Of a DNA stretch of 64,000 nucleotides, positions 1 through 64,000 are shown in pieces. The stretch lies in the NCBI GenBank assembly GCA_015060765.1, contig SUXW01000005.1, positions 1-64,000 on the forward strand, in the 5' to 3' direction. The notes beneath the pieces were generated by a model, which was given only the letters and a program-made list of their open reading frames with translations, was not told the DNA's origin and ran no database searches. The stretch's first letter is position 1. Each line of letters opens with the position of its first letter. The position numbers and the translations under genes are program-made. This stretch comes from Bacteroides sp. Lineage in GTDB: Bacteria; Bacteroidota; Bacteroidia; Bacteroidales; Bacteroidaceae.

Positions 1-386
1 ACCGCTTCCGTACAAAACCCGGTGCGGCCGTCTACAGGGGATACAGTGACCGGTGCATCGTGGCGGTGATTGAAGGGTGCACCTACAGCCAGCTGCAGGC
101 CAATACGGCACTGAAGCAACAACTGGCCCTGCTGGAGACATTCGACACCGGTACGGAATCGGGGCGGAACGCCTTGAAGGCATGCAATGCGGCCATCCGT
201 TCTGCCTTGCCTGCCGGAATGACGGCCGTGACCTACACCTGGGACCCCGACCGTGGCATCACGTCGGAAACGGACGCTTCAGGGGACACCACCTATTTTG
301 AATACGACAGTTTCGGACGCCTGGCCGCCGTACGCAATGCCGACTGGCAGGTGGAAGAGAACCACGAATACCATTTCAAGCAGTAA
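1..386 (+). CDS. C-terminal end of a YD-repeat (RHS-family) protein, 5' partial
   Basis: The reading frame is open from the left edge (codons start at base 3) to a TAA at 384-386, so the gene begins outside the window. The visible 127 or so residues hold a YD-repeat near the end (YFEYDSFGRLAAVRNAD), the hallmark of RHS/YD proteins. Before it is a segment without a recognisable domain. It sits 35 bp upstream of a complete RHS protein in the same direction, as in Bacteroidota loci where a large secreted partner precedes the toxin-bearing RHS protein. The GC-rich codon use matches the 5' half of the next gene and differs from the AT-rich tips. Function beyond belonging to the RHS locus cannot be read from this fragment. 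A GTG at 60 is an internal codon, not a believable start. Confidence 0.8.
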   Translation, partial: RFRTKPGAAVYRGYSDRCIVAVIEGCTYSQLQANTALKQQLALLETFDTGTESGRNALKACNAAIRSALPAGMTAVTYTWDPDRGITSETDASGDTTYFEYDSFGRLAAVRNADWQVEENHEYHFKQ

Positions 387-421
387 TCCGATTATCATCA
401 ACCATTAAAAAAATGTATTTT

Positions 422-3400
422 ATGAAAAGAACGATCATATCCTTATTGCTCTGTGCACTTGCCTGCGCCTCCATGGCACAGGTAAGCGGCCAGAACTACA
501 TCCGCAGCAGACGGATGCTCGACGCCACAGGCGGCAGCCATGTGGACAACATCACGTATTACGACGGTCAGGGACGGGCTTTCCAGACGGTGTCCAAATC
601 CGTACAGTCGGGAACCGTAAAGGAGCGTATGGCTACCTTGCAGGAATACGACGGGAAGGGACGTGCCACCGTAGGTTGGCTTCCCACTCCGGTTTCGGAA
701 GACTATACGGTTCCGGCCACATTGAAGTCAACAGCTAAGGGAAGCACCGGTTATAACGACACCTGTCCTTTTGAAACCACTGTATACGAGAACTCCCCGT
801 TGGACCGTGTACAGCTGCAGTACGGGGCGGGTGCAGCCTGGTACAACTCCCATCCCGTAAGTTCCGAATGGATGACCAACACCGTAAGCGGTGACCTGTC
901 GTGCAAGAAATATACTACCGACGGCACCACCCTGAGCGGCGGCACTGCCACCCATGCAGCGGGGACACTGTATGTAACCAAGACTACCGATGAGGACGGG
1001 AACGTGAGCTATACCTTTGTAGATGGTGAGGAACGCACCTTGCTGGAACGACGCATGAACGGTACCGAGCAGCTCGACACCTATTATGTGTACGACGACT
1101 ACGGTCGCCTGTGCTTCGTGCTGCAGCCCATGTACCAGACCACGGCAAATGTCAGTCTGTATGCCTTCCAGTACCGGTACAACAACCGCGGGCTGTGCAT
1201 CTGGAAGAAGCTGCCCGGAGCGGAACACATCCTCTATGAATACGACGGAGCGGACCGCCTGGTATTCTCGCAGGACGGAGTGCAGCGCACATCCGGCAAG
1301 TGGACCTTCTATGTGTACGACAACCTGAACCGCCTGGTACAGCAGGGTGAGAACACTTCAAAATCGGTTTCCACATCGGGTGTGTACCTGCAGAACTACT
1401 ACGACAACTACAGCTACGTGGGCAGCACCCACTTCCCCAGTGCGGGCTACAATCCCGAAGGGGCAGCCGCCTACAGCAAGGGAAAGTTGACAGGTACGGT
1501 GGTGTCGGTGTTCGGCAGCAGTGAGAAGATTGCCACCATGTACCACTATGACATTCGTGGCCGCTTGACCAAGACCACCGAGAACAATCTGATGGGCGGT
1601 TACAACACTAAAGTGACCACCTACACGTTTACTGACCAACCGGCAACGGTAACGCTTACCCATACGGCCAGCGGAAAGCTGACACAGACAGAAGTGTACA
1701 CCTATACGTATGACCATAGCGACCGAATCGGCAGCATTACACACAAGTTGAATAGTAATGCAGCAGTGACTTTGGCAAGCTATACCTATGACAACAAGGG
1801 TAGATTGGCCACCAAGAAGCTGCACGGTTCTTCAAGCAACCAGTTGACGTATGCCTACAACATCCGTTCATGGCTGACAGGAATAAGCAGTAGCAAGTTT
1901 ACCCAAACCTTGGGGTATGGCAGTCATTATAACGGTAACATCACCGCCATGAACTGGACAGCCAACGGCAGCAGCCACAGCTATGCGTTCACTTACGATG
2001 GTATGAACCGTATGCTCAACGCTACCCATGGTACAGGTGCATACACCGAAAAAGTGACGGGCTATGACAAGAACGGGAACATTACCGGATTACAGCGTTA
2101 CAACTCTTCGTTGATAGATAACTTGACCTATACCTACAGTGGTAACCAGCTTACCAAGGTGGAGGACGCAACGGGCAATAATACCGGTTTTACGGACGGT
2201 TCGCATACAAACGGTGAATACACTTACGATAATAATGGAAATTTAACGAAAGATTTGAATAAGGGAATAACCAATATATCGTATAATGTGTTATCTTTGC
2301 CATCGGTAGTTACGTTCAGTAACGGCAATACCATCACTTACCTGTACACTGCTGACGGAAGAAAACTCCGCACAATACATGTAATCAGTGGTACAGCCAC
2401 TACAACCGACTACTGCGGAAACGTGATCTATGAAAATGGCACCCAGAGACTGTTGTTGACGGAAGAGGGGTACATTGACTTGGCAAACAGTAATGCGTAT
2501 TACTATTACCTGAAGGATCATCAAGGCAATAACCGAGTGGTAGTAAGTTCAAGTGGGACGGTGATGGAGACCAACCATTACTACCCGTTCGGTGGTACAT
2601 TCGCTACATCAAACGTTCAGCCTTACAAATATAATGGTAAGGAACTGGATACCAAGAACGGATTGAACTGGTATGATTATGGGGCGAGACATTATGATGT
2701 GGCACTTGGTAGATGGTTTGTGGTAGACCCGTTGGCGGAGAAATATTATTCATCAAGTCCTTTTGTATATTGTGGTAATAATCCTATAAATAGAATTGAT
2801 CCAACAGGAATGGAATGGGAAGATGATGAAGAAGCTGAACGTTTAAAGAGAAAAGTAGAAAGGAAAATGCGATCTTTGAAACGGGAAAATGATAAGAAAC
2901 AATCCAAGTTGGATAAAGGGGGCTTAAGTGACAAGAAAGTGAATAAGTTGAAAGCTCAAATTGTCGAAAACCAAGAACGTATTTCACATCTCCAAACCAG
3001 TTTAAATGATATAGATGTGTTGAGTAATGATAAAAACAATGTGTATGCGTTAAGCAAAACGGATGGTGGTGAACATCATGTAAAGAAGGCAGAGGACGGA
3101 AGAGTGTTGATTGAAACATCTTCTGATGCTATTTCATTACACGAAATTAGTCATGTGAGACAATCTTTAAATAGCTATGGTAAACTTTTATTCAGTCCTA
3201 ATGGTTATTTATACAATGCTGGCCGCACTTCAGCAGAACTGTTTTCTAAAATGGAGATAGAAGCATATAGGATACAATATTCTTATGATTTGTCATTCCC
3301 TGGGAATTTATATAAAAAAGGAATACAAGGTATTGATGCCAAATCAGTAGGTAATATATATAATCCTAATACAGGTAAATACGTATATGAAATAATTCAT

Positions 3401-3424
3401 AAATATTCGTTAAAATTGAAATGA
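422..3424 (+). CDS. Secreted RHS/YD-repeat polymorphic toxin with HEXXH tip
   Basis: This 1000-residue protein is the only complete RHS gene here. I chose ATG 422 over 413 because it opens directly into a signal peptide (MKRTIISLLLCALACASMAQ). Next comes a DUF6443-type N-terminal segment (NYIRSRRMLDATGG), then many YD repeats. The RHS-associated core follows at about residues 715-800 (NGKELDTKNGLNWYDYGARH, VDPLAEKYY, NPINRIDPTG). After the core the tip is unrelated to the other cassettes: a charged coiled-coil stretch, then HEISH with His907, Glu908 and His911, the zincin zinc-binding pattern. RHS proteins encapsulate and deliver C-terminal toxins, so I infer a metallopeptidase-like effector. 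The 5' half is GC-rich and the tip AT-rich, a mosaic pattern. A candidate immunity gene starts 3 bp after the stop. The substrate is unknown. Confidence 0.85.
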   Translation: MKRTIISLLLCALACASMAQVSGQNYIRSRRMLDATGGSHVDNITYYDGQGRAFQTVSKSVQSGTVKERMATLQEYDGKGRATVGWLPTPVSEDYTVPATLKSTAKGSTGYNDTCPFETTVYENSPLDRVQLQYGAGAAWYNSHPVSSEWMTNTVSGDLSCKKYTTDGTTLSGGTATHAAGTLYVTKTTDEDGNVSYTFVDGEERTLLERRMNGTEQLDTYYVYDDYGRLCFVLQPMYQTTANVSLYAFQYRYNNRGLCIWKKLPGAEHILYEYDGADRLVFSQDGVQRTSGKWTFYVYDNLNRLVQQGENTSKSVSTSGVYLQNYYDNYSYVGSTHFPSAGYNPEGAAAYSKGKLTGTVVSVFGSSEKIATMYHYDIRGRLTKTTENNLMGGYNTKVTTYTFTDQPATVTLTHTASGKLTQTEVYTYTYDHSDRIGSITHKLNSNAAVTLASYTYDNKGRLATKKLHGSSSNQLTYAYNIRSWLTGISSSKFTQTLGYGSHYNGNITAMNWTANGSSHSYAFTYDGMNRMLNATHGTGAYTEKVTGYDKNGNITGLQRYNSSLIDNLTYTYSGNQLTKVEDATGNNTGFTDGSHTNGEYTYDNNGNLTKDLNKGITNISYNVLSLPSVVTFSNGNTITYLYTADGRKLRTIHVISGTATTTDYCGNVIYENGTQRLLLTEEGYIDLANSNAYYYYLKDHQGNNRVVVSSSGTVMETNHYYPFGGTFATSNVQPYKYNGKELDTKNGLNWYDYGARHYDVALGRWFVVDPLAEKYYSSSPFVYCGNNPINRIDPTGMEWEDDEEAERLKRKVERKMRSLKRENDKKQSKLDKGGLSDKKVNKLKAQIVENQERISHLQTSLNDIDVLSNDKNNVYALSKTDGGEHHVKKAEDGRVLIETSSDAISLHEISHVRQSLNSYGKLLFSPNGYLYNAGRTSAELFSKMEIEAYRIQYSYDLSFPGNLYKKGIQGIDAKSVGNIYNPNTGKYVYEIIHKYSLKLK

Positions 3425-3427
3425 AAT

Positions 3428-4105
3428 ATGAAAAAAATTTTGTGTCTAATTGCAATATTATTGACAAATAATTCTGTTATTCATGCCCAAAAGAAAATAG
3501 TTTCAGGTGTGTATATAGAAGATGGAGGATACGAACTTCATATTAAGGATATGGAAGTTTATCTCATATTAAATCAGGGTTATTCTTTAGCTTTTGAAAG
3601 TGATACCTTGGCAATATGTACATTAAAAAATGTGGAGAATGGATTTATAGAACTTAATTCATTAACTTCTGAAGAGCTAATACAGCCTACAATGGAAATT
3701 CGTCAAAAATATGATGAGTTTGTACGGAAGAAACGAGTTGTTTTTAAAATTCCTTGCCAATGTGATTTACTAATTGAAGTCAATACAGATAAAAATGAAC
3801 CCTATTTTTTAGACTATCCTAATCAAGGTTCTATTATTGAATTGCCAGAACAAACTAACAATTTTATTTACTCGGTAGAATTAGAAAGGATACAAATGCC
3901 TCATGATTCTGGAGGATTGTTTTATGGTATTGTTAGGTATGTTTCGGATGAAATTGAGTTTGAAGAGGGTAAAAATATAGTTATTGTCTCTTTACCTGCT
4001 ATGAATTGTTCTTTCTTTGAAAGATATAATCTCAGAGGAGATTATGCAAGAATAATAGGTGATACAATTATTTGGAAAGGACGTACATTCATAAAAGATG
4101 AGTAA
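3428..4105 (+). CDS. Exported candidate immunity protein for the HEXXH tip
   Basis: A 225-residue protein with a clear N-terminal signal peptide (MKKILCLIAILLTNNSVIHAQ) and a soluble remainder. It matches no family I can name. Assignment as immunity protein rests on position: it starts 3 bp after the toxin stop, is AT-rich like the tip, and the four following cassettes repeat the same tip-then-small-gene order. Export would place it in the periplasm, implying that the tip acts there or must be neutralised there. It is followed by the array boundary motif and a terminator. Confidence 0.65.
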   Translation: MKKILCLIAILLTNNSVIHAQKKIVSGVYIEDGGYELHIKDMEVYLILNQGYSLAFESDTLAICTLKNVENGFIELNSLTSEELIQPTMEIRQKYDEFVRKKRVVFKIPCQCDLLIEVNTDKNEPYFLDYPNQGSIIELPEQTNNFIYSVELERIQMPHDSGGLFYGIVRYVSDEIEFEEGKNIVIVSLPAMNCSFFERYNLRGDYARIIGDTIIWKGRTFIKDE

Positions 4106-4165
4106 CTATAATCTTTTAGAACAATTGAAATCCCTGCCATGCATCAAGTATTGGTAGGGAGGTAG

Positions 4166-4197
4166 ATTCAACTTTTAAATGCAATTAATCCTTATAA
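4166..4197 (+). repeat. Array boundary motif, copy 1
   Basis: First of five copies of a conserved stretch that begins ATTCAACTTTTAAATGCAAT and ends ATCCTTATA. It lies after each immunity gene and directly before a hairpin terminator. The other copies are at 5941, 9137, 10981 and 12353. The conservation spans non-coding sequence while the adjacent genes are unrelated, so the motif marks the 3' edge of each tip-immunity module and may be a downstream homology arm for recombination. Confidence 0.85.
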
Positions 4198-4200
4198 GGA

Positions 4201-4241
4201 GAGGCTGTGTTAAAATGTAAATTTTGGCGCAGCCTCTTTTT
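4201..4241 (+). terminator. Hairpin terminator after cassette 1
   Basis: GAGGCTGTG at 4201 pairs with CGCAGCCTC at 4228-4236 (one G-T/C-type mismatch at most), followed by a run of five T. It closes the rhs-immunity transcript before the next core fragment. Confidence 0.75.
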
Positions 4242-4248
4242 CTCAAAT

Positions 4249-4458
4249 CAACTACGACAATAATGGAAATTTAACAAAAGATTTGAATAAGGGAATAACC
4301 AATATATCGTATAATGTGTTATCTTTCGATAAGATAGGCTTCGCTTCAGAAATGCTCAAATAAATTTGGCATTCCGTTCAGCTTGCACTATCTTTGCCAC
4401 AAGTCGTTACGTTCAGTAATGGCAATATTACCTGAAAGACCATCAAGGCAATAACCGT
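4249..4458 (+). pseudogene. Truncated RHS core fragment heading cassette 2
   Basis: The sequence matches the 3' core of the complete gene (YDNNGNLTKDLNKGITNISYNV region) but is broken twice. At 4327-4395 it contains a 69-bp insertion. After GGCAAT it jumps directly to TATTACCTG, losing the roughly 170 bp that encode the segment between these points in the complete gene. Stops occur in the tip's reading frame just upstream, so this fragment cannot be translated into the tip. It is best read as homology for recombination. Confidence 0.75.
4327..4395 (+). promoter_or_regulatory. 69-bp inserted mini-repeat carrying a Bacteroides promoter
   Basis: Insertion inside the RHS core, bounded by the ATCTTT sequence on both sides (4321-4326 and 4390-4395). 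It carries -33 TTTG at 4365-4368, a 20-bp spacer, and -7 TATCTTTG at 4389-4396, matching the Bacteroides sigma-ABfr consensus (TTTG / TAnnTTTG). Its ends hold short inverted repeats (AAGATAG near the left, CTATCTT at the right). The same insertion is at 11140-11208 with one base different. It would transcribe the tip and the immunity gene. Confidence 0.7.
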
Positions 4459-5343
4459 GTGGTACTAAGTTCAAGTGGGACGGTGATGGAGACCAACCAT
4501 TACTACCCGTTTGGTGGTGTGTTCTCTACAAGTAATGTGCAACCATACAAGTACAACGGTAAGGAACTGGATACCAAGAACGGCCTGAACTGGTATGATT
4601 ATGGTACACGCCATTATGATGCAGCACTTGGTAGATGGCATGTGGTGGACCCGTTGGCAGAGAAGATGTATGGTTGGAGTCCGTATGGATATTGTCGAAA
4701 TAACCCGGTAATTAGAAAAGATGTAAGTGGGAAATGGGATGTAACAGTGCACACTTTTAGTGAAAGATCTGTATATGGATTTGCTTATTTAGACGTGACT
4801 GATAAATCAGGAAATATTGTATATCGTACGATGGTTCGTGTTGAAGGATCCAATAGTGCAGAAAATGGATTTAATAAACGTGATAGGACTAAAACCTACG
4901 CAGATACTCCGACAGGCACATATAAAATCAGAGGTTGGTCTAATCGTTTGTCTAAACTAAATAGAGCGGCATATGGCCCTAATGATATATTGGAATTAGA
5001 TTATATTGAAGGTGAAGCGGCTGGAAAACGGAGTGGAATTCATCTTCATGGTGGTCGCCAAGAAGATAAGGGTGGAAAAGAGAAAGGAGCTAAATTGCAA
5101 GTAACCCAAGGTTGTATGAGAATTTATGACGAAGATATCGCTGAAATGAAATTGATAACGGATTTGTTAGAGCAGAGTGATCCAAACGAAAAGGGGAATT
5201 ATTTGTATGTTACAAATGATTTACAACAAATGGAAGACGGTTCTTATCATTATCAACAAAAAAATGATAAAATTTTTAATCTATGGAAAACTTTAGCTGA
5301 ATTATTAATGCAAAATCCAAACATTGTTATAAGTTTTGAATAA
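4459..5343 (+). CDS. Silent RHS tip cassette 2: core end plus L,D-transpeptidase-like tip
   Basis: The 294-residue frame begins inside the RHS core at GTG 4459; ATG 4486 is the next candidate. No signal peptide is present. The core end (PFGGVFSTSNVQPYKYNGKE, VDPLAEK, NPVIRKDVSGK) is followed by a unique tip of about 210 residues. The tip shows PTGTYKIRG, GIHLHGG (His195, His197) and VTQGCMRIYD (Cys219). This order and the 22-residue His-Cys spacing resemble the YkuD L,D-transpeptidase active site, which crosslinks or attaches to peptidoglycan; DUF5675-like proteins are an alternative. Without the N-terminal core it cannot be exported as it stands, so it is probably a stored tip used after recombination. 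A candidate immunity gene follows at once. Confidence 0.65.
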   Translation: MVLSSSGTVMETNHYYPFGGVFSTSNVQPYKYNGKELDTKNGLNWYDYGTRHYDAALGRWHVVDPLAEKMYGWSPYGYCRNNPVIRKDVSGKWDVTVHTFSERSVYGFAYLDVTDKSGNIVYRTMVRVEGSNSAENGFNKRDRTKTYADTPTGTYKIRGWSNRLSKLNRAAYGPNDILELDYIEGEAAGKRSGIHLHGGRQEDKGGKEKGAKLQVTQGCMRIYDEDIAEMKLITDLLEQSDPNEKGNYLYVTNDLQQMEDGSYHYQQKNDKIFNLWKTLAELLMQNPNIVISFE

Positions 5344-5344
5344 T

Positions 5345-5920
5345 ATGAAAATTTTTAAAATAATACTTTTAATGTTTCTGTCATTGTACTGCAAAAGTAT
5401 GCAATGCAATGCGTCAAGGATTGAGTGCGATACGTTGGATTGCGTGTTCGATACTTTATCAGTGGATGCTTCGTTGCTCTTTATTGAAGAAAACAGAACA
5501 AAACTAGACATGAATTTGGTTACTTATTGGGGGCGATACGACTTAATAGACAATATAGATACTATAGCCACTGTACTCGGCGAGTGTGATTTCTCGCCTA
5601 ATGTGAACAGAAAACTTTTGCCTCTCTACATATACGTAATGAAGAAACTGTCCGGAAACGTCCATAATGACGGATACATCGGCGAGATGTTTGCCGACAA
5701 GGCGTATTCTTTGTTCAAGAACCATCCTGGATGCTTGTTGCAATATTTGCATTTTGTAGATGCAACCAACAGACTACAGCTGGCAGGTGGTGTATGTATG
5801 GGCATGGTGTTTGCTGAAGTTAAAGAAGTGGAAGATTTATTGGCAAAATATAAGAAAGAATTCCCTCAATATATGTCTGAAGTTTTATATATACAAGATA
5901 TTAGGAAAAGGATAAAATGA
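5345..5920 (+). CDS. Exported candidate immunity protein, cassette 2
   Basis: A 191-residue protein starting at ATG 5345, one base after the tip's stop (an in-frame TTG at 5336 overlaps the tip but is less likely). It has a hydrophobic signal segment (MKIFKIILLMFLSLYCKSM) and several cysteines near the mature N-terminus. The rest is predicted mainly helical by eye and matches no family known to me. Tight coupling to the L,D-transpeptidase-like tip and the shared module order argue for immunity. It is followed by boundary copy 2. Confidence 0.6.
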   Translation: MKIFKIILLMFLSLYCKSMQCNASRIECDTLDCVFDTLSVDASLLFIEENRTKLDMNLVTYWGRYDLIDNIDTIATVLGECDFSPNVNRKLLPLYIYVMKKLSGNVHNDGYIGEMFADKAYSLFKNHPGCLLQYLHFVDATNRLQLAGGVCMGMVFAEVKEVEDLLAKYKKEFPQYMSEVLYIQDIRKRIK

Positions 5921-5940
5921 AGCTCGAATTCCTCAAGTAA

Positions 5941-5972
5941 ATTCAACTTTTAAATACATCGAATCCTTATAG
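5941..5972 (+). repeat. Array boundary motif, copy 2
   Basis: Same motif as at 4166 with a few changes (TAAATACATCGAATCCTTAT). It separates immunity gene 2 from its terminator. Confidence 0.8.
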
Positions 5973-5976
5973 GGAG

Positions 5977-6009
5977 ACTCCTTGGCAAATGAATGTCAAG
6001 GAGTTTTTT
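5977..6009 (+). terminator. Hairpin terminator after cassette 2
   Basis: ACTCCTTG at 5977 pairs with CAAGGAGT ending at 6004, followed by six T. The stem differs in sequence from the terminators of cassettes 1 and 3 but is shared with cassettes 4 and 5. Confidence 0.8.
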
Positions 6010-6064
6010 CGGATGATTTCGAATATTTTTCGCCATTGTACCATAGCAGCTCGACACCTATTAT

Positions 6065-8431
6065 GTGTACGACGACTACGGTCGCCTGTGCTTCGTGCTG
6101 CAGCCCATGTACCAGACCACGGCAAATGTCAGTCTGTATGCCTTCCAGTACCGGTACAACAACCGCGGGCTGTGCATCTGGAAGAAGCTGCCCGGAGCGG
6201 AACACATCCTCTATGAATACGACGGAGCGGACCGCCTGGTATTCTCGCAGGACGGAGTGCAGCGCACATCCGGCAAGTGGACCTTCTATGTGTACGACAA
6301 CCTGAACCGCCTGGTACAGCAGGGTGAGAACACTTCAAAATCGGTTTCCACATCGGATGTGTACCTGCAGAACTACTACGACAATTATACAAGTTTTCGT
6401 GAAGCGTTACCCGTTTCGGAACGCAGCCAATATCCCGACGACACTTCCGGATACAGCAAAGGCAGCCTGACAGGAACCGTTATGAATGTGTTCGGTAGCG
6501 GTGAGAAGATTTATACCGCTTATTACTACGATGCAAAGGGGCGTGTAAGAAAGACTATCGAGAATAATTTGTTGGGAGGTTACAACACCACTGAAACGAC
6601 TTATACGTTTACCGACCAACCGGCTACCGTAACGCTTACCCATACCGCCAACGGAAAGCTGACACAGACCGAAATGTACACCTATACGTATGACCATAGC
6701 GACCGCATCAGCAGCGTTACGCATAAGTTGAATAGTAATACAGCAGTGACCCTTGCCAGCTATACGTATGACAACAAGGGTAGATTGGCCACCAAGAAGC
6801 TGCACGGTTCTTCAAGCAACCAGTTGACGTATGCCTACAACATCCGTTCATGGCTGACAGGAATAAGCAGTAGCAAGTTTACCCAGAACCTGACCTATAA
6901 CAATGGCAGCACCGGTTTCAATGGTAACATCACCGCAATGAACTGGACTGCCAACGGCAGCAGCCACAGCTACAGCTTCACCTACGATGGAGCAAACCGC
7001 ATGCTGAATGCCACTCATGGAACAGGTGCATACACCGAAAAAGTAACCGAATACGACAAGAACGGGAATATCAAGTATCTGCACCGTTACAACAACGGTT
7101 CGTTGGTGGACAACCTGACCTATACCTACAATGGTAACCGATTAACCAAAGTGGAGGACGCCACAGGCAACACGGCAGGCTTCAAGAATGGTGCAAGCCA
7201 GGCGAATGAATACACCTACGACAATAATGGAAATTTAACGAAAGATTTGAACAAGGGAATAACCAATATATCGTATAATGTGTTATCTTTGCCCCAAGTA
7301 GTTACGTTCAGTAATGGAAATACCATCACTTATCTGTATGCTGCGGATGGGAAAAAACTCCGCACGGTGCATGTAACAAACGGTACAGCCACTACAACCG
7401 ACTACTGCGGAAATGTGATCTATGAAAATGGCACCCAGAAGCTGTTGCTGACGGAAGAAGGGTACATTGACTTGGCGAACGGTAATGCATATTATTATTA
7501 CCTGAAAGACCATCAAGGTAATAACCGAGTGGTAGTAAGTTCAAGTGGTACTGTGATGGAGACCAATCATTATTACCCGTTCGGTGGAGTATTCTCCACA
7601 AGTACCAATGTACAGCCCTACAAGTACAATGGCAAGGAGCTGGATACCAAAAACGGCTTGAACTGGTATGATTATGGAGCACGGCATTATGATGCGACAT
7701 TGGGACGCTGGCATGTGGTGGATCCGTTGAGTGAGAAGTATTTAGCAGACACTCCGTATTCATATTGTGGAAGTAATCCTGTGAATAGAATAGACCCTAA
7801 TGGAGCGGCTTGGTATCGTTACAAAGATAGCAATGGTAATTGGATTTATGAATGGGGAGAAAATATAAATACACAAAATGACGTTGATGCTTTAAATAAG
7901 AATGCAGAGTTCATAGATTTTACTCATATAAATGATGATATATATTATAGTTTATTTGGGAATAAATTGTTGAAAGATACCAAAGAAGCGAAAGCCACAC
8001 AAAAACTTGATGAGGCTATTCTTAACTATGCAAAATATAGTGTTGATGTTTTATCGGATTACGAAGCTGTACAGAAAGTTACAGATTTTGACATTGGAGA
8101 ATATACTAGAACTTCAAGTTTAGGGTTAACCGAGGGTGTTTATTTTACATTTAACTATGGTACAGCCAATGCTTATGGTACAGCATATTACTATTTATTG
8201 TCAAAAGGGAAACCCAATAAAGGAACCTTTGAAAGTTGGACTGTTTCTCAAGAGAATATGCATAACTCTAATATGGGATATGGTAATATGAAGAGTGGTT
8301 ATCATTTGCGTTTTGTCCGCAAAGGTGGTTCTGATAGAAATTGGAATGCACGTGTTGTCTTTAACAAGAAAAAGGATGTTGAATTGTTGTATAATATATT
8401 TAAGAATATTCGGAAAAATGTTACTAAATAG
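6065..8431 (+). CDS. Silent RHS tip cassette 3: long core copy plus unknown tip
   Basis: Homology to the complete gene begins sharply at 6045 within a codon, and an in-frame TAG lies at 6044-6046, so no start or signal peptide can serve this frame. The nominal start is GTG 6065. Bases 6045-6384 equal 1068-1407 with one mismatch (6357). The core then diverges around 6385-6600 and becomes nearly identical again, including a run of over 100 bases around 6770-6885. The RHS core signature ends at about residue 580 (NPVNRIDPNG). The unique tip of about 210 residues is AT-rich and resembles no family I recognise; it has no obvious catalytic motif. It is probably a stored allele of the active gene's 3' half. 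Confidence 0.7.
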   Translation: MYDDYGRLCFVLQPMYQTTANVSLYAFQYRYNNRGLCIWKKLPGAEHILYEYDGADRLVFSQDGVQRTSGKWTFYVYDNLNRLVQQGENTSKSVSTSDVYLQNYYDNYTSFREALPVSERSQYPDDTSGYSKGSLTGTVMNVFGSGEKIYTAYYYDAKGRVRKTIENNLLGGYNTTETTYTFTDQPATVTLTHTANGKLTQTEMYTYTYDHSDRISSVTHKLNSNTAVTLASYTYDNKGRLATKKLHGSSSNQLTYAYNIRSWLTGISSSKFTQNLTYNNGSTGFNGNITAMNWTANGSSHSYSFTYDGANRMLNATHGTGAYTEKVTEYDKNGNIKYLHRYNNGSLVDNLTYTYNGNRLTKVEDATGNTAGFKNGASQANEYTYDNNGNLTKDLNKGITNISYNVLSLPQVVTFSNGNTITYLYAADGKKLRTVHVTNGTATTTDYCGNVIYENGTQKLLLTEEGYIDLANGNAYYYYLKDHQGNNRVVVSSSGTVMETNHYYPFGGVFSTSTNVQPYKYNGKELDTKNGLNWYDYGARHYDATLGRWHVVDPLSEKYLADTPYSYCGSNPVNRIDPNGAAWYRYKDSNGNWIYEWGENINTQNDVDALNKNAEFIDFTHINDDIYYSLFGNKLLKDTKEAKATQKLDEAILNYAKYSVDVLSDYEAVQKVTDFDIGEYTRTSSLGLTEGVYFTFNYGTANAYGTAYYYLLSKGKPNKGTFESWTVSQENMHNSNMGYGNMKSGYHLRFVRKGGSDRNWNARVVFNKKKDVELLYNIFKNIRKNVTK

Positions 8432-9122
8432 ATTAAGGATCATTGTTTGTATTATATTATCTCTCTTGTTTCAAAGCTGTTTTGGGTATATAACTAATAA
8501 CAAATCTACTTATCCCTTTTTAGCAGATATTGTAGATTTATATTGTGCTTATTATTTACAAGGACCTAATAATTTGACAGATTTGGAAAAAGTAGCCAAT
8601 GATATGGTACAAGCTTTTCCCGATGAGGTTTATTATTATAAAATTTTAAATGAGTATACATTCCCAAAGTTAAAAAAGATATCTAAAGAATTACAATTCA
8701 TACAAACAAATTGTAGCTTCTCTATAAGACATGGAAATAAAATATTATGCCAAATAGATGATTTTTCTTTGTGCTGTTTTGATGAATATATATTAGAAGA
8801 AGAAAAATACGTATTAAGAATACAAAAGCTTATGAATTCCATTTATTTCTTCGATGAAAAAGGTGAAGCTTTGTTAACAAATAAAGATTTAAGACATGAA
8901 ATGTGGAATAAATTAAAGCAAGTATATCAAAATTACAATTTGTCTAAGGATGAGATTATAGCTGTTAATTATCTAAACAATAAAGGAATAAATCCTTTTT
9001 GTGAAAGAATTGAGATTAATAAAACGAAATCTGTTTTGGAAATAGAAGAAATATGTTCAAAGATATGCAGTAAGCATGCTATAGATAGAATAATATTTTA
9101 TATCCCTTTATCTATCAGATAG
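8418..9122 (+). CDS. Candidate immunity lipoprotein, cassette 3
   Basis: I place the start at ATG 8418, overlapping the tip by 14 bp. The frame is open further upstream, but only 8418 yields an N-terminal export signal (MLLNRLRIIVCIILSLLFQSC). The cysteine at its end suggests a lipoprotein, though the lipobox is weak. The 234-residue product is very AT-rich and lysine-rich. No family is recognised. Overlap with the tip implies translational coupling, as expected for a toxin-immunity pair. Confidence 0.6.
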   Translation: MLLNRLRIIVCIILSLLFQSCFGYITNNKSTYPFLADIVDLYCAYYLQGPNNLTDLEKVANDMVQAFPDEVYYYKILNEYTFPKLKKISKELQFIQTNCSFSIRHGNKILCQIDDFSLCCFDEYILEEEKYVLRIQKLMNSIYFFDEKGEALLTNKDLRHEMWNKLKQVYQNYNLSKDEIIAVNYLNNKGINPFCERIEINKTKSVLEIEEICSKICSKHAIDRIIFYIPLSIR

Positions 9123-9136
9123 ATTCAATTTGGTCA

Positions 9137-9169
9137 ATTCAACTTTTAAATGCAATTGAAACCTTATAA
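9137..9169 (+). repeat. Array boundary motif, copy 3
   Basis: ATTCAACTTTTAAATGCAAT followed by ACCTTATA, as in copy 1. Confidence 0.85.
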
Positions 9170-9170
9170 A

Positions 9171-9213
9171 AGAGGCTGTGTTAAATATAAATTTTACGCA
9201 GTCTCTTTTTTCA
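9171..9213 (+). terminator. Hairpin terminator after cassette 3
   Basis: AGAGGCTGTG at 9171 faces CGCAGTCTCT ending at 9207 across an AT-rich loop, followed by a T run. This is the same terminator family as at 4201, with one stem position changed. Confidence 0.7.
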
Positions 9214-9250
9214 GACCATCTACAACTATAATGGAAATTTAACACAGGAT

Positions 9251-10435
9251 TTGAACAAGGGAACAACCAATATATCGTACAATTTATTATCTTTGCCACA
9301 GGTAGTTACGTTCAGTAATGGCAACACCATCACTTACCTGTATGCTGCGGATGGAAGAAAACTCCGCACAGTGCATGTAACAAACGGTACAGCCACTACA
9401 ACCGACTACTGCGGAAACGTGATCTATGAAAACAGCGCCCAAAAGCTGTTGCTGACGAAGGAAGGATACATCAACCTGAGCAGCCCCACCACCTACTATT
9501 ATTACCTGAAAGACCATCAAGGCAATAACCGAGTGGTGCTAAGTTCAAGTGGTGCAGTGCAGGAAGTGAACCATTACTACCCGTTCGGTAGTACCTTTGC
9601 ATCATCCAACGTTCAGCCCTACAAATATAATGGTAAGGAACTGGATACCAAGAACGGCTTGAACTGGTATGATTATGGTGCACGGCATTATGACGCGGCT
9701 CTTGGTAGATGGTTTGTGGTGGACCCGTTGGCAGAGAAGTATTATTCCACATCGTTGTATGGATATTGTGATAATAATCCTATACGATACATAGATCCGA
9801 CAGGTAAGGCATGGAAACCCACATATACAGTAGATGATAAAGGTAATAAAATTTATAACGGTTATGAATGGATTCCAGAATCTGAATCATATAACAAAGA
9901 TGGAAGTTTGAAAAATGGATTATATTCGCAAGCTATTTTCTTTTCTGATAACGGAACATTTGATAGCTCAAAACGTTATAATATGGGGTCTTCTACGGCA
10001 TATGTATATTTGGCTGATGGTTCTATAAATACTTTTGAAGCAAATACGCATCCTTCTAGTGAAGATTATGCTATAATTCCAGAAGGTGTTTATCATGCAA
10101 AAGTGGGAATACATAATGGAAGTCAAGCAAGTTATACTGCATTACGAATGAGTGATGTCAATAATAGTAATCGAATCGAATTGGGTAAAGTTAATCCTGC
10201 ATTTGAAGATGGACGAACATATGCTATAGGTATTAACATTCATAAACCAGGGTTGAATAATCTTACAGGTATGACTAATTCAGGAATACCGATTTCAGAA
10301 GGTTGTCTATTAATTGACCGTAATAAATGGAATGAATTTATTGGAATATTTGATACTACAAAACAACGCCCAAATCAAATAAGCGTTATTGTATCCCGTA
10401 GCTTAAAAAGACCGTTAAATTATAAGAAAAAATGA
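9251..10435 (+). CDS. Silent RHS tip cassette 4: core end plus second L,D-transpeptidase-like tip
   Basis: The frame is open from about 9191, directly behind the terminator, and core homology starts near 9220 (YNYNGNLTQDLNKG). No ATG precedes the core; TTG 9251 is only nominal. The core ends at about residue 180 (NPIRYIDPTG). The tip shows AIIPEGVYHAK, GINIHKPG (His331) and ISEGCLLID (Cys352), again the His-x20-Gly-Cys pattern of YkuD-like L,D-transpeptidases, and it is unrelated in detail to cassette 2. It lacks a signal peptide and is therefore probably silent until recombined into the complete gene. The immunity candidate overlaps its stop by 4 bp (ATGA). Confidence 0.65.
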   Translation: MNKGTTNISYNLLSLPQVVTFSNGNTITYLYAADGRKLRTVHVTNGTATTTDYCGNVIYENSAQKLLLTKEGYINLSSPTTYYYYLKDHQGNNRVVLSSSGAVQEVNHYYPFGSTFASSNVQPYKYNGKELDTKNGLNWYDYGARHYDAALGRWFVVDPLAEKYYSTSLYGYCDNNPIRYIDPTGKAWKPTYTVDDKGNKIYNGYEWIPESESYNKDGSLKNGLYSQAIFFSDNGTFDSSKRYNMGSSTAYVYLADGSINTFEANTHPSSEDYAIIPEGVYHAKVGIHNGSQASYTALRMSDVNNSNRIELGKVNPAFEDGRTYAIGINIHKPGLNNLTGMTNSGIPISEGCLLIDRNKWNEFIGIFDTTKQRPNQISVIVSRSLKRPLNYKKK

Positions 10436-10959
10436 GGAATATATTAGTTGTATTAATTCTATGTTTATCATGCCAAACTATTAAAGTTATGTCTCAGAAT
10501 ACACCAATGGTTGAGTTTAATCAACTAAATGAAAATGGGGTACGTAAAGGACTTTGGATTGATATCAAAGGACAACGAACGGAGTTCAAATATTATAAAA
10601 ATGGGATTCTCGATGGCCCTTGCTGGATAATGTCTTCAAATGATAATCATGTATTAGCTATCGGAAGATTTGAAAATAGTAAATATGCTGGTGTATGGTA
10701 TAACTTTGATGACGAGGGATATTTATTGTCTGTTCAAAAGAATTTCAAAGAAACTATCATTCAAATTCCATCAAAACACAAGGCCATTGGTTTTTGCTCA
10801 AATCTTTGTTATTGCATATATTATTATTCAAATGGTTTTATAAAATCTGAAGGATTGTTATTGTGGAATGTATCTCCTGACTCTGATTTTACATTTGAAT
10901 ATGGTGAATGGAAGTATTATAATGATGACGGCACTTTAATGTACACCAAGAATTACTAG
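10432..10959 (+). CDS. Candidate immunity lipoprotein with MORN/YwqK-like repeats, cassette 4
   Basis: This 175-residue protein overlaps the tip by ATGA. The N-terminus is a lipoprotein-type signal (MRNILVVLILCLSC). The body has repeated G-x-W/Y segments such as NGVRKGLWIDI, KNGILDGPCW, NSKYAGVWYNF and EYGEWKYYNDDG. This is the MORN-like pattern of the YwqK family often annotated as antitoxin. The combination of overlap and fold makes it the most convincing immunity gene of the array. Confidence 0.7.
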   Translation: MRNILVVLILCLSCQTIKVMSQNTPMVEFNQLNENGVRKGLWIDIKGQRTEFKYYKNGILDGPCWIMSSNDNHVLAIGRFENSKYAGVWYNFDDEGYLLSVQKNFKETIIQIPSKHKAIGFCSNLCYCIYYYSNGFIKSEGLLLWNVSPDSDFTFEYGEWKYYNDDGTLMYTKNY

Positions 10960-10980
10960 GGTGTGTAATAATAAAAGGTA

Positions 10981-11012
10981 GATTTAACTTTTAAATGCAA
11001 TCATCCTTATAG
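10981..11012 (+). repeat. Array boundary motif, copy 4
   Basis: GATTTAACTTTTAAATGCAATC then ATCCTTATAG. It is slightly shorter than copies 1-3, like copy 5. Confidence 0.8.
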
Positions 11013-11013
11013 A

Positions 11014-11054
11014 AGAGACTCCTTGGTATTCATTTGCCAAGGAGTCTCTGTTTT
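11014..11054 (+). terminator. Hairpin terminator after cassette 4
   Basis: AGAGACTCCTTGG at 11014-11026 pairs perfectly with CCAAGGAGTCTCT at 11037-11049, followed by GTTTT. This is the strongest hairpin of the array. Confidence 0.85.
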
Positions 11055-11059
11055 GGATG

Positions 11060-11294
11060 AATACCTACGATAATAATGGAAATTTAACACAGGATTTGAA
11101 TAAGGGTATAACCAATATATCGTATAATGTGTTATCTTTCGATAAGATAGGCTTCGCTTCAGAAATGCTCAAATAAATTTGGCATTCCGTTCAGCTTGCG
11201 CTATCTTTGCCACAAGTAGTTACGTTCAGTAATGGCAATATTACCAGAAAGACCATCAAGGTAACAACCGAGTAGTGTTAAGTTCAGTGGTACT
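11060..11294 (+). pseudogene. Truncated RHS core fragment heading cassette 5
   Basis: It has the same build as 4249-4458: the YDNNGNLTQDLNKGITNISY segment, the 69-bp promoter insertion (11140-11208), and the same GGCAATATTACC deletion junction. A further single-base loss near 11284 (AAGTTCAGTGG instead of AAGTTCAAGTGG) shifts the frame before the tip. The shared scars show that cassettes 2 and 5 descend from one copy. Confidence 0.75.
11140..11208 (+). promoter_or_regulatory. Second copy of the 69-bp promoter-bearing insertion
   Basis: Identical in place and length to 4327-4395, with one base changed (GCGCTATC for GCACTATC). -33 TTTG is at 11178-11181, then a 20-bp spacer, and TATCTTTG is at 11202-11209. 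Confidence 0.7.
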
Positions 11295-12143
11295 GTGATG
11301 GAGACCAACCATTACTATCCGTTTGGGGGTGTGTTCTCTACAAGTTCCAATCTCCAACCATACAAGTACAACGGTAAGGAACTGGATACAAAGAACGGCT
11401 TGAACTGGTATGATTATGGCGCACGCCATTATGATGCGGCTTTGGGTAGATGGCATGTGGTGGACCCGTTGGCGGAGAAGTATTATTCTACATCGCTGTA
11501 TGCATATTGCGACAATAATCCCATAAAGTATGTGGATCCGACAGGAGAAATGAAAGTCATTTATAATCCGGATGGAACTTATAAAGAAACAACTCACAAT
11601 AATTGGTTTCATAATACATTTATGGGACGTCAGGAATATATAGACTACGGTAACAGAATGACCCGACTGTCGGAAGAAGATTTTTGGCAATGGCAGACAA
11701 CAGGACAATGGGGAAGTTTTAAGCCTGCAGATGGCTTGACAAGTTTTGAATTTTGGTTAGATAGTGCTTCGGATAATGTTATAGATGGTGCTGTGAAATT
11801 CTTTATTTCGGAAGCGTATTCTACACCTAATTCTATTGCAGCTATGTTTACAGGAAGAACATTAGGAGGTAGTCTTTTAACGCCAATGGAGAAACAGGAG
11901 AAATTTGTAGATTTAGTGAATGCTTTACCTGTAACTAAATTTTTGAAGGTCGTACATCCAGGTACAGCCAAAAACTTTTACAAAGCACATTCTACAGGTT
12001 TTTTTACTAAGCAAAAGTATCAAAATAAAGTGAATAGATATAAAAGTATTATTAAAAGGGGAAATGCATATAATAAAATCATTGATTATTTTGTAAGTCC
12101 CCTAAATGAGATTAATGATAATAAGGATGAGTTGGATTATTAA
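11295..12143 (+). CDS. Silent RHS tip cassette 5, unknown tip
   Basis: The frame starts at GTG 11295 or ATG 11298 inside the core, just after the frameshift described for the preceding fragment. The core signature (NGKELDTKNGLNWYDYGARH, VDPLAEKYYSTS, NPIKYVDPTG) takes about 90 residues. The tip of about 190 residues has a central hydrophobic stretch and a basic C-terminal part (KQKYQNKVNRYKSIIKRG). I recognise no family and see no catalytic motif. The product has no export signal. It overlaps the next small gene by 38 bp. Confidence 0.6.
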   Translation: MMETNHYYPFGGVFSTSSNLQPYKYNGKELDTKNGLNWYDYGARHYDAALGRWHVVDPLAEKYYSTSLYAYCDNNPIKYVDPTGEMKVIYNPDGTYKETTHNNWFHNTFMGRQEYIDYGNRMTRLSEEDFWQWQTTGQWGSFKPADGLTSFEFWLDSASDNVIDGAVKFFISEAYSTPNSIAAMFTGRTLGGSLLTPMEKQEKFVDLVNALPVTKFLKVVHPGTAKNFYKAHSTGFFTKQKYQNKVNRYKSIIKRGNAYNKIIDYFVSPLNEINDNKDELDY

Positions 12144-12300
12144 TTTAATAGGGGGAACAATCAGATGGATAATAAAAGGATGTAGGACTAAACTTTCAGA
12201 AGAAGTTTCCTTTTCGAAAAAATATTATTATAATTGGTTGTGTGTTATTTATTTATCTGTCATATTGACATTATTGAGTCTATTAGGGATAATACATTAA
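12106..12300 (+). CDS. Small membrane protein, candidate immunity for cassette 5
   Basis: 64 residues from ATG 12106 (12115 and 12127 are alternatives), overlapping the tip. There is a hydrophobic N-terminal part, a basic middle, and a clear C-terminal membrane segment (WLCVIYLSVILTLLSLLGII). It occupies the position where the other cassettes have their immunity gene, but it is much smaller, so it may be a membrane-anchored immunity protein or a remnant. Confidence 0.45.
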   Translation: MRLMIIRMSWIINLIGGTIRWIIKGCRTKLSEEVSFSKKYYYNWLCVIYLSVILTLLSLLGIIH

Positions 12301-12352
12301 ACATTATTATAAGGTTATCTGTTGGCGGAATTAATTTAGTGTGTACTAATGG

Positions 12353-12382
12353 ATTCAACTTTCAAATGCAATCATCCTTATA
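12353..12382 (+). repeat. Array boundary motif, copy 5
   Basis: ATTCAACTTTCAAATGCAATC then ATCCTTATAG. It marks the end of the RHS array. Confidence 0.8.
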
Positions 12383-12387
12383 GAAAA

Positions 12388-12420
12388 AACTCCTTGGAAA
12401 GAATGCCAAGGAGTTTCTGT
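12388..12420 (+). terminator. Hairpin at the end of the RHS array
   Basis: AACTCCTTGG pairs with CCAAGGAGTT (about 12388-12415) around a short loop. It lies between the array and the convergent ychF gene and may serve both strands. The remaining sequence to 12513 shows nothing further. Confidence 0.7.
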
Positions 12421-12513
12421 ATATTTAAAGAGGACTCACTCTTTTTGCAACAAACCTCTTCAACAAAAAAGTAAAGTTTTTACAAGTATTTCAAATTTCT
12501 CTGATAATTCTTC

Positions 12514-13617
12514 TTATACGTTAAAACGGAAGTGCATGATATCACCATCTTGTACTACGTATTCCTTGCCTTCTACACCCATCTTTCCGGCTTCCTTTAC
12601 AGCTGCTTCAGAACCATACTTGATATAGTCGTCGTACTTGATGACTTCGGCACGGATAAAGCCTTTTTCGAAATCGGTATGGATTACACCGGCACATTGA
12701 GGAGCCTTCCAACCTTTGCGGTAGGTCCAGGCCTTTACTTCCATTTCGCCGGCAGTAATGAAGGTTTCCAGATTCAGCAACTTATAGATAGCCTTTATCA
12801 AGCGGTCGCAACCCGATTCCTTCAAGCCCATGTCTTCCAAGAACATCTGCTTTTCTTCGTAGCTTTCGAGTTCGGCTATATCGGCTTCAGTCTGGGCGCT
12901 GATGATGAGCAGTTCGGCTTCTTCGTCCTTGATGGCTTCGCGAACGGCCTCTACATAAGGATTACCATTGGCAGCCGAAGTATCGTCTACATTGCATACA
13001 TAAAGTACGGGCTTGGTGGTAAGAAGGAACAGGTTCTTGGCTACATTTTGTTCGTCTTCGGTTTCGAAAGTAACGGTACGGGCCGATTTACCTTGCAACA
13101 AAGCATCCCGATAAGCTGCCAATACATCGTATTCCAGTTTGGCTTGCTTGTCACCCCCTACGCGGGCTTGCTTCTCTACACGCTTGATGCGATTTTCTAC
13201 GGTTTCCAAATCTTTCAATTGCAATTCCGCATCAATGATTTCCTTGTCGCGTACGGGATTCACCGAACCGTCTACATGCACTATGTTGTCGTTATCGAAA
13301 CAACGGAGTACATGGATAATGGCATCGGTTTCACGGATATTTCCCAAGAACTGGTTACCCAATCCTTCGCCCTGACTGGCACCTTTTACCAATCCTGCAA
13401 TATCCACAATATCACAAGTAGCGGGAACAATGCGTCCCGGTTTTACCAATTCCGCTAATTTGTTCAACCTGTCATCGGGAACAGAAATCTGTCCTTGCTG
13501 GGCGTCGATGGTACAGAATGGATAGTTTGCACTCTGTGCCTTTGCACTCGACAAACAATTGAAAAGAGTGGATTTTCCTACGTTAGGAAGGCCTACAATA
13601 CCTGCTTTTAATGCCAT
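12514..13617 (-). CDS. ychF: YchF/EngD family P-loop ATPase
   Basis: 367 residues, the usual family length. An Obg-related P-loop sits near the N-terminus (GLPNVGKST, residues 8-16). A switch motif DIAGLVKGAS follows, and the G4 position reads NVDD instead of NKxD, the change that makes YchF prefer ATP over GTP. A coiled-coil insert and a C-terminal TGS domain (RKGWKAPQCAGVIHTDFEKG) complete the fold. YchF binds ribosomes and is linked to translation and oxidative-stress control. It is monocistronic, convergent with the RHS array, with its own TATCTTTG promoter element upstream. Confidence 0.97.
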   Translation of the reverse strand: MALKAGIVGLPNVGKSTLFNCLSSAKAQSANYPFCTIDAQQGQISVPDDRLNKLAELVKPGRIVPATCDIVDIAGLVKGASQGEGLGNQFLGNIRETDAIIHVLRCFDNDNIVHVDGSVNPVRDKEIIDAELQLKDLETVENRIKRVEKQARVGGDKQAKLEYDVLAAYRDALLQGKSARTVTFETEDEQNVAKNLFLLTTKPVLYVCNVDDTSAANGNPYVEAVREAIKDEEAELLIISAQTEADIAELESYEEKQMFLEDMGLKESGCDRLIKAIYKLLNLETFITAGEMEVKAWTYRKGWKAPQCAGVIHTDFEKGFIRAEVIKYDDYIKYGSEAAVKEAGKMGVEGKEYVVQDGDIMHFRFNV

Positions 13618-13653
13618 TTATCTTATTTTTATTGATTATTCTGAATTTGGATG

Positions 13654-13661
13654 CAAAGATA
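13654..13661 (-). promoter_or_regulatory. -7 element upstream of ychF
   Basis: Reverse complement reads TATCTTTG, matching TAnnTTTG, 37 bp before the ychF start. Confidence 0.5.
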
Positions 13662-13662
13662 G

Positions 13663-15696
13663 TCAAAACTTTACTCGCATTTGCAAATAAAGGTCACTTT
13701 TTACATTTCCATTGATTTGTTCCAAAGAGGTTCCTATGGTTTCTCTATCGGAATAACGGGTCAATCCGTATTTGACTTGAAACACCCAATGTTCATCCAA
13801 CTGATAACGGCCAAGCAAAGAAATCCGTATTCCTCTTCCATAAAAGGAAGGAACAGAAAACATGTAAAGCAATCCTTTCTCGTAAAAGGATATTCTGGAA
13901 CTATAATCATCCGTACAGAACCAGGCTATGTTTCCATCTATTTTCAAAGGCAGTCTATTGAACGGAAAACTGAAACTTTGTGCTACCGAAATACCTTGCG
14001 ACGCCTTTTCATTGCGATAACGGTTATTCACATAATCGAGGGTAGTTTTCAACTGCCATTCATCAGTAGGTGAATAATTCAATTGATACCGCCATTTTTG
14101 TTGGATATAGGGAAGAGTATGTTTTACATCCGAATCGTCAGTATAGTCTTTATATTTGTTCTTATAACGGTATCTTATTAACATATTCAGTTTATAAGTA
14201 GGTGAATAACTTAATTGCAACAAACCGTCCCAACCCGTGGTACCAGTTTTACTTACCAGGTATTTTTTCCAAGGAAAATAGAAACGATCGATATATGCAT
14301 TCAATTTGAAATAACGTAATAAACTGGTTTCCAAACCTATATAAAATCCACTTTCATTTTGAACCATACTTCCTTCGCCAATGGAACGGGCATACATGCT
14401 TTGATAAGCTGCATCATAAAACCTGTTCATAACCATTATTTGGGTATTGCTTTTCGGTGAATAACGCAATACGTTCAAGGTGGCTATCTTTCCATTCTTG
14501 TCTATGGCTGTTTCTCCCCATAATGTAAACTGCTTCCAGAACAATTTATAATTGATTCCGGTATTGAAGAAATAATCGCCTCTTGGATAATAGGTATTGT
14601 AATAGCGGATATCAGGATTCAACACCCTGTTGAAAACATTATAAACCGTTGTTAATCCAAATTCAAAATGTTTTCCATTATAGTTTAAATTACTTCCAAT
14701 CAACCGATTAGTAAAGGTGTTTCTTTTTTCCAAATCGGTTTGAGTCCGAAAATATCCATCCTTTTTCAACGAGGTTATAAACAGATCCTTTATAGTTCCA
14801 CTCATTTTACGATAAGAATAGAAAGCATCAATGGTCCACCGTTTCGATAATGAAAAGCTACCCGCTATTCCTTGAAGGTAATTGTATTCATCCGTAGAAG
14901 AATGTTTTCTGATTCCTTTTGATGAATTGCCCAATGTAGCCAGCATCGAAGTCTTCCCCAATCCAAAATTAGTGTTCATAACCAATCCATAACCATAGTT
15001 CAAACGATAATTGCCAATGGCTAAAGAATTGATTTTCCCTATATTCTGAATTAACAGGTAAGGTGAATAATAGTCGTATCCTTTTTTATTGTTTCCTTGA
15101 AAGAAACATTCACCGGCATCCTTTTCTGCCGTAATACCCATATAGATGTGATTACCGTATCTGAAACTATATCTGAATTGATGATAAAGCTTATCACCCA
15201 AATATTTATCCCGATAACCTTCTTTGGTATAGAAAGGTACATCCATCCGGACCGATAATTCATGTTTACCATATTTGCCTATATTCTTGAGACTAATGGT
15301 ATTTTTTTCTTTATCGATAGTTTGAAAAGTGATTAATGGTAATAGAAAACGCATGGTTTGTCGGTCCATATTTTCTACCATCATCAATTCCTTTTCACTG
15401 ATCATAGGTCCATATTTATATAAATAATACAATATGTTCTCCACCAATTCAGAAGAAAGAAAAGGAATACTCTCCAATTGCTCCTTGGTAGCCGAATTGA
15501 TAGGTATAGGATTCGATTTCAATTCGGCCAATTCTTCCATGACATTCTCATACGAATAAGAATCATTTTCATCATTGACAACCAATTGTTCAATTATTTC
15601 TTCCCATGTTTCTTGTGCCGATAAGTTATCAACAAATGAAAACATTGAATAACAAGCAATTAATATAATTTTTAACAACCTTGATATTTTTTCCAT
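13663..15696 (-). CDS. Outer-membrane beta-barrel protein with N-terminal helix-hairpin-helix motif
   Basis: 677 residues with a signal peptide ending near NLSAQ. Residues about 55-125 contain a ComEA-like helix-hairpin-helix pattern (INSATKEQLESIPFLSSELV). The long remainder is rich in alternating aromatic strands (KLNMLIRYRYKNKYK, LYLQMRVKF at the very end), with a C-terminal phenylalanine typical of an outer-membrane barrel. Such HHH-barrel proteins are common in Bacteroidota, but their function is not established. The AT content is slightly higher than that of ychF. It is divergent from the DUF4294 gene. Confidence 0.75.
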   Translation of the reverse strand: MEKISRLLKIILIACYSMFSFVDNLSAQETWEEIIEQLVVNDENDSYSYENVMEELAELKSNPIPINSATKEQLESIPFLSSELVENILYYLYKYGPMISEKELMMVENMDRQTMRFLLPLITFQTIDKEKNTISLKNIGKYGKHELSVRMDVPFYTKEGYRDKYLGDKLYHQFRYSFRYGNHIYMGITAEKDAGECFFQGNNKKGYDYYSPYLLIQNIGKINSLAIGNYRLNYGYGLVMNTNFGLGKTSMLATLGNSSKGIRKHSSTDEYNYLQGIAGSFSLSKRWTIDAFYSYRKMSGTIKDLFITSLKKDGYFRTQTDLEKRNTFTNRLIGSNLNYNGKHFEFGLTTVYNVFNRVLNPDIRYYNTYYPRGDYFFNTGINYKLFWKQFTLWGETAIDKNGKIATLNVLRYSPKSNTQIMVMNRFYDAAYQSMYARSIGEGSMVQNESGFYIGLETSLLRYFKLNAYIDRFYFPWKKYLVSKTGTTGWDGLLQLSYSPTYKLNMLIRYRYKNKYKDYTDDSDVKHTLPYIQQKWRYQLNYSPTDEWQLKTTLDYVNNRYRNEKASQGISVAQSFSFPFNRLPLKIDGNIAWFCTDDYSSRISFYEKGLLYMFSVPSFYGRGIRISLLGRYQLDEHWVFQVKYGLTRYSDRETIGTSLEQINGNVKSDLYLQMRVKF

Positions 15697-15773
15697 ATAT
15701 CCGTGTGTTTGATGTTAAATAATCTATTTATAAAAAGTGTTGTATAGTATTTCTTCGTATTTTTACACCGAAA

Positions 15774-16376
15774 ATGAAACTGAAACTATTTTGTTTGTTC
15801 TTTTTTACCTTGATAGCTCTTGCTTCCTTTTCACAATCCAAGCAAGAAACTACTTCTATCAATGGATATATGGTACCTGTCTGTATTTATCAAGGAGATA
15901 CCATACCTTCCTTGCGTATGCCTGTACTTTATGTGTTCAAACCTTTGAATTTCAAAAGTGAGAAAAAAAGAAGAGAATACAACCGCTTGGTAAGAAATGT
16001 AAAAAAAACATTACCGATAGCTAAAGAAGTAAACCGCGCCATCATCGAAACTTACGAATATCTACAGACTCTTCCTGATGAAAAGGCCAGAGAAAGACAT
16101 TTGAAATTAGTGGAAAAAAGCATTAAGGAACAATACACTCCAGTGATGAAGAAACTAACTTTTTCTCAAGGAAAACTATTGATTAAACTGATTAACAGAG
16201 AAACGGATTCTTCTTCATACGAACTGGTCAAAGCTTTTTTAGGACCATTCAAAGCCGGATTTTATCAAGCCTTTGCCGCTCTTTTTGGAGCAAGTCTGAA
16301 AAAAGAATATCACCCGGAAGACGAAGATGCTATGACAGAACGCGTTGTACTACTTGTAGAAAGCGGACAACTTTAA
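15774..16376 (+). CDS. DUF4294 family secreted protein
   Basis: 200 residues with a signal peptide (MKLKLFCLFFFTLIALASFSQ), then a conserved Bacteroidota domain with YVFKPLNFKSEKKRREYNRLVRNVKKTLPIAK. This matches my memory of the DUF4294 family. Its role is unknown. It is convergent with the methyltransferase gene, whose stop lies 3 bp away. In the ORF the charged helix region dominates and no catalytic motif is evident. Confidence 0.75.
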   Translation: MKLKLFCLFFFTLIALASFSQSKQETTSINGYMVPVCIYQGDTIPSLRMPVLYVFKPLNFKSEKKRREYNRLVRNVKKTLPIAKEVNRAIIETYEYLQTLPDEKARERHLKLVEKSIKEQYTPVMKKLTFSQGKLLIKLINRETDSSSYELVKAFLGPFKAGFYQAFAALFGASLKKEYHPEDEDAMTERVVLLVESGQL

Positions 16377-16378
16377 CG

Positions 16379-16918
16379 TTACTCTCTGAATTCCATCAAT
16401 TTATTGGCAAATTCCCACAATACAATACCTGTAGTTACAGATACATTCAATGAATGTTTCGTACCATATTGAGGTATTTCAATGCAACCGTCACAAGCAT
16501 TGACTACATCTTGTTGTACTCCTTTCACTTCATTACCCATTACAATGGCATATTTCTTATCAGGATCCAATGTCAGATCACCAAGCATGGTACTACCTTC
16601 CACTTGCTCGATAGCCAATACCGTGTAACCTTCACGATGAAGTTCCTCTACGGCTTCCAAAGTATGTTGCTTGTAAATCCAATCTACAGAATCTTCTGCC
16701 CCAAGAGCTGTTTTGTGCATTTCAGGATGAGGAGGAGTGGCTGTAATGCCACAAAGATAAATACAATTGACCAGGAACGCATCCGATGTACGGAATACAG
16801 AGCCAATGTTATGCAAACTACGTACTTCATCGAGTACCACTACCAACGGAAGTTTATCTGCCTGTTTAAATTCATCGACCGATAGTCGATTCAATTCGAA
16901 AATCTTAAGTTTTCTCAT
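16379..16918 (-). CDS. SpoU/TrmH-family RNA 2'-O-methyltransferase
   Basis: 179 residues from ATG 16918 (MRKLKIFELNRLS). An ATG 87 bp further upstream is in frame but would add unrelated residues and lie before the TATCTTTG promoter element. The SPOUT knot motifs are present: DEVRSLHNIGSVFRTSDAF (motif 1), VMGNEVKGV (motif 2) and IPQYGTKHSLNVSVTTGIVL (motif 3). These proteins methylate ribose of tRNA or rRNA using S-adenosylmethionine. The exact target cannot be read from sequence. Confidence 0.9.
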   Translation of the reverse strand: MRKLKIFELNRLSVDEFKQADKLPLVVVLDEVRSLHNIGSVFRTSDAFLVNCIYLCGITATPPHPEMHKTALGAEDSVDWIYKQHTLEAVEELHREGYTVLAIEQVEGSTMLGDLTLDPDKKYAIVMGNEVKGVQQDVVNACDGCIEIPQYGTKHSLNVSVTTGIVLWEFANKLMEFRE

Positions 16919-16949
16919 AGTTTTAGTTGTATCATAATTTATATGGCTG

Positions 16950-16957
16950 CAAAGATA
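16950..16957 (-). promoter_or_regulatory. -7 element of the SpoU methyltransferase gene
   Basis: Reverse complement is TATCTTTG, 32 bp before ATG 16918. This supports the shorter start. Confidence 0.5.
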
Positions 16958-16966
16958 ACAACTAAT

Positions 16967-17324
16967 TGTTGATAAGTGTTGAAAACCTGTAAAAACTTTC
17001 ATCATATTCTTTTATAAATTATTCTTGCATTTTTCAAAAATCTGCATATAGCATTCTACCAATAAACTTTCCAAAAAAGATACGATAAAAATTAAACATC
17101 CAATATCAACACATTTTAATGCTTGTTTTATCGGTTGATAACTATAAAGTTCTTAACTTTGCAAGGTGTCAACAATCTGTTGATAATATAAATAAAGTAT
17201 ACATTTTCAATAAATAAGCTTGTTGATAGAGTATTTATAATCCAACGTATTTATGAAATAACTTAGGATGCAAAAAAATGAATGCTTTTTTACTAACATT
17301 ATCAACAGACAATTACCATCAACA
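16967..17324. other. Cluster of seven DnaA-box-like 9-mers in the gap before nadA
   Basis: The 446-bp gap between divergent genes is AT-rich and has no ORF. It holds TTATCAACA or one-mismatch variants at 17103-17111 (+), 17299-17307 (+) and 17316-17324 (+), and on the minus strand at 16967-16975, 17133-17141, 17178-17186 and 17221-17229. TTATCAACA differs by one base from the canonical box TTATCCACA. Seven sites within 360 bp is far above chance. This could be a replication origin or another DnaA-binding locus. There is no dnaA gene nearby, so the call stays tentative. A TAACTTTG element at 17154 may be part of the nadA promoter. Confidence 0.4.
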
Positions 17325-17364
17325 TAAGGTCTTTTTTTTAAAAAACAGAAAAAATATATAATTT

Positions 17365-18357
17365 ATGATTCAGGAAGAATGGTTAAAAAAAGGATATGTT
17401 ACCGAAAAGGTAGATGAAAGCCTTGATTTAAGAACTGAAATAAAACGTCTGTGTAAAGAGAAGAATGCCGTTATATTAGGGCATTACTACCAGCATGGTG
17501 ATATTCAGGATATAGCCGATTTTGTTGGCGATAGTCTGGCTCTTGCTCAATGGGCAGCCAAAACCGATGCTGACATCATTGTAATGTGTGGTGTCCATTT
17601 CATGGGTGAAACAGCCAAAGTGCTTTGTCCTGATAAAAAGGTATTGGTACCCGATTTCAATGCAGGTTGTTCGTTGGCCGATAGTTGTCCAGCCGATAAA
17701 TTTTCGCAATTTGTCAAAGAACATCCGGATTATACTGTTATTTCCTATGTCAACACAACGGCAGCTGTAAAGGCTGTTACCGATGTAGTGGTGACTTCTA
17801 CCAATGCTAAGCAAATTGTTGACAGTTTTCCAAAGGAACAAAAAATAATCTTTGGACCGGATAGAAATTTAGGTAATTATATTAACTCCATTACTAACCG
17901 ACAAATGCTGTTATGGGATGGTGCTTGCCATGTACATGAACAATTCTCTGTTGAAAAGATCATTGAATTGAAAAAGCAATATCCCGATGCAGATGTATTG
18001 GTACATCCTGAATGTAAAGGAGTTGTGGCTAAGTTGGCCGATAAGGTAGCCTCTACTGCCGGATTGTTGAAACATGCTATCAACAGTTCAAAAACTAACT
18101 TTATCGTCGCAACGGAAAGTGGTATACTTCACGAGATGCGTAAACAGTGTCCGGAAAAGAATTTCATTCCGGTTCCTCCAGAAGACGGTACTTGTTCTTG
18201 CAATGAATGCAACTACATGCGTTTGAATACGTTGGAAAAACTGTATCTAACTTTGAAATACGAATGGCCGGAAGTGACCGTTGATTCTGAAATAGCTAAA
18301 GAAGCAGTAAAGCCTATCCAACGGATGTTGGAAATTTCCGAGAAATTAGGATTGTAA
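17365..18357 (+). CDS. nadA: Quinolinate synthase NadA
   Basis: 330 residues. It condenses iminoaspartate with dihydroxyacetone phosphate to quinolinate in NAD synthesis. The N-terminal ILGHYYQHGDIQDIADFVGDS segment and the cluster-binding cysteines are in place: Cys75 (VMCGVHFMGET), Cys217 (HPECKG) and Cys277-x-Cys279-x2-Cys282 (GTCSCNEC) near the C-terminus, of which three bind the [4Fe-4S] cluster. No nadB or nadC lies in the window. The last bases overlap the start of the TauE/SafE remnant. Confidence 0.97.
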   Translation: MIQEEWLKKGYVTEKVDESLDLRTEIKRLCKEKNAVILGHYYQHGDIQDIADFVGDSLALAQWAAKTDADIIVMCGVHFMGETAKVLCPDKKVLVPDFNAGCSLADSCPADKFSQFVKEHPDYTVISYVNTTAAVKAVTDVVVTSTNAKQIVDSFPKEQKIIFGPDRNLGNYINSITNRQMLLWDGACHVHEQFSVEKIIELKKQYPDADVLVHPECKGVVAKLADKVASTAGLLKHAINSSKTNFIVATESGILHEMRKQCPEKNFIPVPPEDGTCSCNECNYMRLNTLEKLYLTLKYEWPEVTVDSEIAKEAVKPIQRMLEISEKLGL

Positions 18358-18558
18358 TGACCATTTTACTGTTTGTATTTGTATTGGCCGTTATAGCCAG
18401 TTTCATTCAGCGGGTAAGTGGATTTGGATTTGGTATTTTTGATAGGTACATGGATAGGTTCCCGTTGCTTTGAATTTATAAGCAATCGGAAATTAAAGAA
18501 TATAGTATATACTATGATGATTGTAAGTGGAATAGTTGCTATTTATTCCGTTTGCTGA
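18357..18558 (+). pseudogene. TauE/SafE-family permease reduced to its two ends
   Basis: ATG 18357 overlaps the nadA stop and encodes MTILLFVFVLAVIASF then IQRVSGFGFGIF, the typical TauE/SafE N-terminus. After about 29 codons the sequence jumps into another frame that encodes IGTWIGSRCFEFISNRKLKN and a last membrane helix (MMIVSGIVAIYSVC), the typical end of the same family. The roughly 180 central residues are missing. This is an internal deletion with frameshift: a dead anion-exporter gene that once followed nadA in an operon. Confidence 0.8.
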
Positions 18559-18569
18559 TAAATGGAAGT

Positions 18570-20054
18570 TTAGGGAATAAACTTCCATTTATCAAACTGA
18601 AAATCACCTTCCGAAGTAATGAAGAACAAATCGTGTTGTCCTGATACAGGAACAGTTATTTTTTCGGTCACTTCTTTCCATTCATCGCCTTCGAAGGAGA
18701 GATTGGCGATAATTTGTCCTTCTTTGGGATGATCCAAACGGACGGTAAGTTTACCGGGTCCTCTCACTACTACATTCACTTCTTGGGGAGCAGTATGGAA
18801 ATCCACTCCACGTATTTTCAAGATTTGTCCGTCGGTATGACAGGCGGCAGCCGTATCGCCTGGACGTCCGGTAGGTACAAAGCGGATGTTGTGAGTAGCT
18901 GCTACGGTTTCGGCTTGTACCCAATTAAATGGATAGAGTGGTTTTAATTGATCAACACCGGTTCGGGTAGCTTCTCCCATATGAATAGTCAGATTTTCTT
19001 CATCTACCTTTATTTTATCGATACATACCGAACGGAAGCCTCCTTTTCCATTGCGGTGTTCTTCCAATACAAGGGTATGATACAATAGATAATATTCTCC
19101 TTGGAACTTATGTAAATGAGTATGGTTGTTGCTGGGCAAGAAACCATAATCCATCGGATTCTTGAAATAATTAACTTGATATTCCCAACTATCTGTATCC
19201 AGTGGAGTTTTACTGGTCATGTAGCTCATGCAACAGATACTAGGTTTTTCGGTTTCTAATGGCCATTCTTTTCTTTCCACCCAACTGGTATTATAAGTAT
19301 ATACCCAGGTTCCGTTGATGTAATTCAGTTCATTGGCTTCGAAGTGATAGGGTGCCTTTATCTCTGTAATGGGACTGTCCAAATGCATCATGTCATCGGC
19401 CAAGCGTACGATTCTTGCATTGCCGGGATTGTATTCTGTGCCAAACTGATTGGAACCTCCACCAAATGAAAGCCATCCTCGACCTTCATCATCGACCACT
19501 ACACCCGGATCGAACGGTGCACCACAATTGCCTAATCCTTCCGATTGCTTGTCTACTACATTTTTTCCCAACGGATCGGTCCAAGGTCCTACAGGTGATG
19601 TAGCAGTAAGCATCCCCACTCCTACTCCACAATTGGAATAATATAGATAGAAATGCGTCTTTCCATCAGCTTCCACTCGTTTGGTAATCGAAGGTGCCCA
19701 CGATGCAATTCCCCAAGGTGAAAGGGATTTCACATCGATGTATCCATGAAATGTCCAGTTTACCATATCGTCTGTCGACATCATTACCAATGAGTGAATG
19801 TGTTGATACCCATTGTTTCCTTCCGGTCCCACTATATCGAGTTGTTGATGATCGTTTGTTGCATACACATAAAGTCTTCCTTCGTGCTCTACGGCAGTAG
19901 GATCGGCATTGAAATTAAAGTCGAGCAACGGATTTCCGTTATTGTTCATCATTTTCGGTGAAGAATATTCAGGAAGAATTATTTCGTTCTTTTGTTGTTG
20001 GTTACAAGATGAAATTGCCATAACCAAGGCAATCAGGCAAATGTATTTTTTCAT
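18570..20054 (-). CDS. Secreted glycoside hydrolase family 43 lipoprotein with C-terminal CBM6-like domain
   Basis: 494 residues from ATG 20054, which opens a lipoprotein signal (MKKYICLIALVMAISSC). A start 33 bp upstream would bury it. The GH43 five-blade propeller begins with FNFNADPTAVEHEGRLYVYA, where the Asp is the likely catalytic base, and continues with IASWAPSITKR and HFEANELNYINGTWVYTY, where the Glu is the likely acid. The last 130 residues (VQAETVAATHNIRF, GVDFHTAPQEVNVVVRGPG) fit a CBM6-type beta-sandwich. Family members cleave arabinose or xylose linkages. The surface lipoprotein form suggests polysaccharide use outside a SusCD locus. Confidence 0.88.
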   Translation of the reverse strand: MKKYICLIALVMAISSCNQQQKNEIILPEYSSPKMMNNNGNPLLDFNFNADPTAVEHEGRLYVYATNDHQQLDIVGPEGNNGYQHIHSLVMMSTDDMVNWTFHGYIDVKSLSPWGIASWAPSITKRVEADGKTHFYLYYSNCGVGVGMLTATSPVGPWTDPLGKNVVDKQSEGLGNCGAPFDPGVVVDDEGRGWLSFGGGSNQFGTEYNPGNARIVRLADDMMHLDSPITEIKAPYHFEANELNYINGTWVYTYNTSWVERKEWPLETEKPSICCMSYMTSKTPLDTDSWEYQVNYFKNPMDYGFLPSNNHTHLHKFQGEYYLLYHTLVLEEHRNGKGGFRSVCIDKIKVDEENLTIHMGEATRTGVDQLKPLYPFNWVQAETVAATHNIRFVPTGRPGDTAAACHTDGQILKIRGVDFHTAPQEVNVVVRGPGKLTVRLDHPKEGQIIANLSFEGDEWKEVTEKITVPVSGQHDLFFITSEGDFQFDKWKFIP

Positions 20055-20084
20055 GATGTATGGATTGATTGTTTTCTTTGTTGA

Positions 20085-20092
20085 CAAAGATA
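20085..20092 (-). promoter_or_regulatory. -7 element of the GH43 gene
   Basis: Reverse complement TATCTTTG, 31 bp before ATG 20054. It supports the chosen start. Confidence 0.5.
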
Positions 20093-20200
20093 AAAATTAT
20101 CTATTAGTCTATAAATAAATTCTATTGGAAAAAGATTGTAACACTGATAAAAATTCACTTAATTTGCATTAAAGAAAATAACCATTAAAACTAGAAGATT

Positions 20201-20722
20201 ATGTTAAGCAAGAATTTACATGATGCAATCAATGCACAGATCAATGCCGAATTGTGGTCAGCCTATCTTTACTTGGCCATGTCACTCGATGCAGAAACAA
20301 AGGGATATAAAGGTGTAGCCAACTGGTTCTATGTTCAATTCCAGGAAGAACAAGATCATGCACGTATCTTCATGAATTATTTGAACTCACGCGACGCTAA
20401 GGTTACTTTGCTCCCTATTGAAGAAGTACCAGCTACGTGGAACAATGTACTTGATATGTTCAAGCAGACTTTGGAACATGAAAAGAAAGTAACTTCACTT
20501 ATCAATAACTTGGCTGCTATTGCCAATGAAGACCGTGACTTTGCATCTATCAACCGTCTTGTATGGTTTATCGACGAACAAGTGGAAGAAGAAGAATCAG
20601 CTCGCGATATGATTGCTGCTGTAGAAGCTGTAGAAGACAATAAGTATGGCATGTATATGTTGGATAAGGAATTGGCTGCCCGTGTATACAACACTCCTTC
20701 TCCATTGGCTACCGCTGAATAA
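20201..20722 (+). CDS. ftnA: Ferritin
   Basis: 173 residues, a typical non-haem bacterial ferritin. The ferroxidase residues lie in NAELWSAYLYLAM (helix A), QFQEEQDHARIFMNYL (helix B) and FIDEQVEEEESARDM (helix D). It stores iron as a 24-mer in the cytoplasm and protects against oxidative stress. It is single, with a strong terminator 20 bp downstream that also faces the panE-like gene. Confidence 0.95.
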   Translation: MLSKNLHDAINAQINAELWSAYLYLAMSLDAETKGYKGVANWFYVQFQEEQDHARIFMNYLNSRDAKVTLLPIEEVPATWNNVLDMFKQTLEHEKKVTSLINNLAAIANEDRDFASINRLVWFIDEQVEEEESARDMIAAVEAVEDNKYGMYMLDKELAARVYNTPSPLATAE

Positions 20723-20740
20723 GAAACAGAATATTAATTA

Positions 20741-20771
20741 AAAGGGCTTGCATTATTTGCAAGCCCTTTTT
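20741..20771. terminator. Terminator between ferritin and the convergent reductase gene
   Basis: AAAGGGCTTGCA pairs perfectly with TGCAAGCCCTTT around a 5-base loop, with T on one side and A on the other, so it can act in both directions. Confidence 0.9.
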
Positions 20772-20774
20772 GTA

Positions 20775-21695
20775 TCATTTCGTTTCGCATTGTTTCTTGT
20801 TCAAGAATTTTAATTGGGCTTCCAGCATTTCCAGACAAGGCATGGAATAACCTATACGGTGTGCTTCGGCGATGGCATTGCTATACAGATATTCGATTTC
20901 CATTGGACGATGGAAATCATAATCCAATTTCATAGAAGGTGAATAGGGAGTCATGTTAAGTGTATTCTCTATCATTTTATCGGCAAATGATTCGTCAATA
21001 TTCTTCACTCCTAATGCTTTGGCAGCACCGATGACTTCGAACATCTGACGACGGATAAGTTGCATAGTGGCCGGATGTGCTAATAACTCATTGGTTTGGG
21101 CATTCATAACTACGGTCATTCCATTGAATGGCATATTCCATACCGCTTTTTTCCAACGTGCTTCGTTGTATTCTATTTCAGCCGTTTTGATACCGGCTTC
21201 TATAAAATCGGCTATCATAGTTTTGAATAAAGTTTCGTTCTTACATGAATAGTTACCGATGTTAATACTACCGTAGCATTGGTGGTTTACACGACCCGGT
21301 TCTGTCTTGGCCGAGCATATGAATGCCAGTCCGGCAGCAAGATAGAGATCTGGGAAATGTTTCTGCAATTCGGGTTCAGGACCAATTCCGTTTTGAATGA
21401 GCAATACTAATGTTTCTTTGTGTAATAAAGGTGGAAGTAATTGGTTCAGTAAATGATTTCGGGTGGTTTTTAATGCCACAATCACTATGTCGGCTTTTGG
21501 CATATCCAATGTATTGTTATAGACATTCGGTGCAGCTATATGAAACGAACCATCGCACGAATCTATCTGTAATCCGTTCTTCTTTACATATTCATAATCA
21601 CTATGTAACAAGAAATGAACATCCTTACCTGCATTTGCTAGTTTTCCTCCATAGAAACCTCCTACGGCACCGGTTCCAATTATTGCATATTTCAT
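20775..21695 (-). CDS. 2-dehydropantoate 2-reductase-like protein
   Basis: 306 residues. The N-terminal NADP-binding motif is IGTGAVGGFYGGKLANAGK. IVALKTTRNHLL and LIQNGIGPE follow, and the helical C-terminal domain contains KKAVWNMPFNGMTVVMN. Ketopantoate reductases make pantoate for coenzyme A synthesis. Bacteria often have paralogues with other substrates, so the symbol panE is not assigned. It is convergent with ferritin and divergent from the lipocalin gene. Confidence 0.88.
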   Translation of the reverse strand: MKYAIIGTGAVGGFYGGKLANAGKDVHFLLHSDYEYVKKNGLQIDSCDGSFHIAAPNVYNNTLDMPKADIVIVALKTTRNHLLNQLLPPLLHKETLVLLIQNGIGPEPELQKHFPDLYLAAGLAFICSAKTEPGRVNHQCYGSINIGNYSCKNETLFKTMIADFIEAGIKTAEIEYNEARWKKAVWNMPFNGMTVVMNAQTNELLAHPATMQLIRRQMFEVIGAAKALGVKNIDESFADKMIENTLNMTPYSPSMKLDYDFHRPMEIEYLYSNAIAEAHRIGYSMPCLEMLEAQLKFLNKKQCETK

Positions 21696-21730
21696 ATCCT
21701 TATATATTTCTTTTTCTTTTATTGTGTTTA

Positions 21731-21738
21731 CAAAGATA
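21731..21738 (-). promoter_or_regulatory. -7 element of the reductase gene
   Basis: Reverse complement TATCTTTG, 36 bp before ATG 21695. Confidence 0.5.
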
Positions 21739-21824
21739 GGTTGTTTTCTGTATCATCGGTTATTTGACGAACAAAAATCCATTCTTATTGGTTAAATTAG
21801 AACATGTTATTTAACAAAACAAAT

Positions 21825-22364
21825 ATGAAGAATTTATTATGTGCATTTTCCTTTGTAGGAGGACTGATGCTTGTTCTGACAAGTAGACCTTGTCAGGCCA
21901 ATGAACCCAAGGTACTCAATACTTCTACTGTAAAGCAATTAGACTTGAAACGTTTTATGGGCAAATGGTATGAAATAGTTCGTTTTGAGCATCGTTTTGA
22001 AAAAGGAATGACACATGTTACTGCCGATTATTCTATGCTTCCTAATGGAAAGATAAAGGTAGTGAATCGTGGCATTAAAGATGGAAATCCGAAGGAAATT
22101 ACAGGGAAAGCCAAACAACCCGATCCACTGAAATATCCAGGTCGGTTAGAGGTTTCATTCTTTCTATGGTTTTATTCTGACTACTATGTATTTGAAATAG
22201 ACAAAAATTACCAATATGCTGTTATTGGTAGCAGTTCGGATAAATATTTATGGATATTGAGTCGTACTCCTCAGTTGTCGGAAAATATCTTGAAGAGACT
22301 TCTTCAGAATATCAAGCAACGTGGATATGATTTGTCGAAACTGGTCTATGTAGAGCAATATTGA
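21825..22364 (+). CDS. Lipocalin (Blc-like)
   Basis: 179 residues from ATG 21825, the start that gives a clean signal (MKNLLCAFSFVGGLMLVLTS). The G-x-W lipocalin signature is FMGKWYEIVRFEHRFEKGM. Later strands include YYVFEIDKNYQYAVIGSSSDKYLWILSRTP, the pattern of bacterial lipocalin Blc. The family binds lysophospholipids or fatty acids at the outer membrane. A cysteine near the end of the signal (RPCQAN) could be lipidated but is a poor lipobox. Confidence 0.88.
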   Translation: MKNLLCAFSFVGGLMLVLTSRPCQANEPKVLNTSTVKQLDLKRFMGKWYEIVRFEHRFEKGMTHVTADYSMLPNGKIKVVNRGIKDGNPKEITGKAKQPDPLKYPGRLEVSFFLWFYSDYYVFEIDKNYQYAVIGSSSDKYLWILSRTPQLSENILKRLLQNIKQRGYDLSKLVYVEQY

Positions 22365-22366
22365 GT

Positions 22367-23212
22367 TTATCTGATTTCAATTCTTGGTCCTTGTGGAGCA
22401 ATAGTAGGATTGGGTCTTGCACCACTTTTGACTGATCCTTTAAAAGAGGCATTTCGAAAAATTTGATAAATCAGGCCACCCACATCGAGACCCATCTTTG
22501 CTCCATTGTTGAATTTGTAATATGGAATGGCAATGGGAACAGTTTCCCATCCTCCTCGAAGTGGATTGTAATAGCGTTGAACTCCCATTTCCATGCCGAA
22601 GTGTTCGGTCATGTCGAAACCTATTGTTCCTCCGTATCGATAACTCTGACGACCGGGTACATATCCTGAATTATATCCACCAAATACATTGAAAGTCAAA
22701 CGGTCGGTTGCCTGATAAGATAAAGTGGCAGATGTTCCGAATGATTGTCCCGTAAAATGATTCATGTGCATTTTGTTAGCATCCACGCCTACCGTAAGAG
22801 TCCATTGGGGATTGAAAGAATGGATGTATGCCAATGAAGCATCATTACTTCGTCCGATGCCTGGAAGTGTTGTTTGACTTCCGGATCCCATCAATATTCC
22901 ATGTCGATGTGCGAACATGAGTCCGCCAGTATTATAATCTCCTTTGAACAAAGGGGAAGGATTAGTATAATAAGGAAGCAATAGCGAAGGTTTTTGTATA
23001 GGAACATGAATGGAAGAATTTTTGGATAATTGAGGTAAAGGCATATCTATCCGTTCATCGGCTTTCATTTGGAAAGGAGTCGATAATGATTTGTTCACTA
23101 TATCTTTCTTTATTTGTAAACTATCCTGTACAATACGCAATGTATCCTCTTGTGCCCGAACATTCAGGGTAAGAAGAAATATCAAAAGGATAGTAAGAGT
23201 ATTGGATTTCAT
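22367..23212 (-). CDS. Hypothetical outer-membrane beta-strand-rich protein
   Basis: 281 residues from ATG 23212, which begins a signal peptide (MKSNTLTILLIFLLTLNVRAQ). The frame extends upstream with a hydrophobic segment that would overlap the divergent flavoprotein ORF and is unlikely. The mature part alternates polar and aromatic residues (TATLSYQATDRLTFNVFGGYNSGY-type strands, GGTIGFDMTEHFGMEMGVQRY), suggesting a small barrel. I recognise no family. It is convergent with the lipocalin gene, with only 2 bp between the stops. Confidence 0.6.
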   Translation of the reverse strand: MKSNTLTILLIFLLTLNVRAQEDTLRIVQDSLQIKKDIVNKSLSTPFQMKADERIDMPLPQLSKNSSIHVPIQKPSLLLPYYTNPSPLFKGDYNTGGLMFAHRHGILMGSGSQTTLPGIGRSNDASLAYIHSFNPQWTLTVGVDANKMHMNHFTGQSFGTSATLSYQATDRLTFNVFGGYNSGYVPGRQSYRYGGTIGFDMTEHFGMEMGVQRYYNPLRGGWETVPIAIPYYKFNNGAKMGLDVGGLIYQIFRNASFKGSVKSGARPNPTIAPQGPRIEIR

Positions 23213-23344
23213 GGGTACAAAAATAATGATAATCATCGTAAAAGTATAAAAAACAACTATAAATAAATAAAGATGCATCATGTAAATTGGTTGTTATCCG
23301 TTTTTTTAAGATATTTGCGGCCGAAATCTAAAAACAATCAGATA

Positions 23345-24505
23345 ATGAAACATTATATTACAGAATCGATCCGATACATTGGTGTAGATGATATGGATAT
23401 TGATCTTTTTGAAAGTCAATACATTGTACCCAATGGTATATCTTATAATTCCTATCTTATTGATGACGAGAAAATAGCCGTAATGGATACAGTGGACCGG
23501 CGTAAGGGCAACGAATGGTGGAACAATTTGGAAGAAGCTCTTCAAGGTCGCACACCCGATTATTTGGTGGTACACCACATGGAACCCGATCATGCTGGAA
23601 TCATTGCCGAAGTATTGGCAAAGTATCCCCAACTTCAAATTGTGGCTTCAGCCAAAGCCATTCAAATGATGCCACTCTTTTTCGAAGGAACTGAATTTGA
23701 AGGAAGAACCATAGCTGTGAAAGAAGGTGATACACTTTCTTTAGGCAAACATACTTTACAATTCTTCATGGCTCCTATGGTGCATTGGCCCGAAGTGATG
23801 GTTACTTACGACCAAACCGACAAAGTGGTATTCTCGGCCGACGGATTTGGCAAGTTTGGTGCTTTAAGTCACGATGAAGAATGGGCTTGTGAAGCACGCC
23901 GTTATTACTTTAATATTTGTGGAAAGTATGGTGTACAAGTCCAGGCTTTGCTCAAGAAATTGACTGCTCTCGATGTAACATGCATCTGTCCGCTTCACGG
24001 TCCGATACTGAAAGAAAATTTAGGCTATTACATTGGTCTTTATGATATATGGAGCAAGTACGAGGTGGAAACCGAAGGAGTGTTCATCGCTTATGCTTCC
24101 ATTCATGGAGGTACGGCCGAAGCCGCTCGCAAGATGAAAGAAATACTTCTTGCCAAGGGTGCTCCAAAAGTTTCTATTGCCGACCTTAGCCGTGATGATA
24201 TGGCCGAGGCTGTAGAAGATGCCTTCCGCATGGGTAAATTGATTGTGGCTGCTTCGTCTTACGATGCCAATGTATTTCCTCCTATGTATGATTTCCTACA
24301 CCATCTGCAATTGAAAAATTATCAGAAACGTCGTGTAGGTATCATTGAAAACGGTTCTTGGGCACCTTGCGCCGGACGTATCATGACGGAGATGCTCGAA
24401 AAGATGAAAGAAATAGAAATAGTCGGCCCTATGGTCACTATCCGTGCCCGCATGAAACAAACCGATTTGCCTGCTATGGAGGCTTTGGCTGATGCTATTT
24501 TATAA
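23345..24505 (+). CDS. FprA-family flavodiiron protein
   Basis: 386 residues from ATG 23345; the upstream extension lacks conserved residues. The N-terminal metallo-beta-lactamase-like diiron domain contains HHMEPDHAG and later the CPLHGP histidine. The C-terminal flavodoxin domain contains AYASIHGGTAEAARKM and ASSYDANVFPPMYDFL. Flavodiiron proteins reduce oxygen or nitric oxide to protect anaerobes. It appears to be monocistronic. Confidence 0.93.
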   Translation: MKHYITESIRYIGVDDMDIDLFESQYIVPNGISYNSYLIDDEKIAVMDTVDRRKGNEWWNNLEEALQGRTPDYLVVHHMEPDHAGIIAEVLAKYPQLQIVASAKAIQMMPLFFEGTEFEGRTIAVKEGDTLSLGKHTLQFFMAPMVHWPEVMVTYDQTDKVVFSADGFGKFGALSHDEEWACEARRYYFNICGKYGVQVQALLKKLTALDVTCICPLHGPILKENLGYYIGLYDIWSKYEVETEGVFIAYASIHGGTAEAARKMKEILLAKGAPKVSIADLSRDDMAEAVEDAFRMGKLIVAASSYDANVFPPMYDFLHHLQLKNYQKRRVGIIENGSWAPCAGRIMTEMLEKMKEIEIVGPMVTIRARMKQTDLPAMEALADAIL

Positions 24506-24510
24506 TCTGT

Positions 24511-25605
24511 TTATTCTAAGAAAGCGTCCATAATCTTAGTAGGACGTCCGTCTTCTGTGAAGGCACCCAACTTATACTGACTGGGCTTGCATTGGGGTTC
24601 CCAATAAAAAACTCCTTTGCAACGTCCATTGGTATTTTTCTTACATTCCCGGATAATACGACTCAGTTGTGCATAACCTTCTTCGGGTTTGGAAGCATCC
24701 ATACCTGTTTCTACAATCATTACGTCGCAACCGTATTTTTCGCTGACTTTCTTGATGTTCTCAATACAATCGGTAATGGTGGTTTCGGCATCGTCACGAT
24801 GGCCCGCATCCATAGCCCAGAAAGGATAGAGTGACATACCAATCATATCAAATTGGGCACCGTTGTTCTTTAGAATATCGAGATTCCAGTTGTATAAATC
24901 TTCATCGAATCCGTTATCTAAATGTACAATGACGATGGCTTCGGGGAAGATTTCCTTTACGGCATTGTAACCTGTGGCAAAGAGTCCGGCATATTGTTCA
25001 GGGTTTCTTTCGGCATGTCCCATCGATTCGGTAATGGTGGTGCGTCCTTCCTGATCCTTGATTTCCCATCCTTTTTCATTTCTTTCCACACTCCAAAGAA
25101 AACCGTTGGATGTTTCATTGCCCACTTGTACCCATTTGGGTGTTATGCCATGATCCTTGATGTATTGCAACACTTCTCGGGTATGGGCCGCCACATCTTC
25201 TTTCATCTGTTCGTAGGTATGTCCGCTCCAAGCGTCAGGAATGTTCTGCTTGGCAGGGTCGGCCCACCAGTCGCTATAGTGGAAATTCACCATTATATCC
25301 ATTCCTAATTCTTTGGCTCGAAGTGCCTTGACCAACATATCTTCCTTGTTGCACCAATTGCCATGCTTTTCGGGATTTACCCATACACGCAGGCGCACGG
25401 CATTCATACCGTATTCTTTCATTAGTGCAGTACCTTCGCGCTCTTCGCCATCGGCATTATAGAATTTATGTCCCTTTGATTCCATTTCAGTGAGCCATCC
25501 CATGTCGGCTCCTTTATAAAACACCTCTTCTTTGGAAGAAGAGCAACTCATCCAAATACAAGTGCTAAAACATAGAGTCAATACACTTAAAACAATGTTT
25601 TTCAT
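24511..25605 (-). CDS. Secreted GH53 endo-beta-1,4-galactanase lipoprotein
   Basis: 364 residues from ATG 25605, chosen because it opens a lipoprotein signal (MKNIVLSVLTLCFS then WMSCSSS). The frame runs 117 bp further upstream into the neighbouring gene. GH53 motifs are NAVRLRVWVNP, MVNFHYSDWWADPAKQNIP, WVQVGNETSNGFLW with the acid Glu, and MIVETGMD with the nucleophile Glu. The family cleaves beta-1,4-galactan in type I arabinogalactan or pectin. Together with the two GH43 enzymes it points to plant cell-wall glycans. Confidence 0.93.
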   Translation of the reverse strand: MKNIVLSVLTLCFSTCIWMSCSSSKEEVFYKGADMGWLTEMESKGHKFYNADGEEREGTALMKEYGMNAVRLRVWVNPEKHGNWCNKEDMLVKALRAKELGMDIMVNFHYSDWWADPAKQNIPDAWSGHTYEQMKEDVAAHTREVLQYIKDHGITPKWVQVGNETSNGFLWSVERNEKGWEIKDQEGRTTITESMGHAERNPEQYAGLFATGYNAVKEIFPEAIVIVHLDNGFDEDLYNWNLDILKNNGAQFDMIGMSLYPFWAMDAGHRDDAETTITDCIENIKKVSEKYGCDVMIVETGMDASKPEEGYAQLSRIIRECKKNTNGRCKGVFYWEPQCKPSQYKLGAFTEDGRPTKIMDAFLE

Positions 25606-25670
25606 AGGCAGAAATATATTATTACGCACAAAGGTAATTAATTTTACGAAATTATAAAGTGATACACTAC

Positions 25671-26000
25671 TCAACTTTGTTCCTTTTTCTTTTTTACTTT
25701 CGACTCTGGAAGTTCCTTGCAAGTAACCTTTGTCAACGCTACAAGCAACTCGTGGTCATCTACATTATCGATGTAGAAACAAGGTTTGGCACCGGGATAA
25801 GGCAATTGGAGAACAGGAGTACCCAATAGAGTCCGCCCACCTTCTGTGGGCTTGAAAAGCAAGCGGTCATCACACACCATTGCAAAGAATTTTCCGTTGC
25901 AATAGAGCCCATACTCACCAAACATTTTCTTGGATGTGATTTCGCCAGCCCGATTCATTTGGTCGGCTATGTATTGTACTAAATCGGGATTGCTTGCCAT
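25671..26000 (-). CDS. TfoX/Sxy N-terminal domain protein
   Basis: 109 residues consisting of one TfoX N-terminal domain: KKMFGEYGLYCNGKFFAMVCDDRLLFKP and PYPGAKPCFYID, then a lysine-rich tail (KVKKKKEQS). The C-terminal TfoX domain of competence regulators is absent. This stand-alone form is common, with no proven role. It lies 65 bp upstream of the GH53 gene on the same strand. Confidence 0.85.
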   Translation of the reverse strand: MASNPDLVQYIADQMNRAGEITSKKMFGEYGLYCNGKFFAMVCDDRLLFKPTEGGRTLLGTPVLQLPYPGAKPCFYIDNVDDHELLVALTKVTCKELPESKVKKKKEQS

Positions 26001-26060
26001 TTTCCTTCTTCTTAGGATTATTTATTCAAAATTTCTTTCTGCAAAAATAGGAATTTAAAT

Positions 26061-26068
26061 TATCTTTG
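26061..26068 (+). promoter_or_regulatory. -7 element of the deformylase gene
   Basis: TATCTTTG, 37 bp before ATG 26106. No clear -33 TTTG is seen. Confidence 0.45.
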
Positions 26069-26105
26069 TACTTGATAGAATCCATTATTTGAAATAACTA
26101 TACGT

Positions 26106-26729
26106 ATGAAGAAAATAACTTTAAAAGGAATAGCTTTCCTTGCAACCGTTTTTATTATGACAACAATAGGTACTCAGAGCTGTAACAATTCCACTTCGTG
26201 GACCTCCGATGAAGAAGCATTGATAAACGACGCTCCCGATACCAAGATGCGTTTATGGACCATAGACAACGCGGAAGATTCCATCTTCCTCCGTCAACCT
26301 AGCCAACCCTTGACACAAGCCGATATCCAACAACCTATTTTCGAATTGTTGAAAGAACGGATGTTGCTCACCGTTACTGACCCTGAAAACGAAGGAGTGG
26401 GAATAGCCGCTCCACAAGTAGGGATAGGCCGACAAGTAGTGGCCGTGCAACGCTTTGACAAACCCGGACAACCTTTTGAGTTTTATGTCAATCCCCGCTT
26501 GACTTACCTGTCGGACGAAAAGCAAAAAGGTTGGGAAGGCTGCTTGTCTGTACCCAACCAACGAGGAGAAGTCTTGCGTAGCAAACAAGTAGTGGTAACA
26601 TTCAACCATCCGACTACTTTCGAATTGCAATGTGATACAGTAGAAGGTTTTACCGCCATCATTTTTCAACATGAAACAGATCATTTGAGTGGTACACTCT
26701 ATATAGATAAAGCCGAAACTTTAAAATAA
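26106..26729 (+). CDS. Peptide deformylase with a lipoprotein-type signal
   Basis: 207 residues. The three deformylase motifs are intact: GVGIAAPQVG, EGCLSVP and QHETDHLSG, giving the metal ligands Cys, His and His and the catalytic Glu. Unusually, the first 27 residues form an export signal ending in a cysteine (FIMTTIGTQSC), and a linker of about 50 residues precedes the enzyme. A deformylase acting outside the cytoplasm has no N-formyl nascent chains to process, so the substrate may differ. It is likely a second deformylase beside a normal cytosolic one, which is not in this window. Confidence 0.88.
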   Translation: MKKITLKGIAFLATVFIMTTIGTQSCNNSTSWTSDEEALINDAPDTKMRLWTIDNAEDSIFLRQPSQPLTQADIQQPIFELLKERMLLTVTDPENEGVGIAAPQVGIGRQVVAVQRFDKPGQPFEFYVNPRLTYLSDEKQKGWEGCLSVPNQRGEVLRSKQVVVTFNHPTTFELQCDTVEGFTAIIFQHETDHLSGTLYIDKAETLK

Positions 26730-26798
26730 TTGTATTCAGCATCCTATACAAGCTAAACTTTCATTCGAAACTTCACGTATTTATTGCGGAAGTCTTTG

Positions 26799-26806
26799 TA
26801 TCTTTG
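26799..26806 (+). promoter_or_regulatory. -7 element of leuS
   Basis: TATCTTTG, 41 bp before the leuS start. The -33 region is TATTTATTG, a weak match to TTTG. Confidence 0.5.
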
Positions 26807-26846
26807 CGCATTAATTTTAGAAAAACAATAAAACAATTATAAAATC

Positions 26847-29681
26847 ATGGAATACAATTTCAGAGAGATTGAGAAAAAATGGCAACAACGTTGGGTGGAC
26901 AACAAGACCTACAAAGTTGTTGAAGACGAATCGAAGAAAAAGTTCTATGTGCTGAACATGTTCCCTTATCCATCGGGAGCCGGTTTGCACGTAGGTCACC
27001 CATTGGGCTATATCGCTAGTGATATTTATGCACGTTACAAACGCTTGCAAGGTTTCAACGTATTGAACCCGATGGGTTACGATGCCTATGGCCTTCCTGC
27101 CGAACAATATGCTATTCAAACCGGTCAACATCCTGCTGTAACAACCGAAGCCAATATCAATCGCTATCGCGAACAGTTGGACAAGATTGGTTTCTGCTTT
27201 GACTGGGACCGCGAAGTGCGCACTTGCGAACCGGGTTACTACCATTGGACTCAATGGGCATTCCAACAGATGTTCAACCACTTCTATTGCAATACTTGCG
27301 GCAAGGCGATGCCTATCAGCAAGCTCGAAGAACATTTTGCACAGAAGGGTACAGAAGGTTTGGATGTAGCTTGTAGCGAAGAACTGAAATTCACTGCTGA
27401 AGAATGGAACGCCAAGAATGAAAAGGAGCAACAGGAAATCTTGATGAACTACCGTATTGCCTACTTGGGCGAAACCATGGTGAACTGGTGTCCGGCTCTC
27501 GGTACTGTATTGGCCAACGATGAAGTAGTGGACGGTGTTTCTGAACGTGGCGGTCATCCGGTTGTTCAGAAGAAGATGCGCCAATGGTGCTTGCGTGTAT
27601 CGGCATACGCACAACGCTTGCTTGATGGTTTGGACAACATCGACTGGACAGAATCTCTGAAGGAAACCCAAAAGAACTGGATTGGTCGTTCGGAAGGTGC
27701 CGAAGTACAATTCAAGGTGAAGGATAGCGACATGGAATTTACCATCTTCACCACTCGTGCAGATACTATGTTCGGGGTAACCTTCATGGTATTGGCTCCG
27801 GAAAGTGAATTAGTAGCCCAATTGACTACTGCTGACCAGAAGGAAGAAGTGGAAGCTTATTTGGATAGAACCAAGAAGCGTACCGAACGTGAACGTATTG
27901 CCGACCGTAAGGTAACCGGTGTGTTCAGTGGTTCGTATGCCATCAATCCGTTTACCGGCGAAGCAGTGCCCATCTGGATCAGCGATTATGTATTGGCTGG
28001 TTATGGTACAGGTGCTATTATGGCCGTACCGGCTCACGATAGCCGTGACTATGCTTTCGCTAAGCACTTTGGTTTGCCTATCGTTCCGCTTGTAGAAGGT
28101 TGCGATGTAAGTGAAGAAAGCTTCGATGCCAAGGAAGGTATCGTGACCAACTCACCGAAAGCAGACGTAACTCCATATTGCGACCTCTCATTGAATGGCT
28201 TGACTATCAAGGAAGCGATTGCCGCTACCAAGAAATATGTAAAGGAACACAATCTGGGTCGTGTGAAGGTAAACTTCCGCTTGCGTGACGCTATCTTCAG
28301 TCGTCAGCGTTATTGGGGTGAACCGTTCCCTGTATACTACAAGGATGGAATGCCTTACATGATTGACTCAGCCAAACTTCCATTGGAATTGCCGGAAGTG
28401 AGCAAGTTCCTCCCTACTGAAACAGGCGAACCTCCATTGGGTAATGCCACCAAGTGGGCTTGGGATGTTCAAAAGGGTGAAGTGGTGGATAACAGCCTCA
28501 TCGACAACGTGAATGTATTCCCGCTCGAACTCAATACTATGCCGGGCTTTGCCGGTTCATCGGCTTACTATATCCGCTACATGGATCCGCACAACACCGA
28601 AGCATTGGTATCGGAAAAGGCAGACAACTACTGGCAGAACGTTGACCTCTATGTAGGAGGTACCGAACATGCTACTGGTCACTTGATTTACTCCCGCTTC
28701 TGGAATAAGTTCTTGCACGACCTTGGTGTGAGCGTAAAGGAAGAACCGTTCCAAAAGCTCGTGAACCAAGGTATGATTCAAGGTCGAAGCAACTTTGTAT
28801 ATCGTATCAAGGATACCAATACCTTCGTTTCTCTCGGTTTGAAGGACCAATACGATGTAACTCCGCTCCATGTGGATGTAAACATTGTATCGAACGATAT
28901 CCTCGATGTAGAAGCCTTCAAGGCATGGCGTCCGGAATATAATAATGCCGAATTCATCCTCGAAGACGGCAAGTATGTTTGCGGTTGGGCTGTAGAAAAG
29001 ATGTCGAAGTCCATGTACAACGTGGTGAACCCCGATATGATTGTTGAGAAGTACGGTGCCGATACCCTCCGTATGTACGAAATGTTCCTCGGCCCGGTAG
29101 AACAAAGCAAGCCATGGGATACCAACGGTATTGATGGTGTACACCGCTTCCTGAAAAAACTTTGGGGCTTGTTCTATAGCCGCAACGATGAATTCCTTCC
29201 CACAGATGGCGAACCGACGAAGGAAGAACTCAAGGCCATCCATAAGCTCATCAAGAAGGTAACAGGTGATATCGAAACCTTCTCTTACAATACTTCTATC
29301 AGTGCCTTTATGATTTGTGTGAACGAACTCGGTGCGTTGAAGTGCCATAACAAGGAAGTGTTGAAACTCCTCACCGTGCTTCTTGCTCCATTCGCCCCTC
29401 ACTTGGCCGAAGAGTTGTGGGAACTGTTGGGTAATACCACTACCGTATGCGATGCCCAATGGCCGGTATGCAACGAAGACTATCTGAAGGAAGACACCGT
29501 GAAGTACACCATTTCGTTTAACGGAAAGGCACGTTTCAACTTGGAATTTGCGGTTGATGCCGACAATGCTACCATCGAAGCAGCCGTTCTCTCCAATGAA
29601 CAGGCACAAAAATGGATTGAAGGCAAGACTCCGAAGAAGGTCATTATCGTTCCGAAGAAGATTGTTAATGTAGTATTGTAA
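26847..29681 (+). CDS. leuS: Leucyl-tRNA synthetase
   Basis: 944 residues. Class I signature HVGH is at 48-51 within [15 protein letters not shown], and KMSKS is at 718-722. The CP1 editing domain contains [13 protein letters not shown] and the conserved [16 protein letters not shown] segment. A roughly 60-residue segment before KMSKS matches the extended LeuS type of Bacteroidota. Codon use is strongly biased to abundant codons, as expected for a highly expressed gene. It begins a probable rightward operon running to the thiamine diphosphokinase gene. Confidence 0.98.
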
Positions 29682-29684
29682 TTC

Positions 29685-30581
29685 ATGAATGCTTTACTGA
29701 ACCATAAAGTGGCGAGAGAAATCAAGGACTATCTCGCCATTACTTTCGGCTTGTTGTGTTATTCTGTTGGATGGGGAGCTTTCATGCTTCCTTACGAAAT
29801 CGCGACGGGTGGTGTAACAGGTATTTCGGCCATCATCTATTACGTTACGGGAATAGAGATTCAAGTGTCATACTTTATCATCAATGCCATCTTCATGGCG
29901 TTTGCATTGAAGATTCTGGGTTGGCGGTTCTGCATCAAGACCATCTATGCCATCTTTGCCCTGACCTTTATGTTGTGGGCTGTACAGGAAGTGTTGAGAG
30001 GTGATGACGGTAGCCTACCTTTGCTTTTGGGTGAGGGACAGGAATTCATGGCCTGTGTCATAGGGGCCGGTATTTTGGGTTTTGGTATCGGACTTGTGTT
30101 CATCAATAACGGAAGTACAGGTGGTACGGATATCATTGCTTGGATTATCAACAAATACAAGGATGTGACATTGGGTCGTATGATTATGTATTGCGACATT
30201 GTCATCATTTCATCCTGTTATTTCATTTTCCAGGATTGGAAGCGTGTATTGTTTGGTTTTACGGTCTTGTTTATCATGAGCGTGGTGATTGATTATGTCA
30301 TCAACAGTGCCCGCCAATCGGTTCAGTTCCTTATCTTCTCGCGTAAATACGACGAGATAGCCGAAGGTATCAACCAACGAGTGAAGCGTGGTGTGACCCT
30401 GCTCGACGGTACCGGTTGGTATAGTAAGCAAGAAATCAAGGTGGTGGTGGTATTGGCTAAGAAAAGCCAGTCGCTCGATATCTTCCGTTTGGTAAAGGAT
30501 ATCGACCCCAATGCCTTCATTTCGCAGAGTAACGTAGTGGGTGTTTATGGTGAAGGTTTTGATCCGTTAAAGGTAAAATAA
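29685..30581 (+). CDS. YitT family membrane protein
   Basis: 298 residues with about five N-terminal membrane segments (LLCYSVGWGAFMLPYEIATGGVTG is the family signature) and a C-terminal soluble DUF2179 domain (RGVTLLDGTGWYSKQEIKVV). Function is unknown; a transporter role is often proposed. It starts 3 bp after leuS and is probably cotranscribed. Confidence 0.92.
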   Translation: MNALLNHKVAREIKDYLAITFGLLCYSVGWGAFMLPYEIATGGVTGISAIIYYVTGIEIQVSYFIINAIFMAFALKILGWRFCIKTIYAIFALTFMLWAVQEVLRGDDGSLPLLLGEGQEFMACVIGAGILGFGIGLVFINNGSTGGTDIIAWIINKYKDVTLGRMIMYCDIVIISSCYFIFQDWKRVLFGFTVLFIMSVVIDYVINSARQSVQFLIFSRKYDEIAEGINQRVKRGVTLLDGTGWYSKQEIKVVVVLAKKSQSLDIFRLVKDIDPNAFISQSNVVGVYGEGFDPLKVK

Positions 30582-30638
30582 TTGCGATAATAACAGAGTG
30601 ATTCAACCAGAATATAACAAATTCAAAAATATAGAATT

Positions 30639-31070
30639 ATGTCATTTATTACAGATTTAATCAAGGAAAAGGCCGTAGATGTATTGGGCGGTGTATCTCT
30701 TCCTGACAATTTGAAAGAACAAGTATTGGGTGGTGTATCCGACTCCATCTTTGGTAGTATCAAGGAAACTGCAGGTAAAGAAGGTGGTATCGATCAACTC
30801 GTGGAATTGTTTACCGGTCGCGAATCGGCATCTTCCAGTCCTGTAACTGCCTTGGCCGGCAACATATTCAGTTCCAACATTGCCAAGAAGTTGGGTTTGT
30901 CACCTGCCATCATCAATGCCATTGTACCGATGATTCCTAAGGTGATTGAACAATTCACATCCAGCAAGAAGATTGATGTGAACGATTTGATAGCCGAAGT
31001 GACCAAATCGGGTGTTGCCGACAAATTGAAGGACGCAGCCGGTAGTTTGTTGGGTGGTCTCTTCAAATAA
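30639..31070 (+). CDS. DUF937-like small protein
   Basis: 143 residues, Gly/Ser/Ala-rich, with two similar amphipathic blocks ([20 protein letters not shown] and [18 protein letters not shown]). The pattern [28 protein letters not shown] resembles DUF937/YidB-type proteins. No signal or catalytic motif is seen. It is followed by the NTPase gene 8 bp later. Confidence 0.6.
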
Positions 31071-31078
31071 TTCGGAGG

Positions 31079-31657
31079 ATGAAAAAGAAATTGGTTTTTG
31101 CAACCAACAATGCGCATAAGTTGGAAGAAATAGCTTCCATCTTGGGCGAAAAAATAGAACTGTTGAGTCTGAAGGATATCGGTTGTACAGCCGATATCCC
31201 TGAGACTGCCGATACCTTACAAGGTAATGCTATTCAGAAAGCAGAATACATCCATAACCACTATGGATTTGATTGTTTTGCTGATGATACGGGACTGGAG
31301 GTAGAAGCGTTGGATGGTGCTCCCGGAGTTTTTTCGGCCCGATACGCCGGTGACGGACATAATTCGGAAGCCAACATGCAGAAACTTCTACAGAATCTTC
31401 AGGGGGTGGAAAACCGGAAAGCTCAATTCCGTACAGTCATTTGCCTGATTCTGGATGGAAAACAGCATTTGTTCGAAGGAATCTGCAAAGGTGAAATCAT
31501 CAAGGAGAAACGCGGAAGTGCCGGTTTCGGTTACGATCCTATTTTTGTGCCCGAGGGATACAATGAATCCTTTGCCCAATTGGGAAATGCCGTAAAGAAT
31601 AAGATCAGCCACCGCGCCAAAGCCGTAGAAATGCTTTGTAAATATCTGAAGAAATAA
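31079..31657 (+). CDS. RdgB/HAM1-type non-canonical purine NTP pyrophosphatase
   Basis: 192 residues. Motifs are [12 protein letters not shown] (substrate binding), [25 protein letters not shown] and [12 protein letters not shown], ending in NKISHRAKA. The enzyme hydrolyses dITP, ITP and XTP to monophosphates and keeps them out of DNA. It is part of the leuS-linked row. Confidence 0.95.
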
Positions 31658-31669
31658 AGGAATACTGGC

Positions 31670-32227
31670 ATGGCATTGGAAATTATCGGAACTCTGGTAG
31701 GGCTTGTTTATCTTTGGTTGGAGTATAAGGCAAGCATTTACTTATGGATAGCAAGCATTATCATGCCTGCTATTTATATTTTTGTGTATTATGAAGCCGG
31801 ATTGTATGCCGACTTTGGCATCAACATCTACTATTTAGGAGCCGCTGTGTATGGTTGGTGCGTGTGGAAGTACGGTAATGCATCCGATAACCGAGAAGAA
31901 CTGCCCATTACCCACATGCCGAAACGGAGCTGGATAAAGGCCGCCTTGATGTATGTAATAGCCCAATTGGGAATTGCATGGATCTTGCTTGCCTTTACCG
32001 ATAGCAATGTACCTTGGTGGGATGCTTTCACTACGGCCCTCAGTGTGGTAGGTATGTGGATGCTTGCCCGTAAATACATCGAACAATGGTGGGTATGGAT
32101 AGTGGTCGATGTGGTATGTGCAGGATTGTACATTTACAAGGACCTGCATTTTACTGCTGCCCTGTATGCCTTTTATGCTATAATTGCTTTCTTCGGTTAT
32201 CGGAAATGGAAACAAATGATGCAATGA
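31670..32227 (+). CDS. PnuC-family transporter, probably for thiamine
   Basis: 185 residues with about seven short membrane segments and the family motifs YGWCVWKYG and WVWIVVDVVCAGLYIYKDLHFTAALY. PnuC proteins import nicotinamide riboside and the PnuT subgroup imports thiamine. Here the next gene is thiamine diphosphokinase, overlapping its end by 22 bp, which favours thiamine: facilitated uptake followed by metabolic trapping. I see no TPP riboswitch upstream. The direct substrate call is inference from context. Confidence 0.9.
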   Translation: MALEIIGTLVGLVYLWLEYKASIYLWIASIIMPAIYIFVYYEAGLYADFGINIYYLGAAVYGWCVWKYGNASDNREELPITHMPKRSWIKAALMYVIAQLGIAWILLAFTDSNVPWWDAFTTALSVVGMWMLARKYIEQWWVWIVVDVVCAGLYIYKDLHFTAALYAFYAIIAFFGYRKWKQMMQ

Positions 32228-32835
32228 AACAAGTGGATGCCGTTATTCTGGCCAATGGAGAATATCCCGTAGCCCCTCTCCCTTTGAGTTTATTGGAAGA
32301 AGCTCCTTACGTGGCATGTTGCGATGGAGGAGCCGATGCCTATATAGCCCATGGATATATACCCGATATCATCATAGGCGATGGCGATTCGTTGAGCGAA
32401 GAGAACCGGAAACGTTTTGCCGGACTGATTCATTACAATCCCGATCAGGAAACGAACGACCAGACGAAGGCGGTACAATACCTGATGTCGCAAGGCAAAC
32501 GGCGGATTGCCATTTTGGGAGCTACGGGCAAGCGTGAAGACCATACCATCGGTAATATCAGTCTACTCATGGAATATGCCCGTATGGGAGCGGAAGTCAG
32601 GATGTATACCGATTATGGTGTGTTCATTCCCTGTAAGGACACTTGCACTTTCCCTTGCCAACCGGGCAAGCAGGTTTCCATCTTTAATTTTACTGCTCGT
32701 GCGCTGAAAAGCAAGGGCTTGCGCTATCCCATTTACGACTTCACCTCTTGGTGGCAAGGCACATTGAATGAATGTACCGCCCCAACCTTTACGATTGAGG
32801 CGGAAGGAGAATATCTGTTGTTTATCACTTGGTGA
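32206..32835 (+). CDS. thiN: Thiamine diphosphokinase
   Basis: 209 residues from ATG 32206; ATG 32224 is equally possible and would remove six residues. It shows VACCDGGADAY, IPDIIIGDGDSLSE and NDQTKAVQYL, then LGATGKREDHTIGNISLL, the catalytic domain of the family, and a C-terminal thiamine-binding beta-domain. It makes TPP from thiamine and ATP. The gene overlaps the PnuC-type transporter upstream and converges with the GH43 gene, overlapping that gene's 3' end by 11 bp. Confidence 0.93.
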   Translation: METNDAMKQVDAVILANGEYPVAPLPLSLLEEAPYVACCDGGADAYIAHGYIPDIIIGDGDSLSEENRKRFAGLIHYNPDQETNDQTKAVQYLMSQGKRRIAILGATGKREDHTIGNISLLMEYARMGAEVRMYTDYGVFIPCKDTCTFPCQPGKQVSIFNFTARALKSKGLRYPIYDFTSWWQGTLNECTAPTFTIEAEGEYLLFITW

Positions 32836-34171
32836 ATTCCCACCAGTCCATAAAGAACAGATTACGTTGTTGGAAGTCGCCACCCTTGAACACCAGATAC
32901 AAGTCGTGTACCCCCTTGGCATTCTTTACGGATGTTTCAAATTCCCGATATTCGTCTTTGGTATTGCCTACCTTTACCTTTCCAATCATCGGACCGTCTT
33001 TCTTGTCGATATGAAGTTCGATGGTACCGCCCATCAAGTGAGTGGAGGCACATACCTTGAATCCCTTTGCACCTTTACCGAAATCTACTCCCTTGACTAG
33101 GATGAATTCATTTTCGTCAATGTTGGTCACAATCTGGTTGGTAGAATGAGTACCCCATGCCCTTCTTGGAGTAGTCTTCAGTCCATATCCCCAAGCAATG
33201 GTTTCGGCTTCCACCTTGCGGAAAGGATTGAACGGTTCTATCTGGTTTAATGTACAGTCCTGGAAATAAGGAAGCATCTGGATAGTACCGTCTTCGTTGT
33301 ATTGCATTTCGGCGGCTACGGCCGAGCGGCGTTCGGCGTGGCGTGGTGTTTCCAGGCGGAAGATGTCATAACACAAACCGAATACATACGATTTGCCTTT
33401 GTAGTCGATGATGCCGGGGTGATTGCCACGGGTACGTGGAGTATGGTCCATGATGTGTCCTTTGTATTCCCATGGTCCTATAGGGCTGTCGCTCATGGCG
33501 TAGCCGATACCTTCGGGGCAACAAGTTGAAGCAAAAGCCAGGTAATACTTGCCGTTGCGTTTGTAGAACCACGGTCCTTCCTGATAGTCCTGAATCTTTG
33601 GAAGTTTCACAATTTCTCCACTTGTTGAAATCATGTCTTCATTCAGTTTTACATAATAGAGATCGGGATTTCCCCAATACATATAAGCCTGTCCGTCATC
33701 GTCAATCCACACGGTAGGGTCGATGTCGTTCCAATGCTCGTGTTGCCATACGATGGGCTTTCCTATCGGATCCTTGAACGGACCGTAGGGTGAATCGGCC
33801 ACCAATACCCCGATACCGTTTCCGTGGATAGGACAATACATGTACCATTTGCCGTTGCGGTGAATCACCTCTTCTGCCCAGGCACCGTTATTACCCTTGT
33901 ACCACTTGAAGTCCTTCAGAGAAGCTACGGCGCCATGGTCCTGCCAGTTCACCATATCGGTAGAAGTATAGAGCAGCCAGTCCCGCATATCGAAACCTTC
34001 GGCGTTGTCTTCATCATGGGTGGTATACAAGTAAATGGTATCATTGAAAACATAGGGTGCAGGGTCGGCCGTATATTTGGTCTGTATTATCGGCATGTTG
34101 ATTTCCTGCGCATTGGCATACTGGTAACATAATCCTAATGCTACCATTGAAAGGATTCTTTTGATAGTCAT
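32825..34171 (-). CDS. Secreted GH43 glycosidase with C-terminal CBM6-like domain
   Basis: 448 residues from ATG 34171, which gives a signal peptide (MTIKRILSMVALGLCYQYANAQ). The start 30 bp upstream is poor. GH43 residues are YTADPAPYVFNDTIYLY (base Asp), DIDPTVWIDDDGQAYMYWGN and DYQEGPWFYKRNGKYYL (acid Glu). The C-terminal part (RKVEAETIAWGYGLKT, GVDFGKGAKGFKVCAS) is a CBM6-type module. Related members act as arabinofuranosidases or xylosidases; specificity is not determinable here. It is unrelated in detail to the other GH43 in the window. Confidence 0.9.
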   Translation of the reverse strand: MTIKRILSMVALGLCYQYANAQEINMPIIQTKYTADPAPYVFNDTIYLYTTHDEDNAEGFDMRDWLLYTSTDMVNWQDHGAVASLKDFKWYKGNNGAWAEEVIHRNGKWYMYCPIHGNGIGVLVADSPYGPFKDPIGKPIVWQHEHWNDIDPTVWIDDDGQAYMYWGNPDLYYVKLNEDMISTSGEIVKLPKIQDYQEGPWFYKRNGKYYLAFASTCCPEGIGYAMSDSPIGPWEYKGHIMDHTPRTRGNHPGIIDYKGKSYVFGLCYDIFRLETPRHAERRSAVAAEMQYNEDGTIQMLPYFQDCTLNQIEPFNPFRKVEAETIAWGYGLKTTPRRAWGTHSTNQIVTNIDENEFILVKGVDFGKGAKGFKVCASTHLMGGTIELHIDKKDGPMIGKVKVGNTKDEYREFETSVKNAKGVHDLYLVFKGGDFQQRNLFFMDWWEFTK

Positions 34172-34200
34172 AATAAATTGTTTTAAAAGTTTAGGACACA

Positions 34201-34208
34201 CAAAGATA
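34201..34208 (-). promoter_or_regulatory. -7 element of the second GH43 gene
   Basis: Reverse complement TATCTTTG, 30 bp before ATG 34171. Confidence 0.45.
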
Positions 34209-34227
34209 ATAATATTTTATAAAATAG

Positions 34228-34256
34228 TTTGACATTCGTGTATTTTTGTATATTTG
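34228..34256 (+). promoter_or_regulatory. Promoter of the epimerase-like gene
   Basis: TTTG at 34228-34231, a 17-bp spacer, then TATATTTG at 34249-34256, 28 bp before ATG 34284. Confidence 0.45.
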
Positions 34257-34283
34257 TGCATTATAACTTAAACAGGTCTTTTT

Positions 34284-35306
34284 ATGAAAGCATTATTTAT
34301 CGGTGGAACAGGTACCATCAGTATGGCCATTACCCGCCTGTTGGCCCAACAATGGCCGGATTGGGAATTGTATTTAATCAATAGAGGCAATCGCAACGAT
34401 GCGGTTCCAGCCCAAGTGAAACAAATCGTGGTGGACATCAACGACGAAGCGGCCGTAGCCGAAAAGATTGCTTCGTTGCATTTTGATTGTGTATGCGATT
34501 TCATCGGCTTTGTGCCCGAACAGTTGGAACGCGACTATCGCCTGTTCAATGGAAAGACCCATCAGTTTATGTATATCAGTTCGGCTTCTGCCTACATGAA
34601 GCCTGTGCGAAATCATCGGATCAATGAAGCCACTCCATTGGCCAATCCTTATTGGGAATATTCACGGAACAAGATAGCTTGCGAGGAATTCCTGATGAAG
34701 ATGTATCGTGAAAACGGATTTCCTGTTACGATTATCCGTCCGAGCCATACGTACGACGAGCGTTCCATTCCGGTTGCCGTTCATGGGAACAACGGTAGCT
34801 GGTCGGTTATCCGGCGCATTATGCAAGGAAAGCCTGCCATTATTCATGGTGACGGTTCTTCCTTGTGGACATTGACACACAATTCCGATTTTGCCAAAGG
34901 ATTTATTGGCTTGATGGGTAATGCCCATGCCATTGGCGAAGCTTTCCAGATAACTTCCGACGAGTCGCTCACCTGGAATCAGATTTACGAAGAGATAGCC
35001 CGATGTTTAGGTGTGGAGCTGAAGCCTTATTATGTATCTTCCGAGTTTCTGGCGGCGGTAAGCGATTACGACTTTACTGGTAGTTTGATAGGCGACAAGG
35101 CCTGTAGTGTGGTATTCGACAATAGCAAGCTGAAACGGGCAGTTCCTCATTTCTGTGCCACTACCCGTTTTGATCAGGGGCTTCGCAAGTCGTTGGAATA
35201 CATTCTTCAGCATCCCGAATGTCAGAAGGAAGATCCGGAATTTGATGCTTGGTGCGACCGTGTGGTAGAAGTACTCGAAGAAGCCAAGAAAAAGCTACAT
35301 TCTTGA
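34284..35306 (+). CDS. NAD-dependent epimerase/dehydratase (extended SDR)
   Basis: 340 residues. The Rossmann motif is IGGTGTISMAITRLL, FMYISSASAYMKP carries the Ser, and YWEYSRNKIACEEFL contains the YxxxK catalytic pair. The dinucleotide motif is GGTGTIS rather than the usual GGxGxxG. The substrate is unknown: sugar-nucleotide or other. It is a single gene flanked by divergent GH43 and convergent TlpA-like genes. Confidence 0.88.
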   Translation: MKALFIGGTGTISMAITRLLAQQWPDWELYLINRGNRNDAVPAQVKQIVVDINDEAAVAEKIASLHFDCVCDFIGFVPEQLERDYRLFNGKTHQFMYISSASAYMKPVRNHRINEATPLANPYWEYSRNKIACEEFLMKMYRENGFPVTIIRPSHTYDERSIPVAVHGNNGSWSVIRRIMQGKPAIIHGDGSSLWTLTHNSDFAKGFIGLMGNAHAIGEAFQITSDESLTWNQIYEEIARCLGVELKPYYVSSEFLAAVSDYDFTGSLIGDKACSVVFDNSKLKRAVPHFCATTRFDQGLRKSLEYILQHPECQKEDPEFDAWCDRVVEVLEEAKKKLHS

Positions 35307-35403
35307 AACGGTCCATCTAAAGTTTCTTTGTCCGCTAAATAAAGTAACAATAGTCTATTAAATTATTGATATATAGTCAGATAAAGTCTATTTTTAGAAC
35401 ATC

Positions 35404-35465
35404 GTACCATTGTACGCAGACAGTGTATGATGGTATGAAGTATTGCGTACCATCATGCAATGTAC
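35404..35465. repeat. Imperfect palindromes in the 299-bp gap after the epimerase gene
   Basis: GTACCATTGTAC (35404-35415) is a near-perfect palindrome. TATGATGGTA (35426-35435) pairs with TACCATCATG (35448-35457) with one mismatch. Another GTAC half-site ends at 35465. No T run follows, so it is not an ordinary terminator. The rest of the gap (35307-35605) shows nothing coding. Confidence 0.5.
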
Positions 35466-35605
35466 CGCGAACAAAGAAAGTGAATGTAACTAAACTGGTT
35501 TGAATAGGGTGATTTAACCTTTTTTAAAGCCGAATTTCGTGCTTTTCTGCCCGTAACTTGCACCATTCATCCCTTTTTCATGCTAATTGGTATGGTGTTT
35601 TCTCC

Positions 35606-37090
35606 TTATTTTATCCATTTGTCAATGCATTCGGCTGTGCCTGGATAGCTGGGGCGCATCAAGCTTCCGTAGTTTACAATCACTCCTTCGCGATTAATGA
35701 TGAAATAATGCGGATAAACGTTTACATTAAGTTGATTGTACATTTTGTATACCTCATCATTATTCGGCCAATCATTAGTCAGAATGTGCTCAATACCGTC
35801 TACATGCATCTCATGCTTGTCGAGAATCTCTTTGTGACGCTTTCTGTCATTGATTCCGCAGATGGTGATAAACACAATGTCTTCCGTACTGTATTTCTTT
35901 CGAAGTTCCTTCAAAGGTTTCATTTCAGCAAGGCAAGGTGGACACCATGGCATCCAGAAATCCAGATAAATCATCTTTCCACGATGTTCTTCCAACAGGT
36001 CGTAGAAAGGTTTCATGTGAGGCATGATTTTGAGTGCCTTTACCTGATCTTGATAGCGTCCGTAAAGGATGTAGTCTGATACCGGTTTTGGATTCTCTTG
36101 AAATCCTTTCTTCGATTGGTGGATTTGCAGGATGGAGTTCCGGAGGTAGGGTGACTGAATATAACGATCAAAGTTTTCCCTTTGGCTATCAAAGTAAATG
36201 GTATCGTTCTGTTGATAGAGGGAAGAAGACAGGGCAAGGGTATACAGATAAGGCATGGCAGGTGTATCTTTCAAAGGTGAAAGTACATCTTCCAACGTAA
36301 CATTGTGATCATTGGCTTGGAGTCGTTCGTTAATAGCGTGAAGATAGCTATACATTTCTTGCGACATACGAAAATGTGCATCGGTTATCACTTGGTTTTC
36401 CAATAAGGCAGCAGCTTCGGTCAACTTATCGGTGTAACGATGAATATCAACTCCTTCAATCCGATAATTACGGGCATGGAACAAATTATCGAACCATGCC
36501 GTATAATAGTCTGCTTTCAGCAATTCGCCAATGTATTTTTTCACTACTTCTGAAGGTTGGTGTTTCTGTACATATTCTTCATATCGGTAGATTCTTTCCT
36601 GATGTCCCTTTTCCATCAGTTGCTCCATTTCCTCATTCGTCTTGAAGTCCGGATAAACACGATAGTCCTGCATATAGTAACCACCTTCGATAAATTGGTT
36701 TATTTGTTCATTGAATTTAGCTCCATTACCATTGATGACAGGATGAAGCATATCCTTGAAATCTATTTCCAAATGGATGCTGTCACCCGGTTGTACATAC
36801 AGATGTTCTATATAGGGCTTGATGGCCACCTCACACATCTCGGCATGAAGCATGAAACTAAAGTAAAAGCTATTGTCTTCGGTTATGTCGGTGGTATAGG
36901 TTACTTTCCCTTCTCTAAAGAAAGGTAGATGCAAAACTATCTCATTGACATGTGGATAAAAGTCACGATTCTTGATTTGCCCCGTGATGATGACTTCGCC
37001 TTGTTTGTCAGAAGATGCTTTCTGTTCTTTCGTGGCACTGCATCCGCAGAACAAGAGCAAGGAAAAGATAAAAGTAAATAATTTGATCAT
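35606..37090 (-). CDS. TlpA-like thioredoxin-fold lipoprotein
   Basis: 494 residues. The lipoprotein signal is MIKLFTFIFSLLLFCGC. An N-terminal beta-rich domain (about residues 30-130, GEVIITGQIKNRDFYPH) resembles the DUF4369-type lid of Bacteroidota thioredoxins. A helical middle follows, then a thioredoxin domain with WCPPC at about residue 385. It would reduce or isomerise disulfides in the periplasm. It is the last gene of the leftward efflux row, 40 bp after the final permease, and may be cotranscribed. Confidence 0.88.
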   Translation of the reverse strand: MIKLFTFIFSLLLFCGCSATKEQKASSDKQGEVIITGQIKNRDFYPHVNEIVLHLPFFREGKVTYTTDITEDNSFYFSFMLHAEMCEVAIKPYIEHLYVQPGDSIHLEIDFKDMLHPVINGNGAKFNEQINQFIEGGYYMQDYRVYPDFKTNEEMEQLMEKGHQERIYRYEEYVQKHQPSEVVKKYIGELLKADYYTAWFDNLFHARNYRIEGVDIHRYTDKLTEAAALLENQVITDAHFRMSQEMYSYLHAINERLQANDHNVTLEDVLSPLKDTPAMPYLYTLALSSSLYQQNDTIYFDSQRENFDRYIQSPYLRNSILQIHQSKKGFQENPKPVSDYILYGRYQDQVKALKIMPHMKPFYDLLEEHRGKMIYLDFWMPWCPPCLAEMKPLKELRKKYSTEDIVFITICGINDRKRHKEILDKHEMHVDGIEHILTNDWPNNDEVYKMYNQLNVNVYPHYFIINREGVIVNYGSLMRPSYPGTAECIDKWIK

Positions 37091-37130
37091 AAATGCAATC
37101 TGTTATTTCGTATGGCAAATATAGTTGTTT

Positions 37131-39500
37131 TTATTCTATCTTTAAACTATGAATAGGATTAACTTTTGCCGCAATCCAACTGTGGATACCGACAGTAAGC
37201 AGGGCTACGGCCCATACAACCAGAAACGGAAGGACAAATTGTAATACCGTAACTGTTGGGCGGTATACAAATTGTTCCAACCACCATTGCATGATGTACC
37301 AGGCTATAGGCATGGATACGATGTATGCCAATACGATTTGTCCAAGGAACGGACGATTGAGCAGCCATACAATGTTCAGTGTAGAGGCTCCGTGAACCTT
37401 TCGGATAGCAATTTCACGGGTACGTTGACGGAGGGCATACCATGAAATGCCGAACACCCCAAAGCAGGTAAGCAACAAAGCTATCAATGAATAAGTATTC
37501 AGTATGCGGTTCAGTTGCATCACGTCCTTGTTCAGTTCCATGAACCGTTGGTGCACGTCGGTATAGACCAAGTCCTGTCCATTGAACATCTCTTTCCATA
37601 TCCGTTCTATCCGTTCAAGGGTAGCTTTCCGTTTCTCCGGTTGCAGACGTATCAGCACGTATTTTCCTACCTGTCCCAAGTACGTATCTCCCGAATCACG
37701 AACCATGATTCTTTGCGGGTTGATTTCTTTTTGCAGGGAAGCGGTAGGATAGTTTTCTATCATCCCGGTAAGAATATACTTTACGCGTACCCTTGGCAGG
37801 ATGTCTTGCAATGTCTTTTGTCCGAAGTCCTCGCTGGAAACATTCTTCAAGCGGGCATAGCGTTCATTGATGTAGAAAGAAGTTCCGTATTTCTTTAGGG
37901 CATCGGCTGGCTGAAGGCCCTCAACCAAGTGAATGTGCATGGTAGAGAAGAAAGAAGTGTCTGTTTCAAATTCCAATTCCGGATATCTTTTTTCTGTTCC
38001 ATCGGGATGCTCAATGGCGAGTTCGGAAAAATAACCGTTTATTATCGAGTTGGAGGATAGACTCATGGCCTCTATTCCATCGAGGTTTGTAGCCAACTGT
38101 TGTTGGAAGGGTTGTAATCGTGGACCACTCATCATGTTGCCTATTTCAATCAAGTTTTCGTAGCGTGAAGCGCGGCTCTTCAGGATATCCATTTGACTCC
38201 GGGCTACAGTGGTGGCATATACCAATGCCAACGACAACATGAATTGCAAGGTAACAAGCATTTGTATAAGATGTTGCTTACCTTTACCGGCATATTGTTT
38301 GCGGAATTCACTCAGTGATTGTTTGGATAACCGGTGACTGATGTATAGACCCGGCACAACGGCCAATAGCAAGGCGAAGCACAACAACAACGGAAGCACT
38401 TGCCAACTGAAGAAGAAACCATACGTCAGATGGCTGGGAAGCAACTTGTTGAACAAAATCAGCACATCATTGATGAGCAAGAGCGACAATAAGAAAGAAA
38501 TCAATACAGTGGCGGTTGCATCCCAGAATAGTTGCAACCGTATTTCCTTCAGTTTGGCGCCCATCAACTTTTCTATATGAATCATCTTGAGTTGTTGTAA
38601 GGTACGGCTCAAGTTCAGATTGCTATAATTGAAACAAGCAATGACCAATACCAGCAAGGCCGAAATCAAGGCTATGTAAAGCAATTGCACATTCGTATGA
38701 TGGAAGAAAGGCAAAGGCAGTTCTTGCGAGTTGGGGTTATCATTAAAATAAATCTCCTTGATGGGGTCGATGTGGTATTCCGTTTGTCCGGGCAGAAGAG
38801 TAGGAATCTTGTCATCCTTTATCTTCTTCAACAAGGCTTCTATATCGGTATTTTCCTTCAACTTCAGCAAAGTGGGGCCACCGTAATAGTTGGCTCCAAT
38901 GGAGGTAAGCGCATCGAACTGCAAGAAAGATTGTGGACGGTTCTCTACTACGGCAACTACCTGATAGGATTTTCTGTTCCCCTCCAACGTGGTTGTCTCG
39001 ATGATTTCTCCTATGGCACTCCGGTCACCGAACACCCGTTTGGCGCAGTCGGCACTCAAGGCCAACTTATCAGGTGCTTCCAGCGCCTCCTTCAGATTCC
39101 CTTCTATCGTTTTATAATCAAAGAACTGAAGCAGTGTGGCATCGGTTCGTACGAATAAGGCATCTGTTACCGTTTGTTCCCCGTATTGCAGATAAGCCAC
39201 ATCCATGGAATTGATGCGGAGAATTTGTTCCACCTCGGCATAGCTGTCTTTTATTCGGTTCGAAGCATCAACAGATATAAATGGCACTTTCTTCCCCTCT
39301 TCCATCGGGGAGTCCTGTCGCAGAATGTAGATGTTCTCCCGATGGGGATTGGTACTTTCAATGTTATATTCATGAATAAAATAAGTAATCAATAGATTGG
39401 TACATGCCAGCCCTACTGTAAGACTGAACAAGGAAATGCAGAAATACAGCTTGTTTCTCCACCAATTCCGAAGCGTTAGTTTCAGATAAATATTCATCAC
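37131..39500 (-). CDS. MacB/FtsX-type ABC permease (fifth in the row)
   Basis: 789 residues with the two-half layout: membrane helix, periplasmic domain, three helices, then the same again. The first helix is at about residues 18-42 (FCISLFSLTVGLACTNLLI). The FtsX-like block contains IRLQLFWDATATVLISFLLSL, and the end RTREIAIRKVHGASTLNIVWLL is the conserved FtsX cytoplasmic motif. Such permeases work mechanically with an ATPase and periplasmic adaptor. It has no ATPase of its own and lies 24 bp downstream of the previous permease. Confidence 0.9.
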   Translation of the reverse strand: MMNIYLKLTLRNWWRNKLYFCISLFSLTVGLACTNLLITYFIHEYNIESTNPHRENIYILRQDSPMEEGKKVPFISVDASNRIKDSYAEVEQILRINSMDVAYLQYGEQTVTDALFVRTDATLLQFFDYKTIEGNLKEALEAPDKLALSADCAKRVFGDRSAIGEIIETTTLEGNRKSYQVVAVVENRPQSFLQFDALTSIGANYYGGPTLLKLKENTDIEALLKKIKDDKIPTLLPGQTEYHIDPIKEIYFNDNPNSQELPLPFFHHTNVQLLYIALISALLVLVIACFNYSNLNLSRTLQQLKMIHIEKLMGAKLKEIRLQLFWDATATVLISFLLSLLLINDVLILFNKLLPSHLTYGFFFSWQVLPLLLCFALLLAVVPGLYISHRLSKQSLSEFRKQYAGKGKQHLIQMLVTLQFMLSLALVYATTVARSQMDILKSRASRYENLIEIGNMMSGPRLQPFQQQLATNLDGIEAMSLSSNSIINGYFSELAIEHPDGTEKRYPELEFETDTSFFSTMHIHLVEGLQPADALKKYGTSFYINERYARLKNVSSEDFGQKTLQDILPRVRVKYILTGMIENYPTASLQKEINPQRIMVRDSGDTYLGQVGKYVLIRLQPEKRKATLERIERIWKEMFNGQDLVYTDVHQRFMELNKDVMQLNRILNTYSLIALLLTCFGVFGISWYALRQRTREIAIRKVHGASTLNIVWLLNRPFLGQIVLAYIVSMPIAWYIMQWWLEQFVYRPTVTVLQFVLPFLVVWAVALLTVGIHSWIAAKVNPIHSLKIE

Positions 39501-39524
39501 TTTTATTTTTTAGATTTCTTTTTA

Positions 39525-41945
39525 CTATTCACTCTTCACCACATCCGCCGGATTTTCGTTGGCTGCTTTCCAAACACGATAGCCCACACAAAGCACAATG
39601 AGTAGGGTAACAGTCAAGAGTATGGTGGCATATATCCACCATGAAATGGCGGTTTGTATCACATACGTCTGTAGCCATTGTTTCATCACCACATAGCCCA
39701 CACAGAACGCTACTACCGATGAAACCAATAGCAAGATGCCATACTCCTTGGCGAACAGTCCGATGACATGGCCGATTTTTGCGCCATGCACCTTACGGAT
39801 AGCCATCTCCTTCCGACGACGTTCGCACGTCAGGTTCACCATGGAGAAGATACCAAATAGCGTGATGAGTACACATACTCCTGAAGCGATGCCGAGTAAC
39901 TTCATTAGCATACGTTCCGATTGCAAGGCTTTTTCTATCTCTTCGCGAACGGTATAGAAGCCCATATGCATGTATCGGCTATCTACATGCGGGAAGGTGC
40001 GTTGTAGATGAGAACGTACGCTGTCTTCCAAAACATTAACATCACCAATGGAACTGGTTAGGAAACGTTTCCGATGAATGCTTTTCGAAGAAGAAGAGAA
40101 TGTCTTCTGCTCTTCCAAAGCAACCTGATAGACCGAGGGAGAAGGTGGTAATATGGGGGATAGTTGGATATTCTTAATTACACCGCGGATAGTATGTCGG
40201 GGCTCTTTACCTGCTTCACTCCATCCGCCAAGAAAAACAGAATATAGTTGTTTTCCTATAGCTTCTTCTGGCTTATAGCCAAGTTTGGTAGCAAATGCCT
40301 CATTTATCCAAACACTCTGCTCGTTACCTTTTTCTTTCGGAGCTTCACCTGCTACGATCTGCATACCAAATATCTGATAGATATCATAACTTATTCGATG
40401 TTTTTTACTTTGGATGGTAAGTATTTCTCCCCTTTCGTGTTCGTGTTTTATATCATAACTTCCTGTACGGTAGCTTCTCGTATCAAACGGATGTTCTTCT
40501 GTTTTGTAATATTTCAGATAGGGTAATTGCTCCATTGCGGCATCTACATCTTCTTCTGCCCAACTCAACCATCCTTCAGCTATCACCACATCCATATTCA
40601 AGCCCATATCTGATGAATGGTGTAGATGGTGTAACTGTTTTTGCAGGGTAAGAGTGGCAAACAACACAAAAATGCTGACAAACAACTGAATGGCCATACT
40701 CAAACGGCGAAAAGTAAAGAAACGTCCCGACGAAGAGATGGGTTGTAAGGAAGTTCGGAGTGAATGGCGTTGTTGGGCATAGAGTATAAAGGCAGAGATC
40801 ACTGTAGAAATAATAACTACCACTCCTATATAAAACGCTGACTCGCAATATAGGAAACCCACATTTTCATGAATGCCAACCATTTCTTTAAATGGCTTGA
40901 ACAAACACTCTATAATCATCATTCCCACAAAGATGGCAAAAGCCGTCAGCAATAGGAACTCGGTTGTGGTCATCCGCAGTAAATTTCCTTCACTGGCACC
41001 ATGAACACGCCGAAGTGCCATTTCACGTCGACGGATATACAAGCGGATGATGTAAAGTATCAAGTAATTTAGCAAAGCGCAAACCACTATTACTACTCCA
41101 ACGGCATTGAACAGACGGATATGTTCCAAATGGATGGAATCGGTCGATTTGGGGTAAGTATAGTGCATACTGCTGATAGGGACAATGGTGAGTGGATCGT
41201 TGCTTGTCATGGTATGTGTTTCACCATCAGCCAGATTGAAAGTTTCTTCTCTCCGGTTCTGCTTCAATTTCTTGTCCAATGCTTTTACGTCAGTTCCTGC
41301 TACAAGTTTTACGAATGTATAAGCTGTCAGGTAGCCCCAACTCTGTCTCTCATCTTTCGACGAAAGTAAAACGTCGTACGGATAACACGAATGTCCTTCC
41401 ATATCCTTTAGCAAGGCACAGATGGTATATTCATCTCCTACATCGGTTCGTCTCAAATCTTTGGAAAGTGTTTTTCCCAACACATCGGTTGTTCCAAACA
41501 AGCGTTTGGCGCCACTCTCAGTAATACCTGCCAAACGGTCATCATATAAGAACTGGTCGTTTCCCTGTAATATTGTCAATGGGAATATTTTTGTATAAGC
41601 CGAATCTGTCTTTAATATATAGATGTCTTTCCCTTTTTCCTTCTTCTGTTGGTGGAAAATGGCACAACTCGCTTCTATTTCTGGAAAAGTCTCTTTAATA
41701 TGCGAAGCTTCCAAAAAGGATGTGTAATGAATAAACTTTTCCATTTCATTTTCCCGCCAAATTCCTACGTGAAAGATACGCTCGCCATCGGGCCAATGGG
41801 TGTCGTATGTCATCTCATATTTCAACCAGATGCTGGATAGGGCGAAACAAGCAAAGCCTAATGCCAGCCCCACTATACTGATGGCGCTTTGCATCTTGTA
41901 CTTCAACAGGTTGCGCACGGCAACTTTCAGGTAATGTAGTAGCAT
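39525..41945 (-). CDS. MacB/FtsX-type ABC permease (fourth in the row)
   Basis: 806 residues from ATG 41945, which begins MLLHYLKVAVRNLLKYKMQS, the standard start of these permeases. The longer frame from 42032 is not supported. Eight membrane segments in two halves can be picked out. The FtsX motifs are RRREMALRRVHGASEGNLL and RRKEMAIRKVHGAKIGHVI. There is a 143-bp gap with palindromes on its 5' side. Confidence 0.9.
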   Translation of the reverse strand: MLLHYLKVAVRNLLKYKMQSAISIVGLALGFACFALSSIWLKYEMTYDTHWPDGERIFHVGIWRENEMEKFIHYTSFLEASHIKETFPEIEASCAIFHQQKKEKGKDIYILKTDSAYTKIFPLTILQGNDQFLYDDRLAGITESGAKRLFGTTDVLGKTLSKDLRRTDVGDEYTICALLKDMEGHSCYPYDVLLSSKDERQSWGYLTAYTFVKLVAGTDVKALDKKLKQNRREETFNLADGETHTMTSNDPLTIVPISSMHYTYPKSTDSIHLEHIRLFNAVGVVIVVCALLNYLILYIIRLYIRRREMALRRVHGASEGNLLRMTTTEFLLLTAFAIFVGMMIIECLFKPFKEMVGIHENVGFLYCESAFYIGVVVIISTVISAFILYAQQRHSLRTSLQPISSSGRFFTFRRLSMAIQLFVSIFVLFATLTLQKQLHHLHHSSDMGLNMDVVIAEGWLSWAEEDVDAAMEQLPYLKYYKTEEHPFDTRSYRTGSYDIKHEHERGEILTIQSKKHRISYDIYQIFGMQIVAGEAPKEKGNEQSVWINEAFATKLGYKPEEAIGKQLYSVFLGGWSEAGKEPRHTIRGVIKNIQLSPILPPSPSVYQVALEEQKTFSSSSKSIHRKRFLTSSIGDVNVLEDSVRSHLQRTFPHVDSRYMHMGFYTVREEIEKALQSERMLMKLLGIASGVCVLITLFGIFSMVNLTCERRRKEMAIRKVHGAKIGHVIGLFAKEYGILLLVSSVVAFCVGYVVMKQWLQTYVIQTAISWWIYATILLTVTLLIVLCVGYRVWKAANENPADVVKSE

Positions 41946-42003
41946 ACTATTCTTTCTTTTATTGTTTCTTCTTTTTTGTCGATAAATCATCGAGTTCCCG
42001 GTA

Positions 42004-42042
42004 GTAACACGGCGTTTTCTTACTTGTAACACGGCGTGTTAC
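42004..42042. repeat. Palindrome and direct repeat between permease genes
   Basis: GTAACACGGCGTGTTAC at 42026-42042 is a perfect 17-base palindrome. Its first 12 bases recur at 42004-42015, 22 bp earlier. The gap lies inside the permease row. Confidence 0.7.
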
Positions 42043-42088
42043 GAAGTAGAACTCATCGCCTTTTTTAAATTTAGTCAGAACCCCTTTT

Positions 42089-44518
42089 TTATTCTTTCCT
42101 AATAATCTCTGCCGGATTCACTTTCGTTATCAGGTAAATGCGGAAGCCAACCGTCAGTGCCACAATAGCTGCCATGCCCACGAAGATGCCTCCGTAGAAC
42201 AAGATGCCGGTATCGATGAAGACTTCGTACATGGAACTGAATTCTGTGACGGCAAATGCCACAATCGGGAAGGCCAGTATGAAGGTGGTTACCAATAGCC
42301 AAATGTAAAGGCGGGCAAATATCAGGGCAATCTGCTTCACTCCCGCTCCATTCACCTTGCGGATGGCCATTTCCTTGCGGCGGTATTCCGTGTCGAGGGT
42401 AATGGCGGCATAGATGCCAAGCAGGACAATAATCAGTGCAACAATAGAAAAGAAAGCCACAATGCCTCGAAGCGTAAATTCCATAGATTGCTTCATACGG
42501 ATGTCGTCCATCAAGGTCTTCAAGCGGATGTCAATGCTCTCGGGTAAGTGTTTGCGAAGCACTTTCTCCAATCCTTCACCAACTTGTTTCTTCTGTCCGG
42601 GTTCGCACTTCACGTAACAATGATAAATCTCGTATTCCTCCAACGGATAGAATACGCAGATGTTTTGGTTAAAATTTCCGGATGATGCTTGGATAGATTG
42701 TATGAGGGGTTGGCATATAGCGGTCACGGTATATCCCTTATCGCCATAATCGTACAACATCTCTCCCAACATCTCTTTCTCCATCATCTTTTCCAATCCC
42801 TCCGTTACAACTATTTCGTTTTCAGTCTTCGGCAACACACCTGCTTGTAATGGCATATTCATGAACTTGAAGAAGTCGGGAACTACATAGAGAACCGTTA
42901 CACTCTTTACGTGATCGCGATTCCTACCTGGTTGGGTAAAGACAGCAGACATGGTTACACCACGGGTATAACCTTCCATAGAGGCAGGCAACATCTCTTT
43001 CACGCCCGTCACCTTGCTCAACTCAGCTACCAAGTTCAAGCGTTCTTCTTGGCTCAAGAAGGTGTATTCGTGCATCGGAATGCTATAGATATTTTCTTTT
43101 TCTGATTGGGTAAGGGTGCCAAAGAGGGTATTCGATGCCCTCTGCGATTGCAGATAGAGCATAGTGGCAAGCGTTACGAATATCCAGCAGATAAAGAGTT
43201 GTACTCCAAGCAGCACGTTGCGCACCCGATGCTTGCCATACACACCTCCACCGCCAAACAATCCACGTTGGATGCTGATACGCTCCACCTTCCACACCAC
43301 CAATGCAGCGGCAATCATGCAACAAACCAACAAACCGAGCAAGTAGCCTCCGGTTTGCCACATCATGACATCGCGTTCGATGGTTATCGACATCTCGAAC
43401 ATGTTGATAGAAAGGAATGGAGCCGTCAGTTCCATCAGCATCATGCAGAAGAGACCCGATACAAGAAGTAACAAAAGCGATTGTACAAAAAGCATCGTCC
43501 ATAATTGCCAACCACGGGCACCACTCACTCGTCGCAAGCTATATTCGCGGATGCGGGTTACAAATGAGCCGGTCAGGAAGTGGAAGAAGTTAAGCATGCC
43601 TACCAACAGCATCAGCACACCGGCTATCAATGTGGTGAGTGCAAGATAGGGAGCATAGGCTCTATCTCCCTTCCAAAACAATTCATTGAAGGGGAATGCC
43701 ACAATCGGTAGCCTCTGCCCGAAATAATCTCCTTCCAACTTGCGTGCATTGAACTCACGGCAGAAGGCTTCCTGCTCTACATCTTCGCTCAACAAGGCAT
43801 ACGTACAACCGGAGGCCATGGAGCGTTTCCAACCACTATTCAGAATACCCTCGCTATCGTTCAGCACCCAGGCATCTGTGTTTCGTAAGAAGTTTAGGCT
43901 GTTGTTCAGCGGCATGTCTTCCATTACCCCTTGGATAGTATAGGCTATACCGCCGGTACGGGGTGTCGAGTCGGGGGAAGTCATCAATTTATGTGTCAAT
44001 ACCATCTGTTTGCCTACTGCCTCGGCCGGATTGTCAAAGATGCGCTTGGCCATCGTTTCTGATAGCAAGATGGAATTGGGTGCATGAGCAGCTTGTTGCC
44101 AAGAACCGTACAACACTTTCGGGGTGAATACACGCAGATAGGCCGAGTCGGTTTCCATAACCGCCAATGTGTAGGGCAGCATTTTCCCTTCAGCCACTTC
44201 TACGTTGTAAGAACGGTTATCAACATAATTGGTATAGATGTAGGTATCTATCCCCGAGATGGAAAATTTCTTCAGGTCATCGGAGAAGTCGCAAAAGGTT
44301 AGTCCGTCTGAGACTCCCGTTTCAGGATTTTGGGTAGAAAATTGCACAATGCGGTTGCGTTGTTCAAAGCAATTGTCTGTGCTATAAACGTAGCGGCTAA
44401 TGTACAGACAGATGCTGAAGCAGAAGAGTGCCACCGACAGGCCCAACACAGCAATGAGGTTCTGTGTCTTGAACTTCAAGATGCAACGCCAGGCGGTGAT
44501 GATGTAATGTAGTATCAT
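42089..44518 (-). CDS. MacB/FtsX-type ABC permease (third in the row)
   Basis: 809 residues starting MILHYIITAWRCILKFKTQN, nearly identical at both ends to the preceding permease (44532-46946). The last 60 residues, with EYRRKEMAIRKVNGAGVKQI and FRIYLITKVNPAEIIRKE, are close copies, while the periplasmic domains diverge. This indicates a tandem duplication followed by divergence of the substrate- or partner-facing parts. There is a 13-bp spacing to the upstream gene. Confidence 0.92.
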   Translation of the reverse strand: MILHYIITAWRCILKFKTQNLIAVLGLSVALFCFSICLYISRYVYSTDNCFEQRNRIVQFSTQNPETGVSDGLTFCDFSDDLKKFSISGIDTYIYTNYVDNRSYNVEVAEGKMLPYTLAVMETDSAYLRVFTPKVLYGSWQQAAHAPNSILLSETMAKRIFDNPAEAVGKQMVLTHKLMTSPDSTPRTGGIAYTIQGVMEDMPLNNSLNFLRNTDAWVLNDSEGILNSGWKRSMASGCTYALLSEDVEQEAFCREFNARKLEGDYFGQRLPIVAFPFNELFWKGDRAYAPYLALTTLIAGVLMLLVGMLNFFHFLTGSFVTRIREYSLRRVSGARGWQLWTMLFVQSLLLLLVSGLFCMMLMELTAPFLSINMFEMSITIERDVMMWQTGGYLLGLLVCCMIAAALVVWKVERISIQRGLFGGGGVYGKHRVRNVLLGVQLFICWIFVTLATMLYLQSQRASNTLFGTLTQSEKENIYSIPMHEYTFLSQEERLNLVAELSKVTGVKEMLPASMEGYTRGVTMSAVFTQPGRNRDHVKSVTVLYVVPDFFKFMNMPLQAGVLPKTENEIVVTEGLEKMMEKEMLGEMLYDYGDKGYTVTAICQPLIQSIQASSGNFNQNICVFYPLEEYEIYHCYVKCEPGQKKQVGEGLEKVLRKHLPESIDIRLKTLMDDIRMKQSMEFTLRGIVAFFSIVALIIVLLGIYAAITLDTEYRRKEMAIRKVNGAGVKQIALIFARLYIWLLVTTFILAFPIVAFAVTEFSSMYEVFIDTGILFYGGIFVGMAAIVALTVGFRIYLITKVNPAEIIRKE

Positions 44519-44531
44519 ATTATAGTTGTTT

Positions 44532-46946
44532 TTATTCTTTCCTAATAATCTCTGCCGGATTCACTTTCGTTATCAAGTAAATGCGGAAACCAACCGTCAG
44601 CGCCACAATAGCTGCCATGCCCAAGAAGATGCCGCCATAGAACAGGATGCCGGTTTCGATGAAGATGGCATAAATGGTTTTCATGAAATTCATGATCAAC
44701 GCTATAATCGGGAAGGCCAGTAGCGCGGTTATCACCAACAGCCAGAGGTACAGACGGGCAAAGATGAATACAATGTTCTTCAAACCGGCACCGTTCACTT
44801 TGCGGATGGCCATTTCCTTGCGGCGGTATTCCGTATCGAGGGTAATGGCAGCATAGATGCCTAATAGCGAGATGGCCAAAGCCACTACGGCCATAAAGCC
44901 TGCAATGCCCCTGAACTTGAACTCGAAGGCTTGTACTTCCTTGATGTCGTCCATCAGGGTATTGTATTTAATCTCGATGCTTTCGGGCAAGCGTTTCTGG
45001 AAGAAGGTTTCCAGTGATGCCTTGGCCTTGGCCTTTTCGCCCGGATGACACTTCACATAGCAATGACCGATGTAGGAATGTGAGTTATCTATTAAGAAGG
45101 CAAAACCGTCTACATCCATTCCACCTCTCTGTGTACTGATGATGAAAGGTTCCGTAATGCCCACCACGGTGTGCATGTTGTTGATGTTCCAATCCAAGGA
45201 GAAAGTCTTGCCCATCATTTCCATTTGGTAATGTTTCTCCAAAGCAGCATCAACCACCATATCGCCCGGGCCTTCAAGTCCTCTTCCACTACGGATAGGA
45301 ATCTGCATAAACTCCAAAAAGTTGGGAGTGACGGTATGAAGCGGTATATTCATGTGCGATTCTGAATTTCCTTTTTCGGTGTAAAGCACATTGCCCGATA
45401 CACCATGTGTATAACGGATGTCCGAAATCAGGATGTCCTTCACACCCGGAAGGGTGCGCATCTCTTCAACCAACGTGCGCTTTTCTTGTGTAGTGATGAA
45501 ACTGAAGTCCATCGAAATGCTGAATATTTCTTCTTTCTCTTCAATGGAAAGTGAGCTGAGTACTTCCTTGGCACTCTTTTCGGCCTGGAAGTAAAGGGTT
45601 ACCGCAAGCGATACGAATATCCAGCACACAAAGAGCTGAATGCCCAACAAGACGTTGCGCAAACGATGCTTGCCATATACCCCACCTCCACCAAAGAGTC
45701 CTTTCAGGATGGTGAGCTTGCGCACTTTCCATACAATGAGGGAGGCGGTAAGCATACAAAGCACCAACAGCCCTATGAGATAGCCGGAAGTTTGTTGCAA
45801 GAGGGTAAGGTAATCTACCTTCAGTACGATACGGAAGAAATCGAGTTGCAAGTAAGGGGCAGCCAGTTCCATAAACAAGCCTGTAAACAACCCACATGCT
45901 ACAATGAGCAAAGCCGATTGTACACTGAGCATACTCCACAAATGGAAGCCTTTGGCACCGTTCACACTCCGCAAGCTATACTCGCGGATGCGGGTCATGT
46001 AGCTTCCTGTGAGGAAGTGGAAAAAGTTCAGCATACCTACCAACAGAATCAGAAAACCGGCTATGGTTGTTATGCTTGCCATGAGTTTCGTCCCTGCACT
46101 TTCCTTAAAGGTTTTTCCCATAGGCTCTGCCATAATTTCCATGTCTTCATTCCACATGTTCATGGTGAGCTTCTTTTCTTTCAGTTTCTCTATAAATGTT
46201 TGTATGTCTGTACCCTCTTTCAGCAGAGCGTATGCCTGGGTGCCGGTCATGCCCGGTCGGTTCATGCCTTCACGTAACAATCCTTCACTATCGTTCATGG
46301 CCCATGCGTCCACGTCGCTCATAAATTGCATGCTGTTGTTGGCAGGCAGGTTCTTGATTACCGCCTGTATGGTGTAGCTGATGCCTCCGTTACGGGGTGT
46401 ACTTTCAGGCGAAGAGAAGAGCCTTTGCGTCAAGGTCATCTGTTTGCCGATGGCTTGATGTGCATCACCAAAAATCTTCTTTGCTTTGCTTTCGCTCAAA
46501 ACAATGGCATTGGGTGTGTTGGATGCCACTTGCCATGAACCGCTCACCACTTCGGGGGTAAACACGGTGTGGTAGGTGGTGTCCACTTCCATCACTAATA
46601 AGGTATAGGGAAGCTGTTTGACGCCTACCTCTACGTTATAGTCACGCTCGCGGGCATAGCTCACTGCGGCAAAGGCTTCTACATCGCTTTCCATGTGTGG
46701 CCTTACCTGTTGAAGCAGATTGGTGGGGACTCCTGATACACGTCTTCCTTCCTTTAGAGACAATCCGAATTCGGCAATCCGTTCACGTTTCTCAAAGTTT
46801 TCGTCTATGCTATAGATGTAACGTGTGCAATACAGGCAGATGCTGAAGCAAAGCAATGCTACAGACAGCCCCAATACTGAAATGAGGTTTTGCGTCTTGT
46901 ATTTCCAAATACAGCGCCAGGCGGTGATGATGTAATGTAGTATCAT
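44532..46946 (-). CDS. MacB/FtsX-type ABC permease (second in the row)
   Basis: 804 residues from ATG 46946 (MILHYIITAWRCIWKYKTQN). The frame extends upstream to 47033 through a repeat element and is not a real start. Two FtsX halves with conserved EYRRKEMAIRKVNGAGLKNI near the C-terminus. It is the closest relative of the next permease. It is separated from the ATPase gene by 167 bp with a palindromic element. Confidence 0.92.
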   Translation of the reverse strand: MILHYIITAWRCIWKYKTQNLISVLGLSVALLCFSICLYCTRYIYSIDENFEKRERIAEFGLSLKEGRRVSGVPTNLLQQVRPHMESDVEAFAAVSYARERDYNVEVGVKQLPYTLLVMEVDTTYHTVFTPEVVSGSWQVASNTPNAIVLSESKAKKIFGDAHQAIGKQMTLTQRLFSSPESTPRNGGISYTIQAVIKNLPANNSMQFMSDVDAWAMNDSEGLLREGMNRPGMTGTQAYALLKEGTDIQTFIEKLKEKKLTMNMWNEDMEIMAEPMGKTFKESAGTKLMASITTIAGFLILLVGMLNFFHFLTGSYMTRIREYSLRSVNGAKGFHLWSMLSVQSALLIVACGLFTGLFMELAAPYLQLDFFRIVLKVDYLTLLQQTSGYLIGLLVLCMLTASLIVWKVRKLTILKGLFGGGGVYGKHRLRNVLLGIQLFVCWIFVSLAVTLYFQAEKSAKEVLSSLSIEEKEEIFSISMDFSFITTQEKRTLVEEMRTLPGVKDILISDIRYTHGVSGNVLYTEKGNSESHMNIPLHTVTPNFLEFMQIPIRSGRGLEGPGDMVVDAALEKHYQMEMMGKTFSLDWNINNMHTVVGITEPFIISTQRGGMDVDGFAFLIDNSHSYIGHCYVKCHPGEKAKAKASLETFFQKRLPESIEIKYNTLMDDIKEVQAFEFKFRGIAGFMAVVALAISLLGIYAAITLDTEYRRKEMAIRKVNGAGLKNIVFIFARLYLWLLVITALLAFPIIALIMNFMKTIYAIFIETGILFYGGIFLGMAAIVALTVGFRIYLITKVNPAEIIRKE

Positions 46947-46994
46947 ATTATAGTTGTTTTCTTTTTCATCTTTCATCGTGTCATCCTCCATTTG

Positions 46995-47072
46995 TGTCAT
47001 CCTGAACGGAGAGAAGGAGCTGGTTACATCCACTTTATGTCTTCGGATCCTTCGCTAACGCTCAGGATGACA
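46995..47072. repeat. REP-like palindromic element inside the efflux row
   Basis: TGTCATCCTGAACG (46995-47008) and CGCTCAGGATGACA (47059-47072) are inverted with one mismatch. An inner GGAG...TTCGGATCCTTCGCT part also pairs partly. This looks like an interspersed palindromic repeat rather than a terminator, because no T run follows. It might fold in the operon mRNA and modulate expression of the downstream permeases. Confidence 0.65.
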
Positions 47073-47113
47073 GATGGGGGAAGCGGGGCTTCAAGATGCC
47101 CCGTTAGAAACAA

Positions 47114-47788
47114 TTACATCTGTACCTGGCTCACAATGCTACCGTCGAACAAGTTGATGGTACGGCTGGCAAAGCCGGCATCGTGTTGCGAGTGGGTAAC
47201 CATGACGATGGTTGTACCTTCCTTGTTCAATTGGGTAAGGAGGTCCATTACTTCACGACCATTCTTGGAGTCGAGGTTACCGGTAGGTTCGTCGGCAAGG
47301 ATAATCTTGGGGTTGGCTACCACGGCACGGGCAATGGCTACACGTTGTTGCTGACCACCGGAGAGCTGTTGCGGGAAGTGCTTCACGCGGTGGGCAATGG
47401 CCATGCGGTCCATCACTTCTTCTACACGGCGTTTGCGCTCGGCAGCAGGCACACCCATGTAGAGCAAAGGAAGTTCGATGTTTTCATACACATTGAGTTC
47501 ATCGATGAGGTTGAAGCTCTGGAATACGAAACCAATGACACCCTTACGCAAGTCGGTGCGTTGTGATTCGGTCATCTGTGACACTTCGACACCGTTCAGC
47601 TGATAGGTACCGCTACTGGGATTGTCGAGCAAACCGAGGATGTTCAACAAAGTAGACTTACCGCAACCCGAAGGTCCCATAATGGCTACAAATTCGCCTT
47701 CCTTGATTTCTAACGTAACGTTGTGCAACGCCCAAGTTTCCACTTCTTCAGTCTTGAAGATTTTCTGCAATTTTTCGGTCTTAATCAT
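47114..47788 (-). CDS. MacB/LolD-type ABC transporter ATPase
   Basis: 224 residues. Walker A is GPSGCGKST, the signature is LSGGQQQRVAIARA, Walker B is ILADEPTGNLDSKNG and the H-loop is VMVTHSQHD. This is the LolD/MacB class, which moves substrates from the periplasmic side by mechanical coupling. It is the only ATPase gene in the row and probably energises several of the five permeases. Confidence 0.95.
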   Translation of the reverse strand: MIKTEKLQKIFKTEEVETWALHNVTLEIKEGEFVAIMGPSGCGKSTLLNILGLLDNPSSGTYQLNGVEVSQMTESQRTDLRKGVIGFVFQSFNLIDELNVYENIELPLLYMGVPAAERKRRVEEVMDRMAIAHRVKHFPQQLSGGQQQRVAIARAVVANPKIILADEPTGNLDSKNGREVMDLLTQLNKEGTTIVMVTHSQHDAGFASRTINLFDGSIVSQVQM

Positions 47789-47838
47789 AATGGTAATTTT
47801 TTATTGTTAGTACTTTTATTCTATTTATAATTCAAAAA

Positions 47839-50238
47839 TTATTCTCTTTTCATCACTTCCGAAGGACTGATACTTGCTGCCTTGTGTACTTGCCAAAGTA
47901 AAGTGCCAAGTGAAATGAAGGCTACCAGTAACAAGGCTGTTACAAATATTCCGGTACCTATCGGAGCCTTTACCACGAAGTCTGCCGTATATTGGTAGAT
48001 GAGGTTATAGGCAAGGGGAACGGCTACTACAAACGAGACTCCCAATACCGTCAAGTATTTCTTGAAAAGCAGTTGGTACAAGTCCTTCATGCCCGCACCG
48101 TGAGCCTTGCGGATAGCTATTTCACGATACCGCTGGCGAATGTCGAAAAGCGAAATGCCGAAAAGGCCGAGGCACGATACGGCTATGGCTATCAAGGCAA
48201 AGACGGAGTAGATGATGGTTACTTGGCGGTCGTCTTCATAGAACTTCAAGACTATATCTTTCAGCCAAGTGTAGGTGAAATCATCTGTTTGGTGGATTTC
48301 CCTGACCATTTCTCTCAAGTAATCGATGCAGGCTTTCTCCTGTCCGGGACGGACACGAATGCTTGCTTCACCTGAAGGCGGATTCTTGGACGGTAGAAAT
48401 ATCATTGGCTTGATGCCTTGGGTGAGATGTCCATTGTAAAAGTCTTCTACTACGGCTACAACGGGTTTCTTTTGTGAAGGGCGATAGATGTTCCCATCTG
48501 GATCTCCGATTACTGCCGAACTTTCCTCATGGATGAAGACTCCTTCTAGATTGGTGTGATCAAAAGCTTTCATGGCTGCCCGATTCAATATGAGTCTGCC
48601 GTCTATGACTCCTTTACCATCTGTAGGTATTTGTCCTTCTATGACAGGAATGTCGTAAATGTCGAAGAAGGTGGAAGGAACAACCATATAAAGGCATTTT
48701 ACTTTCTGGTTCTTGTCGTTGATGAAGGTTCTTGGTTCGTTTTTAAATAGTTTGGAAGCATATATATAGCTCTCAATGTATGGGCATTCATTCAGTTTCT
48801 GCTTCACCAATGTCCGGCGTGATAGCACCTCTTTGAATGTTTCTTCAGTCGTGTTTCCTATTAATCTCTCTTCTTTCAGAAGATCTGTCACCAAGATATG
48901 TTCAGTACGGAATCCGGGCGGTGTGGTCTGCAGGAAGTGGAGATGCTTGCCGAAATAGAGAGATACAATGATGATGATGAGCGTAAGGATGTATTGAACA
49001 AACAGGAAGATCATACGTACATGTACCGATTGACGGTTGGTACCGATGTGACGTATGGAAGTGATGGCTGTGCGGTAGTTGTATCGGATGTACGGATAGA
49101 TGGATGTCAGTAACGGCATGATGGTTATAAAACCTAATGAAAGCCAGAGGTCAAACCAGGTATAGCTGATGGATTCCTGAAACAAACGGTTTACCGGAAC
49201 TTGGGTGATCTCTATCAGCAACCATGCTACCAGCAAGGCCGGGATGATGAGCAACAGGTTTTCTATCCAAATTTGGATGAAAAGCGGGAGACCTTGCAAT
49301 CCGAATACTTTCTTGATGCCATATTCCTTGCTACGGGTCATCATCAGCACCATATAGATATTGACAAAGTTAAGGATGCCGACCAACAAAAGCAGTAAGA
49401 CTACCCCCGAAAGCAGATAGATATATGTCATGTTGGTGTGAAGGAACAGATTGGCATTGAATGGGTTGGTCTGTTCGTAGGCATCGTGCAAACTAAGGAA
49501 CTTGCAATTTTCTTCGTATTCAAAAGCATCTTGTTTGAAATTGCTCTTGTCTGCATGGAATGCTTCCATGTCGAAATGGGGAGAAAGATGAACGAACTCA
49601 TAGAAAGGACAGCTCCATCCCATTGGACCGTTGTTCAGATGAATGGAAAGCAGTATATCAAATTCAAACGAACATTTGTCAGTCGGTTCGTCTATCACCC
49701 CACGTACTGTTACCAGTTTGTGGTTATGGACAAACACTTTTCCGATAGGACTTCTTTGACCGAATATCTTTCGGGCAAAGCGTCGGGTCAAGATGGCATC
49801 ATCGGGGGCGGTGAGACGTGCGTTTCCTTCCACCAGCGGATAGTCGAAAAAGTAAAAGAAAGTAGAGTCGGCAATGAATACATCGGCTGTATAACTCTGT
49901 TCATTATGTTTCAGCTTTTCATTTTTTCTCGTAATGAAAGTACACTGTTTGATGATGTCATTGGGTTGGATGCTGTTTTCAGTGAGATGCAAATATTTCA
50001 TCTGCTCAAAAGAAATGAGGGTATGGCTATTCAGTATTCCTCCTTCATTAGTCATTTCTTGAACGATGAGGCACGTCCGGTCTCTATCCACACAATGCGT
50101 ATCGACATTCAGTTCCCGATGGATGTACCGTATCAGGATGATGCAACAAGCCAAGCTGAAAGCCAAGCCCAGCAAGTTGATAAGGGTATATGATTTGCTT
50201 CTTGCTAGGAAGCGGATAGCGTATATCAATGTTTTCAT
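47839..50238 (-). CDS. MacB/FtsX-type ABC permease (first in the row)
   Basis: 799 residues starting MKTLIYAIRFLARSKSYTLI, with helices at about residues 20-40 and in two later blocks. FtsX motifs include RSKEYGIKKVFGLQGLPLFI and RYREIAIRKAHGAGMKDLYQ. The C-terminus is KAASISPSEVMKRE. It lies between the adaptor gene (6 bp upstream) and the ATPase gene, so it is the most likely primary partner of both. Confidence 0.92.
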   Translation of the reverse strand: MKTLIYAIRFLARSKSYTLINLLGLAFSLACCIILIRYIHRELNVDTHCVDRDRTCLIVQEMTNEGGILNSHTLISFEQMKYLHLTENSIQPNDIIKQCTFITRKNEKLKHNEQSYTADVFIADSTFFYFFDYPLVEGNARLTAPDDAILTRRFARKIFGQRSPIGKVFVHNHKLVTVRGVIDEPTDKCSFEFDILLSIHLNNGPMGWSCPFYEFVHLSPHFDMEAFHADKSNFKQDAFEYEENCKFLSLHDAYEQTNPFNANLFLHTNMTYIYLLSGVVLLLLLVGILNFVNIYMVLMMTRSKEYGIKKVFGLQGLPLFIQIWIENLLLIIPALLVAWLLIEITQVPVNRLFQESISYTWFDLWLSLGFITIMPLLTSIYPYIRYNYRTAITSIRHIGTNRQSVHVRMIFLFVQYILTLIIIIVSLYFGKHLHFLQTTPPGFRTEHILVTDLLKEERLIGNTTEETFKEVLSRRTLVKQKLNECPYIESYIYASKLFKNEPRTFINDKNQKVKCLYMVVPSTFFDIYDIPVIEGQIPTDGKGVIDGRLILNRAAMKAFDHTNLEGVFIHEESSAVIGDPDGNIYRPSQKKPVVAVVEDFYNGHLTQGIKPMIFLPSKNPPSGEASIRVRPGQEKACIDYLREMVREIHQTDDFTYTWLKDIVLKFYEDDRQVTIIYSVFALIAIAVSCLGLFGISLFDIRQRYREIAIRKAHGAGMKDLYQLLFKKYLTVLGVSFVVAVPLAYNLIYQYTADFVVKAPIGTGIFVTALLLVAFISLGTLLWQVHKAASISPSEVMKRE

Positions 50239-50244
50239 GTTCCT

Positions 50245-51489
50245 TTATTTTAAGATTAATTCTTCTGCTTCACCAAAAGTGTCATATCCGATAAGAATCA
50301 CTTTGTCTCCGGCTTGAAGTCCTTCGGTCACTTCGTATTGTTGTGGATTCTGGCGACCGATGGTAAGCGGTACGCGGATGGCCTTGTCGCCCACTACCTT
50401 GTAAATCCATTGTCCACCGGTGGCTTGGTAGAAGTTGCCACGAGGCATGACGAGGGCGTCTTCGGGTTGTCCTAATTCTATCTGTACACGGAAGCTTTTG
50501 CCCACACGTACATTCTCGGGCATTTCGCCGGTAAATACCAGGTCTACATCAAACATGCGGTCTTTCACTTCGGGAACCACCTTGGTAATTTTCAACGGAT
50601 AACGCTTGCCTTGATAGTTTACCGTAGCCGGTAGGCCGGTGCTGATGCGGTCGATGTAGTATTCACTCAACTGGGCATGAATCTTGAACTCGTCGAGCAC
50701 CTTGATTTCGGCAATGTTGGTATTCGATCCTACTTGTTGTCCGGGGGTAGCGTTAACATAACTCAGTTGTCCGTCGATGGGTGCACGCACTACCAGCCCG
50801 TCCAGTCTTTCCATGCTTCGCAGGTATTTCTTTTGTCCGCGCTCCCTTTCGTTGCGCAGGAGTTCCTTGCGTACTACGGTCATGGCCGAATCGTGTCGGA
50901 GGCTTTCCATCTGCAAGGCTGTCTTCTGGATGTTGTAGTTGTATTCGTCTTCGCTCACTTCGAGTTGTGCCTTGCTCTTGATACCCATCTGGTATTCTTC
51001 CTTTTCCAATCCGAAATTCTTTTGCAGGCGGCTCATTTCGTATTGTGCCTGAAGGGCCTGTTGTTTCAAGGTCAGGCTCTTCTGCTCCATTTCTATTTCG
51101 CGTTCTTTGTAGGAGTAGCGTTGGTTTTCCCATTCATCGCGCTGGTCTTCTATCTCGCGCATCAGTTCGGGGTTCGAGAGTACCAGAATGGTATCTCCCT
51201 TTTTCAGGGTGGCACCCTCTTCGTTGACAATTCGTTCCACGCTTCCGTTTTCACGGGTATTCACCTTGATGGTAAGGATGGGTTGCACCAGTCCTTCTAC
51301 ATCGACGTATTCCATAAACTTGCCGTTCTTTACTTCGGCTATCTGGATGTTGTCACTCTCTATGCGCAACTTTCTGGGACCTAAGGAAAGGGAGATGACA
51401 TAGATTAGGAATACCATGAAGGCAGCTCCTGCCATCAGGTAGTAACGGTAACGGATGTACCACGGCTTTTTTTCAATCTTAAAGTCCAT
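50245..51489 (-). CDS. HlyD/MacA-type periplasmic adaptor
   Basis: 414 residues. One N-terminal membrane anchor is at about residues 13-33 (YRYYLMAGAAFMVFLIYVISL). A lipoyl-like domain is split by a long coiled coil (MREIEDQRDEWENQRYSYKE to about residue 220, rich in Glu, Gln and Lys). Beta-barrel and membrane-proximal domains follow, ending NPQQYEVTEGLQAGDKVILI. Adaptors of this type link the inner-membrane permease to TolC. There is a gap of 11 bp to the TolC gene and 6 bp to the first permease. Confidence 0.93.
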   Translation of the reverse strand: MDFKIEKKPWYIRYRYYLMAGAAFMVFLIYVISLSLGPRKLRIESDNIQIAEVKNGKFMEYVDVEGLVQPILTIKVNTRENGSVERIVNEEGATLKKGDTILVLSNPELMREIEDQRDEWENQRYSYKEREIEMEQKSLTLKQQALQAQYEMSRLQKNFGLEKEEYQMGIKSKAQLEVSEDEYNYNIQKTALQMESLRHDSAMTVVRKELLRNERERGQKKYLRSMERLDGLVVRAPIDGQLSYVNATPGQQVGSNTNIAEIKVLDEFKIHAQLSEYYIDRISTGLPATVNYQGKRYPLKITKVVPEVKDRMFDVDLVFTGEMPENVRVGKSFRVQIELGQPEDALVMPRGNFYQATGGQWIYKVVGDKAIRVPLTIGRQNPQQYEVTEGLQAGDKVILIGYDTFGEAEELILK

Positions 51490-51500
51490 ATTGTTTTGTT

Positions 51501-52958
51501 TTATATTTCCGGATAATTTTCAGCTATTTCTTGGTTCTTTTCGTAATCGTATCCCGTCATGCTACGGAGTCCGTAGTATAGGCTCCAATAGGTTCTCAAG
51601 GCAGCGATGTAGTTACGGCGGGCTGCATCTTTTTCGGTAGTGGCGGCATTCAAATCGAGGATGGTGCTCTTACCTAAAATATATAGTCGTTTGGCCACCT
51701 CGTAGCGACGGTCGGCGGTGCGGTCGGCTTTCGAGGCCACTACCACGTATTGGCGTTGCAGGTTGAATTGACGTACCATTTTGCAGACATTCAGTTCAAA
51801 GTCCTTCATGCCCTGTTCGGCCTGTGTATTTACCAAATCCACATTCGAGCGGGCCACACGTACTTGTCCTTTGGCTCTCCCCCAATCCAGGATAGGAAGC
51901 GAGATGCCGATGCTGGCATAGTACTGGTTCATGGGGTCGCGATACGAATCGCGTAGTTTGTCGCCCGTTTGCGAAAGGCCGAACTGTACATAGAGATCGG
52001 CTTTCAAGCCGGCATTTCCTTTGGCGTAGGCTAAGTTGCTCTTACTTTGCAGCTTCATTCGCTCGTACATTTCGGGTTCGGGACTGTTGGCCAAGGCTTT
52101 CTGTAGGGCATCGGCCATAGGCACCTGGAAGTCGGGCACTTCGTTGTCGGTAATCACCCGTATTTCCACATCATCCTGTATGCCTAAGAACGAACGGAGT
52201 GTCTGCATCTGGTCTTCCACCTCGATGCGGGCATTCATCATGTCCGTTTCGCCCGAAAGCTTGTTTATTTCGAGTTGCAGCATTTCGTTTTCGGTAATGG
52301 TCCCGATGTTGTAGCGGCCTTGCGCATATCTATATAAGGTATCGGCCGAAGCGTAATTGGACGAGGCAATGTCCAGATTGGCTTGCGCCGTGGCCAAGTT
52401 GAAGAACAGGTTGCTGGTTTGCGAAGCCACCAGTTCCAAGGCTTCGTTGTAATTCTTCCGTGCTTCGCGGTAGCGCACCGGCTCTATCCGCTTGTCCCAC
52501 TTCAACGAATTATATCCCAACAAAGTCTGCTGATAGCCGATGACCAAGGGTTGCGAGTTGTAGGCAGTAACATCGTTTTCGAACTCGTCCAAACGGGTAA
52601 GACTGCTTTCTACAAAGAAATTACCCCCTGTAAGTGGAATGTTCTGCTTGATGGTCATGCTCAAATCAGTACTCAACTGGTTCTGTTTGATGAACAGGTT
52701 GGTACCGTCGGGCTGGGTAATCTTGTTAATCCGTTCGTTGAACGTAGGGTTCGAGGTCAGAGTTACCGACGGCAGGTAGTTGGCCTTGTAGTACCGATAA
52801 TTCCAGTAGGCCGACCGATAAGTGTGTCGGGCCGCTTGTGCTTCGGGTGAATTTTCTTGAGCTATACCAATGGCCTGCGTCAGTGTCAGGTCCATGGTGG
52901 GTTGTTGGGCTTTTGCACTGCCTGCCAAAAACAAGATGATTCCTATCCAAGTTTTCAT
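51501..52958 (-). CDS. TolC-family outer-membrane efflux protein
   Basis: 485 residues from ATG 52958 (MKTWIGIILFLAGSAKAQ); two further ATGs upstream are less likely. The mature protein shows the repeated TolC-type helical hairpins: LTLTQAIGIAQENSPEAQAA, then LELVASQTSNLFFNLATAQANL in the first half, and ISLPILDWGRAKGQVRVARS in the second. It is the first gene of the efflux row and starts about 23 bp after the predicted sigma-54 transcription start. Confidence 0.93.
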   Translation of the reverse strand: MKTWIGIILFLAGSAKAQQPTMDLTLTQAIGIAQENSPEAQAARHTYRSAYWNYRYYKANYLPSVTLTSNPTFNERINKITQPDGTNLFIKQNQLSTDLSMTIKQNIPLTGGNFFVESSLTRLDEFENDVTAYNSQPLVIGYQQTLLGYNSLKWDKRIEPVRYREARKNYNEALELVASQTSNLFFNLATAQANLDIASSNYASADTLYRYAQGRYNIGTITENEMLQLEINKLSGETDMMNARIEVEDQMQTLRSFLGIQDDVEIRVITDNEVPDFQVPMADALQKALANSPEPEMYERMKLQSKSNLAYAKGNAGLKADLYVQFGLSQTGDKLRDSYRDPMNQYYASIGISLPILDWGRAKGQVRVARSNVDLVNTQAEQGMKDFELNVCKMVRQFNLQRQYVVVASKADRTADRRYEVAKRLYILGKSTILDLNAATTEKDAARRNYIAALRTYWSLYYGLRSMTGYDYEKNQEIAENYPEI

Positions 52959-52991
52959 GCGTATCATAATCATTCTTTTATAAATTATACA

Positions 52992-53005
52992 GCAAAAACC
53001 GTGCC
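52992..53005 (-). promoter_or_regulatory. Sigma-54 promoter facing the efflux operon
   Basis: Read on the minus strand: TTAGGCACGGTTTTTGCTG. It has GG at -24, a 10-bp spacer and GC at -12, with GGCACG and TTGC in their consensus places. The predicted start site is near 52981, 23 bp before the tolC ATG. It is the best sigma-54 match I noticed in the window, and it lies beside a sigma-54 activator gene. Confidence 0.8.
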
Positions 53006-53060
53006 TAACTCGTAAATCGTTGTTTAATAGGTTGATACATTTTTATGATATTTAAAAAAG

Positions 53061-53097
53061 TGTGCGAATACGCACATATTTTGTGCGATTTCGCACA
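53061..53097. promoter_or_regulatory. Two tandem palindromic operators, probable NtrC-type enhancers
   Basis: TGTGCGAATACGCACA (53061-53076) and TGTGCGATTTCGCACA (53082-53097) share the arms TGTGCGA / (T)CGCACA. Centres are 21 bp apart, two helical turns, so both dimers would bind on one face of the DNA. They lie about 65-85 bp upstream of the -24 element of the tolC promoter and 40-70 bp upstream of the regulator's ATG. They are well placed both to activate the efflux operon and to autoregulate the two-component genes. Confidence 0.75.
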
Positions 53098-53134
53098 TAC
53101 AACACAAGGAAATAATATTTACCTTTGTCCCATT

Positions 53135-54502
53135 ATGAACAAAGAAGGAAAAATACTGATTGTTGATGACAATGAAGATGTACTGTTTGCTCTTCATCTG
53201 TTATTGGAACCTCATGTGGAGAAGGTAAAGGTTACCACCCAACCTTCGCGTATCGAGCATTTCATGAAAACGTTCGAACCGGATATTATCTTGCTCGATA
53301 TGAATTTCAACCGCGATGCCATCAGCGGGCAGGAAGGTTTCGATTGCTTGGAACAGATTTTACGGATAGATGCAGAAGCCATCGTGATATTCATGACCGC
53401 CTATGCCGATACGGAAAAAGCGGTAAAAGCCATCAAAGCCGGAGCTACCGATTTTGTATCCAAGCCATGGGAAAAGGAGAAACTACTGGCTACCCTTTCT
53501 TCTGCCTTCAAATTGAGGGAATCGCAACGGAAGGTAAAGCAATTGAAAGAGCAAGTGTCTGCCTTGAGCGGTCAGGACGAACAGATGCCTGAAATGATAG
53601 GCAAGTCGCCAGCCATGCAGGAAGTATTCCAAATGATTCATAAACTTTCTGAAACCGATGCCAATATATTGATATTGGGAGAAAACGGGACGGGAAAGGA
53701 TTTGGTTGCCCGTTCGCTCCGATATTTCTCACCACGGAGGGAACGTCCATTCATCAACATCGATTTGGGAAGTATCCCCGAATCGTTGTTTGAAAGCGAA
53801 CTCTTCGGTCATGAAAAGGGAGCGTTTACCGATGCCCGTAATGCAAAAGCCGGTCGTATGGAATCTGCTACAGGTGGCACGTTGTTCCTCGACGAAATAG
53901 GTAATCTCTCCCTTTCCATGCAGAGCAAACTTCTTACGGCTATCGAGAGGAAAGAAATTTCCCGGATAGCTTCCACTAAAGTGCTACCTATTGACGTACG
54001 TTTGATTTGTGCTACCAATGCCAATATCCGCCAAATGGTGGACGATGGAACTTTCCGTCAGGATTTGATGTATCGTATCAATACTATCGAAATCCATATC
54101 CCTCCTTTAAGAGAAAGAGGCGAAGACATTTTGTTGTTGGCCGAGTACTTCATGCACCGTTATGTCTATAAATATAAGAAGAACATCAAGGGAATTACCC
54201 GCGAAGCCAAACAGAAACTGATGAAATATGCATGGCCGGGCAATGTCCGCGAATTGCAGCACGCTATAGAACGGGCGGTTATCCTTTCGGAGGGTGGATG
54301 GTTGGTGCCATCCAATTTCATGCTTCAGCCTCAACAGGAAAAGAGAAGTGGACTGGAAGAGATTCTGGATTTGGAAGAACTGAAGAGAAGAGCTATCGAA
54401 AAGGCCATGAAACGTACCGAAGGGAACATTAGTCAGGCAGCCGAATTGTTGGGCATTACCCGATATCAACTTTACCGTTATCTTGAAAAGATGAGTTTAT
54501 GA
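53135..54502 (+). CDS. NtrC-family sigma-54-dependent response regulator
   Basis: 455 residues from ATG 53135; the longer frame runs through the operators. The receiver domain (residues 1-125) has phospho-acceptor Asp55 (LLDMNF) and Lys110. The AAA+ domain has Walker A GENGTGKD at 182-189 and Walker B TLFLDEIG near 250. The sigma-54 contact loop reads GAFTDA at 229-234 instead of GAFTGA. A Fis-type helix-turn-helix closes the protein (EGNISQAAELLGITRYQLYR). It is divergent from the efflux operon and overlaps the kinase gene by 4 bp. It is likely the activator of the sigma-54 promoter facing tolC. A TACCTTTG at 53120-53127 could be its own -7 element, with a very short leader. Confidence 0.95.
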   Translation: MNKEGKILIVDDNEDVLFALHLLLEPHVEKVKVTTQPSRIEHFMKTFEPDIILLDMNFNRDAISGQEGFDCLEQILRIDAEAIVIFMTAYADTEKAVKAIKAGATDFVSKPWEKEKLLATLSSAFKLRESQRKVKQLKEQVSALSGQDEQMPEMIGKSPAMQEVFQMIHKLSETDANILILGENGTGKDLVARSLRYFSPRRERPFINIDLGSIPESLFESELFGHEKGAFTDARNAKAGRMESATGGTLFLDEIGNLSLSMQSKLLTAIERKEISRIASTKVLPIDVRLICATNANIRQMVDDGTFRQDLMYRINTIEIHIPPLRERGEDILLLAEYFMHRYVYKYKKNIKGITREAKQKLMKYAWPGNVRELQHAIERAVILSEGGWLVPSNFMLQPQQEKRSGLEEILDLEELKRRAIEKAMKRTEGNISQAAELLGITRYQLYRYLEKMSL

Positions 54503-55818
54503 AAAGATTCTATACGTTTCGCATCGTTTTGTTGGCTTTGTTGCTGATAGGTCTGTCGGTAGGGACTGTTCTGTTTTACCAACATCAGCTATATTTCTGT
54601 CTGATGTTTGCGTTGCTGGGCATCGTGGTTGTAATTGTTCTTCTTTGCTATATGCAACACCGTTCCGTCAATCTGATACTTCGCATGGTGGAGAGCTTGA
54701 GGTACAATGATTTTTCCCTTTCGTTTTCAACGGAGCGTAAAAATGAGTTGGAATCTACGCTAAGGAAAGAAATTAATGAAGTAGTGGCGAATTTCCGTCA
54801 ACAACTGGCTTTTCATCAGGAGCAGTATCAATACTATGGTACTTTGTTGGATACAGTAGACTGTTGTCTGGTAGTAATCGACAAAGATTTGCAGGTGCAA
54901 TGGATGAACAAATCGGCCATTCATGAACTGACTGGTTATCAGATTCATTCCTTGGAAGAATTGGATGAATTGAACGAAGGGGTTTCACGACAGATTGTCT
55001 CTTTGATTCCCGGTGAAGTGAAGGTGGTCCGTCTGCACAAGGGAGACCTTATACAGGAAATGGCGGTAACGGCTACCGTATATGCAACTGCAACCGATAA
55101 CCTACGGCTTATCAACTTGAAGAATATACGTTCTGTATTGGAAGAAAATGAACTGGAAGCCTGGCAGAAATTGGTCCGTGTGTTGACACACGAAATCATG
55201 AACTCCATTACTCCTATCTCTTCGTTGAGCGAGACGTTGGTCGAACGGATGGACAAGGTTGATAAAGATGAACATGATGAGGAAATGATTCGGAAGGGAA
55301 TGCTGACCATTAGCCGCCGGAGCAAAGGGTTGCTCGATTTTGTTATGAATTATCGTCAGTTGTCCAGAATACCTTCACCTGTTATGACACCGGTCCGTGT
55401 AGGTGATATGATGGATAGTATTAGGGGACTTTTTTCGAACGACGCTATTCTGTTCCAAGTGGAAGATGAAAATCGGATATTGAATATTGACCGTTCGCAA
55501 ATAGAACAAGTCATCATTAATCTGTTGAAGAATGCAAAAGAAGCTTGTGAAGGGAAAACGCATCCTGAAATTATTGTCAGCACTCATTACTCAACCAAAC
55601 AGAAGATATTCCAGTTGGAAGTGACCGACAATGGATACGGTATCCTTCCTGAAGTTCAGGATAAGGTGTTTATTCCATTCTTTACAACCAAACGAAACGG
55701 TTCTGGAATAGGACTCAGTTTGTGTAGACAAATCATGAGTCTTCATGGTGGAAGTATCTCCATGAAAAGTGAAGTGGACCAAGGAACTTCCTTTGTATTG
55801 AAATTCCTCCTATCATGA
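54499..55818 (+). CDS. NtrY-like sensor histidine kinase
   Basis: 439 residues. Two adjacent N-terminal membrane helices (FRIVLLALLLIGLSVGTVLF, LYFCLMFALLGIVVVIVLLC) leave almost no periplasmic loop. A HAMP-like stretch and a PAS domain (about residues 105-190) follow. The phospho-acceptor His lies in LTHEIMNSITPISSLSETL, and the ATPase domain has NLLKNAKEAC, DNGYGILPEV and FTTKRNGSGIGLSLCRQI. The ATGA overlap with the regulator shows they are a pair. The short membrane hairpin suggests sensing within the membrane or cytoplasm, fitting control of an envelope efflux system. Confidence 0.93.
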   Translation: MKRFYTFRIVLLALLLIGLSVGTVLFYQHQLYFCLMFALLGIVVVIVLLCYMQHRSVNLILRMVESLRYNDFSLSFSTERKNELESTLRKEINEVVANFRQQLAFHQEQYQYYGTLLDTVDCCLVVIDKDLQVQWMNKSAIHELTGYQIHSLEELDELNEGVSRQIVSLIPGEVKVVRLHKGDLIQEMAVTATVYATATDNLRLINLKNIRSVLEENELEAWQKLVRVLTHEIMNSITPISSLSETLVERMDKVDKDEHDEEMIRKGMLTISRRSKGLLDFVMNYRQLSRIPSPVMTPVRVGDMMDSIRGLFSNDAILFQVEDENRILNIDRSQIEQVIINLLKNAKEACEGKTHPEIIVSTHYSTKQKIFQLEVTDNGYGILPEVQDKVFIPFFTTKRNGSGIGLSLCRQIMSLHGGSISMKSEVDQGTSFVLKFLLS

Positions 55819-55863
55819 TATACTTCCCTTGTGCCAAGAACCGCCGTTAAGGGTTTATAAAAT

Positions 55864-55920
55864 AAACGGTCGGTTTACGGGGAAGAAACCGTCGGTTTAC
55901 GGCCGCTAAACGGTCGGTTT
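55864..55920. repeat. Three near-palindromic units with 21-22 bp period
   Basis: AAACGGTCGGTTTACGG at 55864, AAACCGTCGGTTTACGG at 55886 and TAAACGGTCGGTTT at 55907. Each is close to the palindrome AAACCGnCGGTTT. They lie in the non-coding island after the kinase gene. Confidence 0.75.
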
Positions 55921-55941
55921 GTTTTTCTCTTTCCGTACTGC

Positions 55942-56089
55942 TTCGTCAAGTTCGTCAAGTTCGACGGCTGTTTTATAACTTTTATTTGTGTATTACATAT
56001 TTTAAATATATTCAATTACAAAATTATATATCATTATAATGCATATAAAAAGTTTCGCCAAGTCCGTCGAACTTGACGAACTTGACGAA
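55942..56089. repeat. Perfect 26-bp inverted repeat around a 96-bp AT-rich spacer
   Basis: The arms 55942-55967 and 56064-56089 are exact reverse complements. Each arm contains a tandem CGTCAAGTT. The spacer is strongly AT-rich with no ORF. There is no flanking recombinase gene. It could be a long hairpin, an invertible segment or the relic of a small mobile element. Confidence 0.85.
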
Positions 56090-56126
56090 ATCAACTTTTG
56101 TCGACAATAGATTTTTAAGGCTTTGT

Positions 56127-56274
56127 TTTGACATTTTTGTCATTTCTGACAGATGTTTTCAAACATTTTAATGGAATTATATGTATAAATACGAATAATT
56201 CTATTAATGAAATTTATATATTAAATACGATATATTCTTTGAAAACATCTGTCAGAAATGACAAAAATGTCAAA
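56127..56274. repeat. Perfect 37-bp inverted repeat around a 74-bp AT-rich spacer
   Basis: The arms 56127-56163 and 56238-56274 are exact reverse complements, starting TTTGACATTTTTGTCATTTC on the plus strand. The arms end sharply: the flanking bases on both sides mismatch. The total length of 148 bp equals that of the preceding inverted repeat, although the sequences are unrelated. Bases 56275-56384 show nothing recognisable. Confidence 0.88.
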
Positions 56275-56384
56275 TGTATGTCTCTCCTTACTTGTGAGTG
56301 TATCGAAATAAAGATACCAATTTGCCGCTTTCTACTCACATTATCAAGTGTTTACACTATTTATCGTGCAGAATCGTGCAGGGC

Positions 56385-56625
56385 GTGGAACGGATGATTT
56401 TGAAAGTGATCTCCGTTACCGATGCCAGGTTGCCGTAACCATCGTAGGCATAGCCTACCGTTACATTACTCGGATAGACCGTACTTTGCAACAAGCCTTG
56501 ACTGTTATAACTATAACCAAGTATCATCATCTACTTTGCGTACTTCCGTTTCTATACGGTTGTAATTGTCGTAGGTATAAGCCACCGAAGTACTTCCACG
56601 TGTTTCCTTTACCGAACGATGAAAT
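56385..56625 (-). pseudogene. Decayed RHS/YD-repeat fragment
   Basis: The minus strand encodes HRSVKETRGSTSVAYTYDNY and NRIETEVR. After a frameshift at about 56510 it continues SYNSQGLLQSTVYPSNVTVG and YAYDGYGNLASVTE. These are clear YD repeats in two frames without a start. The fragment shows that a second RHS gene once lay here, 44 kb from the main array and in the opposite direction. It is unlike the array core in sequence. Confidence 0.8.
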
Positions 56626-56750
56626 GATGTTCAAAAGATACGTATTGTTTGCCTAAAAGATTATCTTTTAAAAAGATGATACAGACAATTTTTTCGTGTT
56701 GCAAGAGTGGCATGGGATTTTACAAAAGATTGATAAAAATAACGATTGCA

Positions 56751-56783
56751 TTTGGGTTACTTTCAACGGAATAGGTATCTTTG
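56751..56783 (+). promoter_or_regulatory. Promoter of miaB
   Basis: TTTG at 56751-56754, a 21-bp spacer, TATCTTTG at 56776-56783, then 26 bp to the ATG. A near-consensus Bacteroides housekeeping promoter. Confidence 0.7.
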
Positions 56784-56809
56784 CACCATCATTATAAATA
56801 GATTGATAT

Positions 56810-58192
56810 ATGACAAAAGAAAACTTGGAAGCAGACTTTAAATCTGCAACCGATTCTGGGAACAAGCAATTGTTCATCGAAACATACGGATGCCAGATGA
56901 ATGTGGCTGATAGTGAATTGGTAGCTTCCATCATGAAGATGGCGGGTTATGAGGTGTGTGATACGTTGGATGGTGCTGATGCGGTATTCATGAACACTTG
57001 TTCGGTGCGCGATAATGCCGAACAGAAAATCTTGAATCGTTTGGAGTTCTTCCATGCCATGAACAACAAGCGGGGCAAGCATAACAAACTTATTGTGGGT
57101 GTTTTGGGATGCATGGCAGAACGGGTGAAAGAGGATTTAATCAACAATCATCATGTGGACCTGGTGGTGGGACCGGATGCATATCTTTCCTTGCCGGAAC
57201 TGATTGCATCGGTAGAGGCCGGACAGAAAGCTATTAACGTAGAACTCTCTACTACCGAAACTTATCGCGATGTCATCCCTTCGCGTATTTGTGGAAATCG
57301 TATTTCGGGTTTTGTCAGCATCATGCGTGGATGCAACAATTTCTGTCACTATTGCATCGTGCCTTATACTCGAGGACGTGAACGGAGCCGCGACGTGGAA
57401 AGTATTCTCAATGAGGTGAAGGATCTTTCTGCCAAGGGGTATAAGGAGGTGACTCTATTGGGACAGAACGTGAATTCGTATCGTTTTGAAAAGGATGGTG
57501 AAGTCATCGGTTTCCCTGCCCTACTCCGTATGGTGGCCGAAACGGTACCGCACATGCGCGTACGCTTTACTACTTCGCACCCAAAGGATATGAGCGATGA
57601 GACATTGGAAGTGATAGCTTCTATGAAGAACATTTGCCGGCATATCCATCTGCCTGTACAAAGCGGAAGTTCACGTATACTTAAGTTGATGAACCGTAAA
57701 TATACCCGTGAATGGTATCTTGACCGAGTAGCAGCCATCCGTCGCATTATCCCCGATTGCGGATTGAGTACCGACATCTTCTCCGGTTATCATTCCGAAA
57801 CCGAAGAGGACCATCAGGAATCGCTTTCGCTGATGCGTATCTGTGCTTACGATGCTGCTTTCATGTTCAAATACTCTGAACGTCCGGGTACCTATGCTTC
57901 CAAGCATTTGCCCGATGATATACCCGAAGAGGTGAAAATCCGTCGTCTGAACGAAATGATTGAACTTCAAAACCAACTTTCGGCCGAAAGCAATGCCAAG
58001 GATGTAGGCAAGACATTCGAAGTATTGGTAGAAGGGGTATCGAAACGCTCGAAAGAACAGTTCTTTGGTCGTACCCAACAAAACAAGGTGGTGGTATTCG
58101 ATCGTGGTACTCATCACATCGGCGATTTTGTAATGGTGCGGGTTACTTCATCCAGCTCGGCCACTTTACTTGGTGAGGAAGTGTTTGAATGA
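56810..58192 (+). CDS. miaB: tRNA-i6A37 methylthiotransferase MiaB
   Basis: 460 residues. The N-terminal UPF0004 domain carries Cys28 (TYGCQMN), Cys64 (NTCSVR) and Cys101 (LGCMAER), which bind one cluster. The radical-SAM motif Cys175-x3-Cys179-x2-Cys182 (RGCNNFCHYC) binds the other. A C-terminal TRAM domain ends the protein. The enzyme adds a methylthio group to i6A37 in tRNA. The FKBP gene starts within its stop (ATGA), so the two are cotranscribed. Confidence 0.97.
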   Translation: MTKENLEADFKSATDSGNKQLFIETYGCQMNVADSELVASIMKMAGYEVCDTLDGADAVFMNTCSVRDNAEQKILNRLEFFHAMNNKRGKHNKLIVGVLGCMAERVKEDLINNHHVDLVVGPDAYLSLPELIASVEAGQKAINVELSTTETYRDVIPSRICGNRISGFVSIMRGCNNFCHYCIVPYTRGRERSRDVESILNEVKDLSAKGYKEVTLLGQNVNSYRFEKDGEVIGFPALLRMVAETVPHMRVRFTTSHPKDMSDETLEVIASMKNICRHIHLPVQSGSSRILKLMNRKYTREWYLDRVAAIRRIIPDCGLSTDIFSGYHSETEEDHQESLSLMRICAYDAAFMFKYSERPGTYASKHLPDDIPEEVKIRRLNEMIELQNQLSAESNAKDVGKTFEVLVEGVSKRSKEQFFGRTQQNKVVVFDRGTHHIGDFVMVRVTSSSSATLLGEEVFE

Positions 58193-58599
58193 TGTCTATG
58201 AGCAAAAAAGAAATCTATAAAGAAAAGAACATCCAGTTCTTGAAAGAAATCTCTGCAGAGGAAGGTATCCAAAGCCTTCCCTGCGGAATTTATTATAAGG
58301 TGTTGCAGACAGGAAACGGTACTACTTCGCCCAATGTGCGGAGCATTGTATCGGTGCACTATAAGGGTTCCCTGATCAATGGAAAGGAATTCGATAATTC
58401 CTATGAACGCAATTGTCCCGAGGCCTTCCGTTTGTGCGACTTGATTGATGGTTGGCAAATAGCCTTGCAACGAATGCACGTAGGTGATAAATGGATAATC
58501 TATATCCCCTACTCCATGGGTTATGGTACTAAGACTTGTGGCCCTATTCCCGCTTTCTCTACATTGGTATTCGAAATGGAATTATTGGGAATAGGATAA
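58189..58599 (+). CDS. FKBP-type peptidyl-prolyl isomerase
   Basis: 136 residues with one FKBP domain: VSVHYKGSLINGKEFDNSYE, LIDGWQIALQRMHVGDKWII and PYSMGYGT. There is no export signal, so it is probably cytoplasmic, although most Bacteroidota FKBPs are exported. A second ATG three codons in (MSKKE) is possible. It overlaps miaB by 4 bp. Confidence 0.9.
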   Translation: MMSMSKKEIYKEKNIQFLKEISAEEGIQSLPCGIYYKVLQTGNGTTSPNVRSIVSVHYKGSLINGKEFDNSYERNCPEAFRLCDLIDGWQIALQRMHVGDKWIIYIPYSMGYGTKTCGPIPAFSTLVFEMELLGIG

Positions 58600-58640
58600 T
58601 ATATTTTCTTGTTTATTTATAGAAAAAAATAAATAATTCT

Positions 58641-58648
58641 TATCTTTG
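58641..58648 (+). promoter_or_regulatory. -7 element of the GH74-like gene
   Basis: TATCTTTG, 27 bp before ATG 58675. No exact -33 TTTG is seen. Confidence 0.5.
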
Positions 58649-58674
58649 AGGCATTAACCCAATAATGCCTGAAT

Positions 58675-60954
58675 ATGAAACGATTTCTGCTATTAGTCTT
58701 CCTATGTTCTATAGGACTTTGTCATAATATTTGGTCGCAAAGCATACAGCCGGTTCCAAGCGTTCCTTATGAATGGAAAAGTGTTCCCATTGTGGGAGGA
58801 GGTTTTGTAGATGGAATTGTTTTCCATCCTACCCAGCCCGATGTGCGTTATTGCCGTACTGATATGGGAGGCGCCTATCGTTGGAATCCTGTTTCACGGA
58901 GTTGGACTCCCCTATTGGATTGGATTACTTTAAGTGAAAGTAATTTGCAGGGAGTGGAAAGTATAGCCATCGACCCTCGGAACCCTGACCATGTATATTT
59001 GGCTTGTGGTACTTATACCAGTAATCCGTTGAATGCTATTCTTTATTCTTACGATGGTGGAAAGACTTTCACCCGGGTGGATGTACCCTTTACCATGGGA
59101 GGAAATGAAAACGGACGTGGAAATGGAGAGCGTATGATGGTCGATCCATTGAACGGTAACATCATTTACATGGGAACTCGTTTGCATGGGCTTTGGCGAA
59201 GCAAGGATAAAGGACAAAGTTGGCACAGGGTTACTTCTTTTCCTGATGTAACGGAAACCTTTAATCCACAAGATAGAAGCAGTTGGATGAATAGAGGCAG
59301 TGGAATTATTTGTGTGGCATTTTCTCCTGATGCAATAACTGACGAACAAGGTACACGTGATATTTATGTGGCTGTATCGTTGAAGGATAGAGATAATTTG
59401 TTCGTAAGTCATGATTATGGAACAACATGGCAACCTGTTGAAGGGCAACCTACCCAATATAGACCTACCAGCCTTTCGATATCCGGCAATAAGGAATTGG
59501 TACTTACTTATGGAGATACTCCCGGTCCCAGTACCATGAAAGATGGGGGTGTCTGGAAATACGATATAGACAAGAACAAATGGACCGACATTTCGCCTAT
59601 CCGAATTAAGAAAGGTGAAAAGGCCGGTTTCGGTTACATTTCTTCTTCCATCGATCCGAATAATCCCAAGCACATGATTGTCAGTACCCATCATTTGGAT
59701 GGAAAACATGGATATACGAGTGATGAAATGTTCCGTACGACGGATGGTGGTAAGCATTGGAAACCTATCTTCAAGACGGGTTACCGATATGATCATAGCA
59801 AGGCTCCTTATACACAAGTGGCTCCTCTACATTGGATGTTCGATATCGAAATCAATCCGGGTAATCCGGACCATGCTATCTTTACGACGGGATTCGGTGG
59901 ATGGGAAACCTTCAACCTTTCGGCGGTAGAACGAAAAGAGCCGGTGGTATGGAGCATCATGTCGTCGGGCATTGAGGAAACGGTTCCTTTGGAACTCTAT
60001 GCACCCGAAAAAGGAGCGCGCATCATCTCGGGTGTGGGCGATTATGGAGGTTTCACTCATTTCCGCCCCGATGAATTGACTAACGGAAGCCATTCTAATC
60101 CGCATTTTGCAAATACCAATGGAGTGACTGGGGCTTGGCTCAAGCAAGAATTGATAGTAAGGGTGGGCGCTTTGTTTGGCAGACAACCCGGAGCCAAAAC
60201 CATTTCTTATTCGGAAGATGGAGGAGTAAACTGGATACAATGTGCTTCACTTCCAGATGATAAGGCGCGTAACGGACATATAGCGGTGGCTGCTGATGGC
60301 AGTACGTGGATTTGGACGCCCGACCGGATGGATGCTTACTATACCCGCGATAAAGGAAACACCTGGCAATTGTGTAAAGGCTTGCCTAAAGATATAAAGG
60401 TAATTGCCGATAAGATGAATGCCCGGAAATTCTATGCCGTGGATGTGGTAAAGGAGATTCTTTATGTGAGTAAGGATGGTGGGGCAACTTTCCAAAGTGA
60501 TACCCTTAACTTGACTATCAAACCTTTTCGCCGAGGGGGGATTACAGATAGAATACCCAATCGAGGTGACAGACGAGGAGGACAAGACCGAATTTATTCG
60601 ACACCAGGATTTGAAAATGATTTATGGATAGCGGCTTACGATGGCCTTTATCATTCAAAGGAAGTTCAAGGATTTGACTTCAAACCTCTGGATAAGGTCC
60701 GTACAATCTATGCTTTTGGCTTTGGAAAGGCCAAACCTGGTACGAATTATCCGACACTCTATCTGATAGGGGTTGTCAATGGACAATATGGTTTTTTCCG
60801 TTCGGACGACGAGGCACGTTCATGGGTAAGAATCAATGACGATGCCCATCAATATGGGTTGGTACTTCATATCATTGGCGATATGCAGGAATATGGTAGA
60901 GTGTATGTAGGTACACATGGAAGGGGACTTATTACTGGTATACCTACAAGATGA
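58675..60954 (+). CDS. Secreted GH74-like beta-propeller protein
   Basis: 759 residues with a signal peptide (MKRFLLLVFLCSIGLCHNIWS). The mature start PYEWKSVPIVGGGFVDGIVF and RTDMGGAYRWNPVSRSWTPL are the typical opening of GH74 xyloglucanases, with the catalytic Asp in the RTDxGGAYRW motif. BNR/sialidase-like repeats such as SKDKGQSWHRV, TRDKGNTWQL and SDDEARSWVRI build the two seven-blade propellers. The family cleaves xyloglucan. The length fits a catalytic module without an extra binding domain. It is monocistronic, ending in a strong terminator. Confidence 0.88.
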   Translation: MKRFLLLVFLCSIGLCHNIWSQSIQPVPSVPYEWKSVPIVGGGFVDGIVFHPTQPDVRYCRTDMGGAYRWNPVSRSWTPLLDWITLSESNLQGVESIAIDPRNPDHVYLACGTYTSNPLNAILYSYDGGKTFTRVDVPFTMGGNENGRGNGERMMVDPLNGNIIYMGTRLHGLWRSKDKGQSWHRVTSFPDVTETFNPQDRSSWMNRGSGIICVAFSPDAITDEQGTRDIYVAVSLKDRDNLFVSHDYGTTWQPVEGQPTQYRPTSLSISGNKELVLTYGDTPGPSTMKDGGVWKYDIDKNKWTDISPIRIKKGEKAGFGYISSSIDPNNPKHMIVSTHHLDGKHGYTSDEMFRTTDGGKHWKPIFKTGYRYDHSKAPYTQVAPLHWMFDIEINPGNPDHAIFTTGFGGWETFNLSAVERKEPVVWSIMSSGIEETVPLELYAPEKGARIISGVGDYGGFTHFRPDELTNGSHSNPHFANTNGVTGAWLKQELIVRVGALFGRQPGAKTISYSEDGGVNWIQCASLPDDKARNGHIAVAADGSTWIWTPDRMDAYYTRDKGNTWQLCKGLPKDIKVIADKMNARKFYAVDVVKEILYVSKDGGATFQSDTLNLTIKPFRRGGITDRIPNRGDRRGGQDRIYSTPGFENDLWIAAYDGLYHSKEVQGFDFKPLDKVRTIYAFGFGKAKPGTNYPTLYLIGVVNGQYGFFRSDDEARSWVRINDDAHQYGLVLHIIGDMQEYGRVYVGTHGRGLITGIPTR

Positions 60955-60960
60955 TAAAAA

Positions 60961-60991
60961 TAAAGCCTGAGAATCCTCAGGCTTTATTTTT
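60961..60991. terminator. Bidirectional terminator between the GH74-like and PspC genes
   Basis: AAAGCCTGAG and CTCAGGCTTT form a 10-bp perfect stem with an AATC loop. T follows on one strand and A precedes on the other. Confidence 0.9.
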
Positions 60992-61004
60992 ATGCACGTT
61001 CAAA

Positions 61005-61190
61005 TTACTTTTGTTCAGGCATTACAATCCACATGATGAGATAAGCAAGCAAACCGAAACCTCCAAGAAGGATACAGAGCAACCAAACAATACGAACGAT
61101 GCTTGCATCCAAACCAAGGAATTCAGCCAAACCACCGCATACACCTGCAATTTTCTTGTCTGCAGAACGAACTAATTTCTTATCAGCCAT
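61005..61190 (-). CDS. PspC-domain small membrane protein
   Basis: 61 residues: KLVRSADKKIAGVCGGLAEF and then one long membrane segment (VRIVWLLCILLGGFGLLAYLIMWIVMP). This is the PspC core alone. Related proteins take part in envelope stress responses. A single gene, convergent with the GH74-like gene. Confidence 0.92.
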   Translation of the reverse strand: MADKKLVRSADKKIAGVCGGLAEFLGLDASIVRIVWLLCILLGGFGLLAYLIMWIVMPEQK

Positions 61191-61336
61191 TTTACTTTAA
61201 TTTTAAAATTTTGGTGCAAATGTAAGAAAAAACATCCCCCTCAACTTATTTATACTCTTAAAAGTCCTTAATGAAATGCCTTTATAATCTAATTTATTTG
61301 TTATTTTGCAACAAATTGGGGATAAAATAGGATAAA

Positions 61337-62203
61337 GTGAGAAGAGCGGGTTCTTTTTTAAATATGCAGTTCATTACTTCCAGCATCAGTACCATGTTGG
61401 TGCTTTTGTTGTTGGGAATGGTGGTCTTTTTTGTATTGTCGGCCAACAATTTGTCAAACTATGTTCGTGAAAACATAGGCTTTACCATTTTGATGAGCGA
61501 CGATACCAAAGAATCTGAAGCATTGAAACTCCAGAAGGAACTGAATGGAAAGCTTTTCGTCAAGGAATCCGACTATATTTCCAAAGAACAGGCATTGAAG
61601 GAGCAGACGGAAGCGATGGGAACCGATCCGGCTGAATTTTTAGGGTACAACCCTTTTACCGCTTCCATTGAAATCAAACTTAATGCAGAGTATGCCAATG
61701 CGGATAGTGTCCAATGGATTGAAAAACAAATTCTGAAGAACAAGAATGTGATGGAAGTGAACTATCCACAGGATTTATTGGATGCAGTAAACCGCAATAT
61801 TCAGCGCATCAGTATGTTCCTGCTTGGCTTGGCGGCTTTGCTTACCCTTGTTTCTTTTGTATTGATTAATAATACCATCCGATTGGCGATATATTCCAAA
61901 CGTTTTTTGATACATACAATGAAATTGGTTGGCGCAAGTTGGGGCTTTATTCGAAAACCATTTCTTGTCAGAAACATCTGGATAGGTGTTCTTGCCGCTT
62001 TCATTGCCGATGGTATCTTGTTGGCGATGGCTTATATGCTGATCAAATATGAACCTGAATTGGTAGGTATCATCACTTCGGAAACATTGTTGTGGGTTAT
62101 GTGTTCCGTCTTTGTCTTTGGTGTAACCATTACATGGATATGTGCATATATCTCAATCAATAAGTATTTACGGATGAAAGCAAGCGAATTATATTATATA
62201 TAA
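61337..62203 (+). CDS. ftsX: Cell-division permease FtsX
   Basis: 288 residues from GTG 61337; an ATG at 61364 would cut into the first helix (SISTMLVLLLLGMVVFFVLS). The extracellular loop contains YISKEQALKEQTEAMG and LGYNPFTASIEIKL, typical of FtsX. Three further helices and the motif RFLIHTMKLVGASWGFIRKP follow. With FtsE (not in the window) it activates peptidoglycan hydrolases at the septum. It heads the row ftsX, DUF3098, uppP, truB. Confidence 0.93.
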   Translation: MRRAGSFLNMQFITSSISTMLVLLLLGMVVFFVLSANNLSNYVRENIGFTILMSDDTKESEALKLQKELNGKLFVKESDYISKEQALKEQTEAMGTDPAEFLGYNPFTASIEIKLNAEYANADSVQWIEKQILKNKNVMEVNYPQDLLDAVNRNIQRISMFLLGLAALLTLVSFVLINNTIRLAIYSKRFLIHTMKLVGASWGFIRKPFLVRNIWIGVLAAFIADGILLAMAYMLIKYEPELVGIITSETLLWVMCSVFVFGVTITWICAYISINKYLRMKASELYYI

Positions 62204-62217
62204 AAAGATATTTAAAG

Positions 62218-62445
62218 ATGGACAGACAAAAAACGGCTTTTAATAAAGTTAATTTTATCTTGTTGGCCATAGGAATGGCATTTATCATTCTTGGCTTTTT
62301 ATTGATGACGGGTCCTGGTTCTACTGAAGGTATGTTTGAACCGGACATATTCAGTGCACGGCGTATTAAGGTCGCGCCGGTTATCTGCTTTTTTGGCTTT
62401 ATCTTTATGATTTATGGTATATTGAAGAAACCTAAAAAAGACTGA
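62218..62445 (+). CDS. DUF3098 small membrane protein
   Basis: 75 residues with two membrane helices ([18 protein letters not shown] and [18 protein letters not shown]) separated by a short polar loop containing [16 protein letters not shown]. This is the DUF3098 pattern, found next to ftsX in Bacteroidota. Its role is unknown; the constant neighbourhood suggests a link to FtsX or undecaprenyl phosphate recycling. Confidence 0.88.
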
Positions 62446-62453
62446 TTCACGGT

Positions 62454-63299
62454 ATGGGTATTATAGAAACGATTATTATTGCGATAGTAGAGGGATTGAC
62501 AGAGTTTCTGCCTGTATCGTCTACAGGGCACATGATTATTGCACAAAACCTATTGGGAGTAGAAAGTACTGAATTTGTGAAGGCATTTACCTTTATTATT
62601 CAGTTTGGTGCTATTTTGTCGGTAGTGGTGCTTTATTGGAAACGCTTCTTTAAATTGAATCATACTCCGGCTCCGGAAGGGGCAAACGGCTTGCAACGCT
62701 TTTTGCATACGTTCGATTTTTATTGGAAGTTATTCGTTGCATTTATTCCTGCAGCTGTTTTGGGACTTTTGTTCAGCGATGCCATCGATGCCATGTTGGA
62801 AAGTGTGGTGGTGGTAGCAGTTATGTTGGTTCTTGGAGGGATATTCATGCTCTATTGCGACAAGATTTTCAATAAAGGAAGTGAAGATACTCCATTTACC
62901 GAAAAGCGGGCTTTCATGGTAGGTTTGTATCAATGTATTTCCATGATACCAGGTGTATCTCGTTCCATGGCAACCATTGTAGGGGGTATGTCACAAGGCA
63001 TGACTCGAAAGGCAGCAGCTGAGTTTTCATTCTTTTTGGCTGTTCCTACCATGTTCGGCGCTACCTTATATAAAATGTACAAACTGTTGAAAGAAGGTGG
63101 TACTGAACTGATTATGGACAATATGACTACGCTGATAGTAGGCAATGTAGTGGCTTTCATTGTTGCATTGTTGGCCATCAAGTTCTTTATCAGTTTTGTT
63201 ACCAAATACGGCTTCAAAGCATTTGGATGGTATCGTATAGTAGTAGGTGGCATTATTTTGATAATGTTGCTGATGGGGCATAATCTGACAATAATGTGA
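62454..63299 (+). CDS. uppP: Undecaprenyl-diphosphatase
   Basis: 281 residues with about eight membrane segments. Catalytic motifs are [15 protein letters not shown] (residues 14-28) and [10 protein letters not shown]. It dephosphorylates undecaprenyl pyrophosphate to recycle the cell-wall lipid carrier and is also known as bacA. Its stop shares one base with the truB start. Confidence 0.97.
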
Positions 63300-64000
63300 T
63301 GAATTTCAAAGAGGGAGAAGTGTTGTATTTTGACAAGCCGCTGAAATGGACTTCGTTTGCGGTGGTCAATAAGATCAGGTATCACCTGTGTCGAAAATTG
63401 GGGGTGAAGAAATTAAAAGTGGGACATGCCGGAACTCTCGACCCCTTGGCTACCGGTGTAATGATTATATGTACGGGAAAAGCTACGAAACGGATTGAGG
63501 AATTTCAGTATCATACGAAAGAATATGTGGCTACTTTGATGCTGGGTGCAACAACCCCTTCGTTCGATTTGGAAAAAGAAATTGATGCAACGTATCCTAC
63601 GGAACACATTACTCGTGAATTGGTTGAGGAAACATTAAAGGGCTTCTTGGGAAGTATAGAGCAGATACCTCCGGCTTTTTCGGCTTGTATGGTCGATGGG
63701 AAGAGGGCTTATGACTTGGCCCGTAAAGGAGAAGAAGTCAATCTGAAACCTAAGACTTTGGTTATAGATGAAATAGAATTGTTGGAGTGTAATTTGCCTG
63801 AAATCAAGATCAGAGTGGTATGTAGCAAAGGGACGTACATTCGTGCCTTGGCCCGTGATATAGGGGTGGCATTGAATAGCGGTGCCCATTTGACGGGTTT
63901 GGTCAGAACCCGTGTGGGAGAAGTCAGACTTGATGATTGCATGCAAGTGGAAGAATTCCAGGAATGGCTGGAAAATCAGGAAATAGAAGTTATAAATAAT
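63299..64000 (+). CDS. truB: tRNA pseudouridine-55 synthase TruB, 3' partial
   Basis: ATG 63299 overlaps the uppP stop by one base, and the frame is open to the window edge (234 codons). Motifs are YFDKPLKWTSF, VGHAGTLDPLATGVM with the catalytic Asp, RAYDLARKGE and CSKGTYIRALARDIG. It makes pseudouridine at position 55 in the T-loop of tRNAs. It is cotranscribed with uppP. Confidence 0.96.
   Translation, partial: MNFKEGEVLYFDKPLKWTSFAVVNKIRYHLCRKLGVKKLKVGHAGTLDPLATGVMIICTGKATKRIEEFQYHTKEYVATLMLGATTPSFDLEKEIDATYPTEHITRELVEETLKGFLGSIEQIPPAFSACMVDGKRAYDLARKGEEVNLKPKTLVIDEIELLECNLPEIKIRVVCSKGTYIRALARDIGVALNSGAHLTGLVRTRVGEVRLDDCMQVEEFQEWLENQEIEVINN

What the first reader, a model, noticed from the sequence alone, without database searches (positions are those of the whole stretch)
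1..12430. Array of four silent RHS tip-immunity cassettes behind one complete Bacteroidota RHS gene
The window shows one complete signal-peptide-bearing RHS protein and then four same-strand modules. Each module is a core fragment lacking a start, a unique tip, a small exported protein gene, a boundary motif and a terminator. The core homology before each tip would allow recombination to exchange the active tip. RHS and CdiA orphan cassettes are known in Proteobacteria; a Bacteroidota DUF6443-type array with this repeated architecture is much less described.
Basis: partly seen in the sequence, partly recalled or inferred. Interest (0 to 1): 0.9.

Follow-up and report, generated by a model that had tools for sequence, protein, structure and literature searches.

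The report
Bacteroides RHS toxin-tip cassette array
A gut bacterium carries one complete predicted toxin gene followed by four spare toxin tips with their likely antidotes, and comparison with relatives shows that such tips move on and off complete genes, a known kind of system here seen in a little-described toxin family.

Summary
A complete DUF6443-RHS gene with its tip and downstream gene is followed, on one strand, by four core-fragment/tip/downstream-gene cassettes, each closed by a repeated motif plus hairpin. A second locus in the genome has the same plan. In 82 loci all 176 core matches lie on one strand; 60 of 71 core fragments reach the core end, and 60 lie downstream of the nearest complete gene against 6 upstream. 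Homologues of tips M2 and M3 sit on complete genes in other species; the active tip with its neighbour is an orphan cassette in two other genomes. M2 shares 310 exact bases with the active gene, then diverges. Three cassettes with unrelated tips share one frameshifting core deletion, so silent cassettes probably recombine with each other. Best reading: an orphan tip/immunity array made by C-terminal displacement, known from Enterobacteriaceae and in print for Ornithobacterium hominis. New here: the DUF6443 two-gene scaffold, the repeated 3' boundary, cassette-to-cassette exchange. 'Silent' is unproven: M1 and M4 carry a promoter-like insert. M1 and M4 tips were not found on complete RHS genes. 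Toxicity, immunity, delivery and within-strain switching are untested.

The parts
1..386 (+). C-terminal end of the upstream partner gene, a large RHS-like protein cut by the contig start
   Evidence: ORF 3-386 matches the C-terminal part of 39 of 56 upstream ORFs of at least 300 codons in relatives; a same-strand ORF of 700 or more codons stands upstream in 44 of 58 full genes with at least 4 kb upstream, one of them (L057) in truth an RHS orphan cassette
413..2815 (+). Main RHS gene: signal peptide, DUF6443, core (start probably ATG at 422)
2816..3424 (+). Active tip T0: predicted zincin-like metallopeptidase (invariant HExxH and a later MEIEAY)
   Evidence: alignment of the window tip with 2 homologues; the name zincin is from general knowledge
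3428..4105 (+). Putative immunity gene I0 with signal peptide
   Evidence: homologues lie beside T0 homologues in L149 and L150
4165..4241 (+). Boundary motif plus terminator-like hairpin closing the active cassette
   Evidence: z -5.2
4252..4737 (+). M1 core remnant: split by a 72-bp insert (4327-4398) with a promoter-like TTTG-N20-TATCTTTG, and by a deletion of about 175 bp
4738..5343 (+). M1 tip T1: YkuD (L,D-transpeptidase fold)
   Evidence: Pfam PF03734 E 1.2e-5, above gathering score; invariant H.HGGR and GC.R in the window tip and 3 homologues
5345..5920 (+). M1 putative immunity gene I1, hydrophobic N-terminus
5940..6010 (+). Boundary motif plus hairpin after M1
   Evidence: z -3.5
6045..7804 (+). 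M2 core fragment, core residues 220-799, open frame; first 310 bp identical to the main gene
7805..8431 (+). M2 tip T2, function unknown; homologue on a complete gene in L049 and on a gene joined from two core matches in L089
   Evidence: model pLDDT 67 without a PDB match at E <= 0.001
8418..9122 (+). M2 putative immunity gene I2, probable lipoprotein
   Evidence: similar gene beside the L049 tip, 22% identity, E 4e-6
9136..9210 (+). Boundary motif plus hairpin after M2
   Evidence: z -4.9
9221..9805 (+). M3 core fragment, core residues 605-799
9806..10435 (+). M3 tip T3: YkuD-like by conserved H and GC residues; homologue on a complete gene in L076
   Evidence: no Pfam hit, model unusable
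10432..10959 (+). M3 putative immunity gene I3, probable lipoprotein, overlaps the tip stop
   Evidence: homologue beside the L076 tip, 42% identity, E 4e-51
10981..11049 (+). Boundary motif plus hairpin after M3
   Evidence: z -5.3
11063..11549 (+). M4 core remnant: same insert (11140-11211) and same deletion as M1
11550..12143 (+). M4 tip T4, function unknown; orphan homologues in L151 and, in part, L231
12106..12300 (+). M4 candidate downstream gene I4, 64 aa, doubtful
12352..12420 (+). Boundary motif plus hairpin closing the array, next to ychF
   Evidence: z -3.3

Best explanation
This is a polymorphic-toxin RHS locus with an array of displaced (orphan) tip/immunity cassettes. A predicted exported RHS scaffold (413-2815), encoded beside a roughly 1000-aa partner protein, carries one tip (T0, probably a metallopeptidase) with its likely immunity gene. 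Four further tips, of which at least two have homologues that end a complete gene elsewhere, lie downstream on core fragments without the export signal. Tips are exchanged by homologous recombination inside the core on the left, with breakpoints after each cassette's terminator on the right. Cassettes recombine with the main gene and with each other. SHOWN: anatomy; the same plan in a second locus and in many relatives; tip families found loaded in one species and unloaded in another; mosaic core identity; three unrelated tips on one damaged core. INFERRED: toxin and immunity activity, export and delivery, the circular or duplicated intermediate, the role of the boundary as right-hand homology, and live switching in a population.
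For: 82 loci: 176 forward and 0 reverse core HSPs; 71 fragments, 60 reaching the core end, 60 downstream against 6 upstream of the nearest complete gene, 5 in loci without one; 28 of 53 complete genes with at least 3.5 kb downstream have at least one fragment; 20 of 55 orphan tips match a tip on a complete gene in another locus at E <= 1e-5. T3 with I3 matches a complete gene in L076 (64% and 42% identity), T2 matches L049 (33%) and L089. T0 with I0 is an orphan cassette in L149 and L150. Exact identity of 310 bp main/M2 and 1030 bp main/second-locus main, then abrupt drops. M1, M4 and the C18 orphan share one deletion junction. Two other arrays clearly, and a third weakly, repeat their own 3' boundary. 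80 of 124 downstream genes have a hydrophobic N-terminus against 131 of 462 control ORFs. Precedents: PMC2935791, PMC3150448, PMC3967940 (passages).
Against: M1 and M4 tips were not found on any complete RHS gene. Most tip homologies between loaded and unloaded positions are between species at 23-64% identity, so they show shared ancestry, not recent switching. 35 of 55 orphan tips have no loaded homologue in the set. The window is a draft assembly (84% complete, 42 contigs) and both RHS loci lie at contig starts. Of nine arrays tested for a shared 3' boundary, L052 (0 of 6 pairs), L094 (0 of 1) and L090 (2 of 10) show little or none, and L088 and L105 are ambiguous. The M4 immunity gene is doubtful. 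No toxin or immunity activity was tested.
Confidence: 0.86

Rival explanations
1. The orphan cassettes are debris: displaced tips on their way to loss, with no present use.
For: The C18 orphan tip appears split over two frames (two overlapping ORFs); M1, M4 and the C18 orphan have deleted, frameshifted cores; core crumbs lie alone on C17 and C20 and at G035:C33; a T1 homologue in G334 has three stops.
Against: All four window tips are open over about 200 codons; catalytic-looking residues are invariant between T1 and T3 and their homologues; M2 core has dN/dS 0.16-0.19 against the main genes with no stop, though this may reflect time spent on a complete gene.
Confidence: 0.3
2. The array is mainly a bank of expressed immunity genes, with tips as passengers; M1 and M4 are transcribed from the inserted promoter-like sequence.
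For: M1 and M4 carry an insert, the only two copies found in the genome, with TTTG-N20-TATCTTTG, which fits the Bacteroides promoter consensus as I recall it; 2 of only 3 matches in 64 kb lie there. Each downstream gene has its own ATG. Orphan CdiI is made in E. coli EC93 (PMC3150448, passages).
Against: Three matches in 64 kb is within chance (18 of 100 shuffles reach 3). M2 and M3 have no such insert. Hairpins separate the cassettes. No transcript data.
Confidence: 0.25
3. A dedicated site-specific recombinase (shufflon or integron type) moves cassettes at the boundary motif.
For: The motif closes every cassette; all 6 motif hits (at most 1 mismatch) in this genome lie in the two RHS arrays, control 0; copies also sit at RHS-free sites in G035 and G029.
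Against: No inverted cassette; no recombinase recognised by eye among the ORFs of at least 150 aa, nor by Pfam among six C5 genes; the RHS-free copies follow gene ends, one with the same kind of hairpin, as a 3' UTR or terminator element would; other arrays have different boundary words.
Confidence: 0.05
4. The array is an assembly artefact of mixed strains in a metagenome.
For: Draft genome, 42 contigs, contamination 4.3%; both RHS contigs begin in the same repeat.
Against: The same architecture is in named strains with long contigs, for example B. ndongoniae (L056, L057, contig 2.33 Mb) and Dysgonomonas sp. ZJ279 (L062, contig 387 kb); the cassettes differ in sequence and lie on a single assembled contig.
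Confidence: 0.03

Closest known systems
rhs C-terminal tip displacement arrays of Enterobacteriaceae (Jackson 2009, PMC2935791; Poole 2011, PMC3150448; Koskiniemi 2014, PMC3967940; passages of each read)
   Same: Complete gene followed by same-strand tip fragments with variable core lengths and downstream immunity genes; tips shared between loaded and unloaded positions.
   Different: Different scaffold (DUF6443, signal peptide, separate partner gene). Core remnants in one array are diverged and mosaic, whereas Jackson reports always identical cores within a locus in E. coli. A repeated 3' boundary with hairpin closes each cassette here; the passages read do not mention one. Live recombination, shown in Salmonella, is not shown here.
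Displaced RHS tips in Ornithobacterium hominis and Bergeyella cardium (PMC6421346, PMC13183296; passages read)
   Same: Bacteroidota; RHS gene with an array of displaced tips and immunity genes; a tip shared between genera with different RHS cores.
   Different: The O. hominis main RHS gene is over 9 kb with SpvB/TcdB signatures; here a 3-kb DUF6443 gene plus a separate partner gene.
Orphan cdiA-CT/cdiI modules of CDI systems (PMC3150448; passages read)
   Same: Toxin-tip fragments, generally without translation initiation signals, with immunity genes downstream of a complete gene; arrays of up to eleven.
   Different: No CdiA features; the carrier is an RHS protein.
TANFOR polymorphic toxins of Bacteroidetes (PMC7073777; passages read)
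   Same: Bacteroidota polymorphic toxins with variable C-terminal toxin and downstream immunity gene.
   Different: No TANFOR domain was reported here by Pfam or NCBIfam (I did not check that either library holds such a model); the word orphan does not occur in that paper's main text.

Membership tests
Orphan rhs tip/immunity arrays (C-terminal displacement) | Complete rhs gene with conserved core and variable tip | tested here: met
Orphan rhs tip/immunity arrays (C-terminal displacement) | Downstream same-strand core fragments without the gene's start and export signal, running to the core/tip junction | tested here: met
Orphan rhs tip/immunity arrays (C-terminal displacement) | A small gene after each tip, travelling with it | tested here: met
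   M1-M3 and the main cassette have one; I3, I2 and I0 homologues lie beside homologous tips elsewhere; the M4 gene is doubtful; co-travel was not seen for I1
Orphan rhs tip/immunity arrays (C-terminal displacement) | The same tips found on complete genes elsewhere | tested here: met
   homologues for M2 and M3 and for 20 of 55 orphan tips in all; M1 and M4 not found
Orphan rhs tip/immunity arrays (C-terminal displacement) | Traces of homologous recombination in the core | tested here: met
Orphan rhs tip/immunity arrays (C-terminal displacement) | Tip is toxic and is neutralised by its neighbour | not testable with these tools
   no experiment
Orphan rhs tip/immunity arrays (C-terminal displacement) | Main/orphan fusion arises within a population | not testable with these tools
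   The genome search holds one genome per species; no reads
T6SS PAAR-Rhs effectors | N-terminal PAAR or other T6SS-loading domain | tested here: not met
   Pfam finds DUF6443 and RHS repeat above cut-off, no PAAR; N-terminal hydrophobic signal-like segment instead. Whether the genome has a T6SS was not tested
CDI (CdiA) systems | CdiA haemagglutinin domains in the carrier protein | tested here: not met
   no such Pfam hit in the RHS protein or in six upstream partners of relatives; a CdiB gene was not searched for
Shufflon or invertible cassettes | Inverted cassettes and a linked recombinase | tested here: not met
   0 reverse core matches; the only arms of 37 bp are boundary hairpins; no recombinase among six profiled C5 genes or by eye
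Tc toxin TcB/TcC two-gene RHS cocoon | Two adjacent RHS genes forming one cocoon | tested here: inconclusive
   a long upstream ORF is usual and 39 of 56 resemble the window's partner; phmmer against PDB gave no hit for the RHS protein or one partner; a Teneurin YD-shell match E 0.002 below cut-off

The most novel reading that the evidence does not exclude
The array is a self-reshuffling library. Silent cassettes exchange tips with each other through damaged core remnants that can no longer be part of a complete gene, while some (M1, M4) have gained a promoter that would express orphan immunity. Storage, shuffling and protection then go on without loading.
Probability: 0.3. Interest if true: 0.65.

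Novelty: new variant of a known kind. Interest (0 to 1): 0.46.

Why it matters
It places a tip-displacement system in a Bacteroidota RHS family (DUF6443 plus a partner gene) that I did not see described in the listings of eight literature searches or in passages of seven papers; the library lacks most subscription journals. The architecture is present in records titled Bacteroides, Dysgonomonas, Prevotella and others. Two of the tips look like peptidoglycan-active enzymes and the active one like a peptidase, with exported putative antidotes, so gut commensals may hold a large, swappable stock of envelope toxins. The shared damaged core makes recombination between silent cassettes directly testable.

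Tried and rejected
Structure of the M3 tip: pLDDT 34, unusable. M2 tip: pLDDT 67, no PDB match at E <= 0.001. Family libraries gave no tip name above cut-off apart from YkuD for M1; PADLOC gave nothing for nine proteins. PDB sequence searches for the RHS protein and for one partner found nothing. A viral-contig scan for the promoter-like insert found nothing. Sigma-70 promoter scan: 75 found against 41.3 expected, not taken as evidence for Bacteroides. The boundary motif as an empty insertion site: rejected, because the G035 copy next to ychF points the other way from the window's copy. Assembly artefact and shufflon: rejected, see rivals. A first module count (69 full, 66 orphan) was replaced by the stricter, which drops 10 pieces cut by contig or locus ends and the L056 duplicates of L057; one of its fragments, L093, may be a complete gene with a diverged N-terminus. 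In one search the query named T5 was translated in a wrong frame; its row is not used, and repeats it in frame. A T1-like match in a 1296-aa open frame of G437 was checked as a possible complete RHS gene: it is a YkuD domain at the end of a protein with no RHS core match. In the upstream-gene count, the L057 entry is an RHS orphan cassette, not a partner.
Full report
What is there. The contig starts inside an ORF (3-386) that matches the C-terminal part of 39 of 56 ORFs of at least 300 codons lying upstream of the RHS gene in relatives. Next comes a complete RHS gene, 413-3424, with DUF6443, the RHS-associated core domain ending at residue 800 and a hydrophobic N-terminus. Its tip and downstream gene are followed by four same-strand cassettes M1-M4. 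All five cassettes end with the motif GATTCAACTTTTAAATGCAAT, or a form of it with one or two changes, and a hairpin. ychF follows at 12514-13617 on the other strand (named by eye and by its 87% match).

A second locus in the same genome (C18, L014) has the same plan: complete gene 407-3538 with another tip, a downstream membrane-protein gene, the motif and hairpin, one orphan cassette with a mosaic core and a tip that appears split over two frames, and then insertion-sequence-like debris (the debris is read by eye).

Is it more than chance? I fetched 80 loci with related RHS genes from named records (the best 80 of 492 confirmed relatives) and added the window and C18. Of 176 core matches at E <= 1e-3, 176 are forward and 0 reverse. 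After merging and removing duplicates there are 153 pieces: 72 complete genes, 10 pieces cut by contig or locus ends (left out of the counts that follow) and 71 fragments. Sixty of the 71 reach the core end although they start anywhere from residue 187 to 773. Sixty lie downstream of the nearest complete gene, 6 upstream, and 5 have no complete gene in the locus; 4 of the 6 upstream ones (L057) also lie downstream of the complete gene seen in the overlapping locus L056. Of 53 complete genes with at least 3.5 kb downstream, 28 have at least one fragment and 14 at least two.

Tips are loaded and unloaded. Of 55 orphan tips of at least 50 aa, 20 match a tip on a complete gene in another locus at E <= 1e-5, and 35 do not. 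For the window: T2 matches a complete gene in L049 (33%, E 2e-31) and a gene joined from two core matches in L089; T3 matches a complete gene in L076, from a Candidatus Symbiothrix MAG (64%), and its neighbour I3 matches the neighbour there (42%, E 4e-51). The window's active tip T0 and its neighbour I0 are both present as an orphan cassette downstream of a complete gene in L149 (57% and 34%) and in L150 (44% and 27%). In the family search T0 matched 4 of 250 other genomes: these two, G113 (orphan or broken pieces) and G082, where a weak match (28%) follows a core spanning residues 3-801. The first 152 residues of the C18 active tip match an orphan in the close relative G035 (57%), while the rest gives no match, so breakpoints may also fall inside tips. 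T1 was found in 3 of 250 other family genomes and 2 of 323 other order genomes: four orphans or short core pieces (one with three stops) and, in G437, a YkuD domain ending a 1296-aa protein without RHS core. T4 was found in 1 of 250 and 1 of 323, both on short core pieces. In one genome T1 and T3 homologues lie in neighbouring cassettes (L148).

Traces of recombination. The main gene and the C18 main gene share 1030 identical bases, then 80-94% in 90-column steps, then 100% again over about 270 columns, then 83-86% (64% in the last step). M2 starts with 310 bp identical to the main gene, then drops as low as 49% before 76-93% (68% in the last step). This is what an exchange inside the core would leave. 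M2 keeps an open frame over 586 codons with dN/dS of 0.16-0.19 against the two main genes, like those two against each other (0.19-0.20), so it was probably under selection until lately. M1, M4 and the C18 orphan, which have unrelated tips, share one deletion junction of about 175 bp in the core (main-gene positions about 2330-2504, read by eye), which shifts the frame; M4 and the C18 orphan also share a one-base deletion; M1 and M4 share a 72-bp insert of which no other copy was found in this genome. The simplest account is that one damaged core has been combined with three tips, that is, exchange between silent cassettes; this is an inference from the shared junction.

Boundary. In the window the motif plus hairpin closes each cassette. 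Two other arrays clearly (L057, L074) and one weakly (L061, one 15-base word) repeat their own, different boundary word before core fragments; L052 and L094 show none, L090 little, and L088 and L105 are ambiguous. In 18 genomes searched the window's motif occurs in 4. Two copies in G035 and one in G029 follow genes without RHS nearby, so it may be a general 3'-end element of this lineage. The simplest reading is that each cassette keeps the 3' end of the locus it came from, which would serve as right-hand homology; that function is inferred.

What the tips may do. T0 and two homologues share an invariant HExxH and a later MEIEAY, as in zinc metallopeptidases (general knowledge). T1 is a YkuD domain by Pfam with conserved catalytic-type residues. 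T3 has a similar H and GC pattern but no Pfam hit. T2, T4 and the C18 tip are unknown. Downstream genes tend to be exported: 80 of 124 have a hydrophobic N-terminus against 131 of 462 reverse-strand control ORFs, a crude control. This fits toxins acting in the envelope.

Silent or not. The cassettes lack the export signal and are separated by hairpins. But M1 and M4 carry TTTG-N20-TATCTTTG, which fits the Bacteroides promoter consensus as I recall it; the number of such matches in the window (3) is within chance, only their position is suggestive.

Genomic site. In a search of 16 genomes with the G035 mutS-ychF junction, the two genes are neighbours in G029, G030, G033 and G035 itself (gaps of about 45 to 160 bp); in G031 about 3.2 kb lies between them, and in the rest they are far apart or on different contigs. 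In this genome mutS lies on C5, followed by an ATPase, a BT4734/VapE-type gene, an HU-like gene, two amidases and a CI-type repressor, and then, at the contig end, by the start of an exported protein whose first 62 residues resemble one upstream ORF (L048, 30%, E 7e-5). The RHS island thus probably sits between mutS and ychF; the link C5-C12 is inferred.

Comparison with print. Passages of PMC2935791, PMC3150448 and PMC3967940 describe the same architecture and, in Salmonella, its recombination. Passages of PMC6421346 and PMC13183296 describe displaced tips in Ornithobacterium hominis and a similarly structured array in Bergeyella cardium (the B. cardium paper was not read). Passages of PMC8125069 note RHS proteins of Apibacter beside T9SS-associated genes; passages of PMC7073777 describe TANFOR toxins. 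The term DUF6443 occurs in none of the papers held. So the kind is known; the scaffold, the repeated boundary and the probable cassette-to-cassette exchange are what this locus adds.

Noticed in passing
window 55851-56384; L015 2779-3281; L016 4924-5457: A dispersed repeat of about 530 bp, 97-98% identical at three places in the genome; the copies on C17 and C20 lie beside small RHS core crumbs.
   Followed up: partly
window 56385-56624, minus strand: Beside the dispersed repeat, a stretch that reads like a broken RHS/YD-repeat remnant (VAYTYDNYNRIETEVRK), with stops.
   Followed up: no
L185 6161, L186 713, L187 5690: The cassette boundary motif also follows genes without RHS nearby in G035 and G029; at L186 with the same kind of hairpin. 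It may be a lineage-specific 3'-end or terminator element.
   Followed up: partly
L159 9300-9420 and L162 9890-10440: In two relatives an amidase-like gene (by eye) and its terminator precede the motif; in L159 an amidase end is joined directly to a core fragment at ATAATGG.
   Followed up: no
L219 3596-10977: Between mutS and the start of what is probably the RHS partner gene: ATPase, BT4734/VapE-type protein, HU-like protein, two amidases and a CI-type repressor, a mobile-element-like neighbourhood.
   Followed up: partly
L056 and L057: Bacteroides ndongoniae carries two adjoining arrays with two complete genes and nine core-fragment cassettes on one contig.
   Followed up: partly
L014 6185-6420: After the C18 array, a second degenerate boundary, IS-like debris (by eye) and a further core crumb with the motif.
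   Followed up: no
L229 5279-9169, minus strand: A T1-like YkuD domain at the end of a 1296-aa open frame without RHS core in G437, so this tip family also rides on another carrier.
   Followed up: partly
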